Assembly: GCF_023015905.1 (NCBI RefSeq)
Contig: NZ_JALKBD010000001.1
Coordinates: forward strand, 248,001-312,000
From: Arenibacter sp. F20364
GTDB taxonomy: Bacteria; Bacteroidota; Bacteroidia; Flavobacteriales; Flavobacteriaceae
Direction: 5' to 3'
Length of the DNA stretch: 64,000 bases
A program made the translations under genes and the position numbers. The notes beneath the pieces are model-generated. The model saw nothing but the letters and a program-made list of their open reading frames with translations. It searched no databases and was not told the origin of the DNA. Positions 1 through 64,000 of the stretch are shown here, piece by piece (position 1 is the first letter of the stretch; each line of letters starts with the position of its first letter).

Positions 1-1689
1 TTATGCCAATTAAAGGATTACCCCCTTTTAGCCTACCGCTCCGTTCAATTGGATGTAAAACACCATTTGGAAAAGACAGAATACTATTATGAATTATTGG
101 ACAAGTTTGCCAGTTATAAGATCAACGGTATTATTCTCGAAGTTGAGGACAAATTAAAATTTAAACGCCAGCCTGTAGTAGCCTCTGCAGATGCATTGAG
201 TATTGAGGAATGGAAAAAGATCAGTGATTACGCCAAGGAACGGCATATAGAAATCAGTCCCTTGGTACAGGGATTGGGGCATGCCTCATTTATTTTAAAG
301 CATCCTGAATACATGGAACTCAGGGATAACCCCGAAAGCGATTGGGCCTTTAATCCACTAGATCCCAAGACTTACGAAGTGCAATTTGATCTTTATTTGG
401 ACGCCATGGAAGCTTTTCCTTACGGAAAATACCTGCATGTTGGCGGGGACGAAGTACACACTACTGGAAGAGGTAGCAAGGAGTCTCCCCTAAAGTTACA
501 ATTGATGTGGTTGGACAAAGTGGCTAAATTTGCAGAAGAGCACGGAAGGACCCCTATTTTCTGGGATGATATGCCTCTAAAACAGGCCGATGTGTACGAC
601 CCCATGTTTAAAAAGGATATGACACAGGAAGAAGTAGATCAGGTTTGGAAAGATAATGAGCACAAGCTATTGGAGTTTTTGGACATTTTCCCAAAGAATT
701 GTATTTATATGCGATGGAACTACAGTTCACCCCAAGCTTTAGGAAATATAAAGGCCATGCAATGGTTTACGGACCATGGAATGGAGGTAATGGGAGCAAC
801 GGCAGGCCAAACCAGATGGGTCCTAATGCCGCAGGAGGAAAGCAATATGGAGAATATCCGATCTTTTGCAGTAAGTTCCATAAACAGTGGTCTTAATGGG
901 TTGCTATTGACTTTGTGGGATGATGATTCTCCGCATTTTGAATTGTATATGAGAGGTATTCTAGCCTTTGCCGAATATTCCTGGATCGGGGACAAACGGG
1001 GTAAGGATGAAATAAAGTCGTCATTTAGACAGCGGGAATACGGGTACACCATGGCGGATGAAGGCAACGCCTTTATCACAGAACTAGAAACCCCCGTCGC
1101 CTTTTGGAAAAATGCCCTGCTTAAAAAGAATCAACGCAATTTTCTTCATAAGATGGAAGATCCTCTGGAAGAGGCCGTAATCGACTTGCCCAACAAAGAA
1201 AACAATGGAGCATGGAGTTTGGCCCATGAAGAAAGATTAAAAGAAGCCTCCCTTAACTTGGCCGCGACCGACAGTATTGCCAAAATAATAGAAAATGCCC
1301 GTTCCCTTGCCTTGAGAAACGACCATAACCTACAAGTCTATGAGCAAGTGAACAAATTGGCCCAGTTTAGCCCAAAAATGTTACTGGCACTTAGAGACTA
1401 TGACAAGGCGGAAAGTAGAGAGGACATCATAGCTACTGCTTCAAAACTTAAGGAATTGGAGTCGGAATTCGGCAGCCTTAGAAAGGAATTGGAAATGGTT
1501 TACGGCAAAACACGAATTTTAAACAAACCGGATAATTATATTCTGGATCAGGACCATCATGTGCACTTGGCCAATCAGTCCATAAATTTCGATTGGCAAT
1601 TCTATGCCGAAATAATGTTCTTTAAGAAATTGAACAATGCAATGAAAAAGGAGATCTACATGGAAAATGCTGATCCCTTAAAGAAATAA
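1..1689 (+). CDS. GH20-type glycoside hydrolase (beta-N-acetylhexosaminidase-like), 5' end cut by window
   Basis: The frame is open from base 1, so the true start lies left of the window and the TTG at 49 is internal. The visible 562 residues begin where the GH20 barrel normally starts (YRSVQLDV). The family's catalytic Asp-Glu pair is seen as HVGGDE at 436-453. Aromatic, acidic motifs that usually line the sugar pocket follow (FWDDM, LWDDD). Enzymes of this family remove terminal N-acetylhexosamine from glycans. The last 200 or so residues are mostly helical and have no domain I recognise. Signal peptide and N-terminal domain cannot be judged, and the substrate is unknown. The next gene starts 142 bp on and is probably a separate unit. 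Confidence 0.8.
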   Translation, partial: LCQLKDYPLLAYRSVQLDVKHHLEKTEYYYELLDKFASYKINGIILEVEDKLKFKRQPVVASADALSIEEWKKISDYAKERHIEISPLVQGLGHASFILKHPEYMELRDNPESDWAFNPLDPKTYEVQFDLYLDAMEAFPYGKYLHVGGDEVHTTGRGSKESPLKLQLMWLDKVAKFAEEHGRTPIFWDDMPLKQADVYDPMFKKDMTQEEVDQVWKDNEHKLLEFLDIFPKNCIYMRWNYSSPQALGNIKAMQWFTDHGMEVMGATAGQTRWVLMPQEESNMENIRSFAVSSINSGLNGLLLTLWDDDSPHFELYMRGILAFAEYSWIGDKRGKDEIKSSFRQREYGYTMADEGNAFITELETPVAFWKNALLKKNQRNFLHKMEDPLEEAVIDLPNKENNGAWSLAHEERLKEASLNLAATDSIAKIIENARSLALRNDHNLQVYEQVNKLAQFSPKMLLALRDYDKAESREDIIATASKLKELESEFGSLRKELEMVYGKTRILNKPDNYILDQDHHVHLANQSINFDWQFYAEIMFFKKLNNAMKKEIYMENADPLKK

Positions 1690-1800
1690 TTCTTCACGGA
1701 AATTACTATTGTTGAATTAGGGCGAAAAATACCTGGTGAAATATCTTGTACCAATGTTAACAAAAATAAGCGTTTAATTAAGTATATTTCGCCCCTAAAT

Positions 1801-1828
1801 CCGATTCGAAAATCGGGCTTAAGGAGAG
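1801..1828 (+). promoter_or_regulatory. Leader hairpin and strong Shine-Dalgarno before rluF
   Basis: CCGATT and AATCGG form a 6-bp stem around CGAA at 1801-1816. AAGGAGAG at 1821-1828 ends three bases before the ATG at 1832. A Shine-Dalgarno this good is unusual in Bacteroidota and supports the chosen start. The hairpin could modulate translation, but that is inference. Confidence 0.45.
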
Positions 1829-1831
1829 CAT

Positions 1832-2566
1832 ATGGAAGAGAAGGCAGCCACCCGAATAAATAAGTTTTTGAGTGAAATGGGTTATTGTTCGCGTCGCGCG
1901 GCGGACAAACTTATTGATCAAGGAAGGGTAACCATTAATGGAAAAGTTCCCGAAATGGGCACCAAAATTACCACGGATGATGAAGTACGTGTTGATGGCA
2001 AACTTATTTCCGAACCTCAAGAAAAGCCTGTATATATTGCTTTCAACAAACCCATTGGCATTGTTTGCACTACCGATACCAGGGTGGAAAAGGACAATAT
2101 TATCGACTTTATAAATTACCCAAGCAGAATATTCCCTATCGGAAGATTGGACAAACCCAGTGAAGGATTAATTCTATTGACCAATGACGGAGATATAGTA
2201 AATAAGATTTTACGGGCCAGAAATAAGCACCAGAAAGAATATATTGTTACCGTAGATAGACCTATAACAAAGGTTTTCCTGGAGAAAATGGCCAATGGGG
2301 TCCCCATCTTGGATAGGGTAACCCGTAAATGCGAAATTGAGGAAATAAGCAAGTTCCAATTTCGAATTATTCTAACACAGGGGCTGAACCGTCAGATAAG
2401 GCGGATGTGCGAGTATCTAGGCTACAATGTAACCGCCTTAAAACGTATTAGGATCATGAATATTCAATTGGACGTTCCCGTAGGCAAATGGCGCTATTTA
2501 TCCGAAAAGGAATTAAGTGAAATCAATGAAATGATCTCCGATTCCTCAAAGACCCATCACAAGTAA
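1832..2566 (+). CDS. rluF: 23S rRNA pseudouridine synthase RluF
   Basis: The predicted enzyme isomerises a uridine (2604 by E. coli numbering) in 23S rRNA. An S4 RNA-binding domain spans about residues 6-60. The RsuA/RluB/E/F catalytic domain follows, with the catalytic Asp in GRLDKPSEG (D107). The stretch FPIGRLDKPSEGLILLTNDG and the run KILRARNKHQKEY match RluF more closely than RluB, RluE or RsuA. GLNRQIRRMCEYLGY near the C-terminus is also typical. Length is 244 residues, without the basic tail of the enterobacterial protein. The start is fixed by the strong ribosome-binding site. The GNAT-nitrilase gene follows after 43 bp and may be cotranscribed. Confidence 0.92.
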   Translation: MEEKAATRINKFLSEMGYCSRRAADKLIDQGRVTINGKVPEMGTKITTDDEVRVDGKLISEPQEKPVYIAFNKPIGIVCTTDTRVEKDNIIDFINYPSRIFPIGRLDKPSEGLILLTNDGDIVNKILRARNKHQKEYIVTVDRPITKVFLEKMANGVPILDRVTRKCEIEEISKFQFRIILTQGLNRQIRRMCEYLGYNVTALKRIRIMNIQLDVPVGKWRYLSEKELSEINEMISDSSKTHHK

Positions 2567-2609
2567 AAACAATAAACTGCCCCTCTAATTTAATTTTAAC
2601 CGTATAGCC

Positions 2610-4139
2610 ATGAAGATGGAAGAAATAGAAAATATTGAGTTATTGTATTTAAGCGTGGATGACTATCAAGAGCTTAAAACGGCCATGATAGAATCCTACA
2701 CCACTATGCCGGAATCTTACTGGCGGGAACATCAAATAGATAATTTAATATCCAAATTTCCAGAGGGACAGGTAGTCATAAAAGTGAATGGCCATATTGC
2801 AGGCTGCGCACTGTCCATTATTCTGGATTATGATAAATTTGAAAATAAACACACCTACCAACAAATAACGGGAAATTACACTTTTAACACCCATTCTCCG
2901 GAAGGCGATGTACTATATGGGATAGATGTCTTTATAAAACCTGAATATAGGGGTATGCGGTTGGGTCGTAGATTATATGATTACAGAAAAGACCTATGCG
3001 AGCGCTTAAATTTAAAGGGGGTTGCTTTTGGAGGTAGAATCCCCAACTATCATAAATACAAAGACACCTTATCTCCCAAGGAATATATTGAAAAGGTAAA
3101 ACGCAAGGAAATAAACGACCCTGTACTTAATTTCCAAATTTCCAACGACTTCCATCCCAGTAAAATTCTAAAAAACTATTTGGAAGGTGATTCTGCTTCC
3201 AACGATTACGCTGTACTTTTGAAATGGGACAACATTTACTATGAGAAGAAGAATATAGAGGCTAGCGTTGTAAAAAAGGTTGTAAGGGTTGGACTCATCC
3301 AATGGCAAATGAGGCCCTACAAAAATCTGGATGATGTTCTTCAACAAGCAGAGTATTTTGTAGATGCCGTTTCAGGGTATCGGTCGGACTTTGCCCTATT
3401 TCCCGAATTCTTTAATGCCCCTTTAATGGCCGAACACAATCATTTATCGGAATCTGCGGCCATCAGGGAATTGGCCAAGCACACCACAACCATTGTTCAG
3501 CGATTTTCCGAGTTGGCAATTTCCTATAACATCAATATTATTACAGGGAGTATGCCGGAAGTAGTGGATGAAAAATTGTACAATGTAGGCTATCTCTGTA
3601 AACGCGATGGTACCAGGGAGCGCTATGAAAAACTCCACGTAACTCCAGATGAGGAAAGGGTTTGGGGATTGCAGGGAGGCAACGAACTAAAGGTATTTGA
3701 CACAGATTGCGGAAAAATAGGTGTACTGATCTGCTATGATTCCGAATTTCCGGAATTAAGTAGACTATTGGCAGATGAAGGAATGGATATTCTATTCGTT
3801 CCCTACCTAACGGATACCCAAAATGGGTTTTCCCGGGTCAGAAATTGTGCCCAGGCCAGAGCCATTGAAAACGAATGTTATGTGGCCATTGCCGGAAGCG
3901 TGGGCAACTTGCCAAAAGTACATAATATGGACATTCAATATGCCCAATCCATGGTATTTACACCCTGTGATTTTGCCTTTCCAGCCAATGGGATAAAGGC
4001 CGAAGCCACTCCAAATACAGAAATGATACTGATCGTAGACCTGGATATAGACTTATTAAGGGAACTTAACCAATTTGGTAGTGTTAGAAACTTAAAAGAC
4101 CGAAGAACCGATATTTTTGAGGTTCGGAGAAAGAACTAA
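2610..4139 (+). CDS. GNAT acetyltransferase - carbon-nitrogen hydrolase fusion
   Basis: Two enzyme domains lie in one 509-residue chain. Residues about 5-180 form a GNAT N-acetyltransferase domain; the acetyl-CoA loop is visible as RGMRLGRRLYDYRK. Residues about 225-505 form a nitrilase-superfamily amidohydrolase with the full triad: Glu266 (FPEFF), Lys341 (YEKLH) and Cys375 (LICYDSEFPEL). The fusion is a recurrent bacterial architecture, often annotated as bifunctional GNAT/carbon-nitrogen hydrolase. Its substrate is not established; acylated amines or amides are plausible. There is no signal peptide, so it is cytoplasmic. It ends eight bases before a dispersed hairpin repeat. Confidence 0.85.
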   Translation: MKMEEIENIELLYLSVDDYQELKTAMIESYTTMPESYWREHQIDNLISKFPEGQVVIKVNGHIAGCALSIILDYDKFENKHTYQQITGNYTFNTHSPEGDVLYGIDVFIKPEYRGMRLGRRLYDYRKDLCERLNLKGVAFGGRIPNYHKYKDTLSPKEYIEKVKRKEINDPVLNFQISNDFHPSKILKNYLEGDSASNDYAVLLKWDNIYYEKKNIEASVVKKVVRVGLIQWQMRPYKNLDDVLQQAEYFVDAVSGYRSDFALFPEFFNAPLMAEHNHLSESAAIRELAKHTTTIVQRFSELAISYNINIITGSMPEVVDEKLYNVGYLCKRDGTRERYEKLHVTPDEERVWGLQGGNELKVFDTDCGKIGVLICYDSEFPELSRLLADEGMDILFVPYLTDTQNGFSRVRNCAQARAIENECYVAIAGSVGNLPKVHNMDIQYAQSMVFTPCDFAFPANGIKAEATPNTEMILIVDLDIDLLRELNQFGSVRNLKDRRTDIFEVRRKN

Positions 4140-4146
4140 ACGATAA

Positions 4147-4269
4147 AGTCAATTAGCTCAGAGCAAGCCTGTCTGGCCGTCAAAGACAGGCCCTTGAGGC
4201 ATCGGAAGAAAACTACTACTAACATTTCTAAGCCCGCCTGAATGGAAGGGGCAGGCAAGGGTCGGAGCA
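4147..4269 (+). repeat. Dispersed hairpin repeat, copy A (long form)
   Basis: The segment matches 32607-32707 on the same strand. Both start with AGTCAATTA and continue with CTCAG-GCAAGCC and CTTGAGGCATC; both have AAACTACTA, then ACATTTC, and end with GTCGGAGCA. Copy A carries an extra arm, GCCTGTCT (4167-4174) pairing with AGACAGGC (4184-4191), absent from copy B. A second arm pairs GCCTG (4236-4240) with CAGGC (4252-4256). The layout suggests a mobile, folded intergenic repeat (REP/MITE-like). I do not recognise a named family. Confidence 0.6.
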
Positions 4270-4749
4270 TTCAAACCTTACTTGGTGAGTAAACTTTTTG
4301 CGCCTTACCATATACTATTTTCCGCATACAGCACAAATGTAATGGCTACCTACCCAAACCTATATTTGGTGAATCACCTTAGAAGGGCTCTTAAAAATGT
4401 GTTGACCAACTTAATTGTTTTCCTGCTTTACAAGAGTAGCAACACAAGTTCTGCTGTGAACAACTCCCATTGCTGTTTTCGGAATATATTGGCTAAAATA
4501 CAAGGTACCTTAATTTATTGCCCAGAAAATCAGGCTCGGCAAGAGGGGGGCCACCTTCAAAGGCATCCGAAAATTTAAACAAAATTTTAATAGGGTATTT
4601 CATTAAAAATCACTAAATTAGGAAGACAATCGTTCATTGATATAAGCAATAGATGCTTAACCTGAATATACCTTTGCCAACCTTCACCGACTACTATTTA
4701 AATTTATTGCAAATACATCAGAGCGATTGAAACAATAAAATTTAAACAG
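4270..4749. other. Gene-free stretch
   Basis: About 480 bp lie between the repeat and the next gene. One frame is open at 4282-4578, but its composition is unlike protein and I see no family. No terminator or clear TAnnTTTG promoter was found. The promoter for the gene at 4750 is presumably in the AT-rich right end. Confidence 0.5.
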
Positions 4750-6087
4750 ATGAAACTCAAAAAAAATCACATTAAAAAAAACCCCCTAATAACCACAATT
4801 TTAATTTTGTTGTTCTTAGCGGTAACGCCCTCCGTTTCGGCGGCCCTCTTGTATCAAGATGTGCAGGAACAGGAAAGTTCTTTTAACCAGTATCAAGGTA
4901 AAATTGTTGATGCGGAAACCAATAAACCATTGGTCTTTGCCACTCTTTCCATTGAAAACACAAATATCAGCACCGTCAGTAATACCGAGGGTCACTTTTC
5001 ATTAAAAGTTCCCAAGGAAATTAGTGAGGGACAGGTTAGTATATCCTTTTTAGGCTATAGGACCAGAACAATCCCTCTACTCCAGTTGAAGGAAAATAAA
5101 AATGAAATTGCTCTGGAAGTAAGCTTTACGGAATTATCCGAGGTGAGTCTTGCCGTTCCAAAAGACGCAAAAGCCCTTGTTCAGGAAACCCTACTCAGGA
5201 AAGGTGATAATTATTTTGACGACCCCACCTTAATGACAGCCTTTTACAGGGAAACCATTAAAAAAAGAAGGAAAAACGTATCCTTATCAGAAGCAGTGGT
5301 CAATATTTACAAATCTCCCTACAATTCGGATCGTAGGGACGCTTTACAGCTTTATAAGGCGAGAAAAAGCACTGATTATGATAAATTGGACACCTTGGCC
5401 ATTAAACTGCAAGGAGGACCTTTTAATACCCTCTTTGTGGACATGATCAAATACCCCCAATATATCTTTACCGAAGAAACGTTTGATGACTATGACTTTA
5501 GCTTTGAAAACTCTACCATGGTTAACGACAAACTTATTTTTGTAATCAATTTTAAACAAAAGGAATTCATATCAGACCCCTTATACCAAGGAAAGTTGTA
5601 TATAAATGCGGAGAAAAAAATTCTTACCAGCGCCATATATTCCCTGAATATTACGGATAGGGATAAGGCCGCCAAAATGTTCGTTCGCAAAAAACCTGCC
5701 CATGCCAATGTTTGGCCTACAGATATTGCCTACCGCGTAGATTACAGGGAAAAAAACGGAAAATGGTACTACGGCTACAGCAATGTCCTATTGGAATTCA
5801 AAATAAATTGGGACGATCGACTTTTCAATTCGGTGTACAGCATGACCTGCGAAATGGCCATTACGGACTGGGAAAAGAACACCACAGGCGAATCGCCAAA
5901 ATTTAGGGACCGAATTAAATCTTCCATAATTTTGGAGGATGAGGCTATCGGATTTTCAGATCCGGATTTTTGGGGCGAGTATAATATTATAGAACCCGAA
6001 AAATCCATTGAATCTGCCATCAAGAAAATACAAAGGCAATTGAGAAGAGCCAAATCCAGAGAGGATTCTTCCTCCCTTGGAATGTAA
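4750..6087 (+). CDS. Exported CarboxypepD_reg-like (carboxypeptidase regulatory-like) domain protein
   Basis: A signal peptide is seen (basic KLKKNHIKKN, then a hydrophobic run ending VSA). Residues about 45-135 form a CarboxypepD_reg-like beta-sandwich with the typical segments GKIVDAETNKPLVFATLSIE and FLGYRTRTI. This domain is common on Bacteroidota cell-envelope proteins and TonB receptors. The rest (about 140-445) is a beta-rich conserved region without catalytic motifs that I know. No TonB barrel is present, so it is probably periplasmic or on the inner face of the outer membrane. It stands alone, with a strong terminator 20 bp downstream. The exact role is unknown. Confidence 0.75.
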   Translation: MKLKKNHIKKNPLITTILILLFLAVTPSVSAALLYQDVQEQESSFNQYQGKIVDAETNKPLVFATLSIENTNISTVSNTEGHFSLKVPKEISEGQVSISFLGYRTRTIPLLQLKENKNEIALEVSFTELSEVSLAVPKDAKALVQETLLRKGDNYFDDPTLMTAFYRETIKKRRKNVSLSEAVVNIYKSPYNSDRRDALQLYKARKSTDYDKLDTLAIKLQGGPFNTLFVDMIKYPQYIFTEETFDDYDFSFENSTMVNDKLIFVINFKQKEFISDPLYQGKLYINAEKKILTSAIYSLNITDRDKAAKMFVRKKPAHANVWPTDIAYRVDYREKNGKWYYGYSNVLLEFKINWDDRLFNSVYSMTCEMAITDWEKNTTGESPKFRDRIKSSIILEDEAIGFSDPDFWGEYNIIEPEKSIESAIKKIQRQLRRAKSREDSSSLGM

Positions 6088-6107
6088 ATATTTTTACTAG
6101 AACAATG

Positions 6108-6138
6108 AAGTCCGTCACAAAAGTGACGGACTTTTTTT
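6108..6138 (+). terminator. Rho-independent terminator
   Basis: An 11-bp perfect stem, AAGTCCGTCAC with GTGACGGACTT, encloses AAAA and is followed by a T run. It closes the gene ending at 6087. Confidence 0.9.
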
Positions 6139-6179
6139 ATGCTATTTTTTATATATTTAGGCGCTACAAAATGTGATTG

Positions 6180-7238
6180 ATGAAAAAAAGGAGACAGTTC
6201 TTTAAAACAGCCTTAGGGGCCGGGATGGCCACCCTAATACCAACAACAATATTTGCAAATCCACAGGAGAAAAAATCGCTCCCTACCAACCTAAAACCCA
6301 AAGCATTAAAAAAAGGGGATACGATTGGGCTTATTGCGCCTGGTTATGCCGTAAAACCCGAAATTTTGATAGAGGCCAAAGAAACTCTGGAGAAAATGGG
6401 ATTTAAACCTTACCATACAGATCGCATACACGGGAACCATGGATACTTTAGCCATACGGACGAGGAAAGGGTGGCAGATCTAAACGAAATGTTCGCCAAT
6501 AAAAAGGTAGATGGCATCCTTTGTGCACGTGGGGGATATGGTTGTACCAGGATTATGCATTTGATCGATTATGATCTCATTAGGAAAAAACCCAAAGCCT
6601 TAATAGGTTTTAGCGACATTACGGCCCTATTAAATGGCATACATCAAGAAACTGGCCTTATCACCTTTCACGGGCCTGTAGGAAGCACTTTGAACGACCC
6701 TTATAGTATTGAGCATTTGCTAAATGTGGTAATGAAATCCAAGGAATTGCCATCCATTATCAATAATGTGCAAATAACAGATCTAGAAGAATATAGCAAG
6801 CCTGAATATGATCGATACAACATTAATCCCGGTGTTGTAACAGGAAAATTGGTAGGCGGTAGTCTAACATTGGTCAACGCCCTGATAGGAACTCCACATG
6901 AAATTGATTTTACAAATGCCATAGTCTTTCTTGAAGATATTGAAGAAGCTCCATATCGTATAGACAGGATGCTCACTCAACTAATGCAGGGCAAAACTTT
7001 TAAAAAGGCGGCAGGAATTGCTTTAGGGGTTTTTAAAGGTTGCGATAATACTCCCAACCCAAAATCGTTTACGCTCAAGGAGGTTATTATGGACAGGATC
7101 AAACCTTTGGGCATACCCGCTGTCTATGGCATGACATTTGGCCACATCGAAAACAACTTTACCCTGCCCGTAGGAATTAATGCCAAATTGGATACCAATA
7201 AAATGACACTGCAATTGTTGGAAAAGGCGGTCCGGTAA
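6180..7238 (+). CDS. LD-carboxypeptidase (peptidase S66, LdcA family), exported
   Basis: The predicted enzyme removes the terminal D-Ala from muropeptide tetrapeptides during peptidoglycan recycling. The S66 triad can be placed on Ser in GFSDITALL, Glu in LEDIEEAPYRIDRML and His in FGHIENNFTLPVG. The N-terminus KKRRQFFKTALGAGMATL looks like a twin-arginine or Sec signal, which suggests a periplasmic location, unlike cytoplasmic E. coli LdcA; tatC is present at 10730. The ATG at 6180 is preferred to the TTG one codon upstream. Length is 352 residues, normal for the family. A terminator lies 65 bp downstream and serves this gene and the convergent recQ. Confidence 0.85.
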   Translation: MKKRRQFFKTALGAGMATLIPTTIFANPQEKKSLPTNLKPKALKKGDTIGLIAPGYAVKPEILIEAKETLEKMGFKPYHTDRIHGNHGYFSHTDEERVADLNEMFANKKVDGILCARGGYGCTRIMHLIDYDLIRKKPKALIGFSDITALLNGIHQETGLITFHGPVGSTLNDPYSIEHLLNVVMKSKELPSIINNVQITDLEEYSKPEYDRYNINPGVVTGKLVGGSLTLVNALIGTPHEIDFTNAIVFLEDIEEAPYRIDRMLTQLMQGKTFKKAAGIALGVFKGCDNTPNPKSFTLKEVIMDRIKPLGIPAVYGMTFGHIENNFTLPVGINAKLDTNKMTLQLLEKAVR

Positions 7239-7302
7239 TTATAAAAGTTAGAACTGACAAACCGGTATAAATTAGACAAATCAAATTACCTTAAATCATA
7301 AT

Positions 7303-7329
7303 GCAGCCATCATAGTCATGGCTGCTTTT
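7303..7329 (+). terminator. Terminator hairpin between convergent genes
   Basis: GCAGCCAT (7303-7310) pairs with ATGGCTGC (7318-7325) around a 7-nt loop, followed by TTTT. It lies between the LD-carboxypeptidase and the 3' end of recQ. Confidence 0.75.
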
Positions 7330-7352
7330 AGTTGAAACCAAGCCTTAATAGG

Positions 7353-9548
7353 TTAGTTGGCCACCTCACTGATAAATTTCAATCTATATAGCCTAAGTTC
7401 CTCATCCTCGTATTCCCCGTCAAATTCCTTTAGTGCCACTTCAAGATCATCTGTATTGGCCTCCAAGAAATAATCATGGATTTCATCTTGCTGATCTTCA
7501 TCCAAAATCTCATCGATCCAATAGGCAATATTCAACTTGGTGCCACTAAAGACAATTTGCTCCATTTCCTTGATCAGTTCGTTCAATTCCAATCCCTTGG
7601 CCGAAGCAATATCATCCAAAGGCAATTTTCTATCTACGTTTTGAATAATATACAGCTTCAAGGAGGAATTGGCCCCTGTGCTTTTTACAATTAGATCATC
7701 CGGTCTTAAAATGTTGTTATCTTCTACATATGCAGCTATCTGGTCCACAAAGGGCTTTCCGTACTTTTTCGCCTTACCTTCCCCAACGCCATAAATATTC
7801 ACCAATTCCTCCAAGGATATGGGATACTTAAGTGCCATGTCATCCAAAGATGGATCTTGAAATACAACAAATGGGGGAACACCCAATTTGTGGGCCTCTT
7901 TTTTTCTTAGATCCTTTAGAATCTTCAATAAATTGTCATCGGCCACACCTCCAGAAGATTTAGCCGCGCTTACAATGGCATCATCGGTTTCCTTATTGTA
8001 TACGTGATCCATGGTCATCATAAATGATGTTGGATTATTAACAAATTCCTTTCCTAGCGGAGTTACATGTAGAATTCCGTATTGCTCTATTTCCTTTCTA
8101 AGCAGACCGGCGACCAGCGTCTGACGGATCAAAGCCATCCAATAGCCTTTATCCTTATCTTTTCCTATGCCAAAAAAATCCTTTTCATCGGTCTTGTGGG
8201 AAGATATCAAAGCATTTACCTTTCCTACCAAGGCCCTAACAATTTCTTTGGACTTAAATTTTTCACTGGTACCCGAAATAACATTGATCAGCTTTACCAC
8301 ATCACCCTTAGCTTCCTGTTTTTCCTTAGGGTTTCTGGTATTGTCGTCCATTTCGGCACCCTCACCATTAATTTCGTCAAATTCCTCCCCAAAATAATGA
8401 AGTATAAATTTTCTGCGGGACATTGAAGTTTCGGCATAACCCACAATTTCCTGCAGTAGGGCATTACCTATTTCTTGTTCGGCCACCGGCTTTCCCGACA
8501 TAAATTTTTCCAATTTTTCCACATCCTTATAAGAATAGAATGCAAGGCAATGACCCTCGCCCCCATCCCTTCCGGCCCGACCGGTCTCTTGATAGTAGCT
8601 TTCTATACTCTTGGGAATATCATGATGGATTACAAAACGAACATCCGGTTTATCGATTCCCATCCCAAATGCAATGGTGGCAACCACAACATCCACATCT
8701 TCCATCAGGAACATATCCTGATGCTTGGATCTGGTTTTACCATCCAATCCCGCATGATATGGTACCGCACTAACGCCATTTACCTGTAGTACTTGGGCCA
8801 ATTCCTCCACCCGTTTTCTACTCAGACAATAAATAATGCCGGACTTACCCAAATTTTGTTTTATAAAACGGATAATATCACCATCAACGTTTTGGGTTTT
8901 CGGCCGTACTTCGTAATAGAGATTTGGTCTATTAAAACTAGCCTTGAACACCTTGGCATCGGTTATTCCCAAATTTTTTATAATATCTTCCTGTACTTTT
9001 GGCGTTGCAGTGGCCGTTAAGGCAATTAACGGAATATTATCCCCCAACCTACTAACAATAGATTTGAGATTGCGGTACTCGGGCCTAAAATCGTGTCCCC
9101 ATTCCGATATGCAATGAGCCTCGTCAACAGCAACAAAGGATATGGTTTCCCCCTGTAAAAAATCCACATACTCCTCTTTGGTCAAGGATTCTGGAGCTAC
9201 ATACAAAAGCTTGGTTACCCCACTACTAACATCGCTTTTCACCTGTTTGATCTCTGTCTTTGTCAAAGAAGAGTTTAAAACATGGGCCACTCCTATCTCG
9301 TTGGACACCCCCCTAATGGCATCCACCTGATTTTTCATCAGGGCGATCAAGGGCGATACCACTATTGCAGTACCTTCCTGCATGAGTGCCGGCAGCTGAT
9401 AACAAAGGGACTTCCCACCGCCTGTGGGCATAATTACAAAGGTATTTTTACCTTGTACTATATTCTTAACTACGTTTTCCTGTAAACCTTTGAATTGGGA
9501 GAATCCAAAATACTTTTTTAGAGAGGCATGTAAATCAATCTCATTCAT
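7353..9548 (-). CDS. recQ: ATP-dependent DNA helicase RecQ
   Basis: This is a 3'-5' DNA helicase of recombination and repair. Superfamily 2 motifs are all visible: MPTGGGKSLCYQLPAL (Walker A), DEAHCISEWGHDFRPEY (DExH plus aromatic-rich loop), TATATPKVQEDI, GRAGRDG (motif VI). RQC and HRDC-type regions follow, with PPFVVFQDPSLDDMA as the HRDC landmark. Length is about 731 residues, longer than E. coli RecQ because of C-terminal additions common in Bacteroidota. Three in-frame ATGs lie at 9569, 9554 and 9548; the last gives the family-like start MNEIDLHASLKKYFGF. It is divergent from kdsD, with a perfect inverted repeat in the gap. Confidence 0.93.
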   Translation of the reverse strand: MNEIDLHASLKKYFGFSQFKGLQENVVKNIVQGKNTFVIMPTGGGKSLCYQLPALMQEGTAIVVSPLIALMKNQVDAIRGVSNEIGVAHVLNSSLTKTEIKQVKSDVSSGVTKLLYVAPESLTKEEYVDFLQGETISFVAVDEAHCISEWGHDFRPEYRNLKSIVSRLGDNIPLIALTATATPKVQEDIIKNLGITDAKVFKASFNRPNLYYEVRPKTQNVDGDIIRFIKQNLGKSGIIYCLSRKRVEELAQVLQVNGVSAVPYHAGLDGKTRSKHQDMFLMEDVDVVVATIAFGMGIDKPDVRFVIHHDIPKSIESYYQETGRAGRDGGEGHCLAFYSYKDVEKLEKFMSGKPVAEQEIGNALLQEIVGYAETSMSRRKFILHYFGEEFDEINGEGAEMDDNTRNPKEKQEAKGDVVKLINVISGTSEKFKSKEIVRALVGKVNALISSHKTDEKDFFGIGKDKDKGYWMALIRQTLVAGLLRKEIEQYGILHVTPLGKEFVNNPTSFMMTMDHVYNKETDDAIVSAAKSSGGVADDNLLKILKDLRKKEAHKLGVPPFVVFQDPSLDDMALKYPISLEELVNIYGVGEGKAKKYGKPFVDQIAAYVEDNNILRPDDLIVKSTGANSSLKLYIIQNVDRKLPLDDIASAKGLELNELIKEMEQIVFSGTKLNIAYWIDEILDEDQQDEIHDYFLEANTDDLEVALKEFDGEYEDEELRLYRLKFISEVAN

Positions 9549-9605
9549 ACCCATACCGTACTTCACCATTATTAATATTATATATTGGCACCAACGCCAA
9601 AAATG

Positions 9606-9628
9606 AAATTCCTTAAGTTAAGGAATTT
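9606..9628. promoter_or_regulatory. Perfect 11+1+11 inverted repeat between recQ and kdsD
   Basis: AAATTCCTTAA (9606-9616), a single G, then TTAAGGAATTT (9618-9628). It sits just upstream of recQ, next to a minus-strand CATTTTTG that is one base from the TAnnTTTG box. It could be a repressor operator for recQ or a hairpin; which one is inference. Confidence 0.5.
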
Positions 9629-9764
9629 TTGTCTTTTAAATTAGTATTTATTTGAAATAAATTTGTTCAAATTTAAAATATTCTATAAACTTAAGTTTAT
9701 GTAATTTTGTAAAATAAAGATAAGACTTTCTTTTAGGAAAATCATCACCTAATTTTAATTTACT

Positions 9765-10730
9765 TTGAGCGATACCAAAGCTATATTGGCCATAGCGAAG
9801 AAAACCATTGATAATGAGGCCGAGGCAATATCCCATTTAGGGACTCTCTTAAACGAAGACTTTTCAAATGCGGTGGAATGCATTAGACATTCCAAAGGCA
9901 GGGTCATAATTTCCGGAATCGGAAAAAGTGCCCTAATCGCTTCCAAAATTGTTGCCACCTTAAATTCTACAGGCACCCCTTCAATATTTATGCATGCTGC
10001 AGACGCTATACATGGTGATTTAGGCACAGTGCAGAAAGACGATGTGGTTATATGCATATCCAAAAGTGGAAATACCGCCGAGATTAAAATGTTGGTACCC
10101 TTAATAAAACACGGCAAGAACAAATTGATCGGTATGACCGCAAACCCCGATTCCTTTTTAGCGGCACAGGCAGACTATGTTTTAAACACCTATGTGGAAA
10201 AGGAAGCCTGCCCCAACAATCTTGCCCCCACTACCAGTACAACTGCCCAATTGGTGCTTGGAGATGCCTTGGCAATCTGCCTTTTGGAACTCAAAGGATT
10301 TAGCAGCAAAGACTTTGCAAAATACCACCCTGGAGGTGCGCTTGGCAAAAAATTATATTTAAGGGTAGGTGATATTGCCGGCTACAATCAAGTGCCCAAG
10401 GTGCTTGCCAACAGCGACGTAAAATCTGTAATCGTAGAGATCTCTGAAAAAATGTTGGGAGCAGCCGCGGTATTGGAAGACAATAAAATTGTAGGGATCA
10501 TTACCGATGGGGATATAAGGCGAATGCTTAACAAATACGACAACATTTATGGTCTAACGGCCAAAGATATTATGAGTCTTTCACCTAAAACAGTGGCTTC
10601 AGATGTCCTAGCTGTCAAAGCTCTGGAAATTATGCAAACCAATAATATCTCACAATTATTGGTTGTGGAAGAGGAGAATTACAAAGGAATAGTACATTTA
10701 CATAATTTAATTAAAGAAGGCATACTATAA
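9765..10730 (+). CDS. kdsD: Arabinose-5-phosphate isomerase (KpsF/GutQ family)
   Basis: The predicted reaction is D-ribulose 5-phosphate to D-arabinose 5-phosphate, the first step to KDO for lipopolysaccharide. A SIS domain covers about residues 30-170 (ISGIGKSALIASKIVATLNS, SKSGNTAEIKML). Two CBS domains cover about 205-320. The TTG start is forced: an in-frame TAA lies at 9756-9758, three codons upstream, and no ATG precedes the SIS domain. The stop codon overlaps the tatC start (TAATG). With lptB shortly downstream, the context fits outer-membrane biogenesis. Confidence 0.88.
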   Translation: MSDTKAILAIAKKTIDNEAEAISHLGTLLNEDFSNAVECIRHSKGRVIISGIGKSALIASKIVATLNSTGTPSIFMHAADAIHGDLGTVQKDDVVICISKSGNTAEIKMLVPLIKHGKNKLIGMTANPDSFLAAQADYVLNTYVEKEACPNNLAPTTSTTAQLVLGDALAICLLELKGFSSKDFAKYHPGGALGKKLYLRVGDIAGYNQVPKVLANSDVKSVIVEISEKMLGAAAVLEDNKIVGIITDGDIRRMLNKYDNIYGLTAKDIMSLSPKTVASDVLAVKALEIMQTNNISQLLVVEEENYKGIVHLHNLIKEGIL

Positions 10731-11569
10731 TGACAAAAAAGATTAAGACCCCAAATGAGATGTCATTCCTGGACCATTTGGAAGAACTAAGATGGCATTT
10801 AATACGATCAACCTTGGCCATCATTATTATTGGAGGGTTAGCTTTTTTAATGAAAGGCTTTATTTTTGATACGGTCCTTTTCGGCCCGATGATGCCAGAT
10901 TTTCCAACCTATCACGTTTTTTGCGACTTTTCCAAGTTATTGGGTTTTAGCGAATCCTTTTGCAATACAGAACCGCAATTTACATTGCAAAGCAGAGGAA
11001 TGTCAGAGCAGTTTTCCGCGCATATTTGGACATCCATTTGGGCAGGTTTTATAATCGGATTCCCCTATGTGCTTTATGAAATGTGGAAATTTATAGCACC
11101 TGGTTTACACGACAACGAGCGTCAAAATGCCCGTGGATTTATCTCTATTGCCTCCTTATTATTCTTTACGGGGGTATTGTTCGGGTATTATGTGGTAGCC
11201 CCTTTGTCCATTAACTTTTTGGGAGGCTACTCCATAAGTGATACAGTGGTGCGGGAAATAGACCTTCTCTCATACATCTCCACTGTTAAGATTTCAGTAA
11301 TTTCTTGCGGAATAATTTTCGAATTGCCGATCATCATCTTTTTCTTGACCAAAATTGGTTTGGTTACCCCTGAAATACTCCGTAAATACAGAAAGATTGC
11401 CTTGGTAGTAGTGCTTATTATCTCTGCGGTAATTACCCCACCAGATGTAGTTAGTCAGGTTATAGTAGCCATTCCTGTCTTAATTCTATACCAAGTTAGT
11501 ATTTATATCTCTAAAGTGGTCATAAGAAGAGACGCCAAAAAACAGAAGAAAAATGTCAAATCAAGTTAA
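10730..11569 (+). CDS. tatC: Sec-independent protein translocase TatC
   Basis: This is the inner-membrane core subunit of the twin-arginine export machine. The N-terminus MSFLDHLEELRWHLIRS is the hallmark TatC motif, and six hydrophobic segments follow, with the conserved FGYYVVAPLSINFL region. Between TM1 and TM2 there is a larger periplasmic loop with two Cys than in enterobacteria. It overlaps kdsD by one base and the next gene by 17 bp, so translational coupling is likely. No tatA or tatB is in the window. Confidence 0.95.
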   Translation: MTKKIKTPNEMSFLDHLEELRWHLIRSTLAIIIIGGLAFLMKGFIFDTVLFGPMMPDFPTYHVFCDFSKLLGFSESFCNTEPQFTLQSRGMSEQFSAHIWTSIWAGFIIGFPYVLYEMWKFIAPGLHDNERQNARGFISIASLLFFTGVLFGYYVVAPLSINFLGGYSISDTVVREIDLLSYISTVKISVISCGIIFELPIIIFFLTKIGLVTPEILRKYRKIALVVVLIISAVITPPDVVSQVIVAIPVLILYQVSIYISKVVIRRDAKKQKKNVKSS

Positions 11570-11903
11570 GGAATTTAATGACTATCGTTCAAAAATGAAC
11601 GAAAAGCTCTTGGCGGACAACAACAAGATTATAAAAAGAATCTTTAACTTGGACACTAATGCCTATGCCGCCGGAGCTCTGGATGTAAAGACCAAAGAGC
11701 TATTGGGATTGGTAGCCTCGGCAGTACTCCGTTGCGATGACTGCGTAAAATACCATCTGGAAAGCTCCTACAATGAAGGCGCCAGCAAGGAAGAAGTTAT
11801 GGAAACCTTAAGTATAGCCACCCTTGTTGGCGGCACTATTGTAGTTCCCCATTTAAGAAGGGCCTATGAATATTGGGAGGAATTGGAAAAACAAGAAGGT
11901 TAA
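11553..11903 (+). CDS. Carboxymuconolactone decarboxylase / AhpD-like protein
   Basis: A 116-residue all-helical protein of the CMD/AhpD fold. It carries CDDCVKYH, a CxxCxxxH motif as in AhpD-type thiol peroxidase partners, so a redox role is more likely than ring decarboxylation. The surrounding GASKEEVMETLSIATLVGG is typical of the family. The start overlaps the end of tatC by 17 bp, which supports one operon. The substrate is unknown. Confidence 0.82.
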   Translation: MSNQVKEFNDYRSKMNEKLLADNNKIIKRIFNLDTNAYAAGALDVKTKELLGLVASAVLRCDDCVKYHLESSYNEGASKEEVMETLSIATLVGGTIVVPHLRRAYEYWEELEKQEG

Positions 11904-11920
11904 AAAATCTACAATATCTT

Positions 11921-11953
11921 TCCCCAAACTAATATAAGGCTTAGTTTTGGGGA
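11921..11953 (+). promoter_or_regulatory. Hairpin with embedded TAnnTTTG box before lptB
   Basis: CCCCAAACTA and TAGTTTTGGGG can pair around a short loop. The right arm contains TAGTTTTG (11942-11949), a perfect Bacteroidota -7 match, only 18 bp before the lptB ATG at 11967. It may be a weak terminator, a promoter, or both. Confidence 0.35.
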
Positions 11954-11966
11954 ATAGAATGGTACT

Positions 11967-12707
11967 ATGAAGCTAAGAGCAGAGAATATTATGAAGTCCT
12001 ACCGAGGACGTCAAGTGGTAAAGGGAATTTCACTGGAAGTGAACCAAGGTGAGATTGTTGGACTATTGGGTCCCAATGGGGCCGGTAAGACAACATCCTT
12101 CTATATGATCGTAGGATTGATCAAACCTAATGGCGGCAATATTTATCTGGATAAAATGGAAATAACGCGCTTTCCCATGTACAAAAGAGCACAAAATGGC
12201 ATTGGTTATTTAGCTCAGGAAGCCTCTGTTTTTAGAAAACTTAGTATTGAAAAAAATATTCTTAGTGTACTCCAATTGACCAAATTGAGCAAGAAAGAGC
12301 AGCTGATGAAAATGGAATCGCTCATTGAGGAATTTGGACTTGGACATATACGCAAAAACCGGGGCGATCTATTGTCGGGTGGTGAACGAAGACGGACGGA
12401 AATTGCAAGGGCCTTGGCCACGGACCCTAAATTTATTTTATTGGACGAGCCCTTTGCAGGTGTTGACCCTGTGGCTGTTGAGGACATTCAGAGAATTGTT
12501 GCCCAGCTTAAAAACAAGAATATCGGCATATTGATTACCGACCACAATGTGCAGGAAACTTTGGCTATTACCGAGCGCTCCTACCTTATGTTCGAAGGTG
12601 GCATCCTTAAATCAGGGATTCCCGAAGATTTGGCAGCCGATGAAATGGTCCGCAAGGTGTATTTGGGACAGAATTTTGAGCTTCGCAAGAAGAAATTGGA
12701 TTTTTAA
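11967..12707 (+). CDS. lptB: Lipopolysaccharide export ATP-binding protein LptB
   Basis: This is the cytoplasmic ATPase that drives LPS extraction from the inner membrane with LptF/G. Walker [10 protein letters not shown], signature [16 protein letters not shown], Walker [14 protein letters not shown] and the H-loop TDHNVQET are all present. GERRR in the signature is characteristic of LptB. Length is 246 residues, normal. Its placement downstream of kdsD agrees with LPS biogenesis. lptF and lptG are not in the window. Confidence 0.92.
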
Positions 12708-12827
12708 TTATATCCAACCCACCCTTTCGGTAATTGATCAAATCAATAACCCTTCCCAAAACAACACCTTTTTTAGTCCATGATTTAATGGGGCCTACCT
12801 CTACAAGGTTCATTTTTTAATAAGTAA

Positions 12828-13589
12828 TCAATCTGTTTTTGAAACTTTTAGGTTATTTACCAAAGAACTGATAATATAAAAAGCTATGATACCGGGAATA
12901 GCCATAAATTTCATGGTGAGGATCAATACAAAACTTACCGTTATAAAAATATAGCGCAGGGCATTATCCCGAAAACTCCAATTTTTAAACTTAAGGGCAA
13001 AAAGACTAATACGGGCATTCAATAAATAAGAGCTCAATAAGGTAGTCCCGATCAAGAACCATTTATTCAGAATGATAGTGTTTAAAAAATCATTGTTGTG
13101 ATAAAGTAATATTAGCGGAAAGGAAAGAATAAGCAGAGCGTTGGCAGGAGTTGGGAGTCCAACAAAAGATGAAACCTGATTTTCGTCAATATTAAACTTT
13201 GCCAAGCGATATGCAGATGCAAGTGTAATTAAAAACCCAACAAAAGGAAGCAATGGCAGATCGAATAAGGACCACTGCACGGTCCCTGGCGTATCTAACT
13301 GTAATCCTATGTTCCAACCACCGCTGTAGGACATACTTAACAACTGGAACATCACTATACCAGGCACCAATCCACTCGTAATTACATCGGCAAGGGAATC
13401 CAATTGTAGGCCCAATTCGCTTTTCACATCCAAGGCACGGGCTGCCAATCCATCAAAAAAATCGAAAAATATACCTAAAAATACAAAAGCCGCAGCTACC
13501 TCCAACTTGTTCAGTACGGCAAAAACAGTGGCCACACATCCACAAAAAAGATTCATCAAGGTAATAATATTAGGAATATGGCGCTTCAT
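12828..13589 (-). CDS. pssA: CDP-diacylglycerol-serine O-phosphatidyltransferase
   Basis: The predicted enzyme makes phosphatidylserine, the precursor of phosphatidylethanolamine, at the inner membrane. The CDP-alcohol phosphatidyltransferase signature is complete: DFFDGLAARAL followed by GLQLDSLADV. The N-terminus MKRHIPNIITLMNLFCG is the typical start, so the ATG at 13589 is preferred to one 60 bp upstream. About seven hydrophobic segments follow. The gene is convergent with lptB and divergent from the next gene. Confidence 0.88.
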   Translation of the reverse strand: MKRHIPNIITLMNLFCGCVATVFAVLNKLEVAAAFVFLGIFFDFFDGLAARALDVKSELGLQLDSLADVITSGLVPGIVMFQLLSMSYSGGWNIGLQLDTPGTVQWSLFDLPLLPFVGFLITLASAYRLAKFNIDENQVSSFVGLPTPANALLILSFPLILLYHNNDFLNTIILNKWFLIGTTLLSSYLLNARISLFALKFKNWSFRDNALRYIFITVSFVLILTMKFMAIPGIIAFYIISSLVNNLKVSKTD

Positions 13590-13787
13590 AGGGCTGATTT
13601 TATGAGGTTTGACACCTACAATTGCATAATGCAATCGGGGTGCCGTCATGTAAAAATACCATTTATTAAAAAATGCTGTTAAATTATATCCTGTTTTTTA
13701 TAATTGCTTGTAGTATCCCGCTCAAATCCTATAAATTATTCGATATTTGCGTTGAAAATTTTAAAAAATAGTGGCTCCCATTAGGAT

Positions 13788-14972
13788 ATGCGCATAAGGA
13801 TTCTTTTTATTTCATTTTTTTTGGGCCTGATGTTCCACAGCAATGCGCAGGTAAGGGAATTGGCTCCCGAAACCCAAATAAGCGTTTTAACCTGTGGTTC
13901 CGGAAGCGATCTATACACCACATTTGGCCATAGCGCAATAAGAATCCAAGATCCCACACAGGGAATAGACTGGGTCTATAATTACGGGACCTTTAATTTT
14001 GACCCTCCCATGTTCTATGTGGAATTTGCCATGGGAAAATTATTCTATTCCTTGAGCAAACAAAACATGCCCAATTTTTTGTATGCCTACGAATTGGAGA
14101 ATAGATGGGTAAAGGAACAACTCTTACAGTTTACACACCTACAGAAGCAGCAATTGTTCCATTTTTTGGAAAACAATTATCGCCCAGAAAATAGGGATTA
14201 TAAATATGATTTCTTTTTCAACAATTGCGCCACTAAAATAGGGGATGTTTTACAGGAGGCCTTAGGTAATAATTTACATTTTAGGGAAGGTCATTTAGAA
14301 AAAAATTTCACCTTCAGGCAGCTTATACACCAAAACCTGACCACCAATTCATGGTCCAGCTTTGGAATAGATTTGGCGCTGGGATCGGTTATAGATAGAA
14401 AAGCAACGAACAGGGAGCATATGTTTTTACCATTATATGTAATGAAACAATTGAGCCATACCACCTTGTCCGAACAAAATCTTGTAGTTAGGGAAAGAAC
14501 AATTCTAACCTCTGTAAAAAAAGAGGGGAACGGATACTTTTTGGCCTCTCCCCTATTTTGGATATTGGCCATATTATTGTTCGTTCTGGCCATCACTTAT
14601 ATCGACTATAAGAACCATGTTAGAAGCAGGATCTTGGATTCCGTACTATTTTTTGTTTCAGGATTGGCCGGTGTTCTACTGATTTTCCTTTGGTTTTTTA
14701 CCGATCATACGGCTACCGCCAACAATTTTAATATCCTATGGGCATTTCCTTTGAATCTAATTGTTGGCTATATCATTGTTAAAAAGAAGAATGCCCCCAG
14801 TTGGCTGCCCAAGTACATATTGTTTCTAATGGGATTGTTAGGTTTAACACTAGTTTTGGCCTTATTTAAAGTGCAGGTATTCTCCCCTTTGGCCATGCCC
14901 CTATGGATCATGCTAGGCGCAAGATATCTTTTTTTATGGAAGCATTTCCAACAACAAAACAGTTTAAAATAA
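13788..14972 (+). CDS. Lnb-type DUF4105 membrane protein
   Basis: A signal peptide (ending SNAQ) precedes a DUF4105/Lnb N-terminal periplasmic domain at about residues 25-210. Landmarks are CGSGSDLYTTFGHSAIRI and FFFNNCATKIGDVL, carrying the conserved His and Cys of this papain-like fold. About five membrane helices fill residues 255-390. A lipoprotein N-acyltransferase function is known for one branch (Lnb); whether this protein does that is not shown by sequence alone. The ABC-F gene starts 8 bp after its stop, so the two may be cotranscribed. Confidence 0.78.
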   Translation: MRIRILFISFFLGLMFHSNAQVRELAPETQISVLTCGSGSDLYTTFGHSAIRIQDPTQGIDWVYNYGTFNFDPPMFYVEFAMGKLFYSLSKQNMPNFLYAYELENRWVKEQLLQFTHLQKQQLFHFLENNYRPENRDYKYDFFFNNCATKIGDVLQEALGNNLHFREGHLEKNFTFRQLIHQNLTTNSWSSFGIDLALGSVIDRKATNREHMFLPLYVMKQLSHTTLSEQNLVVRERTILTSVKKEGNGYFLASPLFWILAILLFVLAITYIDYKNHVRSRILDSVLFFVSGLAGVLLIFLWFFTDHTATANNFNILWAFPLNLIVGYIIVKKKNAPSWLPKYILFLMGLLGLTLVLALFKVQVFSPLAMPLWIMLGARYLFLWKHFQQQNSLK

Positions 14973-14980
14973 TACCTTAG

Positions 14981-16861
14981 ATGAACCTACTTACAGTTGA
15001 AAACATATCCAAATCATTTGGCGAGTTATCACTCTTTTCAAATATTTCCTTTGGTATCAATAAGGACCAAAAGATTGCGTTAATTGCCAAAAATGGTAGC
15101 GGCAAGACTTCAATCCTAAACATATTGTCCGGCAAGGATGCTTCGGATACCGGTCAAATAAATAGTCGCAAGGGCATACGAATTTCATTTTTGGAACAAG
15201 AACCGGATTTAGATCCCAAATTAACTGTAGAGGAGACCATATTTGCATCGGACAACGAGGTTTTAAAGGTTATCCAAAATTATGAACATGCCCTTTTGGA
15301 TCCCGAAGATGCAGATGCCTATCAAAAAGCCTTTGAAGCTATGGAACGCTATGACGCTTGGGATTTTGAAACCCAATACAAGCAAATCCTATTCAAATTG
15401 AAGTTGAAAGATCTAGATGTAAAGGTGGGGCTACTTTCAGGGGGACAAAAAAAGAGATTGGCGTTGGCCAATGCCTTGATCAACAGGCCTGACTTACTCA
15501 TATTGGACGAACCTACCAACCATTTGGACCTGGAAATGATCGAGTGGCTGGAACAGTACTTCGCCAAGGAGAACATGACCCTCTTCATGGTTACCCATGA
15601 TCGTTATTTTCTGGAACGGGTCTGCAATGAAATCATTGAACTGGACAATGGGCAGTTGTATTCCTACAAAGGCAATTATTCCTATTATTTGGAAAAGAAG
15701 GAAGCCCGTATAGAGCAAGAGGCAGTGGAACAGCACAAATCCAAAATTCTGTTCAAGAAAGAACTAGCTTGGATGCGCAGGCAACCCAAAGCACGTACCA
15801 CTAAATCCAAATCCAGAATCGATGATTTTCACACTATTAAAGAAAGGGCCAGTCAACGTAGGAAGGAACACGAGGTTCAGCTGGAAATTAATATGGAACG
15901 CATGGGGAGCAAAATTGTAGAGCTCCATAAAATTTCCAAAGCCTTTCCCAACAAGCCCATTCTGGACAAATTTGAATATAATTTTCTCAAGGGAGAACGT
16001 ATCGGCATCATTGGAAAAAATGGCACCGGAAAATCTACCTTTCTAAATATATTGAGCGGTACCGTACAACCAGACAGTGGTAAGGTAATCATAGGCGAAA
16101 CCATTAAATTTGGATATTACACCCAAAAGGGCATTACCATAAAGGAAGGTCAAAAAGTAATCGACGTCATTCGAGAATTTGGAGATTATATTCCGCTAAT
16201 GAAAGGAAAACAAATTTCTGCGCAGCAATTATTGGAACGCTTTCTTTTCGACCGTAAAAAACAGTACGATTTTGTGGAAAAACTAAGCGGGGGGGAACGT
16301 AAACGCCTATACCTATGTACCGTTTTGATCCAAAATCCGAACTTTCTTATCTTGGATGAACCTACCAACGACCTGGACATTGTTACCCTTAACGTATTGG
16401 AAAGTTTTCTGCTCGATTTTCCAGGCTGTCTTTTGGTAGTTTCCCACGACCGTTATTTTATGGATAAGATAGTGGACCACCTCTTTGTTTTTAGGGGGAA
16501 TGCCGAAATTGAGGACTTCCCGGGCAACTATTCCGATTTCCGAACTTATGAAGACAGTAACATTCTGGAAAATAAGGTATCCAAAGAAAAAGCCAACGAA
16601 GTAAAAAACTCCAAAAACACCTGGAAAGAAGAAGAAACCGGAAAAAAACTTTCCTTCCTGGAGCAAAAGGAATACAAGCAATTGGAAAAGGAAATCCAAA
16701 AACTGGAGTCCAAAAAGGTGGAAGTTCAGAATAAATTTACGGACAGCACCCTTTCAGGTGATGATATTTCCCAATTATCCATTGAACTCAAGGAGATTAC
16801 GGATACTATAGAAGAAAAAACGGAACGCTGGTTCGAACTTTCTATGTCTATGGACGACTAG
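14981..16861 (+). CDS. ABC-F family ATPase (Uup-like)
   Basis: A soluble twin-ATPase without membrane domains. Two ABC cassettes are seen: KNGSGKTSILN with LSGGQKKRLALANAL and LILDEPTNHLDL, then KNGTGKSTFLN with LSGGERKRLYL and LILDEPTNDLDI. A linker rich in basic and acidic residues lies between them. The C-terminal 100 residues form a coiled coil (LEQKEYKQLEKEIQKLESKK), as in Uup. ABC-F proteins act on ribosomes; Uup also affects DNA repair. At 626 residues the length fits Uup. Confidence 0.85.
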   Translation: MNLLTVENISKSFGELSLFSNISFGINKDQKIALIAKNGSGKTSILNILSGKDASDTGQINSRKGIRISFLEQEPDLDPKLTVEETIFASDNEVLKVIQNYEHALLDPEDADAYQKAFEAMERYDAWDFETQYKQILFKLKLKDLDVKVGLLSGGQKKRLALANALINRPDLLILDEPTNHLDLEMIEWLEQYFAKENMTLFMVTHDRYFLERVCNEIIELDNGQLYSYKGNYSYYLEKKEARIEQEAVEQHKSKILFKKELAWMRRQPKARTTKSKSRIDDFHTIKERASQRRKEHEVQLEINMERMGSKIVELHKISKAFPNKPILDKFEYNFLKGERIGIIGKNGTGKSTFLNILSGTVQPDSGKVIIGETIKFGYYTQKGITIKEGQKVIDVIREFGDYIPLMKGKQISAQQLLERFLFDRKKQYDFVEKLSGGERKRLYLCTVLIQNPNFLILDEPTNDLDIVTLNVLESFLLDFPGCLLVVSHDRYFMDKIVDHLFVFRGNAEIEDFPGNYSDFRTYEDSNILENKVSKEKANEVKNSKNTWKEEETGKKLSFLEQKEYKQLEKEIQKLESKKVEVQNKFTDSTLSGDDISQLSIELKEITDTIEEKTERWFELSMSMDD

Positions 16862-16883
16862 GTCTCAAAAAATAGAACCTAAA

Positions 16884-17390
16884 ATGTTATATCGTTTTTT
16901 CTCATTTATAAAGTTTTGGTTGTCATCCAGCAATCAGCATGGGGTTCACTCCCCTTTTGTTTACCAATATATTACAAAGTGCCTTTATACGTCCCCTAGA
17001 TTTAATAGCAGTAAATCCCATAATATTCTATTAAAGACAATAGCCTATTTTAAATATAGTCTAGTACAACTGGTCCCTGCCAATACTGCTTTGGAAAAAG
17101 AAATATCGAAAAACTTAAAAGGAGTATCCGTCTTCAATCCCTCCAGTGAAATAATTTTTATTGACGAACCAAACAAGGAAACAGTAGATGAATTTATTGT
17201 TCAAAATAAGAACCTTACCAACGATACCGTCATTTTGGTTAATGACATATACAAATCGGAAGACACTAACAAATTATGGAGAAGTATAAAAGAATTGCAA
17301 CAAGTAAGGGTAACTATAGACCTCTTTTATGTTGGACTGGTCTTTTTCAGAAGGGAACAAGTCAAACAGCATTTTAAGATTCGGATTTAA
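16884..17390 (+). CDS. Methyltransferase-derived protein lacking the SAM-binding core
   Basis: The N-terminus (SSSNQHGVHSPFVYQYITKC) and C-terminus (VTIDLFYVGLVFFRREQVKQHF) look like a class I SAM-dependent methyltransferase family common in Flavobacteriaceae. That family usually has about 230-250 residues and a glycine-rich motif I near residue 70. Here the protein has 168 residues, and the central block with motif I and the acidic SAM-binding loop is absent or unrecognisable. The frame is intact and codon use is normal. It is either a repurposed protein or an early relic. It starts 22 bp after the ABC-F gene. Confidence 0.6.
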   Translation: MLYRFFSFIKFWLSSSNQHGVHSPFVYQYITKCLYTSPRFNSSKSHNILLKTIAYFKYSLVQLVPANTALEKEISKNLKGVSVFNPSSEIIFIDEPNKETVDEFIVQNKNLTNDTVILVNDIYKSEDTNKLWRSIKELQQVRVTIDLFYVGLVFFRREQVKQHFKIRI

Positions 17391-17435
17391 ACCCGTATTT
17401 TTAAGGGAGATAAGGAAATTAAAAAAATATGACCG

Positions 17436-17591
17436 ATGGACTACATCATTTACATAGTGCTTGCCGTTCTAGGAGTTATTTTCTTTGTTGCCCAAGGGTT
17501 TACCAAAAGAAGATCCAGGGACAGAAAATCAAGGAAATTCATGGAAGATTATAAACGGGAGGATAGAAATAAATCCAAAGACCAAACATAA
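17436..17591 (+). CDS. 51-residue single-pass membrane protein
   Basis: ATG at 17436, stop at 17589-17591. The protein has one N-terminal helix (YIIYIVLAVLGVIFFVAQG) and a highly charged tail rich in Arg, Lys and Asp. The positive charges right after the helix predict a cytoplasmic tail. Small proteins of this form are often annotated as hypothetical in this family. Function is unknown. It lies 45 bp after the preceding gene and 105 bp before the adenosyltransferase. Confidence 0.65.
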   Translation: MDYIIYIVLAVLGVIFFVAQGFTKRRSRDRKSRKFMEDYKREDRNKSKDQT

Positions 17592-17696
17592 AGCAATAAA
17601 AGACTTGTTTCTAAACAACCCTGTTCATAAAAAGTCATGACCTTGACTATTATTGACAAAAATATTGTTTCTTAAAATATACAAATACTGACCGGC

Positions 17697-18272
17697 ATGA
17701 AAATATATACCAAGACAGGCGATGACGGCACAACCGGCCTGTTTGGAGGCACCCGCGTTCCCAAGCATCATATCCGAATAGAAAGTTATGGCACCTTGGA
17801 CGAACTAAATTCCTGGATCGGATTGATCAGGGACCAGCCAATAGACAAATCCTCCGAAAAGGTGTTGATTAAAATTCAGGAGAAATTATTTACTATAGGA
17901 GCCTTGTTGGCAATTGATCCCAAGAAGGAAAAACTAAAAAGTGGTAAAGACCGGTTAAATATTCCTAATATTGATAATGAGGATATAAACCTTCTGGAGA
18001 AGGAAATAGACCTTATGGAAAAGCAGTTGACGCCTATGACCCATTTTATATTGCCTGGCGGAGATACAACTGTGTCATATTGTCATATTACGCGGACCAT
18101 TTGCCGCAGGGCAGAGCGTCTAGTATCACAATTGAACGAATTTGAGCCTGTAGATCCCATTTTATTGTCCTATATTAACAGGCTTTCCGATTTTCTCTTT
18201 GTATTGGCACGAAAATTGACCAATGATGTACAAGCCGAGGAAATAAAGTGGATTCCAGAGAAACGCGACTAA
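17697..18272 (+). CDS. Cob(I)alamin adenosyltransferase (PduO type)
   Basis: The predicted reaction is ATP plus cob(I)alamin to adenosylcobalamin. The PduO signature is plain: KIYTKTGDDGTTGLFGG with RVPKHH (ATP site), GTLDELNSWIG, and TRTICRRAERLV near the C-terminus. Length is 191 residues, normal for the family and a five-helix bundle. It stands alone without other cobalamin genes, which suggests salvage for an enzyme such as methylmalonyl-CoA mutase encoded elsewhere. Confidence 0.9.
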   Translation: MKIYTKTGDDGTTGLFGGTRVPKHHIRIESYGTLDELNSWIGLIRDQPIDKSSEKVLIKIQEKLFTIGALLAIDPKKEKLKSGKDRLNIPNIDNEDINLLEKEIDLMEKQLTPMTHFILPGGDTTVSYCHITRTICRRAERLVSQLNEFEPVDPILLSYINRLSDFLFVLARKLTNDVQAEEIKWIPEKRD

Positions 18273-18351
18273 TAAATCCGTTAATTCTTCGTTATCAAAT
18301 TATTAAAGCGATAAAATTAGAACTGAATTAGATGAATTTTACGCAAAAAAA

Positions 18352-18382
18352 CTTGGCAGTTTCAGTTTAAAAATTATTTTTG
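18352..18382 (+). promoter_or_regulatory. Bacteroidota-type promoter for the DUF2795 gene
   Basis: CTTG (18352-18355), 19 bp spacer, TATTTTTG (18375-18382). The -7 box is a perfect TAnnTTTG and the spacing fits the phylum consensus. It lies 27 bp before the ATG. Confidence 0.6.
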
Positions 18383-18409
18383 CAAAATATTAAAAAATAA
18401 ATAATTACG

Positions 18410-18634
18410 ATGTATTGGACATTAGAATTAGCATCCTACCTAAGTGATGCGCCCTGGCCCGCAACAAAAGACGAATTGATAGATTACTCAATTAGAACCG
18501 GTGCACCATTGGAGGTTGTAGAAAACCTACAGTCCATGGAGGAAGAAGGAGGGGAAATTTATGAATCAATCGAGGAGATTTGGCCAGACTATCCTACTGA
18601 AGAGGACTATCTTTGGAACGAGGACGAGTATTAA
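18410..18634 (+). CDS. DUF2795 domain protein
   Basis: A 74-residue, very acidic protein starting MYWTLELASYLSDAPWPATK, with the DUF2795 fold (PATKDELIDYSIRTGAPLEVVENLQSM as landmark, residues 17-43). The C-terminus is almost all acidic and aromatic residues. DUF2795 proteins are small, conserved in Bacteroidota and of unknown function. It has its own promoter and is followed at once by a terminator, so it is a single-gene unit. Confidence 0.82.
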   Translation: MYWTLELASYLSDAPWPATKDELIDYSIRTGAPLEVVENLQSMEEEGGEIYESIEEIWPDYPTEEDYLWNEDEY

Positions 18635-18654
18635 AATATTAACGGAATTACAAC

Positions 18655-18683
18655 AAAAAAGTCTCATATGAGGCTTTTTTTTT
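18655..18683 (+). terminator. Rho-independent terminator after the DUF2795 gene
   Basis: AAAAAAGTCTC and GAGGCTTTTTTTTT form a stem (one G-T pair) around ATAT, ending in a long T run. Confidence 0.85.
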
Positions 18684-18807
18684 ACGTAATTTTGATGTTG
18701 GATATCTTACATCCAAAAGATGGCATTGCACGTGCCATCTAAAATATTTTGGGCATATACATTAGAAAAGGCTTTTACGAAGTCTTTCATTAATAACAGA
18801 GAACATT

Positions 18808-21800
18808 ATGAGTTTTTTAAATTCAGTATTAAAGGTATTTGTAGGGGACAAATCGAAGAAAGATGTCAAGGACCTGCAACCTTTGGTCAATCAAATAAAA
18901 TCATTCGAAGCCGCGTTGGAAAAATTAAGCCACGATGAACTTCGGGAAAAGACTACTTTTTTTAAGAATAAAATCAAGGAAGACTGTAAAGAGATCAATG
19001 AGCAAATAGCCAAGTTGCTAAAAGAGGTTAAGGAGTCTGCAGATATAGACAAGAACGAAGATATTTATGCGGACATAGACAAACTAAAGGAGGAGATATA
19101 TACCATTTCCGAAAAGGCTTTAACAGATATGTTGCCCGAAGCTTTTGCCGTAGTAAAGGAAACTGCAAAACGTTTTGCCAATAATGAAACCCTTACCGTA
19201 ATAGCGTCCGAATATGACAGGCTACTTTCCGGTTCAAAGGATTACGTCACCTTGAATGGTGAGAATGCCATCTGGGAAAATTCATGGGATGCCGCTGGTA
19301 AGCAAGTTACTTGGGACATGGTACATTACGATGTACAGTTGATAGGAGGAATTGCCCTGCACCAAGGTAAGATAGCGGAAATGCAAACAGGAGAAGGTAA
19401 GACCCTGGTTGCTACACTTCCCCTCTATTTAAATGCCCTAACCGGAAACGGGGCGCATTTGGTTACGGTAAACGACTATCTTGCTAAAAGGGATAGTACC
19501 TGGATGGCCCCTATATTTGAATTTCATGGACTTTCTGTGGATTGTATAGACAAACACCAACCCAATTCTGACGGACGTAGGGCCGCCTACAACGCAGACA
19601 TTACCTATGGCACAAATAATGAATTTGGCTTTGATTATCTTAGGGATAATATGGCACATACCCCCAGTGATCTGGTTCAAAGACCACATAATTACGCCAT
19701 TGTGGATGAGGTGGATTCGGTTCTTGTGGATGATGCCCGTACTCCACTGATCATTTCTGGTCCGGTACCAGAGGGAGATAGACACGAATTTAATGAACTG
19801 AAGCCCAAAGTAGGTGACATTGTAAACAAACAACGGGCCTATTTGACGGGTGTTTTGGCCGAAGCTAAAAAATTGATTGCCGAAGGAGATACCAAAGAAG
19901 GCGGTTTCCTACTGCTAAGAGTTCACAGAGGTCTTCCTAAGAATAAGGCCTTGATCAAGTTCTTGAGTGAAGAAGGGGTTAAACAACTGCTTCAAAAGAC
20001 AGAGAACTTTTATATGCAGGATAACAACCGTGAGATGCCCAAAGTTGATGAAGCGCTTTGGTTTGTTATCGATGAAAAGAACAATCAGATAGAGCTTACC
20101 GAAAAAGGCGTTGAATATCTTTCAGGAGATGGTGAAAAAGACTTTTTTGTAATGCCGGATATAGGAAATGAAATTGCAAAAATTGAGAATCAGGAGCTTG
20201 AAATTAATAAGGAAGCCGAATTAAAAGAGGAATTGTTCAAAGATTTCGCCATAAAAAGTGAACGTATCCATACCATGAACCAGCTGTTAAAAGCATACAC
20301 CCTTTTTGAAAAGGATGTGGAGTATGTGGTCATGGAGAACAAGGTAATGATCGTGGACGAACAAACGGGCCGTATCATGGATGGTCGTCGTTATTCTGAC
20401 GGATTGCACCAAGCCATTGAAGCCAAAGAAAATGTGAAGATCGAGGCTATGACCCAGACCTTTGCTACCGTAACCTTACAGAACTACTTTAGGATGTACG
20501 GTAAACTGGCAGGGATGACCGGTACAGCCGTTACGGAAGCCGGGGAGTTTTGGGAAATATACAAGTTGGATGTGATGGAAATCCCTACCAACAGACCTAT
20601 TGCTCGAGACGATAGACAAGACCTGATCTACAAGACCAAACGTGAAAAGTATAATGCCATAATTGAAGAGGTTACCAAAATATCGCAATCGGGAAGACCG
20701 GTGCTTATTGGTACGACCTCTGTAGAAATCTCCGAACTACTTTCCCGTATGTTGACGATCAGAAAAGTTCCCCACAACGTGCTAAATGCCAAATTACACA
20801 AAAAAGAAGCTGATATTGTGGCCGAGGCAGGGAATGCCGGTGTGGTAACCATAGCCACCAATATGGCGGGTCGTGGTACCGATATCAAATTAAGTACAGA
20901 AGTAAAAAAAGCAGGAGGATTGGCGATCGTTGGTACGGAACGACATGATTCCCGAAGAGTCGACAGACAGCTTAGAGGTCGTTCCGGACGACAAGGAGAT
21001 CCAGGAAGCTCCCAATTCTATGTTTCTCTGGAAGACAACCTTATGCGATTGTTCGGCTCGGACAGGGTAGCCAAAATGATGGATAAAATGGGATTGGAAG
21101 AAGGTGAGGTTATTCAGCATTCCATGATGACAAAATCTATTGAGCGCGCCCAGAAGAAAGTAGAGGAAAACAATTTTGGTGTCCGTAAACGATTGCTGGA
21201 ATATGACGATGTAATGAATGCCCAAAGGGAAGTAGTCTATAAAAGAAGACGCCATGCCTTACAGGGGGAACGCCTAAAAGTTGATATCGCCAATATGATC
21301 TATGACACCTGTGAGGTGATTTCGGAAACCAACAAGGCTGCCAACGACTATAAAAACTTTGAGTTCGAACTTATAAAATATTTCTCCATTACCTCCCCTA
21401 TTAGCGAAAACGACTTTGCAAAAATGGGAGTACAGGAAATGGCGAATGTTATTTACAAAACAGCCTACACCCATTACAAGAACAAAATGGAACGCAATGC
21501 TGCCACAGCCTTCCCGGTAATCAAAAAGGTGTACGAGGACAATTCCAATAAGTTTGAAAGGATAGTAGTACCATTTACAGATGGTATAAAATCCCTGAAT
21601 GTAGTAACCAATCTTCAAGAGGCCTATGAAAGTAACGGCAACCAATTGGTTACAGATTTTGAAAAGAACATTTCCCTGGCTATCATTGACGATTCCTGGA
21701 AAACACATCTACGAAAAATGGACGAGTTAAAACAATCCGTTCAATTGGCCGTGCACGAACAAAAGGATCCGTTGTTGATATACAAATTTGAGGCCTTTGA

Positions 21801-22167
21801 ACTTTTCAAGGGAATGATAGAAAAGGTGAACAAAGAAGTCGTCTCCTTCTTGTTTAAGGGAGAACTTCCTACACAGAGTCCGGAAATCCAAGAGGCCAGA
21901 AATATTCGCAGGCCAAAGGAAAATTTAAAGACCTCTAAGGAAGAAATTCCGAACAGTGATGAAATGTCGGCCCAAAGTAGGGCTGTTGGCCAAAATCAAG
22001 GTGGTCGGCCACAGGTAACCGAGACTATTGTTAGGGAAAAGGCCAAAATAGGTAGAAACGAGAGGGTCACCATTAAGAATGTGATGTCCGGCGAAAGCAA
22101 GACGGTCAAATACAAACAAGCGGAACCGCTTTTGGATAAAGGAGAATGGGTAATCATTGAAGACTAG
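18808..22167 (+). CDS. secA: Preprotein translocase ATPase SecA
   Basis: SecA is the motor ATPase of Sec export, bound to SecYEG at the inner membrane. Walker A is [15 protein letters not shown]; Walker B lies in [34 protein letters not shown] and [14 protein letters not shown] are the downstream helicase motifs. The 1119 residues include insertions relative to E. coli (901), as in other Bacteroidota. The C-terminus ([18 protein letters not shown]) lacks the Cys-rich zinc tail. TAATTTTG at 18687-18694 is a possible -7 box. A strong terminator follows 38 bp after the stop. Confidence 0.96.
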
Positions 22168-22205
22168 CCTAGACGCTCTACCGCACTCATCATTAAAGTA
22201 CACAG

Positions 22206-22240
22206 AAAAAAGCGACGTCCTCATAGGCCGTCGCTTTTTT
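22206..22240 (+). terminator. Rho-independent terminator after secA
   Basis: AAAAAAGCGACG (22206-22217) pairs with CGTCGCTTTTTT (22229-22240). The A tract on the left would let it work in both directions. Confidence 0.9.
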
Positions 22241-22471
22241 ATTGTCCAAATTTTAATATATTTATGACAACACTAAGGTTATTTCTTACAGAAAGGTGGA
22301 AATAAAAGTCGAATAAAAGAGATGACGAATTTAAACCTTAAATAAATATAAAATCCAATCTGCTTTATTAAGCGGATTTCCATAAAAGTATTGTTTTGAC
22401 CCTAAAATTCATCGCGCTTTAATTCAAACGATTATCTTTACCTTCATAATACAACCATTAACCAATTTTTA

Positions 22472-23680
22472 ATGCAAATACCCACACTGGATCAGTACCG
22501 ACTAAAGGACAAAGTCCGTTTAACGTTAAGGGTTAACTATATTTCCTCTGTCCTCTCCATTATTTTCGGTATAGTCTGCATATTTTTCCTTAAGATTACC
22601 CAGATAATTCCCACGACTTTTATTGTCTTCGGCACTTTAAATTTGGCCAACACCCTTATGTTTCACAGACACAAACTACTGGGATTAACTTACAATATTA
22701 CATCAATAATGGCCTTGGCATCCTCGGTCATCATTACCATATACAGTGGCGGAATCAACAGCCCCTTTATTTTTGTGCTGGCTTTGGTGGTTTTTGCCGG
22801 ATATATTAGCACCAAAGAATACGGGCGTATTTATTTAAACCTCAATTTACTGATTATCATTCTGATCTACTCCCAGAGTATAGCTGAATTTAATTTTACC
22901 GAAAATGTGGTCCCGGTAGAAAGCAAAAACATGTTCGCCCTTTTTAGCATTCTTTTCTCGGTATACCTTTTGGGTGGCGTCATTGGAAAAAACCTTCTAA
23001 AGGCCCACAACGAATTGCACAAGATTAGAAACGAGAACGAGGCCCGTATTAGGGAAAAAGATACTCTTCTTAAGGAAATTCACCACAGAGTAAAGAATAA
23101 TCTTCAGACCGTATCCAGTTTACTTAGTCTTCAATCCAGAAGCATTGAAGAGCCTAGGATTAAAACTTTGATAAAAAGCAGCCAAAATAGGGTAATTTCA
23201 ATGGCCATGGTACACGAGATGTTGTATATGCGACACGATTTGTCCAAAATTGAATATAAGTCCTATGTGGAAGAATTAAGTGATTATCTGATACGATCCT
23301 TTAAAGGCACGGAAAACAACATCAACCTTAATATCAATATTCCGGATGTTAAACTCGGAATTGATACGGCCATCCCCTTAGGCCTGTTGATCAACGAGGT
23401 AATTACCAACGCCCTTAAATACGGTATAAAGGAAGACGATCAAGGGGAAATATATATTGAACTTGTGAAATTGAACGGTAAGGATTATGTACTTTATATT
23501 GGTGACAATGGGGAAGGCTTTCCAGAGGGTACAAGCCACAAGAATACAAAATCGCTGGGCCTAAAGCTTATACATAATCTTTCACGACAGCTAAAAGGAT
23601 CCATAAACAGGGATTCCTCCAAAAAGGGTACGAACTACATTGTTAAATTTTCCGATATACAGCATCCATTTAAGACCTGA
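22472..23680 (+). CDS. Membrane sensor histidine kinase, HisKA_2 type
   Basis: Residues about 20-190 form six hydrophobic segments without a large periplasmic domain, so a signal would be sensed in or near the membrane. The phosphoacceptor region EIHHRVKNNLQTVSSLLSLQ (His about 204) is the HisKA_2 form. The HATPase_c domain shows NEVITNALKYG and DNGEGFP. It has no receiver or output domain and no response-regulator gene next to it, so it is an orphan kinase. It is convergent with the small minus-strand genes at 23.8-24.2 kb. Confidence 0.85.
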   Translation: MQIPTLDQYRLKDKVRLTLRVNYISSVLSIIFGIVCIFFLKITQIIPTTFIVFGTLNLANTLMFHRHKLLGLTYNITSIMALASSVIITIYSGGINSPFIFVLALVVFAGYISTKEYGRIYLNLNLLIIILIYSQSIAEFNFTENVVPVESKNMFALFSILFSVYLLGGVIGKNLLKAHNELHKIRNENEARIREKDTLLKEIHHRVKNNLQTVSSLLSLQSRSIEEPRIKTLIKSSQNRVISMAMVHEMLYMRHDLSKIEYKSYVEELSDYLIRSFKGTENNINLNINIPDVKLGIDTAIPLGLLINEVITNALKYGIKEDDQGEIYIELVKLNGKDYVLYIGDNGEGFPEGTSHKNTKSLGLKLIHNLSRQLKGSINRDSSKKGTNYIVKFSDIQHPFKT

Positions 23681-23793
23681 TTCTGTAACCAGGTCATGAG
23701 AACATAACCATTTCTAGAATAAGTCTTTATTTCAAACTATAGGAAACTAAGACCAATAGATAATTGGCCTATCAAGGGCAAGGTAGGACTACC

Positions 23794-23913
23794 CTATTCC
23801 CTATCCTTATTTACTGGTACCTTTAAAGGACGTAGACTCCCTTTTGTTTTTGGAAAAACAAGGATATAACTGAAAATTAGAACTACCGCAACCAAAAAAG
23901 TAAATAATATCAT
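23794..23913 (-). CDS. 39-residue membrane microprotein downstream of secreted peptide 1
   Basis: ATG at 23913-23911, stop TAG at 23796-23794. One helix (MILFTFLVAVVLIFSYILV) is followed by FPKTKG and a short polar tail. It lies 53 bp downstream of the peptide gene at 23967-24191. A similar microprotein lies at the matching place behind peptide copy 2 (28940-29086): both start MIL, have one helix and then VFP-x-x-K. That pairing is the main reason to call it a gene. Confidence 0.5.
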   Translation of the reverse strand: MILFTFLVAVVLIFSYILVFPKTKGSLRPLKVPVNKDRE

Positions 23914-23966
23914 AGTGGTCTATTTTAGCACTACCCTGTTTGGAGTAGCAGGTTAAGTATTGATTA

Positions 23967-24191
23967 TTAAGCCAATTTAGCTTTGTTTAATTTGGTAGTA
24001 AAAGACAATTCTTTTGTTACCTTCGAATTTTTGAACATATACAAACGGGCAACACTGTTTTCGTTTTTCACAGTAACTTCTTTAACGATGCTCATGGTAA
24101 CAGTCTCAACCTTAACTTGGGTAGCATCGTTTTGTGCTTGGGCAGCAACTCCGATAAAAAGAACAAAGATTAAAGTTAAAATAGTTTTCAT
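23967..24191 (-). CDS. Small secreted protein, family copy 1
   Basis: 74 residues. The signal peptide is MKTILTLIFVLFIGVAAQAQ with likely cleavage after AQA, leaving about 54 residues rich in Val, Lys and Thr with no Cys. The conserved end is ENSVARLYMFKNS, then TKELSF and TKLNKAKLA. Copy 2 (29132-29356) differs at only 4 of 74 positions; copy 3 (32102-32341) is more diverged. The frame stays open upstream, but the signal peptide fixes the ATG at 24191. A five-box array and a TATATATA tract lie upstream. Function is unknown; export is inferred. Confidence 0.75.
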   Translation of the reverse strand: MKTILTLIFVLFIGVAAQAQNDATQVKVETVTMSIVKEVTVKNENSVARLYMFKNSKVTKELSFTTKLNKAKLA

Positions 24192-24245
24192 GACTTGCGT
24201 TTTCTTATATATATAACTTGCGCAAGTGCATTTTGCAAGGTTCTG

Positions 24246-24368
24246 TTTCGTTGAACAACCCTGTTTCTCGTTAAGCGGAAAAATGTCTGATGAAGTGCAA
24301 AAAACTACCGATAAACGTTTGGGCATTCAAAATCACTATAGCGATAAAAAATGCATTTTATCGATTAC
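24246..24368 (-). promoter_or_regulatory. Five-box upstream array, copy 1
   Basis: Written on the plus strand, the boxes are TTTCGTTGAA (24246), TCTCGTTAAG (24266), TACCGATAAA (24306), TAGCGATAAA (24339) and TATCGATTAC (24359). CG-to-CG spacings are 20, 40, 33 and 20 bp. The array begins 55 bp upstream of the peptide 1 start. The spacings approximate whole helical turns, and the paired 20-bp repeats recall LytTR-type direct repeats. The binding protein is unknown. Confidence 0.55.
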
Positions 24369-24562
24369 CAAGAACGGCGTGAAGCTCTGTTTAAGGCTTT
24401 GATGTAGGCCATGATAGGAAACGTCTTAAATATCAATCTAAAAATATGGCTGATCAATCACCTGTATATCATTGGTTGCCTCTATAAGGAAATAATGGAC
24501 AACAGCTCAATTGATCCAATATGCATAGCCAATTTAATTAAATGTTAAATATTTTCTCATAT

Positions 24563-24583
24563 CAAAGCGACTGCTTAGTTTTG
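24563..24583 (+). promoter_or_regulatory. TetR operator and overlapping promoter, upstream of the regulator gene
   Basis: CAAAGCGACTGCTTAG (24563-24578) matches the operator at 25183 in 13 of 16 positions. Its last three bases begin TAGTTTTG (24576-24583), a perfect TAnnTTTG -7 box. Autorepression is inferred. Confidence 0.6.
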
Positions 24584-24600
24584 TGTTGTATTAGATAGTA

Positions 24601-25164
24601 ATGGCAAGAAGTAAACAATATAACGAAGGGGAGGTAATAGAAAAGGCAATGGGCCTTTTCTGGAAAAATGGCTATGAAAATACCTCCGTTCGTATGTTGG
24701 AAAAAGAAATGGGCATAAACCAATTTTCCATTTATGCCAGTTTTGGCAACAAACATGGTGTTTTCTTGGAAAGCATTAAATACTACAAGAAAAAAATTAA
24801 AATCATCACAGATAAATTGAAAAGATCCAATAATGGAGTAGTTGGTATAAAGCAATACTTCTATGATTTCTTGGATTTTTCTATGGATGATAATTGTAAA
24901 AAGGGCTGCTTGGTGGCCAATACGGTAAACGAATTGGGCGAAAATGGAGACCCAGTTATAATGGATGAGTTGCTAAATTTCTTTAATGAGATTAGGGAAT
25001 TATTTGCATACAACTTGAAACAGGACATTGAAAAAGATGAACCAACCATACAAAAACAAGCTAATTATCTTGGTATTGCCATGTTAGGTTTAACCCCAGC
25101 ATCGAAAATTTTAAGCAAGAAACAACTGGAAGATTATATAGAAACAACCTTCTTAAACCTTTAA
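24601..25164 (+). CDS. TetR/AcrR family transcriptional regulator
   Basis: A 187-residue repressor. The N-terminal HTH spans about residues 10-55 (GLFWKNGYENTSVRMLEKEMGI, then FSIYASFGNKHGVF). The ligand domain contains KKGCLVANTVNELG, a segment often seen in TetR proteins that respond to small electrophilic or toxic compounds. The gene is the first of a plus-strand set with SDR, EthD, FrnE-like and FabF. Near-identical palindromes overlap the promoters of this gene and of the SDR gene, so it most likely represses both. Confidence 0.88.
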   Translation: MARSKQYNEGEVIEKAMGLFWKNGYENTSVRMLEKEMGINQFSIYASFGNKHGVFLESIKYYKKKIKIITDKLKRSNNGVVGIKQYFYDFLDFSMDDNCKKGCLVANTVNELGENGDPVIMDELLNFFNEIRELFAYNLKQDIEKDEPTIQKQANYLGIAMLGLTPASKILSKKQLEDYIETTFLNL

Positions 25165-25182
25165 TATTTTTTTAACTCTAAA

Positions 25183-25203
25183 CTAAGCAAATGCTTAGAT
25201 TTA
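25183..25203 (+). promoter_or_regulatory. TetR operator and overlapping promoter, upstream of the SDR gene
   Basis: CTAAGCA-AA-TGCTTAG (25183-25198) is a perfect 7+2+7 palindrome. Its end overlaps TAGATTTA (25196-25203), one base from TAnnTTTG, in the same register as the site at 24563. Confidence 0.65.
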
Positions 25204-25241
25204 GATTATTATTCACTAAACAATAAATAAAATTAAGAATT

Positions 25242-25976
25242 ATGAGCATTTCAATTGAAAACAAAGTAGCCCTGGTAACAGGAGCCAATAGAGGAATTGG
25301 CAAGTCAATCGTAGAATCTTTTATAAACCATGGTGCCAAAAAAGTATATTTGGCGGTTCGTAACATAGCATCTACCAAAGATTTGGAGGAAAAATATGGG
25401 AATAAGGTCGTAACGGTCAAGGCAGATGTATCCAACACCAAATCCATCCAGGAATTAGCAAATGAAGTTAAAGATGTGGATATTGTAGTGAATAATGCGG
25501 GAGTGGGAATACCCTACCCCACCATTGGAAATGATGTGGAAAAAGATTTTGCCCAACAATTGGAAGTAAATGCTTTCGGTTTGCTCCGTATAGCCAATGC
25601 TTTTGCCGAAACCCTTGAAAAAAATAAAGGAGCCCTGGTACAACTAAACTCAATAGCGTCCATTAAAAACTTCCCTCAACTTTCAACCTATTCCGCTTCA
25701 AAAGCGGCATCCTATTCCTTAACACAAGGTCTAAGGGCTGAGTTGAAGTCTAAAGGCGTAACAGTATTAAGCGTACATCCAGGTCCTATCGCTACCGACA
25801 TGGGAGCGGCTGCCGGTTTTGACAATGGAGCCTCAACTTCCATTGTTTCCGAGGGTATTGTAGAAGCCCTGAAGGCGGGGGATTTCCATCTATTTCCCGA
25901 CGAAATGGCCAAACAGTTTGAAGGTGCTTATCAGGGATTTTCAGATAACGTGGTTATGGCCGATTTTTCGGAATAG
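25242..25976 (+). CDS. Short-chain dehydrogenase/reductase
   Basis: NAD(P)-dependent oxidoreductase of 244 residues with a Rossmann fold. The cofactor motif is TGANRGIG (about 13-20), the NNAG motif is VVNNAGVG, and the catalytic Tyr and Lys lie in YSASKAA. The substrate is not shown by sequence. It is the first gene of the structural part of the TetR-controlled operon, 35 bp before the EthD gene. Confidence 0.85.
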   Translation: MSISIENKVALVTGANRGIGKSIVESFINHGAKKVYLAVRNIASTKDLEEKYGNKVVTVKADVSNTKSIQELANEVKDVDIVVNNAGVGIPYPTIGNDVEKDFAQQLEVNAFGLLRIANAFAETLEKNKGALVQLNSIASIKNFPQLSTYSASKAASYSLTQGLRAELKSKGVTVLSVHPGPIATDMGAAAGFDNGASTSIVSEGIVEALKAGDFHLFPDEMAKQFEGAYQGFSDNVVMADFSE

Positions 25977-26011
25977 CATTGATAAAAGGAATATAAATTA
26001 AATGCACGGTT

Positions 26012-26320
26012 ATGATTAAATTAACTGTAATGTACCCGAATACAGACGAGCTGCTATTCGATCAAGAATACTACATAAACGAACACGGTCAATTGCTTAT
26101 GGATCTATTGGGCGATGCTATTATAACCTCCGACATTAATATTGGCATATCAGGTGGAAGTCAAGGCGAACCCGCACCATATGTGGTAATCACCAACCTC
26201 ACTTTTGCATCGCCCGAATCTTTTCAACAATCGTTTGGAGCAAATGCCGAAAAAATATTGGCGGATCTCCCTAACTTTACCAATGTAAGTCCGAAAGTGC
26301 AGATAAGTGAGGTGTACTAG
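26012..26320 (+). CDS. EthD family protein
   Basis: A 102-residue ferredoxin-like (dimeric alpha-beta barrel) protein. The start IKLTVMYPN, the segment FDQEYYINEHGQL and the end NFTNVSPKVQISEVY are typical of EthD-type proteins, named after an ether-degradation protein but mostly of unknown activity. In operons with an SDR and a thiol oxidoreductase it may handle a reactive carbonyl or aromatic compound; that is inference. Confidence 0.8.
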   Translation: MIKLTVMYPNTDELLFDQEYYINEHGQLLMDLLGDAIITSDINIGISGGSQGEPAPYVVITNLTFASPESFQQSFGANAEKILADLPNFTNVSPKVQISEVY

Positions 26321-26407
26321 ATTGGAACTATAATTGAATAAGGAAGAAAATTAAGTTTTTTAGGTTTTTCCCTCGCTAACAAAAAGTATAAATAATCGTA
26401 TATAACA

Positions 26408-27052
26408 ATGACAGATAAAATTAAACTGGATATTATTTCCGATGTGGTCTGCCCTTGGTGCACCATAGGCTACAAACGTCTGGAAAAAGCAATTGCCGAA
26501 CTGGGTATAGAGGACAAAATTGAGATTGAATGGCAACCTTTTGAACTGAATCCGAATATGCCAAAAGAAGGTCAGAATGTCCAGGAACACATATCAGAGA
26601 AATATGGCTCCAGTTCGGAAGACCAAAAACGCTCCCAAGAATACATGATCGAAGCTGGGGCTGAACTTGGTTTTACATTCGATTATTTTGATGGAATGAG
26701 AATTGTAAATACCAGGGATGCCCACATTCTGTTGGAATATGCAAAAGAATATGGCAAACAGACCGAACTCAAAATGCGATTGGTGACTGCATTTTTTAGT
26801 GAAAGAAAAGATGTTTCGGATAGGGACATACTTCTTCAGGAACTGAAAGCGGTAGGCTTAAGTACCGACGAGGGGATAGCCAGATTGGATAGTGACGATG
26901 CGCGTTACCAGGTACGTACACAGGAAACATACTGGCAAAGTCTTGGGGTTTCTTCGGTGCCCACTATGGTATTTAATAAGAAAAGTGCCCTAACCGGGGC
27001 GCAGCCTATTGACGTATACAAAGAAGTACTGACGGAATTCCTTAAAGCATAA
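26408..27052 (+). CDS. DsbA-family oxidoreductase (FrnE-like)
   Basis: A 214-residue cytoplasmic thioredoxin-fold protein of the FrnE/2-hydroxychromene-2-carboxylate isomerase-like branch. The active site is CPWC (residues 15-18) after a short beta strand. The helical insertion contains YGKQTELKMRLVTAFFSE and the cis-Pro loop is SSVPTMVFNKK. There is no signal peptide. Relatives protect against oxidative stress or act as glutathione-type transferases. It is the third structural gene of the TetR-controlled operon. Confidence 0.86.
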   Translation: MTDKIKLDIISDVVCPWCTIGYKRLEKAIAELGIEDKIEIEWQPFELNPNMPKEGQNVQEHISEKYGSSSEDQKRSQEYMIEAGAELGFTFDYFDGMRIVNTRDAHILLEYAKEYGKQTELKMRLVTAFFSERKDVSDRDILLQELKAVGLSTDEGIARLDSDDARYQVRTQETYWQSLGVSSVPTMVFNKKSALTGAQPIDVYKEVLTEFLKA

Positions 27053-27101
27053 GAATACTATATGCCCTTATTGATTGGGGATTAATCTAAAAATTCAAAA
27101 T

Positions 27102-28343
27102 ATGAGACGAGTAGTGATTACAGGATTGGGAGCCTTGACCCCAATAGGAAATTCAGCGAATGAATTTTGGGAAAGTGCTATTGATGGCAAAAATGGATTC
27201 TCAAGAATCACCAAGTTCGACCCATCAGCCTTTAAAACAACCTTCGCCGGCGAATTAAAAGATTTTGCTCCCGAAAAATACCTTGATCGCAACGAAATAA
27301 AAAGAAGCGACCCATTTACCCATTACGCCATCTATTCCACAACTGAAGCATTCCAAGATAGTGGACTAGACCTGGATACCATTTCCCCTTTTGATATTGG
27401 CGTAATATGGGGAACAGGCCAGGGAGGCATGAAAACTTTTGAAGAGGAAGTAAAGAACTACACCCAAGGAGGAATGAATCCCCGTTTTAATCCCTTTTTT
27501 ATCCCTAAACTCCTGGCAAATATGGCATCGGGAATGATCGCTATGAAATTTGGACTAATGGGAATTAATTATACTGCCGTTTCGGCCTGCGCATCCTCCA
27601 GCTCGGCAATCATGGATGCCTTTAATTATATTCGTTTAAACAAGGCAAAAATCATGGTTACAGGAGGATCCGAAGCTCCAATAACCGAAGCCTCTATAGG
27701 TGGTTTTAACTCCATGAAGGCCTTGTCAACCCGAAATGAAGATCCTCAACAGGCATCAAGGCCATTTGATGAGGAAAGGGACGGGTTTGTAATGGGCGAA
27801 GGGGCCGGTGCCCTGATTCTTGAAGAATATGAACATGCTAAAAAGCGTGGGGCAAAAATCTATGCCGAAATAGTAGGAGCTGCCATGACCGATGACGCCT
27901 ACCACATTTCGGCCACACACCCTGAAGGTATCGGCGCCATAAAAGCCATGCAATTGGCTATGGAGGAAGCCAAACTAAATCCGGACGAGATCAATTATTT
28001 AAACACCCACGCTACCTCTACCCCAGTGGGCGACTTAAGCGAGATAAAAGCCGTTGCAAAAACCTTTAACAACAAATCCAAAAACCTTAAAATAAGCGCC
28101 ACAAAGTCTATGACAGGGCATCTATTGGGAGCGGCAGGGGCGGTAGAAGCCATTTTATCCATAAAGGCAATTCAAAACAATATAATACCTCCAACCATTA
28201 ACACCACTAAGGTCGATTCCAATATTCCCGCAGCAATGCCTATTGTAATTAAACAAGCTATTGACCACAGTGTAAATGTGGCCATGAGCAATACTTTTGG
28301 CTTTGGAGGGCACAATGCAACCACAATATTTAAAAAAATATAA
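27102..28343 (+). CDS. fabF: Beta-ketoacyl-ACP synthase II (FabF type)
   Basis: Elongating ketosynthase of 413 residues. The Cys-His-His triad is complete: SACASSSSA, NTHATSTPVGD and KSMTGHLLGAAGAVEA. GFGGHNATTIF closes the protein. The ATG at 27102 (MRRVVITGLGALTPIGN) is preferred to the TTG nine codons upstream. It is the last gene of the TetR set, 49 bp after the FrnE-like gene. It lies outside the pigment cluster and need not serve it; it could be a second FabF for membrane lipid adjustment. Confidence 0.88.
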   Translation: MRRVVITGLGALTPIGNSANEFWESAIDGKNGFSRITKFDPSAFKTTFAGELKDFAPEKYLDRNEIKRSDPFTHYAIYSTTEAFQDSGLDLDTISPFDIGVIWGTGQGGMKTFEEEVKNYTQGGMNPRFNPFFIPKLLANMASGMIAMKFGLMGINYTAVSACASSSSAIMDAFNYIRLNKAKIMVTGGSEAPITEASIGGFNSMKALSTRNEDPQQASRPFDEERDGFVMGEGAGALILEEYEHAKKRGAKIYAEIVGAAMTDDAYHISATHPEGIGAIKAMQLAMEEAKLNPDEINYLNTHATSTPVGDLSEIKAVAKTFNNKSKNLKISATKSMTGHLLGAAGAVEAILSIKAIQNNIIPPTINTTKVDSNIPAAMPIVIKQAIDHSVNVAMSNTFGFGGHNATTIFKKI

Positions 28344-28686
28344 TCCTTTGGACGATAAAATCATAGGAAAGGAAGCATATTCCTATTCTCGCCACCATGG
28401 TGATCGCACTCTATGTACATTTTCATTCTGATGTAGCTGCGGAGGTATTGCTTTTTGAAAGTCAACCTCCCAAATTAAGGCTAGTTAACTTGATATTGAC
28501 TTTTATAAATCTGTACATTTATAGAAATACATTGGCGCACAAAACTTATTGGAACAAAAAGGCTCATATTTTCATGGGGAAATTTGAGCCTTTTTGTTAA
28601 CTTATAACCAACCCATGTTATCTGCAATCATTTCAGGCACCATGGAATTAAGGGCCACAAAACCGCTAAAAATAAAACTGACAGAT
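28344..28686. other. Gene-free stretch with a terminator
   Basis: About 340 bp follow fabF. The only supported element is the terminator at 28556-28595. An open frame at 28397-28600 has no family resemblance and runs through that terminator. Confidence 0.5.
28556..28595 (+). terminator. Rho-independent terminator
   Basis: AAAAAGGCTCA (28556-28566) pairs with TGAGCCTTTTT (28585-28595) around an 18-nt loop. It would end the TetR-controlled transcript, about 210 bp after fabF. Confidence 0.8.
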
Positions 28687-28926
28687 ATGAAAACTATGAC
28701 GTGCAAACAATTGGGAGGAGCCTGTGACATGAAGTTTCATGCAAATTCATTTGAGGAAATAGCTGAACAGAGTAAAAAGCATGGTATGGAAATGTTCCAA
28801 GCGGGTGACAAAGCACATCTTGCGGCTATGAATAAAATGCAGGAACTTATGAAATCGCAGGATGCCATGACCAAATGGTTTAATGACAAAAGAAAAGAAT
28901 TCGACAGCCTTCCCGATAGCATATAA
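28687..28926 (+). CDS. DUF1059 domain protein
   Basis: 79 residues starting MKTMTCKQLGGACDMKFHA. The family pattern of CK-LGG-CD, then FHA-SFEEIAE-S-KHG--MF, is clear. The C-terminal third (MKSQDAMTKWFNDKRKEFD) is a helix typical of the flavobacterial members. The frame is open for 31 codons further upstream, but that part overlaps a terminator, so the ATG at 28687 is chosen. Function is unknown. It is convergent with the microprotein and peptide genes that follow. Confidence 0.8.
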   Translation: MKTMTCKQLGGACDMKFHANSFEEIAEQSKKHGMEMFQAGDKAHLAAMNKMQELMKSQDAMTKWFNDKRKEFDSLPDSI

Positions 28927-28939
28927 TAGTGTTTCTACT

Positions 28940-29086
28940 TTAACGTACTACCAAAAGGAAGTTTCGGAATTTTTCATCAATTTGTACAGGCTCCTTGGAT
29001 ATATGCCCATTTTCCTTTGCTTCGGGAAAAACAACCATATAATTTAGACAGATACATATAGGGACAAGAAGTGCAATTAATATCAT
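28940..29086 (-). CDS. 48-residue membrane microprotein downstream of secreted peptide 2
   Basis: ATG at 29086-29084, stop at 28942-28940. One helix (MILIALLVPICICLNYMVV) is followed by FPEAKE and a polar tail. It starts 45 bp downstream of peptide copy 2 and resembles the microprotein behind copy 1 (start MIL, one helix, VFP-x-x-K). The matching position is the main support. Confidence 0.5.
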   Translation of the reverse strand: MILIALLVPICICLNYMVVFPEAKENGHISKEPVQIDEKFRNFLLVVR

Positions 29087-29131
29087 GATGCTTTATTTAG
29101 CGCTTTATTCTATGGAGCCTAAGTTTAAGTA

Positions 29132-29356
29132 TTAAGCCAATTTAGCTTTGTTCAATTTTGTAGAGAAAGACAATTCTTTGGTAATCTTGGAATTTTTGAA
29201 CATATACAAACGGGCAACACTGTTTTCGTTTTTCACAGTAACTTCTTTAACGATGCTCATGGTCACAGTCTCAACCTTAACTTCGGTAGCATCATTTTGT
29301 GCTTGGGCAGCTACTCCGATAAAAAGAATAAAGATTAAAGTTAAGATGGTTTTCAT
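29132..29356 (-). CDS. Small secreted protein, family copy 2
   Basis: 74 residues, identical to copy 1 at 70 positions (V10I, Q25E and two conservative changes near the C-terminus). It has the same signal peptide and the same C-terminal block ending TKLNKAKLA. The leader between the array and the ATG is also nearly unchanged, including CACTTG, AGTTATATATATAAG and the ACGCAAGTC just before the start. The closeness suggests recent duplication or gene conversion of the whole unit, regulatory region included. Confidence 0.75.
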   Translation of the reverse strand: MKTILTLIFILFIGVAAQAQNDATEVKVETVTMSIVKEVTVKNENSVARLYMFKNSKITKELSFSTKLNKAKLA

Positions 29357-29410
29357 GACTTGCGTTTTCTTATATATATAACTTGCACAAGTGTATTTTG
29401 ACAGGTTCTG

Positions 29411-29533
29411 TTTCGTTGAACAACCCTGTTTCTCGATAAGCGGAAAAATGTCTGATGAAGTGCAAAAAACTACCGATAAACGCCAGGACATTCAAAATCA
29501 CTTTAGCGATAAAAAAAGTAATTCAGCGATATT
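29411..29533 (-). promoter_or_regulatory. Five-box upstream array, copy 2
   Basis: Plus-strand boxes: TTTCGTTGAA (29411), TCTCGATAAG (29431), TACCGATAAA (29471), TAGCGATAAA (29504), CAGCGATATT (29524). Spacings are 20, 40, 33 and 20 bp. The array starts 55 bp from the peptide 2 start codon, exactly as in copy 1. Confidence 0.55.
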
Positions 29534-29680
29534 TATAGGTATCTCCCGTCACGGTTGATGACTTTTAATTGTAATTTTCTTCTCGGAAATTAAGGAAATG
29601 ACAAAAAAATTCCATGTGCTCTTGGGGATTATCCCGAACTTTATATCCGTTTTCCAGCATTTATTTAATAACAATCAAAA

Positions 29681-30322
29681 TTGGACCGCTACAAAGAAAC
29701 ATTCGAAACTTGGAACCAAATGGATTGTTTATATCAGGACAAATTCATGGATCTGGACTTGTATAATGATAGTTATGACCTTATTTGTAAATCGTTGACA
29801 AAAAAAATGCCTCAATATTAGAGATTGGTTGTGGTCCTGGGAACATAACAAGATATCTATTATCCAAAAGACCAGATTATAACATCTTGGGAATCAACAT
29901 TGCGCCCAACATGATTTTATTGGCCACAAAAAAACAATCCAACCGCTAATTTCGAGATAATGGATTGTCGGCGGATCGGCGAATCTGATACCTTGTTTGA
30001 CGGCATCATTGGTGGTTTTTGTCTGCCATATCTCTCCCACGATAATTGTGTTCAATTAATTGCCGAATCGCGAAAATTACCTTCAAACAAAGGACTGCTC
30101 TACTTAAGTTTTGTAGAAGGAGACTCAAACAACTCTGGCTTCAAGGTTGGCAGTAATGGAAACAGGGTATATTTCCATTACCATAATTTGAAACAACTAA
30201 AGGAACTTCTTGCCCTCCATGCTTTCGAAGACTCTGAGGTGTATCAGATAAATTACCACAGAACCGGGACTCTAACAGAAAGGCATACAGTCCTAATATG
30301 CCAAAAAAAAAGTATAACATAA
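29681..30322 (+). pseudogene. Class I SAM-dependent methyltransferase, broken by two frameshifts
   Basis: Three frames join into one methyltransferase. The first part (DRYKETFETWNQ onward) runs from a TTG at 29681 to an A8 run at 29800-29807. There the frame shifts to SILEIGCGPGNITRYLL, which is motif I. A second shift occurs in the A7 run at 29928-29934. The third part, from FEIMDCRRIGESDTLFDGI through GLLYLSFVEG to the stop at 30322, is intact. Both breaks are in homopolymers, so a sequencing error or programmed slippage cannot be excluded, but a relic is simplest. It lies divergent from peptide copy 2. Confidence 0.75.
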
Positions 30323-30357
30323 AAAAAGTCCAAAACTGTTGTACAATAATTTTATTA

Positions 30358-30373
30358 ATCGTAATATTGCGAT
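30358..30373 (+). promoter_or_regulatory. ArsR-type operator
   Basis: ATCGTAATATTGCGAT is a near-perfect inverted repeat of the form ATCG-n8-CGAT. TAATATTG inside it is one base from TAnnTTTG. It ends 17 bp before the arsR ATG, which fits autoregulation. Confidence 0.6.
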
Positions 30374-30390
30374 ATACAAATGAAGTAAAA

Positions 30391-30723
30391 ATGGGTTTAG
30401 CTAAAACAGAAATATTTTCCGACCAACAAAACGAAATTGCCAGCTTTGCCAAAGTCTTTGGACATCCGGCTAGGGTAGCTATACTGCAACATATATTTAA
30501 AATAGATACCTGTGTTTGTGGAGATTTGGTTAGCGAAATAGGGTTGGCCCAACCCACCATTTCACAACATCTCAAAGAATTAAAACATTTGGGACTTATT
30601 AAGGGCAGTGTTGAAGGGACCAGCGTCTGTTATTGTATTGACCTTGATAAATGGTTGAACATGAAGGAAATATTAAATCAATTTCTTAATCAAGATACCC
30701 TCAAGCAGGGGGATTGGTGCTAA
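30391..30723 (+). CDS. ArsR/SmtB family transcriptional regulator
   Basis: A 110-residue winged-helix repressor. The HTH is GLAQPTISQHLKELKHLGLI, and the metalloid-binding type of motif appears as DTCVCGDLV on the preceding helix, as in ArsR (CVC). The ATG at 30391 follows the operator; a longer frame starting at 30298 overlaps the upstream pseudogene and is rejected. It is the first gene of an arsenic-type trio with the DUF6428 and ArsC-like genes. Confidence 0.87.
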   Translation: MGLAKTEIFSDQQNEIASFAKVFGHPARVAILQHIFKIDTCVCGDLVSEIGLAQPTISQHLKELKHLGLIKGSVEGTSVCYCIDLDKWLNMKEILNQFLNQDTLKQGDWC

Positions 30724-30771
30724 AAAAATAAATTCATTTAACGTATACTCTCACAATTAATAAAGAATATT

Positions 30772-31245
30772 ATGAAACTATCAGAGGTAAAAACAATTTT
30801 GGGAAATCTGGACACTATAGCATTTCAATTGCCCAATGGCACATTAGTGCCCAATCATTTTCACGTCACGGAAGTAGGAAAAATTACGAAGCATTTCATA
30901 GACTGTGGTGGAACGGTACGTAATGAGGAGGTTGTAAACTTTCAGCTATGGGATTCCGACGATTATGACCACCGACTACATCCTGAGAAATTGGTCCATA
31001 TTATAGAACTATCCGAAAAAATATTGGAAATTGGCGATTTGGAAATAGAAGTCGAATACCAAGGTGAAACCATCCAAAAATTTGGCTTGGACTTTGACGG
31101 CGCCAATTTTCTTCTAAGCACCAAACAAACAGATTGCCTGGCCAGGGAAAAATGTGGTATTCAAGAAGAAAAACCCAAAGTAAAGTTATCCCAATTACAA
31201 GGAGCCTCAAATAACTGCTGTGCTCCTGACTCCGGATGCTGCTAA
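30772..31245 (+). CDS. DUF6428 family protein
   Basis: A 157-residue soluble protein. The start MKLSEVKTILGNLDTIAFQL and the core segment HFHVTEVGKITKHFIDCGGT are typical of DUF6428 proteins, which in Bacteroidota sit between ArsR and ArsC. The last residues (NNCCAPDSGCC) form a Cys-rich tail that could bind a metalloid or metal. Biochemical function is unknown; a role in arsenic handling is inferred from the context. Confidence 0.78.
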   Translation: MKLSEVKTILGNLDTIAFQLPNGTLVPNHFHVTEVGKITKHFIDCGGTVRNEEVVNFQLWDSDDYDHRLHPEKLVHIIELSEKILEIGDLEIEVEYQGETIQKFGLDFDGANFLLSTKQTDCLAREKCGIQEEKPKVKLSQLQGASNNCCAPDSGCC

Positions 31246-31276
31246 ACCATTAAACCACAGTATAAATTCATATTCC

Positions 31277-31909
31277 ATGACGACAGTAAAAACGAAGCTT
31301 TTTGAGAATATCGAGAAGGTTATCTCTACCCTAAGTACTGCCAATATAAGCAACGAACGCAAAGAAGTTTTACAGCCTCTTGCAGATCATATACAGTTCA
31401 AAACAAATTCCCAAGAACCCATAAGAATTAATTTCATATGCACCCATAATTCCAGAAGGAGTCATTTATCCCAAGTCTGGGCACAAACAATGGCATTCTA
31501 TTTCAATGTAAAGAATGTGCACTGTTATTCAGGGGGAACTGAATCTACCGCCCTATTCCCTATGGTGGCACAAACCCTAGGAACTTCCGGGTTTCAAATA
31601 AAGACCCTGTCCAAAGGAGAAAATCCAATTTACAGTATAAAATATGCCGACAATGAACCTGCTGTGATTGGTTTTTCAAAGAAACTGGATGATAACTTTA
31701 ATCCAAAATCTGAATTTGCCGCCGTTATGACCTGTTCACAGGCCGATGGGGGCTGCCCGTTTATAGCTGGTGCTGAAAAGCGAATTCCGATCACCTTTGA
31801 AGACCCTAAGGAATTCGACAATACCCCACAGCAGGCCAAAAAGTACCAAGAGAGAAGCTATCAAATCGCTACGGAATTGTTGTACATATTTGCTCAAATA
31901 AAATCCTAA
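31277..31909 (+). CDS. Low-molecular-weight phosphatase-like arsenate reductase
   Basis: 210 residues with the LMW-PTP P-loop CTHNSRRS (C-x5-R-S), preceded by RINFI. The Asp-containing loop expected near the C-terminus is probably ITFEDPKEFD. An extended N-terminal helix (about 45 residues) precedes the P-loop, as in flavobacterial relatives annotated as arsenate reductase or protein-tyrosine-phosphatase. The ATG at 31277 is preferred to an upstream one that overlaps the DUF6428 end. No arsenite exporter (Acr3 or ArsB) follows. Confidence 0.8.
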   Translation: MTTVKTKLFENIEKVISTLSTANISNERKEVLQPLADHIQFKTNSQEPIRINFICTHNSRRSHLSQVWAQTMAFYFNVKNVHCYSGGTESTALFPMVAQTLGTSGFQIKTLSKGENPIYSIKYADNEPAVIGFSKKLDDNFNPKSEFAAVMTCSQADGGCPFIAGAEKRIPITFEDPKEFDNTPQQAKKYQERSYQIATELLYIFAQIKS

Positions 31910-32101
31910 TTAATTGCCTCGAGGAAAAAATTAAGCTGTACGGAGAGTTACCATTACCAATGCATCTCAAACCCATGACCATGAGACCGGTCTTAACAGA
32001 TTTTATTAACTTTCATGAAGCCTTCAAACATCTTAAAGTGGGTCCTAGCCTATTCCATTTGACATTTAGAGAAAAGGTTGATAATTGAGGACCAACCCCA
32101 A

Positions 32102-32341
32102 TTAGGCCAATTTGGACTTATTCAATTTTGTAGAGAAAGTCAATTCTTTGGTAATGTGGGAGTTTTTGAACAAAAATAAACGGGCAACACTGTTTTCGTT
32201 TATTATGGGCACTTCTTGTTTTGCAGTAGCATTAACGATTGTTGCACTAATAGTCTCAACCTTAACTTCGGCAGTATCGTTTTGAGCCTGGGCAGCTACT
32301 CCGATAAAAAGAAAAAAGATTAAAGCTAAGATAGTTTTCAT
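32102..32341 (-). CDS. Small secreted protein, family copy 3 (diverged)
   Basis: 79 residues. The signal peptide MKTILALIFFLFIGVAAQAQ is close to copies 1 and 2. The middle differs and is five residues longer (about residues 31-45). The C-terminal block ENSVARLFLFKNS, then TKELTFSTKLNKSKLA, is conserved, which suggests this block carries the function. There is no matching membrane microprotein behind it. The gene is convergent with the arsenate reductase and divergent from the methyltransferase at 32771. Confidence 0.75.
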   Translation of the reverse strand: MKTILALIFFLFIGVAAQAQNDTAEVKVETISATIVNATAKQEVPIINENSVARLFLFKNSHITKELTFSTKLNKSKLA

Positions 32342-32395
32342 GACTTGCGTTTTGCTATCTATATAACTCACCCAAGTGTATCTCAGCGGGTACTG

Positions 32396-32519
32396 AATCG
32401 ATGAAAAGCAATATTTCTCGATAATCGGATAAAAATCGGACGAAGTGTTAAAAAACATCGATTAACGTCAAATCCAAACAAATCATTTTATCGATAAAAT
32501 TATGCATTTCATCGGTCAA
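32396..32519 (-). promoter_or_regulatory. Five-box upstream array, copy 3
   Basis: Plus-strand boxes: AATCGATGAA (32396), TCTCGATAAT (32416), CATCGATTAA (32456), TATCGATAAA (32489), CATCGGTCAA (32510). Spacings are 20, 40, 33 and 21 bp. The sequence between boxes has diverged from copies 1 and 2 while boxes and spacing are kept, the pattern expected of binding sites. Confidence 0.6.
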
Positions 32520-32606
32520 TGTAAGTGTTTACCTACATTAAAAACTCTTCAATTTTAAGATCCTGCGATCAAAAAGTCAGAAACCGTAGAATTCCTTCCA
32601 TTTAAT

Positions 32607-32707
32607 AGTCAATTACCTCAGGGCAAGCCCTTGAGGCATCAGAAGGAAACTACTAATAACATTTCAACGACGGCCTGCCCGTATTCGTTCAGGCGGGCGT
32701 CGGAGCA
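32607..32707 (+). repeat. Dispersed hairpin repeat, copy B (short form)
   Basis: Second copy of the repeat at 4147-4269. CCTCA-GGGC (32616-32624) pairs with GCCCTTGAGG (32627-32636), with one bulged base and an AA loop. A GC-rich right arm around 32670-32700 ends with GTCGGAGCA. It lies between the array of peptide copy 3 and the methyltransferase at 32771. Confidence 0.6.
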
Positions 32708-32770
32708 ATTTAGTATCGATTATCGAGCAAATGAATTCCAATAATATTCCCTGCTTATTACTTTTGTAAT

Positions 32771-33532
32771 ATGAAAAAAGCCTTGGACCGTTTTTCCCAA
32801 CAATCAAAAATCTATAAAGACTATCGGCCCACCTACCCTGAGGAGCTGTTTAAGTATATATACTCCTTTTGTAATGCCTGGCATACTAGTTGGGACTGTG
32901 GTACCGGTAACGGTCAAGTGGCCGCCATACTATCCCATGCCTTCGATCAGGTTTTTGCCACCGACATAAGCCAAGAACAAATTCAATATGCCATTCCCAA
33001 ACCAAACATAATCTATAGAGTTCAAAGAGCCGAAAAGACCACATTTCCAAATCACTATATTGATTTGATTACAGCGGCCCAAGCCGTACATTGGTTTCAT
33101 CTTCCCAGCTTTAACAAGGAAGTTAATAGAGTTTTAAAACCCGATGGCATTATTGCTATTTGGGGTTACGGACTTCTAAAAATAAATCCAGAAATAGATG
33201 CCATTGTGAATCACTTTTATCAACATATCATAGGGGAATATTGGGATAAGGAAAGGAAACACATAGATCAAAACTACAGTACCATTCTATTTAATTTTAA
33301 TGAGGTGGAAATCAAGAAGACTTTTAAAATTGAAACCCAATGGACAATCGATCAATTGAAGGGTTATTTTAACTCCTGGTCCAGTGTACAAACTTATAAA
33401 GAAAAGAACAAGGGCGACAATCCGGTAGAAAAACTTTTAGCGGCCATAGCCCCCAAATGGAATAAAGAAATACAACATATAACCTTCCCAATTTTTCTAC
33501 GAATTGGTACCCCAATCAAGTCAACAGATTAA
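32771..33532 (+). CDS. Class I SAM-dependent methyltransferase
   Basis: 253 residues. Motif I is DCGTGNGQVAAILS, the acidic loop is ATDISQEQI, and AAQAVHWFHLPSFNKEVNRV is the post-core segment seen in UbiE/trans-aconitate-type methyltransferases. The substrate cannot be read from the sequence. The gene stands alone between the hairpin repeat and a convergent MFS transporter. Confidence 0.82.
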   Translation: MKKALDRFSQQSKIYKDYRPTYPEELFKYIYSFCNAWHTSWDCGTGNGQVAAILSHAFDQVFATDISQEQIQYAIPKPNIIYRVQRAEKTTFPNHYIDLITAAQAVHWFHLPSFNKEVNRVLKPDGIIAIWGYGLLKINPEIDAIVNHFYQHIIGEYWDKERKHIDQNYSTILFNFNEVEIKKTFKIETQWTIDQLKGYFNSWSSVQTYKEKNKGDNPVEKLLAAIAPKWNKEIQHITFPIFLRIGTPIKSTD

Positions 33533-33591
33533 ATATTGATTTTATACAATCGCCAATTTCACCAACAATATTCACTTTTCACCATTATATG

Positions 33592-34800
33592 TTAGGCAGC
33601 AGCCAATATGGTACGCCTCCTCATCAACATAAAAATTCCCAAGGAAACCGCACCACAAACAGAAAAACCTATAAAAAGCGGAAGTGTGGTGCCCACCACA
33701 AAACTACCTATGTAGGTAGCTATGGGAATAGCGATCATTGTGGAAATAAAGCCTGTAATGGCCGCGCCAATTCCAGCAATATGCCCTATTGGTTCCATGG
33801 CAATGGCTCTGAGATTACCGAACAGGAATCCCAACGTAAAAAATTGCATTGCCAAAAAGGTAATCAATACCCACAAACTTGGGTTTTGCGAATTCCAGAA
33901 TAGAATAACATATACAATTGATATTGTACAAAACAATGTCATGGCAATCCAGGCCAGTCTTCTCATACCCAATTTAACCACCATGGTACCATTTAACAAG
34001 GTAGATAACCCTACAGATACGGCCAAACCGGCAAAAACATACGGAAAGTTGCCGGCCAAACCGTACTGACCTTCGAATATTTCCTGTGCAGAACTTAAAT
34101 ACACCATAAAGGCGCCTGTAATTAGTCCCGATACTATCGTAAAAGCCATAGTTTCCCGATGCCGGAGCAATTCCTTAAATCCGTCAACAAACACATTACT
34201 GGAAAATTTAATCTTATATTCGGGGTTTAAAGTTTCTGGTTGCCTTCTCCAAAACCAAACACCCACCACTGTTGCAGCTACCAATTGCATATAAAATATA
34301 GCCTCCCAACCATAGTGATCCAAGAAAAACTTTCCCATAGCCGGAGCCACAATAGGCACCAAAATAAAGAATGCCGTAACAAAAGACATAATTTTGGCCA
34401 TATAATCCCCCTTATAGGAATCACGTATCATGGATATGCTTATAGTTCTTGGAGCAGACAGCCCTATTCCTTGAAGGATCCTTCCCAATATCATCCACTC
34501 CAATGAGGGGGCAAGTACACATATAACACTGGCCACACAAAACACAATGAAACCTATATACACAATAGGCTTCCTCCCAAAACTATCCGATAAGGGCCCA
34601 AAAACCAGTTGTCCCACGCCCAATCCCAAAAAAATCATTGTAATAAACTTTTGATTTTCAGTAGGGTCCAAACTGTTGATATCTATCCCTATTGTAGACA
34701 TTGCTGGCAACAGGGTGTCAATGGCCAGTGCTACAATGGACATTAGGGAGGCCATAATGGCAACAAATTCGAACTGTGGTCGTTGCTGACTTTTTTGCAT
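33592..34800 (-). CDS. Bcr/CflA family multidrug efflux MFS transporter
   Basis: 402 residues with 12 predicted membrane helices. The MFS motif A between TM2 and TM3 is GPLSDSFGRKPIVYIGF, and TM1 has the DTLLPAMSTIG feature typical of Bcr/CflA. The substrate may be a drug or an amino acid. There is no regulator next to it. It is divergent from the exported protein at 35038 with a 237-bp AT-rich gap that probably holds both promoters. Confidence 0.87.
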   Translation of the reverse strand: MQKSQQRPQFEFVAIMASLMSIVALAIDTLLPAMSTIGIDINSLDPTENQKFITMIFLGLGVGQLVFGPLSDSFGRKPIVYIGFIVFCVASVICVLAPSLEWMILGRILQGIGLSAPRTISISMIRDSYKGDYMAKIMSFVTAFFILVPIVAPAMGKFFLDHYGWEAIFYMQLVAATVVGVWFWRRQPETLNPEYKIKFSSNVFVDGFKELLRHRETMAFTIVSGLITGAFMVYLSSAQEIFEGQYGLAGNFPYVFAGLAVSVGLSTLLNGTMVVKLGMRRLAWIAMTLFCTISIVYVILFWNSQNPSLWVLITFLAMQFFTLGFLFGNLRAIAMEPIGHIAGIGAAITGFISTMIAIPIATYIGSFVVGTTLPLFIGFSVCGAVSLGIFMLMRRRTILAAA

Positions 34801-35037
34801 CCGCCAAAATTACACATACGGAACAATATTTACCCCATAAATTATGGGAAATAACAAAACGATAACATTTTAAAAATTACACAAAACCCTGACTTCTTGA
34901 TGATTACAAAATCCACACTTGTAAGTCACATATGCATTTGGCACATATATTTAAGACGAAGGAAAAATTAATTCCAAGAAGGTCACCTTAAATTATATTT
35001 CCCATACATTTGAAGCTATAAACACTAATTAAATATT

Positions 35038-35646
35038 ATGAAAATCAATTTTATCATTGCACTATTACTTTTGTGCTCTGCAAGTAGTTATGGTCAAAAA
35101 CTAAAAGTTAAACAAGGAGATTTTAATTTTATTAAGGGTCAGAAGGAAATAAACGTAGAGTTTGTCTATGACAATATGACGCTTTTAAAAAAGAACCTAT
35201 CCAATGAAGATTATGTAAAGGAACATTCTGCTGAATTGGAAGAAAAAACTCGTGGAAAAGGTACCTCTTGGGAAAAAAGCTGGTATGCTAGCAGGGAATT
35301 GATCTATGCCCCAAAATTTTTGGAATTAATGAATAGATACCTATATGAAGACCATAACGTATTTTTTGCTGAGAATTTAACGGATGCCAAGTACACGCTT
35401 ATTGTAGAAACGGTATGGGTATATCCAGGCTGGGACGCTGGGGTTATGAAACAGCCCGCAAAGGTAAGCACCCTATTAAAATTTGTAGAGACCAACAATA
35501 AGGACAATGTAATGTTGGAAGTGTCAAGCCAAAATGCACCGGGTGACCAGTGGGGAAGCTCGTTTAGCAATGAAGACCGATTAGGGGAAGGGTATGCCAA
35601 AACCGGAAAATCCTTTGCCAAATTAATTTTAAAGAAAGGATTTTAG
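35038..35646 (+). CDS. Exported protein of unknown function
   Basis: A signal peptide is clear (MKINFIIALLLLCSASSYGQ, likely cleaved after YG). The mature 183 residues begin KLKVKQGDFNFIKGQKEINV and show a mixed alpha/beta pattern with aromatic residues (WEKSWYASRELIYAP, VWVYPGWDAG). I do not recognise a domain beyond similarity in style to flavobacterial hypothetical proteins. It is the last gene before the pigment cluster and is separated from it by a shared terminator. Confidence 0.65.
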   Translation: MKINFIIALLLLCSASSYGQKLKVKQGDFNFIKGQKEINVEFVYDNMTLLKKNLSNEDYVKEHSAELEEKTRGKGTSWEKSWYASRELIYAPKFLELMNRYLYEDHNVFFAENLTDAKYTLIVETVWVYPGWDAGVMKQPAKVSTLLKFVETNNKDNVMLEVSSQNAPGDQWGSSFSNEDRLGEGYAKTGKSFAKLILKKGF

Positions 35647-35671
35647 ATCATGTCTATTTTTAAGTGACTAC

Positions 35672-35702
35672 AAAAAGTGAATGAGAACATCATTCACTTT
35701 TT
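35672..35702. terminator. Shared bidirectional terminator
   Basis: AAAAAGTGAATGA (35672-35684) pairs perfectly with TCATTCACTTTTT (35690-35702) around GAACA. A tracts and T tracts flank both sides. The right arm contains the stop codon of the minus-strand halogenase-like gene. Confidence 0.85.
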
Positions 35703-36934
35703 TGCTTTTCAAGATCAATAATATGCGCTACAGTCCTAATAAGCCTATTATGCTTTGTTACAAAGGGGTTGGTCTTATCCCAAACATAACCCGCCAAAAC
35801 TGAACATATTTGCCTTTTTACCTCAGGATTTTCTGGTTGGTGGAAAAATAAGGTCTGTAGATTACCGCTATACCATTCATTGACATAAGAGGAAAATACA
35901 CTTACCCCTTCCTTAATATAATCTGAGTATTCTTTCCCCCAATCCACTGCTAGACCATTTAATTCTTTTACAATGAGCTTTGCGCCCAACAAGGCAGATT
36001 CCGTAGCAAAAGTAACCCCTGAAGAAAAAACAGGGTCCAAAAATTCGGCGCTATTGCCCGTCAAAACAAATCCTTTTCCAAATAGTTGTTTTACAGATTT
36101 GGAATAATTCTTTATTAAGACCGGTTCAAACAAATACTCAACCCCTTTAAATCGCTCGTAATAATAAGTAGATAATTCCAATAACTGACTTAATTTTTCG
36201 CTATTACTCCCCTCAAAGGACTCTAAATATTCAGTGGGCCCTACATAGCCAATGCTTGTTCTTCCATTTGAAAATGGAATTACCCATAACCAAACTTCGG
36301 TCTCCACCACATCAAAAGTAATCAAGGTGCCCTCCCTCCCTTCCGGGCGGTTCACGTCCACTACATGTGTAAAAATGGAAGAATGATTGGGCAGAACAGA
36401 AGGTTTATCGAGACCCAACAGTCTGGGCAAAACCCTTCCATACCCACTGGAATCTATAATATATTTTGCCTGAATCTGGTAAGGCACCCCATTTTCATCC
36501 TTAATGGTGGTCATGGAAGTACCGCTTTCGTCTATAACAACATCTACAACCTCATGTCCAAAGGAAACCTCCACTCCTTTATTAATTAATTCGTCCACCA
36601 GGACCTTGTCAAAATCTGCACGTGGTACCTGCCAGGTCCAATCCCATCCTTTGGTATGTTTCTTGCTAAAATCGAACTCACAGATTTTGTCACCCTTTAT
36701 AAATCTGGCGCCAAATTTTTTTTCAAATCCAAAGGCATCCAAACCGTCCAATAGGCCAACTTCCTCGAAATGATCCATACATCTTGGCAAAAGACTCTCC
36801 CCTATGACAAATCTGGGAAAAATACTTTTTTCAACCACATGAACTTTAATTCCCTGACCTTGCAAAAAGGCTGCCGATACGCAACCAGACGGCCCTGCAC
36901 CTATTACCAAGACTTCGACTAAACGCTGATCCAT
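35690..36934 (-). CDS. Flavin-dependent halogenase-like oxidoreductase of the flexirubin cluster
   Basis: 414 residues. The FAD motif is GAGPSG (12-17), and FPRFVIGESLLP (39-50) is the flavin segment shared by halogenases and geranylgeranyl reductases. The halogenase WxWxIP motif is present as WLWVIP (215-220), and a Lys (72 or 73, EKKFGARF) lies where halogenases have their catalytic Lys. Some flexirubins are chlorinated on the aromatic ring, so a halogenase fits, but a hydroxylase is equally possible and relatives are often annotated only as FAD-dependent oxidoreductase. It is divergent from the ammonia-lyase gene, sharing a 105-bp control region. Confidence 0.75.
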   Translation of the reverse strand: MDQRLVEVLVIGAGPSGCVSAAFLQGQGIKVHVVEKSIFPRFVIGESLLPRCMDHFEEVGLLDGLDAFGFEKKFGARFIKGDKICEFDFSKKHTKGWDWTWQVPRADFDKVLVDELINKGVEVSFGHEVVDVVIDESGTSMTTIKDENGVPYQIQAKYIIDSSGYGRVLPRLLGLDKPSVLPNHSSIFTHVVDVNRPEGREGTLITFDVVETEVWLWVIPFSNGRTSIGYVGPTEYLESFEGSNSEKLSQLLELSTYYYERFKGVEYLFEPVLIKNYSKSVKQLFGKGFVLTGNSAEFLDPVFSSGVTFATESALLGAKLIVKELNGLAVDWGKEYSDYIKEGVSVFSSYVNEWYSGNLQTLFFHQPENPEVKRQICSVLAGYVWDKTNPFVTKHNRLIRTVAHIIDLEKQKSE

Positions 36935-36965
36935 TATTTTTAAAATATTGATTGGTTAAATATCA

Positions 36966-36973
36966 TACATTTG
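36966..36973 (+). promoter_or_regulatory. -7 promoter box for the ammonia-lyase gene
   Basis: TACATTTG matches TAnnTTTG exactly, 66 bp before the ATG at 37040. The -33 region is poorly conserved. Confidence 0.4.
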
Positions 36974-37039
36974 CAATCCAAAATAACTATTTTTATTAAT
37001 TGTTATTCAATTTACTTTTTAAATATTGAATTTATATAC

Positions 37040-38596
37040 ATGTTGACTCTTAAAGGAAAGTTGGGAATAGAGGATTTCTATCAAATAATTTTTAAAGAAG
37101 AATCTATTCTAATAAATAAAGACGTTTTGGCAACCGTCGAAAATAGTTTTAAATTTTTAAGCCAATTCTCCCAAAACAAAATTATTTACGGTGTAAATAC
37201 AGGTTTTGGCCCAATGGCGCAATACAAAATAAACGATACCGACAGAATTCAATTGCAATATAATCTCATTAGGAGCCACGCTTCGGGATCCGGCAATTTA
37301 ATACCGGTCCAATATGTTAAGGCGGCCATGTTGGCTAGATTAAACACCTTAAGCCTTGGACATTCCGGGGTTCATATTTCGGTAATCGAATTAATGACTT
37401 CTCTTATCAATAAGAACATCACCCCAGTAATTTTTGAGCATGGCGGTGTAGGAGCCAGTGGGGATTTGGTTCAACTGGCACATATTGCACTAGTGCTTAT
37501 AGGAGAAGGTGAAGTTTTTTACCAGGGTGAAAGAAGACCTACGGAAGAAGTTTTTAAAATTGAGAACCTAGAGCCGATTACCATTGCTTTAAGAGAGGGC
37601 TTGGCACTTATTAACGGCACCTCCGTGATGACAGGAATAGGTCTGATCAACACTATAAACACTAGAAAATTATTGGATTGGATGATCTGCTGTTCTTCTG
37701 CCATCAATGAAATAGTGGAGGCCTATGATGATCATTTATCCCAAGAACTAAATCAGTCCAAAAAACATAAGGGTCAACAGCAGATTGCCAAGTCGATGAG
37801 ATATCATTTAAAGGACAGTACGCTTACCCGAAAAAGGGAACACCATTTATACAACGGCAACAACGAAGTTTCAATTTTTGAAGAAAAGGTTCAGGAATAC
37901 TACTCCTTGCGATGTGTCCCACAAATTTTAGGCCCGGTCCTTGACACTTTGAACAACATAGAAAGAATTCTTATCGAAGAAGTTAATTCCGCCAACGACA
38001 ATCCTATTGTGGATGTTGAAAAAGAACATGTTTACCATGGCGGAAATTTTCATGGCGATTATGTTTCCCTCGAAATGGACAAGCTCAAATTAATTGTGAC
38101 CAAAATGAGTATGCTCGCCGAGAGACAATTAAATTACCTCTTAAATCCAAATCTAAATAATATACTTCCCCCATTTGTCAATCTTGGCAAACTTGGTTTA
38201 AATTTTGGCATGCAAGGTGTTCAGTTTACTGCCACCTCTACCACTGCTGAGAACCAAATGTTATCCAATCCCATGTACGTACACAGTATTCCTAACAACA
38301 ACGACAATCAGGATATTGTTAGCATGGGAACCAACGCCGCCAATATTACCAAAAAAGTTATCGAAAATACTTTTGAAGTCATTGCAATAGAAACGATTAC
38401 CATTGTTCAGGCAATTGAATATCTAAAAGTACAGGATAAAATATCATCAAAAACAAGAAGAATGTATGATGATATTAGAAATTTGGTCCCCCCAATCTCC
38501 GACAAAGATGTTCCCATGTATCCATTTGTAAACAAGGTTAAGAACTTTATTCTAAATTTTGAAGAAGAAACTTACGCATGTAAGGAGCTTAATTAA
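37040..38596 (+). CDS. Tyrosine ammonia-lyase (aromatic amino acid lyase, MIO enzyme)
   Basis: The predicted reaction is L-tyrosine to 4-coumarate plus ammonia, the starter unit of flexirubin. The MIO cofactor tripeptide is Ala139-Ser140-Gly141 in EHGGVGASGDLVQLAH. The segments YGVNTGFGPMAQY, GERRPTPEV-like GERRPTEEV, GGNFHGDYVSLEMDKLK and MYVHSIPNNNDNQDIVSMGT match the Flavobacterium tyrosine lyase almost word for word as I remember it. The selectivity region reads RSHASGSG, as in those enzymes. The ATG at 37040 is preferred to a TTG 69 bp upstream that overlaps the promoter. Length is 518 residues. Confidence 0.88.
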   Translation: MLTLKGKLGIEDFYQIIFKEESILINKDVLATVENSFKFLSQFSQNKIIYGVNTGFGPMAQYKINDTDRIQLQYNLIRSHASGSGNLIPVQYVKAAMLARLNTLSLGHSGVHISVIELMTSLINKNITPVIFEHGGVGASGDLVQLAHIALVLIGEGEVFYQGERRPTEEVFKIENLEPITIALREGLALINGTSVMTGIGLINTINTRKLLDWMICCSSAINEIVEAYDDHLSQELNQSKKHKGQQQIAKSMRYHLKDSTLTRKREHHLYNGNNEVSIFEEKVQEYYSLRCVPQILGPVLDTLNNIERILIEEVNSANDNPIVDVEKEHVYHGGNFHGDYVSLEMDKLKLIVTKMSMLAERQLNYLLNPNLNNILPPFVNLGKLGLNFGMQGVQFTATSTTAENQMLSNPMYVHSIPNNNDNQDIVSMGTNAANITKKVIENTFEVIAIETITIVQAIEYLKVQDKISSKTRRMYDDIRNLVPPISDKDVPMYPFVNKVKNFILNFEEETYACKELN

Positions 38597-38728
38597 AAAA
38601 TTGCGTTAGAAAAGTTATTTAAATAAAATAATCCATAATTTAATAGTGGCTTAGTTTAATCTTAAACATACACCGAGTTCCCCCTTTGAAATTACTGAAT
38701 ATGAACGTTTTAATTTAAAAAATCTCAG

Positions 38729-39865
38729 ATGAAAACAAAGATTGGATTTTCAGTGGCACTTTTTTTAGTTTTTGGCAATTTTTATTCTCAGGAATATGCC
38801 TTGGTTAGGGAAAATGGCCTTTTTGGGTATATTAATACCTCAGGGGAATATGCGATAAAGCCCCAGTTCAAGAAAGCGGACAATTTTACGAATGAGCGTG
38901 CGGCAGCCTCAATGGGCGACAAATGGGGCTACATCAATACTGCCGGAGAATGGGCAATTCAACCGGAATACGAACATGTAAAAGAATTTAATTCCGGGCT
39001 GGCCCTGGTAAACAAAGGTGATCAATGGCACTATATCAATGTGTCTGGCGAAACATTGGAAACCCCTGTTTCCGACAAATATTATGATTTCGACAATGGT
39101 GTTGCCTTTTTTAAAAAAGGGGATAAAATAGGGCTTTTGGGGACCGATGGAAAATTGATCGTCGAACCGGATTTTGATGAAATAAAGCCCTTTATAGACG
39201 GATATGCCAAGGCTAGAAAAGGAGAGCTCTGGGGAATGATCAACAAAAAGGGTGAAATTTACATCCCCATTGAAAACCAAGAAATTGGGGATTATAGCAG
39301 TAAAGGTGTTTGGGTAAAAAAACAGGAGGTGTTCGGCATTGTTTCCAATGGCAACTTTAAACCGGTACAAAATGCCGATAAGATTTGGGAATTTACGGAC
39401 AAATCAGACTTGACCTATGCCCGGAGCAATAAATTAATGGGGTTTATTAATAACCAAGGGGAGTGGGTCATAGCTCCTACCTATGATAAGGCTAGGGATT
39501 TTAGTCAAGGCTTGGCTCCTGTATACATGAACAAAAATTGGGGGTATATTAATGAAAAAGGAGAAAAAGTAATAGATTTCCAATTTAAAGATGCTGAAGT
39601 ATTCTCCGCCAACGGCTTGGCCCCTGTAAAAGAAAAGAAGTGGGGCTTCATAGATAAAACTGGAAAATGGGCCATTCAACCCGAATATGATATCACGGCA
39701 GGATTATCGTTTTCTATCTTCAAAAAGAATTTGGAAAAAGGTTTCATTAACGGGCTTGCCAGAGTAAAATACAAAAAAGAATGGGGATTTTTAAATGCTA
39801 AGGGAGAAGTCTTAGGCAGTAAATGGTACGAAAATGCGGAGATATTCGATGACGTAAAAAACTAA
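38729..39865 (+). CDS. Exported WG-repeat protein
   Basis: A signal peptide (MKTKIGFSVALFLVFGNFYSQ) is followed by about seven to nine WG repeats of 45-50 residues. Each has the form WGYIN-x-GEW-I-P-Y or close variants: at about residues 30, 70, 115, 160, 240, 275, 310 and 350. The fold is thought to be a beta solenoid or propeller-like surface for binding. No enzyme motif is seen. It sits between the ammonia-lyase and fabG-like genes, 18 bp before the latter, so it may be carried with the cluster rather than needed for it. Confidence 0.8.
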   Translation: MKTKIGFSVALFLVFGNFYSQEYALVRENGLFGYINTSGEYAIKPQFKKADNFTNERAAASMGDKWGYINTAGEWAIQPEYEHVKEFNSGLALVNKGDQWHYINVSGETLETPVSDKYYDFDNGVAFFKKGDKIGLLGTDGKLIVEPDFDEIKPFIDGYAKARKGELWGMINKKGEIYIPIENQEIGDYSSKGVWVKKQEVFGIVSNGNFKPVQNADKIWEFTDKSDLTYARSNKLMGFINNQGEWVIAPTYDKARDFSQGLAPVYMNKNWGYINEKGEKVIDFQFKDAEVFSANGLAPVKEKKWGFIDKTGKWAIQPEYDITAGLSFSIFKKNLEKGFINGLARVKYKKEWGFLNAKGEVLGSKWYENAEIFDDVKN

Positions 39866-39883
39866 AACACACCAAATAAATAA

Positions 39884-40627
39884 ATGAGCGAAAAAAAGAA
39901 ATTTGCACTGGTAACCGGAGGGTCAAGAGGAATCGGAAAAGCCATATGTCTACAGCTCGCGCTGGATACCGAGTATAAGATTCTTATTAATTATCGAGCC
40001 AATGAAGCTGCGGCACAGGAAACCCTAAATGAGATAGAAAAAATTGGTGGGAGTGCAGAGCTCATACAATTTAATGTAGGTGACACCAAGGATGTGCAAA
40101 ATAAATTGGATCACTGGCATGAGACCAACAAGGACGGCATTATAGAAGTAATTGTAAACAATGCAGGGATTACCAAAGACGGTCTTTTTATGTGGATGAA
40201 ACCTGAAGATTGGAACAATGTAATCAATACCAGTCTAAACGGTTTTTTCAACGTCACCAATCATCTGATCCAAAAATTATTGGTGCACAAGTACGGCAGG
40301 ATTATTAATATGGTTTCCGTATCCGGCCTTAAAGGAACAGCTGGGCAAGTAAATTATTCGGCTGCAAAAGGTGGGATAATTGCGGGTACTAAGGCCTTGG
40401 CCCAAGAAATAGCAAAAAGGAACATCACCGTTAACGCAGTGGCTCCAGGGTTTATAAAAACGGATATGACCGGTGACCTTGACGAGAAAGAGCTTAAGAA
40501 AATGATTCCCCTCAACCGTTTTGGGGAAGCAGAGGAAGTAGCCCATTTAGTTTCCTTTTTGGCATCCAAAAAGTCATCGTATATTACCGGAGAGGTCATA
40601 AATATTAACGGAGGAATATATTCATAA
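39884..40627 (+). CDS. 3-oxoacyl-ACP reductase (FabG-like SDR)
   Basis: 247 residues, NADPH-dependent reduction of beta-ketoacyl-ACP. TGGSRGIG cofactor loop, NNAG, catalytic Ser in MVSVSGL, and YSAAKGG with Tyr and Lys. The C-terminus EVININGGIYS matches FabG. It is the first enzyme of the long plus-strand set that makes polyene and alkyl chains, and the only ketoreductase seen in the cluster, so it probably serves all the elongation cycles. Confidence 0.88.
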   Translation: MSEKKKFALVTGGSRGIGKAICLQLALDTEYKILINYRANEAAAQETLNEIEKIGGSAELIQFNVGDTKDVQNKLDHWHETNKDGIIEVIVNNAGITKDGLFMWMKPEDWNNVINTSLNGFFNVTNHLIQKLLVHKYGRIINMVSVSGLKGTAGQVNYSAAKGGIIAGTKALAQEIAKRNITVNAVAPGFIKTDMTGDLDEKELKKMIPLNRFGEAEEVAHLVSFLASKKSSYITGEVININGGIYS

Positions 40628-40643
40628 AATAACAGCAAGAAAG

Positions 40644-41867
40644 ATGAGGAGGGTAGTAATAACAGGTATGGGAATTTATTCTTGTTTGGGAAAAAATCTG
40701 GACGATGTAAAAGAATCACTCTACAATGGTGCGTCAGGAATTGTTTATGACGAAAAAAGAAAGGAATTTGGATATCGCTCCTGCCTAACGGGTATGGTAG
40801 AAGAACCCGACCTGAAAGACTTACTCACTAGAAGACAAAGGCTAAGTTTGGGAGAGGAAGGGGCCTACGCCTACGTAGCCACTCTGGAGGCATTAAAAAA
40901 TTCCGGCATCACCCAAGAATATCTGGACAACAATGAAGTAGGTGTACTTTACGGCAATGATAGTACAGCTAAATCCGTAATAGAATCCATAGATAAATTG
41001 AGGGAGAAGAAAGATACCACTTTGGTGGGTTCAGGAGCTATTTTCAAGGCTATGAACTCGTCAGTAACCATGAACCTATCCACCATCTTCAAACTAACAG
41101 GAATCAATTTTACGGTTAGTGCTGCCTGCGCCAGCGGGTCACATGCCATTGGCATCGCCTATCAATTGATCAAAAGTGGACTTCAAGACTGTATCATATG
41201 TGGTGGAACCCAAGAAATTAATGAATTGGCCATGGGAAGTTTTGATGGCCTTGGCGTATTTTCGGTCAACGACGCACAACCAGGGACCGCCTCCCGCCCG
41301 TTCGACAAAAGTAGGGACGGACTGGTCCCTAGCGGTGGGGCTGCTTCCCTTATTGTTGAAAGCTATGAATCCGCCAAAAAAAGAAACGCTCCCATTTTAG
41401 GAGAAATTATTGGTTACGGATTTTCCTCCAATGGAGATCATATCTCCACCCCTAATGTAGATGGGCCCACATTGGCCATGAAAAAAGCCATAGACCAAGC
41501 CCACATTAAACCCAATGAAATTGATTATGTAAACGCCCATGCCACTTCTACTCCTGTGGGAGATTCCAATGAGGCCAAGGCCATATTTACTGTTTTTGGG
41601 GAAAACGGACCCTATGTTAGCTCTACTAAATCTATGACCGGTCATGAATGCTGGATGGCGGGCGCAAGTGAGATTGTCTATTCCATGCTGATGATGGAAC
41701 ATTCGTTTATTGCTCCCAATATAAATCTTGAAAATCCTGACGAGGATGCAGCCAAATTAAATCTGGTAAGAAAAACACTGGATAAAAAAATTGATGTATT
41801 TTTGTCGAATTCTTTTGGATTTGGAGGTACAAATTCAGCATTGCTAATAAAAAAAGTGAAAGATTAA
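40644..41867 (+). CDS. Beta-ketoacyl-ACP synthase (cluster KS 1)
   Basis: 407 residues. The triad is intact: Cys162 in SAACASGSHA, His in NAHATSTPVGD and His in SMTGHECWMAGASE. The third motif departs from the usual GHLLGAAGA, which suggests a specialised acyl substrate. GFGGTNSALL ends the fold. It begins 17 bp after the FabG-like gene and is followed after 2 bp by an ACP gene, so KS, reductase and ACP form one translational unit. Confidence 0.88.
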   Translation: MRRVVITGMGIYSCLGKNLDDVKESLYNGASGIVYDEKRKEFGYRSCLTGMVEEPDLKDLLTRRQRLSLGEEGAYAYVATLEALKNSGITQEYLDNNEVGVLYGNDSTAKSVIESIDKLREKKDTTLVGSGAIFKAMNSSVTMNLSTIFKLTGINFTVSAACASGSHAIGIAYQLIKSGLQDCIICGGTQEINELAMGSFDGLGVFSVNDAQPGTASRPFDKSRDGLVPSGGAASLIVESYESAKKRNAPILGEIIGYGFSSNGDHISTPNVDGPTLAMKKAIDQAHIKPNEIDYVNAHATSTPVGDSNEAKAIFTVFGENGPYVSSTKSMTGHECWMAGASEIVYSMLMMEHSFIAPNINLENPDEDAAKLNLVRKTLDKKIDVFLSNSFGFGGTNSALLIKKVKD

Positions 41868-41869
41868 AA

Positions 41870-42112
41870 ATGAATAAAGAAGTAATTATTGATAAAATAA
41901 ACAACTTTCTTATAGATGAATTTGAAGTTGATGCGGATGATATTACTCCAGTGGCCAATTTAAAGAAGACCCTTGAATTGGACAGTTTGGATTTTGTTGA
42001 TTTAGTAGTGGCTATCGAATCTAACTTTAGTGTTAAATTGGTGGGGGAAGATTTCATTAATGTAATTACCTTGCAAGACTTTTATGACCTTATAGAGAAA
42101 AAATTAAACTAA
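41870..42112 (+). CDS. Acyl carrier protein 1
   Basis: 80 residues, acidic four-helix ACP. The phosphopantetheine Ser is in ELDSLDFVDLVVAIE. It carries growing acyl chains for the neighbouring KS enzymes. It follows KS 1 by 2 bp. A second ACP lies at 51820; the two probably serve different chains (alkyl versus aryl polyene), which is inference. Confidence 0.9.
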   Translation: MNKEVIIDKINNFLIDEFEVDADDITPVANLKKTLELDSLDFVDLVVAIESNFSVKLVGEDFINVITLQDFYDLIEKKLN

Positions 42113-42129
42113 CATCTTAGTCGCAGAAA

Positions 42130-43011
42130 ATGTCAAATCAATGGAAAGGAAAGTCCAGAGGTTCTGTTTTAGGATATAAGATTTTTGTTTTTTGCATTAA
42201 AAGGCTTGGATTGGGATCGGCCTATTTTATTCTGTATTTTGTTGCTTTTTATTTTTGTTTTTTTGCCCCCGCAAGTACTAAGGCCAGCTATTATTACTTC
42301 AATAAAAGACTTAAGTACAATACCCTAAAAAGTATTGTATCCATTTATAAAAGCTACTACGTCTTTGGACAGACCATTTTGGACAAAGTAGCCATTTCTT
42401 CCGGTCTTAGAAATAGGTTCTCCTATAATTTTGATGGAATAGAACACCTAAACCAAACCTTGGCCAATAAAAAAGGTGGGATTTTGATCAGTGCCCATCT
42501 GGGCAACTTCGAAATAGCTGAGTTTTTTCTGGATGAATTGGAAGGAAATGCCACAATTAATTTACTCACAACAGATGCCGAGCATAAAAAAATAAAGGAA
42601 TACCTTGGTCAATTTATCAAAAAATCCTCGACCAAATTTATTATCCTACGGGAAGATCTTTCCCATATCTTTGAAATGAATGCCGCCTTGGCAAGGAATG
42701 AAATAATTTGCATGACAGGAGATAGATATGCAACCACCTCCAAGTTAATGACCGCATCAATTTTAGGGGAAAAAGCACAATTTCCTTCAGGTCCTTTTTT
42801 AATGGGGTCTAGATTAAATGTGCCGGTGCTTTTCGTCTACGTAATGAAGGAAACCAATAAGCACTACCATCTTTACGCCAGAAAAGCAGATTTTAAGAAA
42901 AGGGATGCCGAAGGATTATTAGCTAATTATATTGAAAGTATGGAATGGATAATAGAACAATATCCATTCCAGTGGTTTAACTATTTTGATTTTTGGGGTT
43001 CAAAAAACTGA
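42130..43011 (+). CDS. LpxL/HtrB-type lipid acyltransferase
   Basis: 293 residues with an N-terminal membrane anchor (hydrophobic run at about 25-50). The HX4E catalytic motif appears as HLGNFE (about residue 121), and the region CMTGDRYATTSK corresponds to the conserved G-D block of the family. Members transfer acyl chains from acyl-ACP at the inner membrane. In the cluster it may join the aryl polyene acid to the dialkylresorcinol or to a lipid. It starts 17 bp after ACP 1. Confidence 0.83.
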   Translation: MSNQWKGKSRGSVLGYKIFVFCIKRLGLGSAYFILYFVAFYFCFFAPASTKASYYYFNKRLKYNTLKSIVSIYKSYYVFGQTILDKVAISSGLRNRFSYNFDGIEHLNQTLANKKGGILISAHLGNFEIAEFFLDELEGNATINLLTTDAEHKKIKEYLGQFIKKSSTKFIILREDLSHIFEMNAALARNEIICMTGDRYATTSKLMTASILGEKAQFPSGPFLMGSRLNVPVLFVYVMKETNKHYHLYARKADFKKRDAEGLLANYIESMEWIIEQYPFQWFNYFDFWGSKN

Positions 43012-43175
43012 GTTCGGTTAGTTTAACAATAAGTTTTGGTTACATTGCCCATAAACAGCAACTAACTGAAAATTAGAATTAAATTTGTACCAAATTAAAA
43101 GTCATAGAAAAATCCTTTTACTTGTTAGTAAAATGGCGATCTTGGCGGTATTCGATTAAGATTAATAGCCTACCT

Positions 43176-44102
43176 ATGAAAGAAGTTCTTATAATTTATT
43201 ATTCCCAATCCGGGCAGTTATTGGATATTGTTCAAAATTTGGCAACTTCCATCAATGGGGAGAACGTGAATATCACGTATTATCGGATTTATCCTGAAAA
43301 CGATTATGATTTTCCCTGGAAACAAGACGATTTCTATGATGCTTTTCCCGAATCCTTCCTGCAAATACCAGGTAAGCTAAAGCCTCCAAAGGAAGATATC
43401 CTTGAAAGGAAATATGATCTCGTAATTCTAGGTTATCAGGTTTGGTATTTAACTCCTTCCATACCCATTAATTCCTTCCTAAAATCTGATGCGGCAAAGA
43501 AAATTCTTGACCAGACTCCTGTAGTTACGGTAATTGCCTGTAGAAACATGTGGTTAATGGCTCAGGAAAAAATGAAACGCCTTTTAATTTCCTGTAACGC
43601 CAAATTAGTGGGCAATATAGCTCTAGTGGACCGACATATAAATCACATAAGTGTAATTACCATAGTACACTGGATGTTAGGAGGAAAGAAAACCAAGTAT
43701 TTGGGCATTTTTCCAAAACCGGGTGTTTCCGACGAGGATATTAAAGCTTCTGAAAAATTCGGAACACCTATAAAGAAAGCACTATTGGCCAATGATTATG
43801 ATAACCTGCAGGACGATTTATTAAGATTGGATGCCGTTAAAGTAAAACCCTTGCTGATCCAGACCGATATAAGAGGTAATGTTTTATTTACGAAATGGGC
43901 CAACCTTATAATTAAGAAAGGAGCTACCGGAAATCCGAAACGAAAAAAATTGCTGGTTTTGTTCAAATATTATTTGTTATTTGCAATTTGGGCTATAGCT
44001 CCTATAGTTTTTATTGTATTTTTGGCGACTTACATACCGCGGTACAGTAAAATTAAAAGGGATAAAGCATACTATTCATCCGTTAGAATAAAGAACAATT
44101 AA
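43176..44102 (+). CDS. darA: Dialkylresorcinol condensing enzyme DarA
   Basis: 308 residues. The N-terminal half looks flavodoxin-like (VLIIYYSQSGQLLDIVQNL), with a membrane helix near the C-terminus (YYLLFAIWAIAPIVFIVFL). This combination is what is annotated as DarA next to DarB in dialkylresorcinol and flexirubin loci. DarA is thought to take part in ring closure and aromatisation of the condensed chains. The ATG at 43176 is preferred to one 54 bp upstream. TAAATTTG at 43080-43087 could be an internal promoter. It abuts darB (stop and start overlap by one base). Confidence 0.83.
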   Translation: MKEVLIIYYSQSGQLLDIVQNLATSINGENVNITYYRIYPENDYDFPWKQDDFYDAFPESFLQIPGKLKPPKEDILERKYDLVILGYQVWYLTPSIPINSFLKSDAAKKILDQTPVVTVIACRNMWLMAQEKMKRLLISCNAKLVGNIALVDRHINHISVITIVHWMLGGKKTKYLGIFPKPGVSDEDIKASEKFGTPIKKALLANDYDNLQDDLLRLDAVKVKPLLIQTDIRGNVLFTKWANLIIKKGATGNPKRKKLLVLFKYYLLFAIWAIAPIVFIVFLATYIPRYSKIKRDKAYYSSVRIKNN

Positions 44103-45232
44103 TGAAAGACGTTTATATAACCAGGATAGCCAAGTTCTTACCTAATGAACCTATTGACAATGAACAAATGGAAGAAAAATTGGGCATTATCAATGGTAGG
44201 AATTCCAAAGCCAGACGTATAGTCTTACGCAACAATCAAATTAAGACCAGATATTACGCCATAGATGGGAATGGCAACATTACCCATAACAATGCCCAGC
44301 TAACCAAAGAGGCCATTGAGCTTTTATGTGACGACTCTTTTACTACCAAGGATATTGAACTTCTTTCTTGTGGCACCAGTAGTCCTGACCAAATATTGCC
44401 ATCACACGCATCCATGGTGCACGGCTTTTTAAAAAACGGGAATTTAGAGGTTAATTCTCCATCAGGGGCCTGCTGTTCAGGAATGAATGCCTTAAAATAT
44501 GGTTTTTTGGCAATTAAGGCAGGGCAAGTAAATAATGCGGTATGTACTGGGTCGGAAAGAACCTCGACTTGGATGAAGTCCGATATTTTTGAAAATGAGG
44601 TAGAACACCTTAAGGAGTTGGAAGACAATCCTATATTAGCCTTTAACAAAGAATTTTTGCGATGGATGCTTTCCGATGGCTCAGGAGCTGTGTTATTGGA
44701 AAGCGAACCAAAAGGTACTGCTTTAAAAATTGAATGGATGGAAGGGTATTCCTATGCCTTCGAAATGGAAACATGCATGTATGCCGGTGCCGATAAATTG
44801 GAAAATGGGCACTTAAAACCTTGGAGCGAATACCCTGCCGATGAATGGGCGAACAAATCTCTTTTCGCCATGAAACAAGACGTTAAACTATTGGGTGAAA
44901 ATATATTGGGTAAAGGAGTAGACAGTCTTAAAATGGCTATGAAAAAGCACAATATCACTACAGCAGATTTTGACTATTACTTGCCACATATCTCTTCCTA
45001 TTATTTTAAGGAAAATTTATACGAGGAATTGAAACGACAAGGAGTGGAAGTACCTTGGGAGAAATGGTTTATGAATTTGAGCAAAGTGGGCAACGTAGGT
45101 GCAGCCTCAATTTTTGTGATGCTTGAAGACTTGGTAAGTTCGGGACAATTAAAAAAGGGCGATAAAATATTATTGCACGTACCGGAAAGCGCCAGGTTTT
45201 CCTACTCCTATGCATACCTAACGGTCTGTTAA
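44102..45232 (+). CDS. darB: DarB-type ketosynthase (KAS III-like)
   Basis: 376 residues, thiolase fold. The catalytic Cys lies in SGACCSGMNA (Cys125 most likely), His in LPHISSYYF and Asn in SKVGNVGAAS, the Cys-His-Asn set of KAS III. With DarA it condenses two fatty-acyl-derived chains to the resorcinol ring. Its position directly after darA supports this. It ends at the base before the hotdog gene, so the three are coupled. Confidence 0.86.
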   Translation: MKDVYITRIAKFLPNEPIDNEQMEEKLGIINGRNSKARRIVLRNNQIKTRYYAIDGNGNITHNNAQLTKEAIELLCDDSFTTKDIELLSCGTSSPDQILPSHASMVHGFLKNGNLEVNSPSGACCSGMNALKYGFLAIKAGQVNNAVCTGSERTSTWMKSDIFENEVEHLKELEDNPILAFNKEFLRWMLSDGSGAVLLESEPKGTALKIEWMEGYSYAFEMETCMYAGADKLENGHLKPWSEYPADEWANKSLFAMKQDVKLLGENILGKGVDSLKMAMKKHNITTADFDYYLPHISSYYFKENLYEELKRQGVEVPWEKWFMNLSKVGNVGAASIFVMLEDLVSSGQLKKGDKILLHVPESARFSYSYAYLTVC

Positions 45233-45670
45233 ATGAATTTATTGAAACAAACAATAGACGATAAAGGGCTAATTGAAAATCTCATCCCCCAAAAGGCACC
45301 ATTTGTAATGGTAGACAAGTTGATCCACTTTTCCGAAGAAAAGGTGATTACAGGTTTTACGCCATCATCTGCCAATTTGTTTGCGTACAACAGTAAATTT
45401 ATGGCCGCCGGACTAATTGAACATATGGCCCAGTCCGTTGCCCTACATACTGGGTACCAATATTTTCTGAAAAATGAGCCCGCCCCAACGGGTTATATTG
45501 GAGCCATTAAATTGGCTGAAATACTGGAGTTGCCAAGGGTAGATCAAGAACTAATTACAACAGTCACGATTCTACATGAAATCATGGGAGTAACCTTGGT
45601 ACAGATACAGGTAACCTGTAATGGCATAATTATGGCAAACAGTGAAATGAAAACCGTATTGGCAAACTAA
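45233..45670 (+). CDS. Hotdog-fold dehydratase subunit 1 (ApeP-like)
   Basis: 145 residues with a FabZ/FabA-type hotdog fold. PQKAPFVMVDKLIHF matches the start of FabZ, and GLIEHMAQSVALH keeps the catalytic Glu of the central helix. The usual GHFP His block is replaced (NLFAYNSKFMAAG), so alone it may be incomplete. A second hotdog with the same property follows 5 bp downstream; aryl polyene systems are known to use paired, hetero-oligomeric dehydratases. Confidence 0.78.
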   Translation: MNLLKQTIDDKGLIENLIPQKAPFVMVDKLIHFSEEKVITGFTPSSANLFAYNSKFMAAGLIEHMAQSVALHTGYQYFLKNEPAPTGYIGAIKLAEILELPRVDQELITTVTILHEIMGVTLVQIQVTCNGIIMANSEMKTVLAN

Positions 45671-45675
45671 ACTAT

Positions 45676-46131
45676 TTGAATACAACACGTTCACATATAG
45701 ATATACATAAGTTTTTGCCCCACAGAGCACCAATGCTCATGGTGACAAAAATTATAAGCATTAATAAGGAAACGGTAACAACCGAATTTAAAATAACCGA
45801 AGATTGTATCTTTGTTAAGGACAATATATTTAGTGAATCAGGAATTATGGAAAATGCGGCGCAATCCTGTTCTGCAATTGTTGGTCAAGATTTCTTTGCA
45901 GCAGATGACCTTGAAGGCGAAGGCAATAGTGTTATTGGATTTATTAGCGGAATAAAGAGGGCTAACATTTTTTTATTGCCCAGGACAGGAGATACCTTAA
46001 CAACTAAGGCCAATCTCATATCCAATTACAATTCGGGAAATTTTAGCATATGCACTATGGAATGCGAAATATATACAGAAAAAAAATTAGTGGCAGATTG
46101 TGTATTAAATTTTCTGATACAGGAAGTTTAG
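45676..46131 (+). CDS. Hotdog-fold dehydratase subunit 2
   Basis: 151 residues, TTG start (NTTRSHIDIHKFLPHRAPMLMV), which is the only start that keeps the FabZ-like beginning. The central helix is SGIMENAAQSCSAIVG with the catalytic Glu; the GHFP His is missing, as in the neighbour. It probably works with the neighbour. It is the last gene before a short gap of about 84 bp. Confidence 0.75.
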   Translation: MNTTRSHIDIHKFLPHRAPMLMVTKIISINKETVTTEFKITEDCIFVKDNIFSESGIMENAAQSCSAIVGQDFFAADDLEGEGNSVIGFISGIKRANIFLLPRTGDTLTTKANLISNYNSGNFSICTMECEIYTEKKLVADCVLNFLIQEV

Positions 46132-46215
46132 ATATATCTGCGGATCGAATATAAAATTGTATCAATAACTTTATAGGCCATTACCGTTGGCCTATAAATT
46201 ATAAAGACCTTGGGC

Positions 46216-46617
46216 ATGAAAAAAAATGAAGTACCACAGGACAAAAGCAATCTTGAGTCGGCCAATTTCAAAGAACTGTGTTATGCCGTTGATGAAAACG
46301 GGGAATACACTACCGAATTAAGCACGGGATGGAGCCCCAAGACCATTGCCCTTGACAATGCCATCGAGGCCTTAAATGAGCGAATCTCAGCTTCAAAACA
46401 ACGGGTAATAGATCATAAGGCGAGCCCCTTGGAATACTATATGGAACTGCATAAAATGGACCTTCCCATCCTAGCGAGCTACGTGGGAATGTGGAAGTGG
46501 AGGGTTAAAAGACATTTTAGACCTGCAGTATTCAAAAACCTAAATAACAAAACATTACAAAAGTATGCAGATGTCTTCGATATTACTATCGAAGAGCTAC
46601 AACGTACCGATCTCTGA
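46216..46617 (+). CDS. Conserved small protein of the pigment cluster
   Basis: 133 residues, no signal peptide. The first 45 residues are polar and low in secondary structure. The C-terminal half (SYVGMWKWRVKRHFRPAVFKN, then LQKYADVFDITIEEL) resembles the end of an XRE-type helix-turn-helix, and the ending IEEL is typical of such domains. A regulatory role is possible but not shown. The stop is 3 bp before the BtrH-like gene, so it is cotranscribed. The ATG at 46216 is chosen over a TTG two codons before it. Confidence 0.6.
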   Translation: MKKNEVPQDKSNLESANFKELCYAVDENGEYTTELSTGWSPKTIALDNAIEALNERISASKQRVIDHKASPLEYYMELHKMDLPILASYVGMWKWRVKRHFRPAVFKNLNNKTLQKYADVFDITIEELQRTDL

Positions 46618-46620
46618 ATC

Positions 46621-47622
46621 ATGGAAATAGATTTTAAACACAAGCAAGCTGCACACTGCGAGAACGGTGTAGTAGCCAACTTAATGACTTATAATGGGTT
46701 TACAGTAAGTGAGCCTATGGTTTTTGGAATAGGATCCGGGTTATTGTTCACTTATATCCCATTTTTAAAAGTGAACCATGCACCAGTTGTGTCCTATAGG
46801 GCTATGCCAGGAATCATTTTTACCCGATTCGCCACAAGGGTGGGAATTAAAATTAAGCGTGAAAAATTTCGAAATGCCCAAACCGCCAAGGCCAGATTGG
46901 ATGAAAACTTGCGAAGAAACAATCCGGTCGGACTTCAGGTAGGCGTGTACAACCTGCCCTACTTTCCGGATGAATATCGTTTCCATTTCAACGCCCATAA
47001 TATGATCGTCTATGGCAAAAAAGACGGTAGTTATTTAATAAGTGACCCAGTAATGGAAACCGTTACCTCACTTACCGAAAAAGAACTGGAAAAAGTAAGG
47101 TTTGCCAAGGGCGCCTTTGCCCCTAAAGGGCATATCTATTACCCCACTGAATTCCCTGAAGAATTACAACTGGAAAAAGCCATTGTTAAAGGGATAAAAC
47201 ACACCTGTAGGGATATGTTGGCCCCTGTCCCCGTCGTTGGGGTAAAGGGAATACGAAAAATTGCCAAACTTATTCGTAAATGGCCAAAGGCCAAAGGCAT
47301 TAAAATTGCCAATCATTATTTGGGACAGATTGTACGTATGCAGGAAGAAATAGGTACCGGAGGCGGTGGATTCCGATATATTTATGCCGCATTTTTACAG
47401 GAAGCGGGAAAATTATTGATGAACAATCAACTTTTGGAGCTTTCAAAAGAAATGACCGTTATAGGTGACCAATGGCGCGATTTTGCCGTGGAGGCATCAC
47501 GTATATACAAAAATAGGAGCAATACTGTTGCCGTTGATCAATACGATCATGTAGCTAGCCTTCTTGAGGACCTGGCCAACAAAGAGGAAGTTTTTTTCAA
47601 AAAACTGAAAAAGGCAATATAA
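46621..47622 (+). CDS. BtrH N-terminal / DUF4872 protein, candidate acyltransferase
   Basis: 333 residues. The N-terminal domain (about 5-140) is of the BtrH type, with HCENG near the start giving the Cys nucleophile. AHNMIVYGKKDGSYLISDP closes this papain-like domain. The DUF4872-like part follows. BtrH transfers an acyl chain from an acyl carrier protein to an aminoglycoside in butirosin synthesis. By analogy this protein could move an acyl group from ACP to the resorcinol hydroxyl. That is inference. It starts 3 bp after the previous gene. Confidence 0.75.
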   Translation: MEIDFKHKQAAHCENGVVANLMTYNGFTVSEPMVFGIGSGLLFTYIPFLKVNHAPVVSYRAMPGIIFTRFATRVGIKIKREKFRNAQTAKARLDENLRRNNPVGLQVGVYNLPYFPDEYRFHFNAHNMIVYGKKDGSYLISDPVMETVTSLTEKELEKVRFAKGAFAPKGHIYYPTEFPEELQLEKAIVKGIKHTCRDMLAPVPVVGVKGIRKIAKLIRKWPKAKGIKIANHYLGQIVRMQEEIGTGGGGFRYIYAAFLQEAGKLLMNNQLLELSKEMTVIGDQWRDFAVEASRIYKNRSNTVAVDQYDHVASLLEDLANKEEVFFKKLKKAI

Positions 47623-47630
47623 AGCAGCCC

Positions 47631-48374
47631 ATGATCCAAATATCCCAACTCTCCAAAAAATATAAAAATAACGAAGAATATTCGGTAGTGGACCTAGATC
47701 TAAAAATAGACGAGGGTGAAATTTTTGGGCTTTTAGGACCTAACGGGGCAGGAAAAACAACATTAATCTCAATGTTGAGCTCCTTGATAAAACCTACATC
47801 CGGGAGTTTTTCCATAAACGGACTCAACTATCAAAAGAACGGAAACCAACTTAAACAATTAATTGGTATCGTACCACAGGAATATGCCCTTTACCCTACC
47901 CTCACCGCATATGAAAATTTGTATTACCTAGGTAGCATGTATGGCCTAAAAGGTCGGGAACTAAAGGAAAAGATCAATTTTCATTTGGAAATTTTGGGGC
48001 TGGAAAAATTTTCCAACAAAAAATTGGATACTTTTTCTGGAGGAATGAAACGGCGTGTCAACCTAATTGCCAGCATCCTGCACAACCCCAAAGTTCTGTT
48101 CTTGGACGAACCTACCGTTGGTGTGGACGTACATTCCAAAAATGTAATTATTGAAAATTTAAAAAAATTAAACTCCCAGGGCACCACCATTGTATACACC
48201 TCCCATCATTTGAACGAAGCAGAAGAATTTTGCACAAAAGTAGCTATAATAGATCACGGTAGAATAATCATTGAAGGGGCTCCGAAAATTCTAATTTCCC
48301 AATACCCGGAATCACACAATCTAGAGGACGTCTTCTTAACCTTGACCGGAAAAGCCTTAAGGGATCATGCATAA
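47631..48374 (+). CDS. ABC transporter ATP-binding protein
   Basis: 247 residues. Walker [10 protein letters not shown], signature [17 protein letters not shown], Walker [14 protein letters not shown] and H-loop [11 protein letters not shown]. The ATPase of an ABC-2 type exporter with the permease that overlaps its end by 8 bp. It probably exports the pigment, its precursor or a related lipid. It starts 8 bp after the BtrH-like gene. Confidence 0.88.
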
Positions 48375-49635
48375 ACTTCTGGCCTCCACATATAAGGAAT
48401 TGCTATTGCTATCCAGGGATATAGGGGGATTGGCTATCTTATTTGTAATGCCCTTGGTATTGGTAGTCACCATTACCTTAATTCAGGACAGCACCTTTAG
48501 GTCTATCAACGATAACAAAATTCCCATCCTTTGGGTGGACTATGACAAGGGCGAAGTTTCCAAAAATATATATGATGGGTTGGCTGAATCCAACTCCTTC
48601 AAAATTATTGGAAAGGAATCGGACAGCGAAGCCAAAGAGCTAGTTTTCAAAGGCGAATATCAATTGGCAATTGTTCTTCCACCCAACCTTAGCTCGGAAC
48701 TGGAAAAAAAAGTAAATCTAAATGTGGAAGGGTTGCTATCCAAATTTGGTTTGGAAGAAGAAACGCCACAATCCCAAAAACCGGATTTGGAAAAAAAAGA
48801 GGTCATACTTTATTTTGATCCCGCAACTCAAATGGCATTTAAAAATTCCATAAAGAATGGGATAGACAAGATGATCTTTAAAATAGAGACTCAGACAATT
48901 TACAAGGCATTCCAATCCCAAATAACAGATGATGAAACCGAAGCGATATTTGATACGGAAAGTTTTATCACCTTTAAGGAAATAACCCCAAGTATTGGCG
49001 AAAATGAAATAATTCCAAATTCAGTGCAACACAATGTACCTGCCTGGACCTTATTCGCCATTTTTTTTATCATTGTCCCCTTGTCCATCAATATGGTCAA
49101 GGAAAAAAGCCAGGGAACCTTTGTTCGCTTAAGGACCAATCCCGTTTCCTATCTTACGGTATTGGGAGGGAAAACTTTGGTATACCTATCCGTATGTCTC
49201 ATACAGTTTGGACTAATGTTGGGGATAGGAGTCTATCTTTTCCCTATTTTAGGTCTCCCCAGCCTTGACGTTTCCGGAAAAATCCCACAGTTGTTCCTTG
49301 TGGCTATCTTTGCAGGACTTGCTGCCATTGGCCTAGGGTTGTTATTGGGAACGGTAGCCAAGACGCAGGAACAATCCGCTCCCTTCGGAGCTACTTTTGT
49401 GGTTATATTAGCAGCTTTGGGAGGTGTTTGGGTGCCTGTCTTTATAATGCCCAAGTTTATGCAGACACTATCAAATTTATCTCCAATGAATTGGGGTTTA
49501 AATGCCTTTTATGATGTTTTTTTAAGAGATGTGGGCATTATTGATCTTGTACCTGAATTAACCTTATTATTTTTGTTTTTTATAATAACCACCGCAATTT
49601 CTATTTTGTATAATGAAAGAAAAAATGCCGTCTAA
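48367..49635 (+). CDS. ABC-2 type transporter permease
   Basis: 422 residues. One N-terminal helix (IGGLAILFVMPLVLVVTITL), then a large extracytoplasmic domain (about 50-230), then five helices at the C-terminus. This is the ABC-2 layout used for drug, lipid and glycan export. It overlaps the ATPase gene by 8 bp and the thioesterase gene by about 23 bp, so it is translationally coupled to both. Confidence 0.87.
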   Translation: MHKLLASTYKELLLLSRDIGGLAILFVMPLVLVVTITLIQDSTFRSINDNKIPILWVDYDKGEVSKNIYDGLAESNSFKIIGKESDSEAKELVFKGEYQLAIVLPPNLSSELEKKVNLNVEGLLSKFGLEEETPQSQKPDLEKKEVILYFDPATQMAFKNSIKNGIDKMIFKIETQTIYKAFQSQITDDETEAIFDTESFITFKEITPSIGENEIIPNSVQHNVPAWTLFAIFFIIVPLSINMVKEKSQGTFVRLRTNPVSYLTVLGGKTLVYLSVCLIQFGLMLGIGVYLFPILGLPSLDVSGKIPQLFLVAIFAGLAAIGLGLLLGTVAKTQEQSAPFGATFVVILAALGGVWVPVFIMPKFMQTLSNLSPMNWGLNAFYDVFLRDVGIIDLVPELTLLFLFFIITTAISILYNERKNAV

Positions 49636-50062
49636 GACCAAACCAGAGATTAGCTTTACCAGTGAAATTAGGGTTCGCTTTGCTGAAACCGACCCTTTGG
49701 GCATTGTATGGCATGGTAATTATATCCAATATTTTGAAGACGGCAGGGAAGCCTTTGGCAGACATCATGGAATTGCCTATCTAGACCATAAAGCGGCTGG
49801 CTACACCACCCCGATCGTAAAATCTAGCTGCGAACATAAGCTTCCATTGCGCTATGGCGATGTTGCCACTATTAAAACAATTTTTGTAGATTCACCAGCG
49901 GCAAAAATGGTATTTAAATACGAAATTTATGATCCGCAAAACAAATTGGTATGTACTGGGGAAACCATACAGGTATTTGTGGAAGACGACGATGGCCTAT
50001 CCTTGACCATGCCATCATTTTTTTTGGAATGGAAACAAAAAGTTGGTTTATTGAATGAATAA
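49613..50062 (+). CDS. Acyl-CoA/ACP thioesterase (4-hydroxybenzoyl-CoA thioesterase type)
   Basis: 149 residues, hotdog fold. The active-site segment is VRFAETDPLGIVWHGNYIQY, with the conserved Asp. Thioesterases of this kind release acyl chains from ACP or CoA; here it may free the aryl polyene acid or proofread. The start overlaps the permease end; a second ATG at 49625 would leave a slightly shorter protein. It ends 8 bp into the next KS gene. Confidence 0.82.
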   Translation: MKEKMPSKTKPEISFTSEIRVRFAETDPLGIVWHGNYIQYFEDGREAFGRHHGIAYLDHKAAGYTTPIVKSSCEHKLPLRYGDVATIKTIFVDSPAAKMVFKYEIYDPQNKLVCTGETIQVFVEDDDGLSLTMPSFFLEWKQKVGLLNE

Positions 50063-51203
50063 GACCTATCTCTCATATAACAATATTGTTTCAGCCTTAG
50101 GCTTTGATAGCCCTAGGGTTGTACAAAATATTCATGAGGGCATATCCGGGATAACATTAATTGAGGATGAAAATCTATTCCCCAACCCTTTTTACGCTTC
50201 AATTATCGATTCCAATTCATTAAAAGAGGCTTTTGGACTGTTAGGGCCCAACAGTGATTATACGCGTTTGGAACAAATGATGATTATGTCCTTGGATAAG
50301 ATCATTAAAGAATCCAGTGTAAAATTAACAGATAGGGTTGGCTTAATAATATCTACTACCAAAGGAAATATAGATACTTTGGACCCCACGAACCCTATGC
50401 CAAAAGAGAGGGCCTACTTGGGAACTTTAGGACATATAATCAAAAACTATTTTCGATTTGTCACGGAACCTATTGTACTATCCAATGCCTGTGTCTCTGG
50501 AATATTGGCCATTTCAATTGCTAAAAGATTTATTGCCCAGGGGACGTTCGATCAAGTTTTTATAGTTGGTGGCGATATTGTATCCAATTTTATTCTTTCC
50601 GGTTTTAATTCTTTCCAAGCAATGAGTCCCCTACCCTGCAAGCCATATTGCAAGGAAAGGTCAGGTATTAATATAGGGGAGGTGGCCGCAAGTGTATTGG
50701 TTACCACAGAGCAAAAAAAATTAGTCCCGGAGGCCGTAGAAATAATGGGCGAAGCCTCCTGTAATGACGCCAATCATATTTCCGGCCCGTCGAGAACCGG
50801 GGAAGGCCTTTACAGAAGTATTCAATCGGCCTTTAAGGAAGCTAATGCAGGCCCCCAGGACATTGATTATATTTCTGCCCATGGCACTGCTACCAATTTC
50901 AATGATGAAATGGAGGCAATAGCCCTTAACAGGTTAGATCTGGGTGGTGTTCCATTGAACAGCCTCAAAGGCTATTTTGGACATACACTTGGGGGGTCGG
51001 GCCTTTTAGAAACCATTGTTGGCATGCATTCCCTTTACCACAATACCTTATATCCGTCTATCGGGTTTACCGAGTTGGGCGTATCCCAGCCTCTCAATAT
51101 AATTAGGGCAACTACAGCCAAGAAATTGGATTGCTTCTTGAAGACTGCCTCCGGTTTTGGAGGTTGCAACACTGCCGCCGTATTTAAAAAGGTACAATCA
51201 TGA
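50055..51203 (+). CDS. Beta-ketoacyl-ACP synthase (cluster KS 2)
   Basis: 382 residues. Triad: Cys146 in SNACVSGILA, His in ISAHGTATNFND, His in LKGYFGHTLGGSGLLET. The N-terminus is shorter and more diverged than in KS 1 and KS 3. It overlaps both neighbours, the thioesterase and the KS-like gene at 51200. It may be the KS that accepts the coumaroyl starter, but this cannot be read from the sequence. Confidence 0.85.
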   Translation: MNKTYLSYNNIVSALGFDSPRVVQNIHEGISGITLIEDENLFPNPFYASIIDSNSLKEAFGLLGPNSDYTRLEQMMIMSLDKIIKESSVKLTDRVGLIISTTKGNIDTLDPTNPMPKERAYLGTLGHIIKNYFRFVTEPIVLSNACVSGILAISIAKRFIAQGTFDQVFIVGGDIVSNFILSGFNSFQAMSPLPCKPYCKERSGINIGEVAASVLVTTEQKKLVPEAVEIMGEASCNDANHISGPSRTGEGLYRSIQSAFKEANAGPQDIDYISAHGTATNFNDEMEAIALNRLDLGGVPLNSLKGYFGHTLGGSGLLETIVGMHSLYHNTLYPSIGFTELGVSQPLNIIRATTAKKLDCFLKTASGFGGCNTAAVFKKVQS

Positions 51204-51823
51204 CGGCCGAAAATCTTAAAATAAAGGAATATTGTAGCATCTCCAACAACAGGGTTATGTTGAATGGTCAATTGCTCTTTGAAGCCCAGGGAAGCGATTT
51301 CATCACTTTCATTAAACTAGCCTATAAAAAGATGGATACCAAATATCCTAAGTTCTTTAAAATGGACGACCTAAGCAAACTTGGATTTTTGGCTTCTGAT
51401 ATTTTACTTAAACCGATAACCCAAGATTCAGAAATGCCCAAAAACATTGCCTTGGCATTTTCAAATAGTGCTTCCAGTTTGGAAACGGATAGAAAGCACC
51501 AAGAGTCCATTCGGGACAAAGAATATTATTTTCCGAGCCCCGCTATTTTCGTCTATACCTTACCCAATATTTGTCTTGGAGAGATTAGTATTAAACATAG
51601 GCTACATTCCGAAAATAGTTTTTTTATCTTTAACCACTTTAATGCAGAATATTTACATGACTATGCCAACAGTTTAATGAAGTCCGAAAAAGCAGACGAA
51701 GTATTGTGCGGGTGGATAAACTGTGACGTTGAGGATTATGAAGCATTTTTATACTTGGTTTCTACCGAAGGAAGCATTGCACATAATAAAGAAGAAATAA
51801 TAAAATTGTACACAACCAAATGA
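51200..51823 (+). CDS. Half-size ketosynthase-like protein
   Basis: 207 residues. It resembles the short KS N-terminal-like proteins found in aryl polyene clusters: an N-terminal strand-helix part, then FSNSASSLETDRKHQES and FPSPAIFVYTLPNICLGEISI, the latter corresponding to the dimer-interface region of ketosynthases. No catalytic Cys-His-His set is visible. A structural or gating partner of a KS is plausible. It overlaps KS 2 by 4 bp and ACP 2 by 4 bp. Confidence 0.7.
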   Translation: MTAENLKIKEYCSISNNRVMLNGQLLFEAQGSDFITFIKLAYKKMDTKYPKFFKMDDLSKLGFLASDILLKPITQDSEMPKNIALAFSNSASSLETDRKHQESIRDKEYYFPSPAIFVYTLPNICLGEISIKHRLHSENSFFIFNHFNAEYLHDYANSLMKSEKADEVLCGWINCDVEDYEAFLYLVSTEGSIAHNKEEIIKLYTTK

Positions 51824-52077
51824 GCGATTTAAAACAAGAACTGAAGGAAAAAATTATAACTCAATTAAACTTGGAGGATATTGCAATTGAAGAAATTGCA
51901 GATAATGATTCCTTGTTCGGCGATGGTTTAGGATTGGACTCCATTGACGCCTTGGAACTCATAGTAATGTTGGATAAGGACTACGGAATTAAACTCACCG
52001 ATCCCAAAGAGGGTAAAAAAATATTTGAGTCCATTGAAGTAATGTCAAATTATATTACCGAGCATCGCACCAAATAA
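51820..52077 (+). CDS. Acyl carrier protein 2
   Basis: 85 residues. The phosphopantetheine Ser is in GDGLGLDSIDALELIVML. It overlaps the KS-like gene and precedes KS 3 by 97 bp. Its sequence differs clearly from ACP 1, which suggests separate partner enzymes. Confidence 0.9.
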   Translation: MSDLKQELKEKIITQLNLEDIAIEEIADNDSLFGDGLGLDSIDALELIVMLDKDYGIKLTDPKEGKKIFESIEVMSNYITEHRTK

Positions 52078-52174
52078 TTCGGATACCTTATCCATATTGA
52101 AACCCTAGTATTTACCCCCTTAATGTAGGAATTGGTCATATCCAAGGAAATCCATACCTTAAAATAAAAAATAC

Positions 52175-53371
52175 ATGTCCACAGGAGTCGCTATAACGGG
52201 AATGGGAATAATATCCGCTATTGGAAACAATGTGGCCGAGAATTACAGCTCACTTGTGGAAGGCAGAACTGGAATTTCCAAAATTTCCAAAATAGATACC
52301 TTGCACAAAGACAGTATTATGGTAGGTGAAATTGATTTCACCAATGGGGAATTGGAAGCACAATTGGGATTGAGTCCTAATAACAATTACTCCAGAACCG
52401 CCTTATTGGGAGCTATAGCGGCTAAAGAAGCCATAGCAGATGCAAAAATAACGGACATAAAGGCCTACAGGACTGGTCTAATTTCTTCCACAAGCGTTGG
52501 AGGTATGGATATGACCGAAAAATTTTATTACCATTACTTGGAAAGTGGTGAAAACAGAAGGTACATAGAAGGACATCACGCCGGGGACTCTACGGAAAAA
52601 ATAGCGGAACAATTGGGCATTGACCAAAGCTTGGTCACGACCATCAGTACCGCTTGTTCCTCTGCCGCGAATGCGATAATGTTCGGGGCAAAATTAATTA
52701 AAACAGGAAAATTGGATAGGGTAATTGTGGGTGGTGCCGACTGTTTGTCCAAATTTACCATTAATGGTTTTAAAACCTTAATGATCCTGTCCGATTCCTA
52801 CAATACACCTTTTGACGAAAATAGGAAAGGACTTAATTTAGGGGAGGCTGCTGCTTATTTAGTCTTGGAATCAGATTCCTTGGTAAAAAAGGAAAAGAAA
52901 AAAGTTTTGGGCTATGTGGTCGGGTATGGCAATGCCAACGATGCGTACCACCAAACGGCCTCCTCCGAAAATGGGGATGGTGCCACCTTAGCCATGGAGA
53001 AAGCACTTGCTGTTGCAGGATTGGAACCAAAGGACATTGATTACATCAATGCCCATGGGACCGCCACTGGCAACAACGACTTATCCGAGGGTAGGGCCCT
53101 TATCCGTGTTTTTGGTGAAGTAGTACCAGAATTTAGTTCAACAAAAGCCTATACCGGACACACCTTGGCTGCAGCAGGCGCTATAGAAGCGGTGTATGCA
53201 ATTCTAGCACTTCAAAACAACATTATCTATCCCAATTTGAATTTTAAAACTCCAATGCAAGAGTTTAACCTTATTCCACAAACTTCACTAATAGAAAAAG
53301 CCTTGAACACCGTTCTTTCGAATTCCCTTGGATTTGGAGGAAATTGTTCCACACTTATTTTTTCAAAATAG
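52175..53371 (+). CDS. Beta-ketoacyl-ACP synthase (cluster KS 3)
   Basis: 398 residues. Triad: Cys161 in STACSSAANA, His in NAHGTATGNND, His in KAYTGHTLAAAGAIE. GFGGNCSTLIF ends the protein. It is probably the catalytic half of a KS-CLF heterodimer with the triad-less gene 84 bp downstream, as in known aryl polyene synthases. Confidence 0.87.
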   Translation: MSTGVAITGMGIISAIGNNVAENYSSLVEGRTGISKISKIDTLHKDSIMVGEIDFTNGELEAQLGLSPNNNYSRTALLGAIAAKEAIADAKITDIKAYRTGLISSTSVGGMDMTEKFYYHYLESGENRRYIEGHHAGDSTEKIAEQLGIDQSLVTTISTACSSAANAIMFGAKLIKTGKLDRVIVGGADCLSKFTINGFKTLMILSDSYNTPFDENRKGLNLGEAAAYLVLESDSLVKKEKKKVLGYVVGYGNANDAYHQTASSENGDGATLAMEKALAVAGLEPKDIDYINAHGTATGNNDLSEGRALIRVFGEVVPEFSSTKAYTGHTLAAAGAIEAVYAILALQNNIIYPNLNFKTPMQEFNLIPQTSLIEKALNTVLSNSLGFGGNCSTLIFSK

Positions 53372-53455
53372 CCTTAAGAAGGAATTGTTATATTTACATG
53401 TAGACCATTTGATCTTTTTAGATATTATATTAGAAATCGGCATTCCCAACAACTA

Positions 53456-54520
53456 ATGGAAAAAGTTTATATCAACAGCATCGGTTCCATATCTGCCCAA
53501 AAAACATTTGATAACAATGATTTTTTGGAGGAAATTACTACCTATGAAGACAATGTTATTCCTGTAATAGAACCCAATTATAAGGATTTTATTCCTCCAG
53601 CTGCTGCCAGAAGGATGGCAAAGGGAATCAAAATGGGTGTAGTTGCCTCTAAAATAGCGATGGAAGAAGCCAACCTAACAGATATAGATGCCATTATTAC
53701 TGGTACGGGAATGGGATGTGTTAGGGATTCCGAAAAATTTGTAACCGCCATATTGGACAATAATGAACAGTTCCTTACCCCTACCTCCTTTATACAATCT
53801 ACCCACAATACGGTTGCTGGACAGATAGCGCTGGGGATAGGATGTAAGGGATATAACTTCACCTATGTACATAGTAGCGTTTCTTTTGAGTCCGCCCTTA
53901 TCGATGCCCTAATGCAGTTGGAATTGAAAGAAGCAGAAAACATACTTGTCGGTGGCGTAGATGAATCTGGGGAACACACCAATGCCATACATAAACTAAT
54001 ACAACATATAAAACCGGAAAAAATAAACTCCAACAAACTCCTACATTCCAAAACTGTGGGAGCTGTATTCGGGGAAGGTGCCAATTTCTTCGTATTGTCC
54101 AACAACAAAAAAGAAACCAGCTATGCCCAGGTAATGGGTGTAAAGACCTTTAACACCCTTCCCAAATCCGAGCTAGAATCTAGTCTTGAGGAATTTTTAA
54201 AGGAGAACAATCTTTTCGTGACCGACATAGACGTGCTGATAAGTGGAAATAATGGGGACGTTGACTACGACAATTACTACTTGGATCTTGCCAATGGCCC
54301 TTTTAAAAACACCCAACAAGTGGTTTACAAACATCTAAGTGGAGAATTTAATACCGCTTCAGCATTTGGATTTTGGCTGGGTGCCAAAATTCTTAAGACC
54401 CAGCAGATACCCAGTGCAGTTGCGCTAAACACAATTAAACCCAACGGATTAGAACTTGTTTTACTCTACAATCAATACAGGGGCAAAAACCATAGTTTTA
54501 TTATCCTTCGCCGATGTTGA
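53456..54520 (+). CDS. Chain-length-factor-like ketosynthase without catalytic residues
   Basis: 354 residues with the thiolase fold, but all three catalytic positions are changed. The Cys site reads VHSSVSFESA (Ser141 by alignment), the first His motif reads SGNNGDVDYDNYY, and the second reads KHLSGEFNTASAFGFWLG. Such proteins act as chain-length factors that dimerise with an active KS and shape the product tunnel. Its neighbour KS 3 is the natural partner. It overlaps the deacetylase gene by 7 bp. Confidence 0.8.
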   Translation: MEKVYINSIGSISAQKTFDNNDFLEEITTYEDNVIPVIEPNYKDFIPPAAARRMAKGIKMGVVASKIAMEEANLTDIDAIITGTGMGCVRDSEKFVTAILDNNEQFLTPTSFIQSTHNTVAGQIALGIGCKGYNFTYVHSSVSFESALIDALMQLELKEAENILVGGVDESGEHTNAIHKLIQHIKPEKINSNKLLHSKTVGAVFGEGANFFVLSNNKKETSYAQVMGVKTFNTLPKSELESSLEEFLKENNLFVTDIDVLISGNNGDVDYDNYYLDLANGPFKNTQQVVYKHLSGEFNTASAFGFWLGAKILKTQQIPSAVALNTIKPNGLELVLLYNQYRGKNHSFIILRRC

Positions 54521-55290
54521 AGTTTCCTGTTATAAATGGCCTTTTTAGCTTTGCTTTTCTCGCCCTTCTTATATGGGAATTTTTTGGGGAAATCAGTTGG
54601 TGGACCTATACAACACTTGGTCTACTTTGGCTTACATTTACCATTATAGGCTCCTTCCACGTCCGCTGGAATTATCATCTCCCTGCCCTTCATTTCAACA
54701 ACAAAATTCCCGAAAATTGGGTTGCCATTACCTTTGATGATGGCCCCCATCCCAACTTTACTCCAAAAGTTTTGGATCTACTTCAAAAATATAATGCCAA
54801 GGCATCTTTTTTTTGTGTGGGTCAACAAGTAAACCTGTTTGGTGGAATTGCACAGAAAATAGTAGACAACGGGCATACTATTGGGAACCATACCTACAGC
54901 CATTCCAACAAATTTGGATTCTTTGGAACACAAAAAGTAATTTTGGAACTCCAAAAAACAAGTACCATTATAAAAGAAGTAACAGGTCTTGACCCCAAAT
55001 TATACAGACCGGCCTTTGGAGTAACAAATCCCAGTATCAGCAGAGCAGTTAAAAGGCTGAAACTTCAAACTGTTGGCTGGAGTATTCGATCTTTGGACAC
55101 TACCAAAAGGTCCCAAAAAATTATCTTGGAGCGTATCTCCCATAAAATAAAGAAAGGCGACATTATACTACTCCATGACAGTAGTGAAAAAACAGTTGAA
55201 GTATTGGAACAGTTATTGCTATTTTTACAGCAGAACAAAATGCAATCGGTAACGGTAGACCAATTGCTAGATATTGAAGCCTATGCGTAA
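54514..55290 (+). CDS. Membrane-anchored polysaccharide deacetylase-like protein
   Basis: 258 residues. Two short hydrophobic segments form the N-terminus (about 5-45). The NodB-type domain shows the metal and catalytic motifs FDDGPH, GNHTYSHS and LYRPAFG, then ILLHDS. Members remove N- or O-acetyl groups from glycans; here an O-deacetylation in pigment maturation is possible. It overlaps the CLF-like gene by 7 bp and the LolA-like gene by 8 bp. Confidence 0.83.
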   Translation: MLKFPVINGLFSFAFLALLIWEFFGEISWWTYTTLGLLWLTFTIIGSFHVRWNYHLPALHFNNKIPENWVAITFDDGPHPNFTPKVLDLLQKYNAKASFFCVGQQVNLFGGIAQKIVDNGHTIGNHTYSHSNKFGFFGTQKVILELQKTSTIIKEVTGLDPKLYRPAFGVTNPSISRAVKRLKLQTVGWSIRSLDTTKRSQKIILERISHKIKKGDIILLHDSSEKTVEVLEQLLLFLQQNKMQSVTVDQLLDIEAYA

Positions 55291-55912
55291 CCTATTATTT
55301 TTAGTTGTTCTCATTGCCCATACTTCCCTATTGTTGGCTCAGGAAAGTAAGATGAACAATACCGAAATTGCGGAGTTCAAGGCCAAGATCAACGAGACAT
55401 CCAAGGCAACGACCACTATCCAAAGTAATTTCACGCAATATAAGCATCTGGACTTTTTATCCAATGATATTACTACTCAGGGCAAAATGGCCTTTAAAGT
55501 TCCCAATATGGTAAAATGGGAGTATACAGAACCCTTCAAATACAGTATTATTTTCAAGGAGGACAAATTAACAATAAACGATTCCGGGACAAAAAGCAAT
55601 ATGGATCTGGGAAATAGTGCCTTGTTTAAAAAGCTGAATCAACTAATCGTTAATAGTGTAAAAGGCAACTTGTTCCAAGATTCGGATTTCACCATGAGCT
55701 ATTTTAAAAGCTCAAAATATTATAAGGTTATCTTTATCCCTAAGGACGAAAAAATAAAAAGTTATATAGCCTCTTTTATATTGTTTTTCGATAAGGAACA
55801 GGCTGATGTTATGGAGGTTAAAATGGTGGAACCCACTAATGATTATACAAGAATTGTCTTTTCTGACCGACTGATCAACAAACCATTGGACAATGAAGTA
55901 TTTACTAATTAG
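55283..55912 (+). CDS. LolA-like outer-membrane carrier protein
   Basis: 209 residues with a signal peptide (MRNLLFLVVLIAHTSLLLAQ). The mature part has the LolA half-barrel pattern: TTTIQSNFTQYKHLDFLS, then GKMAFKVPNMVKWEYTEPF. LolA-like proteins carry lipidated molecules across the periplasm; in aryl polyene clusters they probably carry the pigment lipid. The ATG at 55283 is preferred to a TTG 9 bp before. It overlaps the lipoprotein gene by 20 bp. Confidence 0.8.
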   Translation: MRNLLFLVVLIAHTSLLLAQESKMNNTEIAEFKAKINETSKATTTIQSNFTQYKHLDFLSNDITTQGKMAFKVPNMVKWEYTEPFKYSIIFKEDKLTINDSGTKSNMDLGNSALFKKLNQLIVNSVKGNLFQDSDFTMSYFKSSKYYKVIFIPKDEKIKSYIASFILFFDKEQADVMEVKMVEPTNDYTRIVFSDRLINKPLDNEVFTN

Positions 55913-56501
55913 CTTATCCCTCTTGCTGTTTGCCTGTGCTTCCTTTCCAAAAAAGAATAATCTAGAAAGAATAAACAGCGATACACCAGCTGTAATCAAT
56001 CCTTACTTTTCGGACCTTTCAATGGATTATATCTACAAGGCCAAAATTAATTTCGCCGAGAAATCCTTTGGTGGAATATTTGTTATAAAAAAATTGGGGC
56101 CGGAAAACCATAGAGTGGTGTTTACCACTGAAATGGGAAATAAACTATTTGATTTTTCGTTTATCAAAGACGAATTTCGAATTAATTTTATTCTAAGTGA
56201 AATAGATAAAAAGATTCTAATAAACCTGCTCAGGAGGGATTTCACTGTTTTGACCAATGAAAATCCTAACATTTTACAGCAATTCCGGACATTGGGGGAT
56301 AGCATATTCTTTGAGACCAGAATAAAGAATAACACTTACTTTTACCTCACGGTAGATGAACGACTACATAAAATTTTGGAGACAAAAGGAAGCAAAGAAA
56401 AATCGGACTATATTTTTACAGAAATAGAAAACGATCATGCAGGGGAAATTAAAATACGGCACAAAAACATTAAGTTAACCATTGATTTAAAAGCCATTTA
56501 A
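55893..56501 (+). CDS. Predicted lipoprotein of the pigment cluster
   Basis: 202 residues. The lipobox is LLFAC, with Cys at residue 15, so it should be lipidated and sent to the outer membrane or its periplasmic side. The mature part is beta-rich (MDYIYKAKINFAEKSFGGIF onward). I see no known domain beyond the general look of small envelope lipoproteins. It lies between the LolA-like and beta-barrel genes, so it may be the receptor for the carrier. Confidence 0.68.
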   Translation: MKYLLISLSLLLFACASFPKKNNLERINSDTPAVINPYFSDLSMDYIYKAKINFAEKSFGGIFVIKKLGPENHRVVFTTEMGNKLFDFSFIKDEFRINFILSEIDKKILINLLRRDFTVLTNENPNILQQFRTLGDSIFFETRIKNNTYFYLTVDERLHKILETKGSKEKSDYIFTEIENDHAGEIKIRHKNIKLTIDLKAI

Positions 56502-56502
56502 C

Positions 56503-57096
56503 ATGAAAAAAATACTGTTTACCAGCCTTTTTATCACCATTTCCTATGTCTTGGTTGCCCAAAGCAAGTCGCAACTAGGGATAAGACTGGGTGTAAACAA
56601 TGCCAAGATCCTGAATTCCGAACTGGACAACAAAACTGGATTGTATACGGGATTATTTTTAGCAGTGCGTTTTTCGGATAGCTATACTATGCAACCAGAA
56701 ATTGTATATTCCAATCAAGGAGGCAATGCCAGCTTTAGAAATGGTGAAAACCTAAATATAAATTATGTATCCATTGCCCTTGCAAATAAATTTTTTGTAA
56801 GCAAAAATCAGGGCTTCCACTTTATTTTGGGCCCCAGCCTAGATGTTAATTTCGATGATAATTTTATCAACTTGATTAACGATAACGGTGACAATCTAGA
56901 AATTACCCCAATTGATCTCGCTGTATTTGGAGGAATTGGATATGAGTTTGATTTTGGTTTGGCATTGGAATTGAGATTTAAACAAGGATTGATCGATCTA
57001 GATTTCAATGACTCCGGAGAATACGGCGGCAATTCTGAGGAGAATCAATTGAACAGGGTATTCCAAATAGGACTAGCCTATAAATTTAATATGTGA
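56503..57096 (+). CDS. PorT-like outer-membrane beta-barrel protein
   Basis: 197 residues. Signal peptide MKKILFTSLFITISYVLVAQ, then alternating amphipathic strands typical of the PorT/OmpA-like eight-stranded barrel: SQLGIRLGVNNAKI, YTMQPEIVYSNQGG, GFHFILGPSLDVNF, and a C-terminal aromatic strand ending YKFNM. It starts one base after the lipoprotein gene. A role in anchoring or inserting the pigment is inferred. Confidence 0.78.
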   Translation: MKKILFTSLFITISYVLVAQSKSQLGIRLGVNNAKILNSELDNKTGLYTGLFLAVRFSDSYTMQPEIVYSNQGGNASFRNGENLNINYVSIALANKFFVSKNQGFHFILGPSLDVNFDDNFINLINDNGDNLEITPIDLAVFGGIGYEFDFGLALELRFKQGLIDLDFNDSGEYGGNSEENQLNRVFQIGLAYKFNM

Positions 57097-57101
57097 CCAT
57101 A

Positions 57102-57470
57102 ATGTTAATAGAAGGATTATATACTACAGAGACTTTTGATAAGAACGAAGAAGGCATATCGGCCCAAATCAAGTTGAATCCTAAGCATGAAATTTTTAAG
57201 GGCCATTTCCCAGGAAAGCCTATTATGCCCGGGGTATGTATGATTCAAATCATAAAGGAATTGACCGAAAGGAGTCTTGGCCAGGATTTGTTTTTATCCG
57301 TTGCCAGTAATGTAAAATTTATGGCCATAATAAATCCCGAATCCGACCCGATACTTTTAATAGACATCAATCTTTCTGAAATGGACGGTCTGATCAAGGT
57401 AAAAAGCACCACCATCTTTAGGGAAACAGTGGCTCTAAAACTAAGTGCAACCTTCAAAAGCATGACTTAA
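57102..57470 (+). CDS. FabZ/FabA-like hotdog protein
   Basis: 122 residues. The segment FKGHFPGKPIMPGVCMIQI keeps the dehydratase His, but the usual Glu/Asp of the central helix is Gln. This is the reverse of the two hotdog genes at 45233 and 45676, which keep Glu and lack His. It may be a 3-hydroxyacyl-ACP dehydratase that needs a partner, or a binding protein. Start is the ATG at 57102; a GTG at 57093 overlaps the stop of the barrel gene. Confidence 0.75.
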   Translation: MLIEGLYTTETFDKNEEGISAQIKLNPKHEIFKGHFPGKPIMPGVCMIQIIKELTERSLGQDLFLSVASNVKFMAIINPESDPILLIDINLSEMDGLIKVKSTTIFRETVALKLSATFKSMT

Positions 57471-57959
57471 ATGAAACTTATCTGCTTTCTCCTTTTAGTG
57501 TTTTCCCCTTCGCATTTCACTCCTGATTTAGCCCAGGTCCGAAAAGACTTTAAATTGGCCACCAACAACCGAGAATCAGCCTTGGCCTTAAGGGATAAAC
57601 TTGAAACTGTTTCCAAGGAAGACAACACCTTGTTGGTAGCTTACAAAGGTGCGGTAAATGCCTTATCGGCAAAATACACAAAGGATAATGCGGAAAGAAA
57701 AGAGCTTTTTAAAAACGGGGTTTTATTATTGGAATTTGCGGTATCCCAAAAACCGGAAAACATAGAGATTAGGTGCCTCAGATTAAGCATACAGGAAAAT
57801 TCCCCCAAGTTTTTGAAATACAGATCCAATATTGAGGAGGACAAAATTTTTATTTTAAACCACTACGACAAGACCAATTCTAAAGCGGCAAAGGATTTTG
57901 TAAAATCGTATATATTGCAATCCACAGGATTTAATACTGAAGAAAAGCAACGGTTTTAA
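57471..57959 (+). CDS. Exported helical protein of unknown function
   Basis: 162 residues starting at the base after the hotdog stop. A weak signal sequence (MKLICFLLLVFSPSHFT) is followed by a helical region with TPR-like spacing (NNRESALALRDKLETVSKED). No recognised domain. Position in the operon argues for a real gene with a role in pigment assembly or transport. Confidence 0.65.
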   Translation: MKLICFLLLVFSPSHFTPDLAQVRKDFKLATNNRESALALRDKLETVSKEDNTLLVAYKGAVNALSAKYTKDNAERKELFKNGVLLLEFAVSQKPENIEIRCLRLSIQENSPKFLKYRSNIEEDKIFILNHYDKTNSKAAKDFVKSYILQSTGFNTEEKQRF

Positions 57960-58068
57960 CTTTTGTAATTCCTATTTTTGCGAACCATGTCTTGTCTTTT
58001 TGAACAAGATGGGACAACCAAATTGCAATAAAACCGTGTCACAACATACCACATCCACAACTAAAGCT

Positions 58069-59238
58069 ATGGATCAGCTTAAATGCTGTGTGATCATACC
58101 TACCTACAACAATCATAAAACCTTAAAAAAAGTTATTGAAGGGGTACTACGGTATACCCAAAATATTATAGTCGTAAATGATGGGTCGACCGATACCACT
58201 TCCCATATTTTGACCCAATTCCCCAATATCCAGACAATTTCCCTTCCACAAAACATAGGTAAGGGTTATGCCCTGAGGAAAGGTTTTGAATTGGCCCTGG
58301 AACAAGGTTTCCACTTTGCCATTACCATTGATTCTGATGGACAGCACTTTCCGGATGACATACCTGTACTTATAGAAAGCCTAAATAAAGAAACTTCCAA
58401 AAATGTACTTTATATCGGGGCAAGAAATATGGGACAAAAAGGTGTACCCAAGAAAAGTAGTTTTGGCAACAAATTTTCCAATTTTTGGTTTTGGGTTGAG
58501 ACAGGAATAAGGTTACAGGACACCCAATCCGGATATAGGTTATACCCCATAATGGCCTTAAAGGATATCGCGTTTTTTACAAAAAAATTTGAATTTGAAA
58601 TTGAAGCCATCGTAAAGGCGGCATGGAACGGAATAGATGTTAAGAATATTCCAGTAAAAGTAACCTATGATGTCACTGAAAGGGTATCCCATTTTAGACC
58701 CTTTACCGATTTTTCGAGAATTAGCCTGTTAAACACCTATTTGGTAGTACTTACGATTCTTTATATTTTTCCACGTGACTTAATTCGGAAAATAAAAAAA
58801 AAAGGAATTAAAAGGTTTATCCATGAAGACTTTCTAGGCAGTAATGATTCCCATGAAAAAAAAGCGCTGTCCATAGCTTTGGGTGTGCTTATCGGTTTAT
58901 CTCCCCTATGGGGGTTTCAAACCTTGATAGTTATTTTCTTGGCAGTTCTATTTAAACTGAACAAAACCATTGCCTTTGCTTTTTCCAACGTTAGCTTCCC
59001 TCCCTTTATACCTTTTGTGCTATTTATGAGCCTTAAAATAGGGCACTGGGTTTTGGGCACAGAGTTTAATTTTACATTTGCTGAAGCAGGGGCCAATTTT
59101 GAAGTTATAAAACATTTAAAATCATACATAATCGGTAGCATTACCCTTTCCTTTGTTGCATCTTTTATCGCGGGAATATGTGGGTATATTATTTTGAATA
59201 TTTTTGACAGAAAGAATATTGCACTTAAAAATGGGTAG
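58069..59238 (+). CDS. GT2 glycosyltransferase with C-terminal DUF2062 membrane domain
   Basis: 389 residues. The GT-A domain (about 5-225) shows CVIIPTYNNHKTL, VNDGSTDTT and the catalytic-site type motif TIDSDGQH. DUF2062 with four helices follows at about 255-385 (ALSIALGVLIGLSPLWGFQT). The combination is regular in aryl polyene and flexirubin clusters and may glycosylate a lipid part. The ATG at 58069 lies just before the GT domain; ATG 58009 and TTG 58000 would add 20-23 unlikely residues. It overlaps the MMPL gene by 8 bp. Confidence 0.8.
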   Translation: MDQLKCCVIIPTYNNHKTLKKVIEGVLRYTQNIIVVNDGSTDTTSHILTQFPNIQTISLPQNIGKGYALRKGFELALEQGFHFAITIDSDGQHFPDDIPVLIESLNKETSKNVLYIGARNMGQKGVPKKSSFGNKFSNFWFWVETGIRLQDTQSGYRLYPIMALKDIAFFTKKFEFEIEAIVKAAWNGIDVKNIPVKVTYDVTERVSHFRPFTDFSRISLLNTYLVVLTILYIFPRDLIRKIKKKGIKRFIHEDFLGSNDSHEKKALSIALGVLIGLSPLWGFQTLIVIFLAVLFKLNKTIAFAFSNVSFPPFIPFVLFMSLKIGHWVLGTEFNFTFAEAGANFEVIKHLKSYIIGSITLSFVASFIAGICGYIILNIFDRKNIALKNG

Positions 59239-62200
59239 TTTTTTATATAGGATTTATCAATATGTGGCCAAAAAAAGACTGCTTAGTGGCATTGGTCTTT
59301 CAGGCCTATTTTTGATCCTTATATTTTTTGCCTTCAAAATTGAATTCGAAGAAGATATAACCAAGCTTATACCCAGTAACAGTAAGACTAAAGAGGTTCA
59401 AAAAGTATTAAAATCGGTAAATTTTTCAGATAAGATTATCGTCAATATTGTGCGAGAGCCAGGGGCACCTATTGAAGAACTAACAAGCTACGCAACTGAC
59501 TTTTTGGATAGTCTAACCCAAAAATCTTCTTCACATATAAAAAAAATCCAAGGCAAAATAGATGACGGAGATTTAGGAAATACCTTGGATTTTGTCTATG
59601 ACAATGCCCCTCTGCTACTGGATAAGGAGGATTATGATGCGATTTCAAAAAAACTCGATAAGGACAGCATTTCGGAAATCACAAAAAAAAACTACCGAAC
59701 ATTAATTTCCCCCTCCGGAATTGTAGCCAAAGAAATGATTCTAAAAGACCCGCTCGGTATTTCTTTTATTGCCCTAAAAAAACTAAGGGGCTTGGGTATC
59801 GGAGAGCAGTTTACTATCAAGGATGGCTATCTCCTTAGCAAGGATCTTCAAAACATATTACTGTTTATTACCCCTGTTCACCCTTCCAGCGAAACCGTGG
59901 AAAACACCAAATTTGTCACGGAGCTTTATGAGACCCAGGATCAATTGGACCAACTGTATAAGGATAAGGTAAAAAGTGAATATTTTGGGGCCACAATGAT
60001 AGCCGTTGCCAACGCACAACAGATCAAAACGGATATCCGCCTTACGGTCAGTATAGCACTATCCATATTGATGGCGATCCTTATCCTATTTTATAGAAAA
60101 TTAACCATTCCCCTTATTCTCTTCACCCCAACCCTTTTTGGCGCAACATTATCTGTTGCCGTACTTTATTTTACTAGAGGCAAGATTTCTGCTATTTCTT
60201 TGGGGATAGGTTCTGTTCTACTGGGCGTCACCTTGGATTATTCGTTGCATATACTAACGCAAATAAGAAATAACCCATCTGTAAGGACGCTATACTCCGA
60301 TGTGGCCCAGCCCGTTACAATGAGCAGTATTACCACTGCCCTAGCCTTTTTATGTCTACTATTCTTGGACTCCCAAGCCCTACAGGACCTTGGGATTTTT
60401 GCTGCCGTTAGCGTAATTGGCTCCTGTATTTTTGCCCTTTTATTTATCCCCCATGTTTATAGGAATACCGATAATCTGAAAGTGAAATATACCCTCTTGG
60501 ATAAAATAGCCTCCTATAATCTTCATAAGAACAAATGGAGTATAGCCATCCTTGTAGGCCTGCTTATTGCCAGCATTTTTTTTCACGATAAAGTGATTTT
60601 CAATAAGGATATTGCCAAACTCAACTATGAGCCTACAGCTCTGGTACAAGCAAGGGAAAGACTGGACGCCCTTACCAATATGTCCTCAAAATCCATTTAT
60701 TTAGCTGTCTATGGGGAAGACAGCGAAGTAGCCCTTCAAACCAACGATACCGTATACCAAGAATTGGAAAGCTTAAAGAATAAAGGAGAAATTCTTAGTT
60801 TCAGTTCCATAGGCCCCCTAGTCCTGTCCCAAGAAAAACAGCAAGAAAAAATTGACCTTTGGAAGGAATTTTGGAACGAGGAAAACATGGAAAAGACTAA
60901 GGAAAATCTTGTGGAAAGTGGTACTGAGTTAGGGTTTAAACCCAACTCCTTTAATGAATTCTATGGACTTCTCAACAAAGATTTTAGACTCTTGAATATT
61001 CAGGATTACAGCAGTGCAGCTGCCATGCCCATTGATGACCACATTGTTACCGATAATGATTTCACCACTGTTACTTCACTGATTAAATTAAAGGAGGGAC
61101 ATGAGGAAAAAGTAAAAGATATTTTTAGAGCTTACCCCCAAACATTGGTAATAGATAGACAGGAAATGAACGAAATGTTTTTAGGCAATCTCAAAAATGA
61201 TTTCAATAAGCTAATTGGTTACTCCCTTGGTATAGTGGTCCTGATCCTGTTCTTTTTCTTTAGAAGTTTTTCTCTGGTATTGGTCACAAGTATTCCCATC
61301 CTGTTAACCTGGTGGCTCACTATTGGTATTATGGGTATGTTCCATATAGAATTCAATATTTTTAACATCATTATCTCCACCTTTATCTTTGGATTGGGAA
61401 TAGATTACAGCATATTCATAACAACGGGACTGCTCAAGGAATACGGTAAGGGGGAAGAAGTACTGAGAACACACCGAACCTCTATCCTACTTTCGGCCAT
61501 TACTACAGTTTTGGGAATCGGCGTACTAATTTTTGCAAAACACCCCGCCTTGCATTCCATAAGCCTTGTATCTCTTATAGGGATATTATCAGCAGTTTTT
61601 GTAGCTTTCACCCTTCAACCTTTATTATTTTTACTGTTTATCGGAAGTAAGGAAAAACGCCCCATTAGCCTTCGATTACTAATTCATTCCGTTCTTTCAT
61701 TTGGATATTATGGATCCGGTGGACTACTGCTGTCCATATGGAGTGTTAGCTTTATGAAAATACTGCCTTTTAGCAAAAAGATTAAGATGAAATGGTTCCA
61801 TAAGACCATTTCAAAATTCATGAAATCGGTTTTGTATACCAATCCCTTTGTAAGTAAAAAAATTATCAATTTATCAGGGGAGGATTTTAGCAAACCTGCC
61901 ATTATCATTGCAAACCACACCTCATTTTTGGATATTTTGGCTGTCGGCATGTTACACCCAAAAATTATTTATTTGGTAAACGATTGGGTATATAAATCCC
62001 CAATTTTTGGAAAGGCCGTGCAACTAGCCGGATTTTATCCGGTGTCCGAAGGAATAGATAATGGCCTTGAACATTTAAAAAACAAGGTAGCCCAAGGATA
62101 TTCCTTGATGGCTTTCCCTGAAGGGACAAGGTCCAGAACCAACAAAATAAGACGATTCCATAAAGGGGCCTTTTATTTGGCTGAAAAGTTTAACATGGAT

Positions 62201-62920
62201 ATTGTTCCTGTTTTGATACATGGAAATTCGGAAGTGCTCCCCAAAGGAAGTTTTGTTATAAAAGATGGCAGTATAACGGTAAAGATCTTAGATAGAATTT
62301 CCCCAGATGACCTAGGCTACGGAAAAAATTACAGAGAGCGCAACAAGGGTATCGCAGCCTATTTCAGGTCCGAGTTTCAGGTATTGAGGAATGAAGTGGA
62401 AGGGGACCTCTATTTCATTGGCACTATTCTGGAAGATTATCGATACAAGGGAGATTCCATCTACCGTGCGGTAAACAAAGATTTAAAAAACAACTCAAAA
62501 ATTTACGCTGAGATCTCCAAACATATTGGGACCTCAAATTCCATAATTCATCTTTCAAAAGAATACGGGCAACTGGATTTTCTATTATCTTTAAATGCCG
62601 TTGATCGCAAAATTTATATCTTTTTAACGGATGAAGAGATAAGGCCAATTGTAAAGAACAGTTTTATAGCCCAGCAAATAGCCAAGTTAAGCTTGGTAGA
62701 ATCAATTGATGAAGCTGTGGAAAAGCCCGCGGATATAATGATCATTGATTTGGAAATACAAGACCTGGATAGCCTAGTGCCTAAAATCATAAATAATATT
62801 AGGCTAGTGATATTGGTAAAGGACGGAGTAAAATTATTGGAAAAAATTATATTGTCTACTGGTTTTAAAAATGTCTTTGAATATGATAATCTTATTATCT
62901 TAGAAAAAGCAAAGGCCTAA
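59231..62920 (+). CDS. MMPL/RND transporter - PlsC acyltransferase - methyltransferase-like fusion
   Basis: 1229 residues. Residues 1-830 are an MMPL-type RND exporter with two groups of six helices and two periplasmic domains; it probably exports lipid or pigment. Residues about 870-1080 form a PlsC/1-acyl-glycerol-3-phosphate acyltransferase with NHTSFLD (895-901) and FPEGTRSR. The last 150 residues begin EDYRYKGDSIYRAVNKDL and resemble a SAM-methyltransferase without its glycine-rich motif I. The start ATG is 59231, overlapping the glycosyltransferase. Fusions of MMPL and acyltransferase occur in flexirubin loci. Confidence 0.85.
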   Translation: MGSFLYRIYQYVAKKRLLSGIGLSGLFLILIFFAFKIEFEEDITKLIPSNSKTKEVQKVLKSVNFSDKIIVNIVREPGAPIEELTSYATDFLDSLTQKSSSHIKKIQGKIDDGDLGNTLDFVYDNAPLLLDKEDYDAISKKLDKDSISEITKKNYRTLISPSGIVAKEMILKDPLGISFIALKKLRGLGIGEQFTIKDGYLLSKDLQNILLFITPVHPSSETVENTKFVTELYETQDQLDQLYKDKVKSEYFGATMIAVANAQQIKTDIRLTVSIALSILMAILILFYRKLTIPLILFTPTLFGATLSVAVLYFTRGKISAISLGIGSVLLGVTLDYSLHILTQIRNNPSVRTLYSDVAQPVTMSSITTALAFLCLLFLDSQALQDLGIFAAVSVIGSCIFALLFIPHVYRNTDNLKVKYTLLDKIASYNLHKNKWSIAILVGLLIASIFFHDKVIFNKDIAKLNYEPTALVQARERLDALTNMSSKSIYLAVYGEDSEVALQTNDTVYQELESLKNKGEILSFSSIGPLVLSQEKQQEKIDLWKEFWNEENMEKTKENLVESGTELGFKPNSFNEFYGLLNKDFRLLNIQDYSSAAAMPIDDHIVTDNDFTTVTSLIKLKEGHEEKVKDIFRAYPQTLVIDRQEMNEMFLGNLKNDFNKLIGYSLGIVVLILFFFFRSFSLVLVTSIPILLTWWLTIGIMGMFHIEFNIFNIIISTFIFGLGIDYSIFITTGLLKEYGKGEEVLRTHRTSILLSAITTVLGIGVLIFAKHPALHSISLVSLIGILSAVFVAFTLQPLLFLLFIGSKEKRPISLRLLIHSVLSFGYYGSGGLLLSIWSVSFMKILPFSKKIKMKWFHKTISKFMKSVLYTNPFVSKKIINLSGEDFSKPAIIIANHTSFLDILAVGMLHPKIIYLVNDWVYKSPIFGKAVQLAGFYPVSEGIDNGLEHLKNKVAQGYSLMAFPEGTRSRTNKIRRFHKGAFYLAEKFNMDIVPVLIHGNSEVLPKGSFVIKDGSITVKILDRISPDDLGYGKNYRERNKGIAAYFRSEFQVLRNEVEGDLYFIGTILEDYRYKGDSIYRAVNKDLKNNSKIYAEISKHIGTSNSIIHLSKEYGQLDFLLSLNAVDRKIYIFLTDEEIRPIVKNSFIAQQIAKLSLVESIDEAVEKPADIMIIDLEIQDLDSLVPKIINNIRLVILVKDGVKLLEKIILSTGFKNVFEYDNLIILEKAKA

Positions 62921-63006
62921 AACAAGCTGTATTCGCAGGAATCAAAAAAAATCCTCGGATTGAATTAGGGAGATACATTAATTATTATAAGGGTACAAGA
63001 CTTACC

Positions 63007-63033
63007 AAAATCCAATATTAAATATTGGATTTT
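63007..63033. promoter_or_regulatory. 13+1+13 inverted repeat between MMPL fusion and desaturase-like gene
   Basis: AAAATCCAATATT (63007-63019), one A, then AATATTGGATTTT (63021-63033). It is 23 bp before the next ATG. It could be a weak terminator, an mRNA processing site or an operator. Confidence 0.5.
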
Positions 63034-63056
63034 GAAATTGTAAAAGAATACCATTT

Positions 63057-64000
63057 ATGAAAGAACATTACGACATTGTAATTGTTGGAAGCGGATTAGG
63101 GGGATTGGTTTCTGCCTTGATAATGGCCAAAGAAGGTTATAGTGTCTGTGTCTTGGAAAAAAACAATCAATTTGGAGGTAATCTACAAACCTTTGTCCGG
63201 GACAAAACCATCTTTGATACCGGGGTACATTATATTGGCGGACTTTCGGAAGGCCAAAACCTGAACCAATATTTTAATTATCTGGGTATCATGGACCAAT
63301 TGAAGCTTAAGAAATTGGATGAAGACGGTTTTGATGTGATCACGTTTGAAGGGGACCCAAAAGAGTACAAACACGCCCAGGGTTATGATCGCTTTGAGAA
63401 AAGTTTATTATCCCAATTTCCAGACGAGGAGAAGGCCATAAAAATGTACAGTAAAAAATTAAGGGAAACCTGTTCCAAATTTCCCTTGTACAATTTAAAT
63501 AAAGGCAATCCCTCCTATGGGCAGGATGAAGTATTTAAGCTAAATGCCAAAACCTATATTAATTCCCTTACAAACAACAAAAAATTACAGGCCGTGTTTG
63601 CTGGCACCAATTTTCTTTATGCAGGGGACGGGGAACGCTCCCCTTTTTACGTACATGCGCTCTCCGTCAATTCCTATATAGAAAGTGCCTATAGATGTGT
63701 TAACGGGGGGAGTCAGATTACAAAAGTCCTTATTAGACAAATAAAGAAATTTGGAGGTGACACCTTCAAACATCATGAAGTCACCAAATTCAATGTTAAA
63801 AATGGGGAAATTACTTCGGTAGATATAAATAATGGAAAGGTTATAAACGGCGATAAATTCATCTCCAATATAGAACCCAAGCTTACCTTAAAAATGGTCG
63901 GCGAAGAAAACTTTAGAAAATCCTATACCAACAGAATAAATAACATTGAAAGTGTTATTTCTGCCTTTAGTCTATACATTGTCCTAAAACCTAAATCCTT
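63057..64000 (+). CDS. Phytoene-desaturase-like FAD oxidoreductase, 3' end cut by window
   Basis: ATG at 63057; the frame is open to base 64000, so about 314 residues are visible. The dinucleotide-binding motif is IVGSGLGGLVSALIMAKEGY (residues about 9-28), followed by LEKNNQFGGNLQTF with the FAD signature and FDTGVHYIGG. This is the layout of carotenoid desaturases and related oxidoreductases. In flexirubin clusters such a gene may process the polyene or another ring. The C-terminal substrate domain is outside the window. Confidence 0.83.
   Translation, partial: MKEHYDIVIVGSGLGGLVSALIMAKEGYSVCVLEKNNQFGGNLQTFVRDKTIFDTGVHYIGGLSEGQNLNQYFNYLGIMDQLKLKKLDEDGFDVITFEGDPKEYKHAQGYDRFEKSLLSQFPDEEKAIKMYSKKLRETCSKFPLYNLNKGNPSYGQDEVFKLNAKTYINSLTNNKKLQAVFAGTNFLYAGDGERSPFYVHALSVNSYIESAYRCVNGGSQITKVLIRQIKKFGGDTFKHHEVTKFNVKNGEITSVDINNGKVINGDKFISNIEPKLTLKMVGEENFRKSYTNRINNIESVISAFSLYIVLKPKS

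What the first reader, a model, noticed from the sequence alone, without database searches (positions are those of the whole stretch)
24246..32519. Three copies of a five-box array with fixed 20/40/33/20-21 bp spacing
Upstream of each secreted-peptide gene lie five boxes close to TAYCGATAAA. CG-to-CG distances are 20, 40, 33, 20 in copies 1 and 2, and 20, 40, 33, 21 in copy 3. The first box begins 55 bp from the start codon in all three. In copy 3 the sequence between boxes has diverged while boxes and spacing persist, so the spacing is under selection. Some boxes resemble the LytTR direct-repeat consensus, and 20-21 bp pairs are typical for LytTR. Other candidates are a palindrome-binding dimer or several stacked dimers. 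I know of no described regulon with this layout.
Basis: seen in the sequence. Interest (0 to 1): 0.78.

Follow-up and report, generated by a model that had tools for sequence, protein, structure and literature searches.

The report
Six-site promoter array of marine flavobacteria
Upstream of small secreted-peptide genes, marine flavobacteria keep a row of six likely protein-binding sites at nearly fixed spacing, arranged as three same-direction pairs; a shorter version stands before cell-surface adhesin genes in many other flavobacteria, and the protein that binds it is still unknown.

Summary
In detail: CG-to-CG distances are 20/40/33/20 (copies 1, 2) and 20/40/33/21 (copy 3), and the nearest CG lies 58 bp from each ATG. 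It is not duplication debris. Of 87 non-redundant upstream regions of the gene family, 69 hold all five CGs at these distances (+-1), against 0.4% of shuffles. A sequence-only model of the array scores strongly in 69 of 72 peptide-bearing Flavobacteriaceae genomes and in 0 of 325 others. Two amendments: a sixth box splits the 40-bp gap (21+19), and the boxes form three same-direction pairs (>> << <<) of about TCGATAAAATG, not one direct-repeat series. No RNA structure is predicted, so it is most likely a DNA operator. A related four-box form (>> <<; 20/29/21) precedes a CHU_C adhesin operon beside sixA in other genera. Best reading: three regulator dimers, most likely of a LytTR-type response regulator, bind the array and activate the peptide gene. 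The 20-21 bp pairs fit LytTR; the LytTR sequence consensus was tested and not met, so membership is not claimed. A HisKA_2 kinase sits beside the peptide genes and nearly co-occurs with them, but shared ancestry could explain that. Regulator and peptide function are unproven.

The parts
24244..24368 (-). six-box array, copy 1 (boxes 1-6 in gene direction: CG at 24362, 24342, 24309, CG-less box at 24286-24299, CG at 24269, 24249)
   Evidence: model R1 match 86.4 bits; CG positions; box 4 from alignment A1
23967..24191 (-). secreted peptide gene, copy 1 (74 aa, signal peptide-like start MKTILTLIFVLFIGVAAQAQ)
   Evidence: AF2: only the N-terminal helix, rest low confidence
23794..23913 (-). second tiny ORF downstream of copy 1 (39 aa, one TM-like stretch)
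   Evidence: such an ORF follows 37 of 98 family genes against 2.9% of shuffled downstream regions
29409..29536 (-). six-box array, copy 2 (CG at 29527, 29507, 29474, CG-less box 29451-29464, CG at 29434, 29414)
   Evidence: R1 84.6 bits
29132..29356 (-). secreted peptide gene, copy 2 (74 aa, 95% identical to copy 1)
28940..29086 (-). second tiny ORF downstream of copy 2 (48 aa, one TM-like stretch)
32394..32522 (-). six-box array, copy 3 (CG at 32513, 32492, 32459, box 4 at 32436-32449, CG at 32419, 32399)
   Evidence: R1 74.7 bits
32102..32341 (-). secreted peptide gene, copy 3 (79 aa, 73% identical to copy 1)
22472..23680 (+). HisKA_2 histidine kinase (402 aa, hydrophobic N-terminal half by eye), convergent neighbour of copy 1; candidate sensor, link inferred
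   Evidence: Pfam HisKA_2 1.2e-27, HATPase_c; close orthologs in 60 of 62 peptide genomes and 6 of 307 others of the set searched

Best explanation
The array is a DNA operator of six sites (unit about TCGATAAAATG) apparently just upstream of the core promoter of each peptide gene. Boxes 1+2 point towards the gene; boxes 3+4 and 5+6 point away from it. Each pair is 20-21 bp apart (two helical turns), as for a dimer gripping two same-direction half-sites, and all six centres lie near one face of the helix. Three dimers of one regulator bind cooperatively and activate the secreted-peptide gene. The regulator is most likely a response regulator of the LytTR type, encoded elsewhere in the genome; the HisKA_2 kinase beside the peptide genes is the likeliest input. 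SHOWN here: the array, its spacing, its orientation pattern, its near-exclusive link with the peptide family, the absence of a predicted RNA fold, and the related four-box form before adhesin operons. INFERRED: protein binding, activation rather than repression, dimers, promoter position, LytTR identity, and any signalling between kinase, regulator and peptide.
For: Array model strong (E<1e-10) in 69 of 72 peptide genomes and 0 of 325 others; the three exceptions are the three weakest peptide matches. In the own genome four strong matches: the three window arrays and C43:113-240, before the cut start of a further family gene beside an msrA-like gene. 69 of 87 non-redundant upstreams hold all five CGs at the expected offsets, 15 four, 2 three, 1 two; shuffles 0.4% five, 10.8% four. 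Interval spacing at the commonest value in 41, 47, 49, 50 and 36 of 50 arrays, never more than 1 bp off. A diverged paralog, L116, has a CG in all six boxes at 21/33/21/19/21. No consensus RNA structure, no Rfam hit. Orientation >><<<< with >><< is the best of 512 joint assignments, 314 bits against 275 for the next and 155 for all-forward. The four-box element has the same unit, orientations and 20/21 bp pair spacing, though it was found with the array model, so some likeness is by construction. LytTR: dimers on 9-10 bp repeats with 11-12 bp spacers (PMC2766830, passages); 20 LytTR proteins in the genome; HisKA_2 relatives beside LytTR regulators in L290, L291 and L305. A LytTR regulator without a kinase beside it (G000:C181:9429-10115) has an ortholog in 49 of 49 six-box and 53 of 55 four-box genomes, 123 of 200 others. 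Kinase orthologs near peptide genes.
Against: The LytTR sequence consensus is not met. Among 308 proteins of 20 fetched kinase regions only one resembles the response regulators used as queries, and it lies in a region with no peptide gene seen (L271). The closest kinase paralogs outside these clusters sit beside receiver-only proteins (seven loci; Pfam for one), not LytTR. The candidate LytTR ortholog is also in 123 of 200 genomes without a strong array. Kinase, peptide and array occur together in what looks like one clade, so shared ancestry alone could give the co-occurrence; six genomes have the kinase without a detected peptide. Conservation runs through the spacers too, which would also fit a regulator with longer half-sites.
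Confidence: 0.5

Rival explanations
1. The array is the operator of another type of DNA-binding protein with tandem half-sites, for example an AraC/XylS-type regulator, whose 17-bp half-sites in direct repeat about 21 bp apart overlap the -35 region (layout recalled).
For: Conservation extends beyond the 10-bp box: fixed letters about 9-12 bp from box centres (e.g. the GCAC.TT block between boxes 3 and 4, invariant C78, T81, T82 of A1); spacer identity 0.56 against 0.63. LytTR consensus not met.
Against: None direct: neighbour proteins were clustered but not scanned for AraC or other DNA-binding families, and co-occurrence of such regulators was not tested.
Confidence: 0.3
2. Duplication debris: the three copies share layout only because they were duplicated recently.
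For: Copies 1 and 2 are close (115 of 130 positions) and all three lie in one 8-kb stretch.
Against: The spacing is kept in 50 aligned arrays from many genera with 16 invariant columns and in 69 of 87 non-redundant upstreams.
Confidence: 0.01
3. The conserved stretch is a transcribed leader RNA (attenuator or riboswitch).
For: It lies directly upstream of the start codons; its length of about 125 bp would suit a leader.
Against: RNAalifold finds no pair in 50 arrays; no Rfam match in window 20000-36000; spacing follows two-turn steps, and promoter-like TAnnTTTA/G words lie between array and ATG in many members (by eye, not counted).
Confidence: 0.04
4. Sites for a nucleoid or architectural protein, or for recombination between the tandem gene copies, rather than for a specific regulator.
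For: The family is tandemly duplicated and dispersed; the box core is nearly palindromic.
Against: Only four strong arrays in the 5.7-Mb assembly, all before this family; the four-box form is mostly single or a tandem pair per genome, before an adhesin operon where read.
Confidence: 0.06

Closest known systems
LytTR (AlgR/AgrA/LytR family) activator sites, e.g. SilA of the streptococcal sil locus (PMC2766830, passages) and AgrA P2/P3 (recalled)
   Same: Same-direction half-sites about 20-21 bp apart, upstream of a secreted-peptide gene; a histidine kinase gene nearby
   Different: Six sites in three pairs of mixed direction with conserved gaps, not one or two pairs; box sequence differs from the LytTR consensus; kinase is HisKA_2/HATPase_c, not the HATPase_c_5 type listed for LytTR quorum systems (PMC8895600, passages); no adjacent regulator gene seen
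Four-box element before a CHU_C adhesin / PorP-SprF / OmpA operon beside sixA (found here)
   Same: Same unit, same orientations for the first four boxes, same 20 and 21 bp pair spacing
   Different: Four boxes, 29 instead of 33 bp between the facing pairs, followed by a conserved leader, different target genes; no genome of 397 holds strong forms of both
remFG-sprCDBF promoters of Flavobacterium psychrophilum (PMC9723704, passages)
   Same: Transcription control of an SprB-type adhesin operon in Flavobacteriaceae
   Different: Control described there is by sigma-54 and an SM5 sigma motif; no array of this kind appears in the passages seen

Membership tests
LytTR-regulated promoter | pairs of same-direction half-sites with about 20-22 bp between starts | tested here: met
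   pair spacings 20-21, 20-21 and 20-21 bp in 50 arrays with orientation >> << <<; rule from PMC2766830 passages
LytTR-regulated promoter | half-site sequence [TA][AC][CA]GTTN[AG][TG] (recalled) | tested here: not met
   16 matches in 50 arrays against 8.8+-2.8 in shuffles, 12 at one place
LytTR-regulated promoter | a LytTR regulator is encoded in the genomes with the array | tested here: met
   20 in the own genome; one ortholog group in 49 of 49 six-box and 53 of 55 four-box genomes (Pfam LytTR for the query)
LytTR-regulated promoter | binding of a LytTR protein | not testable with these tools
   needs footprint or pull-down
Agr-type peptide signalling system | small secreted peptide gene near a histidine kinase gene | tested here: met
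   copy 1 and the kinase at 22472-23680; 15 of 20 fetched kinase regions show both, 0.2-15 kb apart
Agr-type peptide signalling system | kinase of the AgrC type (HATPase_c_5, no HisKA) | tested here: not met
   kinase has HisKA_2 and HATPase_c; AgrC type from PMC8895600 passages
Agr-type peptide signalling system | response regulator in the same operon or cluster | tested here: not met
   none of the 15 regions with kinase and peptide holds a protein resembling three response-regulator queries (phmmer E<=1e-3)
Agr-type peptide signalling system | the peptide is sensed by the kinase | not testable with these tools
   needs peptide addition and reporter
cis-regulatory RNA | conserved secondary structure | tested here: not met
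   RNAalifold 0 pairs; Rfam 0 matches

The most novel reading that the evidence does not exclude
A peptide signalling circuit in Gram-negative marine flavobacteria, built from parts not known together: tandem genes for about 55-residue (mature) secreted peptides with a cationic end, often followed by a tiny membrane peptide; HisKA_2 membrane kinases as receptors; and an unlinked LytTR regulator acting through a six-site operator. [quoted passage not shown]
Probability: 0.2. Interest if true: 0.85.

Novelty: new variant of a known kind. Interest (0 to 1): 0.65.

Why it matters
Few regulators with a mapped operator seem to be known in Flavobacteriaceae (impression from the searches made here, not a survey). 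This array gives an almost complete operator grammar (unit, direction, spacing) before it has a protein, with two natural designs (six-box peptide promoters and four-box adhesin promoters) and very few strong targets per genome, so the regulator can be fished out with one DNA fragment. If kinase, peptide and array prove to be one circuit, it would be a peptide communication system in a group where such systems are hardly described.

Tried and rejected
Rfam on window 20000-36000 and on 20 loci: nothing at gathering score. A short pattern of two boxes in the own genome: 6 matches against 2 for the reversed control, uninformative. Structure of the peptide: only the N-terminal helix, mean pLDDT 58.6, so no fold search was made. 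LytTR candidate B (menA-like neighbour, G000:C106:5921-6613): ortholog in 20 of 20 six-box genomes, 0 of 20 four-box and 0 of 12 neither (E better than 1e-100; distant matches between 1e-45 and 1e-31 exist in some). It fits the peptide clade only, and in G184 it stands beside a different HisKA_2 kinase (L291), so it is kept as a second candidate, not chosen. Literature: eight searches without a matching regulon in the listings; passages of three papers seen (PMC9723704, PMC8895600, PMC2766830), none read whole.

Choices that lean towards my reading. A1 holds 50 hand-picked sequences of the first 64 printed of 86 (L081 was dropped before that list), so its conservation figures are somewhat flattering. 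R1 was built from A1, so part of the 69 of 72 is by construction; the 0 of 325 is not. The four-box element was found with R1, from 26 genomes chosen for their weak R1 matches; 19 of the 26 matches printed went into A2, the other 7 (L183, L190, L192, L195, L196, L197, L204) were left out as different or unclear, L192 being a family peptide gene of G360. The CG test used all 87 non-redundant upstreams of family members with E<1e-22 and at least 215 bp; 12 of the 99 (more distant or short) were left out, and several of these keep boxes only in part (by eye). The genome lists for searches were copied by hand, and assume that the 369 and 304 genomes are handles G000-G368 and G000-G303; cuts: kinase about E<1e-60 (114 of 369 match at 1e-40), array E<1e-10, four-box E<1e-9. 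Between 1e-10 and 0.01, R1 also matches 159 further genomes of 397, of which only part was read. At E<=1e-3, eight of the 72 peptide genomes show weak four-box matches, some at the six-box arrays themselves. Box 4's centre was set by hand before the orientation test. No test corrects for phylogeny.
Full report
OBSERVATION. The window lies in an unnamed assembly of 5.74 Mb (G000:C94:248001-312000). It shares its genus label with G212, one of whose contigs has the same length (458,839) as a contig of Arenibacter sp. F26102, so it is very probably an Arenibacter. Three genes on the minus strand (ATG at 24191, 29356, 32341) encode 74-79 aa proteins with a signal peptide-like start. The five CG boxes and their distances 20/40/33/20, 20/40/33/20 and 20/40/33/21 are exactly as reported, and the nearest CG is 58 bp from the ATG each time.

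MORE THAN CHANCE OR DUPLICATION. The gene family was found in 72 of 397 Flavobacteriaceae genomes searched (43 of 237 genera) and at 49 loci of named records in Arenibacter, Maribacter, Saonia, Pseudozobellia, Croceitalea, Croceivirga and unclassified Flavobacteriaceae/Bacteroidetes bins. A profile search of the fetched loci gave 190 distinct family genes, 182 with at least 200 bp upstream, 99 non-redundant at 75% identity. In the 87 of these with E<1e-22 and at least 215 bp, the CG-CG distances 93, 40, 33, 73, 94, 7, 21, 61 and 20 lead the list of excesses over dinucleotide shuffles (the 7 comes at least in part from a second CG close to box 3, by eye), and 69 of 87 hold all five CGs at 0/20/53/93/113 (+-1), 15 four, 2 three and 1 two; of shuffled sequences 0.4% hold five and 10.8% four. 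Alignment A1 (50 sequences, hand-picked) has 16 invariant columns, most of them in or beside boxes. In it the five intervals are 20 (41 of 50; else 21), 33 (47; else 32), 21 (49; else 20), 19 (50) and 21 (36; else 20) bp.

ANATOMY. The 40-bp gap hides a sixth box, 21 bp from box 3 and 19 bp from box 5; it mostly lacks the CG. In the diverged paralog L116, not part of A1 at that locus, all six boxes carry a CG, at 21/33/21/19/21 bp. Comparing box profiles in both directions, the best of 512 joint assignments is >><<<< for the six-box array and >><< for the four-box element described below (314 bits against 275 for the next and 155 for all in one direction). So the array is three same-direction pairs: 1+2 pointing to the gene, 3+4 and 5+6 pointing away. 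Reverse-strand self-matches of some arrays fit this. RNAalifold predicts no base pair and Rfam has no match: most likely a DNA element. Centre distances of about 20, 53, 74, 93 and 114 bp put all six boxes near one helix face at 10.5 bp per turn (arithmetic, not a test).

SPECIFICITY. A sequence-only model of A1 (R1) finds four strong matches in the own genome, E 1.8e-20 or better: the three window arrays and one at C43:113-240, before the cut first codons of a further family gene beside an msrA-like gene. The next own-genome matches are a decayed-looking array at C106:58311 (2e-5), the reverse read of the C43 array (3e-4) and C11:158156 (0.0025). The fourth family gene found by protein search, at C120:28833-29066, has only 33 bp before the contig end, so its upstream could not be checked. 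Over 397 genomes R1 scores below 1e-10 in 69 of the 72 peptide genomes and in none of the other 325. The three peptide genomes without a strong array, G057, G360 and G381, are also those with the weakest peptide matches (1e-4 to 4e-4). At E<=0.01 R1 matches 228 of the 397 genomes.

A RELATED ELEMENT. The best of these weaker matches were read in 26 genomes. Nineteen of the 26 matches printed are one homogeneous element: TCGATTAAATGCA, 20 bp, TCGATAAAATG, 29 bp, AACGATTA, 21 bp, TTTAACATT, then a promoter-like stretch and a conserved leader. In these 19 loci it starts at the first codons of a divergent sixA-like gene (ppk or ppx genes mostly beyond it) and points to a gene for a secreted protein. 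In the longer stretches L238-L241 and L247 this is a large protein followed by PorP/SprF-like and OmpA-like genes; Pfam confirms CHU_C in L238 and L239, PorP_SprF in L238, L239 and L241, and OmpA in L238. Its model R2 matches 106 of 397 genomes at E<=1e-3 (78 of 237 genera), none of the 72 peptide genomes below 1e-9, and not the own genome. Several genera carry two such modules in tandem (for example G200, G368). Same unit, same orientation, same pair spacing: one regulator, or close relatives, probably reads both. As the element was found through R1, part of the likeness is by construction.

WHO BINDS. A HisKA_2 kinase, convergent with copy 1 (22472-23680), belongs to the protein cluster found in 30 of 90 loci, the third largest after the peptides and an msrA-like protein (names by eye). 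Close orthologs (E below about 1e-60) occur in 60 of 62 peptide genomes and 6 of 307 others of a 369-genome set; 15 of 20 fetched kinase regions show both genes, 0.2-15 kb apart. This is suggestive but confounded: the peptide genomes look like one clade, and G256 keeps a kinase at the same place, beside secA, without a detected peptide gene. Of 308 proteins in these 20 regions only one resembles the response-regulator queries, in a region without a peptide gene (L271). The nearest kinase paralogs elsewhere stand beside receiver-only proteins (seven loci; Pfam for L276); more distant HisKA_2 kinases stand beside LytTR regulators (L290, L291, and L305 in the own genome). LytTR dimers bind two 9-10 bp direct repeats with 11-12 bp between them (PMC2766830, passages), which is the pair geometry seen here; but the LytTR sequence consensus is not met. 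The own genome has 20 LytTR proteins. One without a kinase beside it, next to rpsF-rpsR-rplI-like genes (C181:9429-10115, neighbours named by eye; Pfam), has an ortholog (E<=1e-65) in 49 of 49 six-box, 53 of 55 four-box and 123 of 200 other genomes (Fisher 1.6e-14, not corrected for phylogeny; both misses are genomes below 90% complete). A second (C106, menA-like neighbour) is present in 20 of 20 six-box and 0 of 32 other genomes tested. Neither is proven.

THE PRODUCT. The mature peptides of the window would be 54-59 residues with a conserved cationic end (family consensus VARLYKFKNSRVKKALSFTTKRNKAKLA) and no confident fold (pLDDT 58.6); Pfam and NCBIfam give nothing above cut-off. A second tiny ORF with one membrane-like stretch follows 37 of 98 family genes within 140 bp (2.9% of shuffled downstream regions), among them window copies 1 and 2 but not 3. 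Signal, antimicrobial and envelope functions are all open.

VERDICT. A real, selected, peptide-family-specific promoter array of six sites in three pairs. It works, on present evidence, like a tandem LytTR operator, but is not filed as one because the consensus was tested and not met. Regulator, signal and function remain to be shown.

Noticed in passing
window 23794-23913 (-) and 28940-29086 (-); e.g. L029, L038, L086, L105: A tiny ORF with one TM-like stretch (MILF..VFPKTKG.LRPLKVPVK type in 17 by a loose pattern) follows peptide copies 1 and 2 and 37 of 98 family genes.
   Followed up: partly
the 19 loci of A2 (within L179-L203), downstream of the four-box element: Conserved leader TAAATGACCCCAAATCAAAAATATATTAAT.AATCCATT..GCATTG....CAATGC.CTTCCCTCA with a stem-loop or a short ORF (MTPNQKYIN..), without an Rfam match in the loci scanned.
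   Followed up: partly
G200:C19:176391-176722, G368:C33:346909-347239, also G232, G261, G038: Two four-box modules in tandem.
   Followed up: no
L256, L257, L259-L261: Three paralogous HisKA_2 kinases between secA and the peptide genes.
   Followed up: no
G000:C106:58311-58420 (L133): Decayed-looking array before a 29-codon ORF with one hydrophobic stretch and no family peptide seen.
   Followed up: no
G000:C120 end and C43 start: The assembly breaks at further peptide gene copies, where a sister genome (G212:C6) has two tandem copies; probably a collapsed repeat.
   Followed up: partly
window 29681-30322 (+): A methyltransferase-like reading frame beside copy 2 is split over two ORFs (29681-29821, 29960-30322), perhaps a broken gene (family by eye).
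   Followed up: no
window 30298-31909 (+): An ArsR-like regulator and a low-molecular-weight phosphatase-like (arsenate reductase-like) protein lie between copies 2 and 3 (by eye).
   Followed up: no
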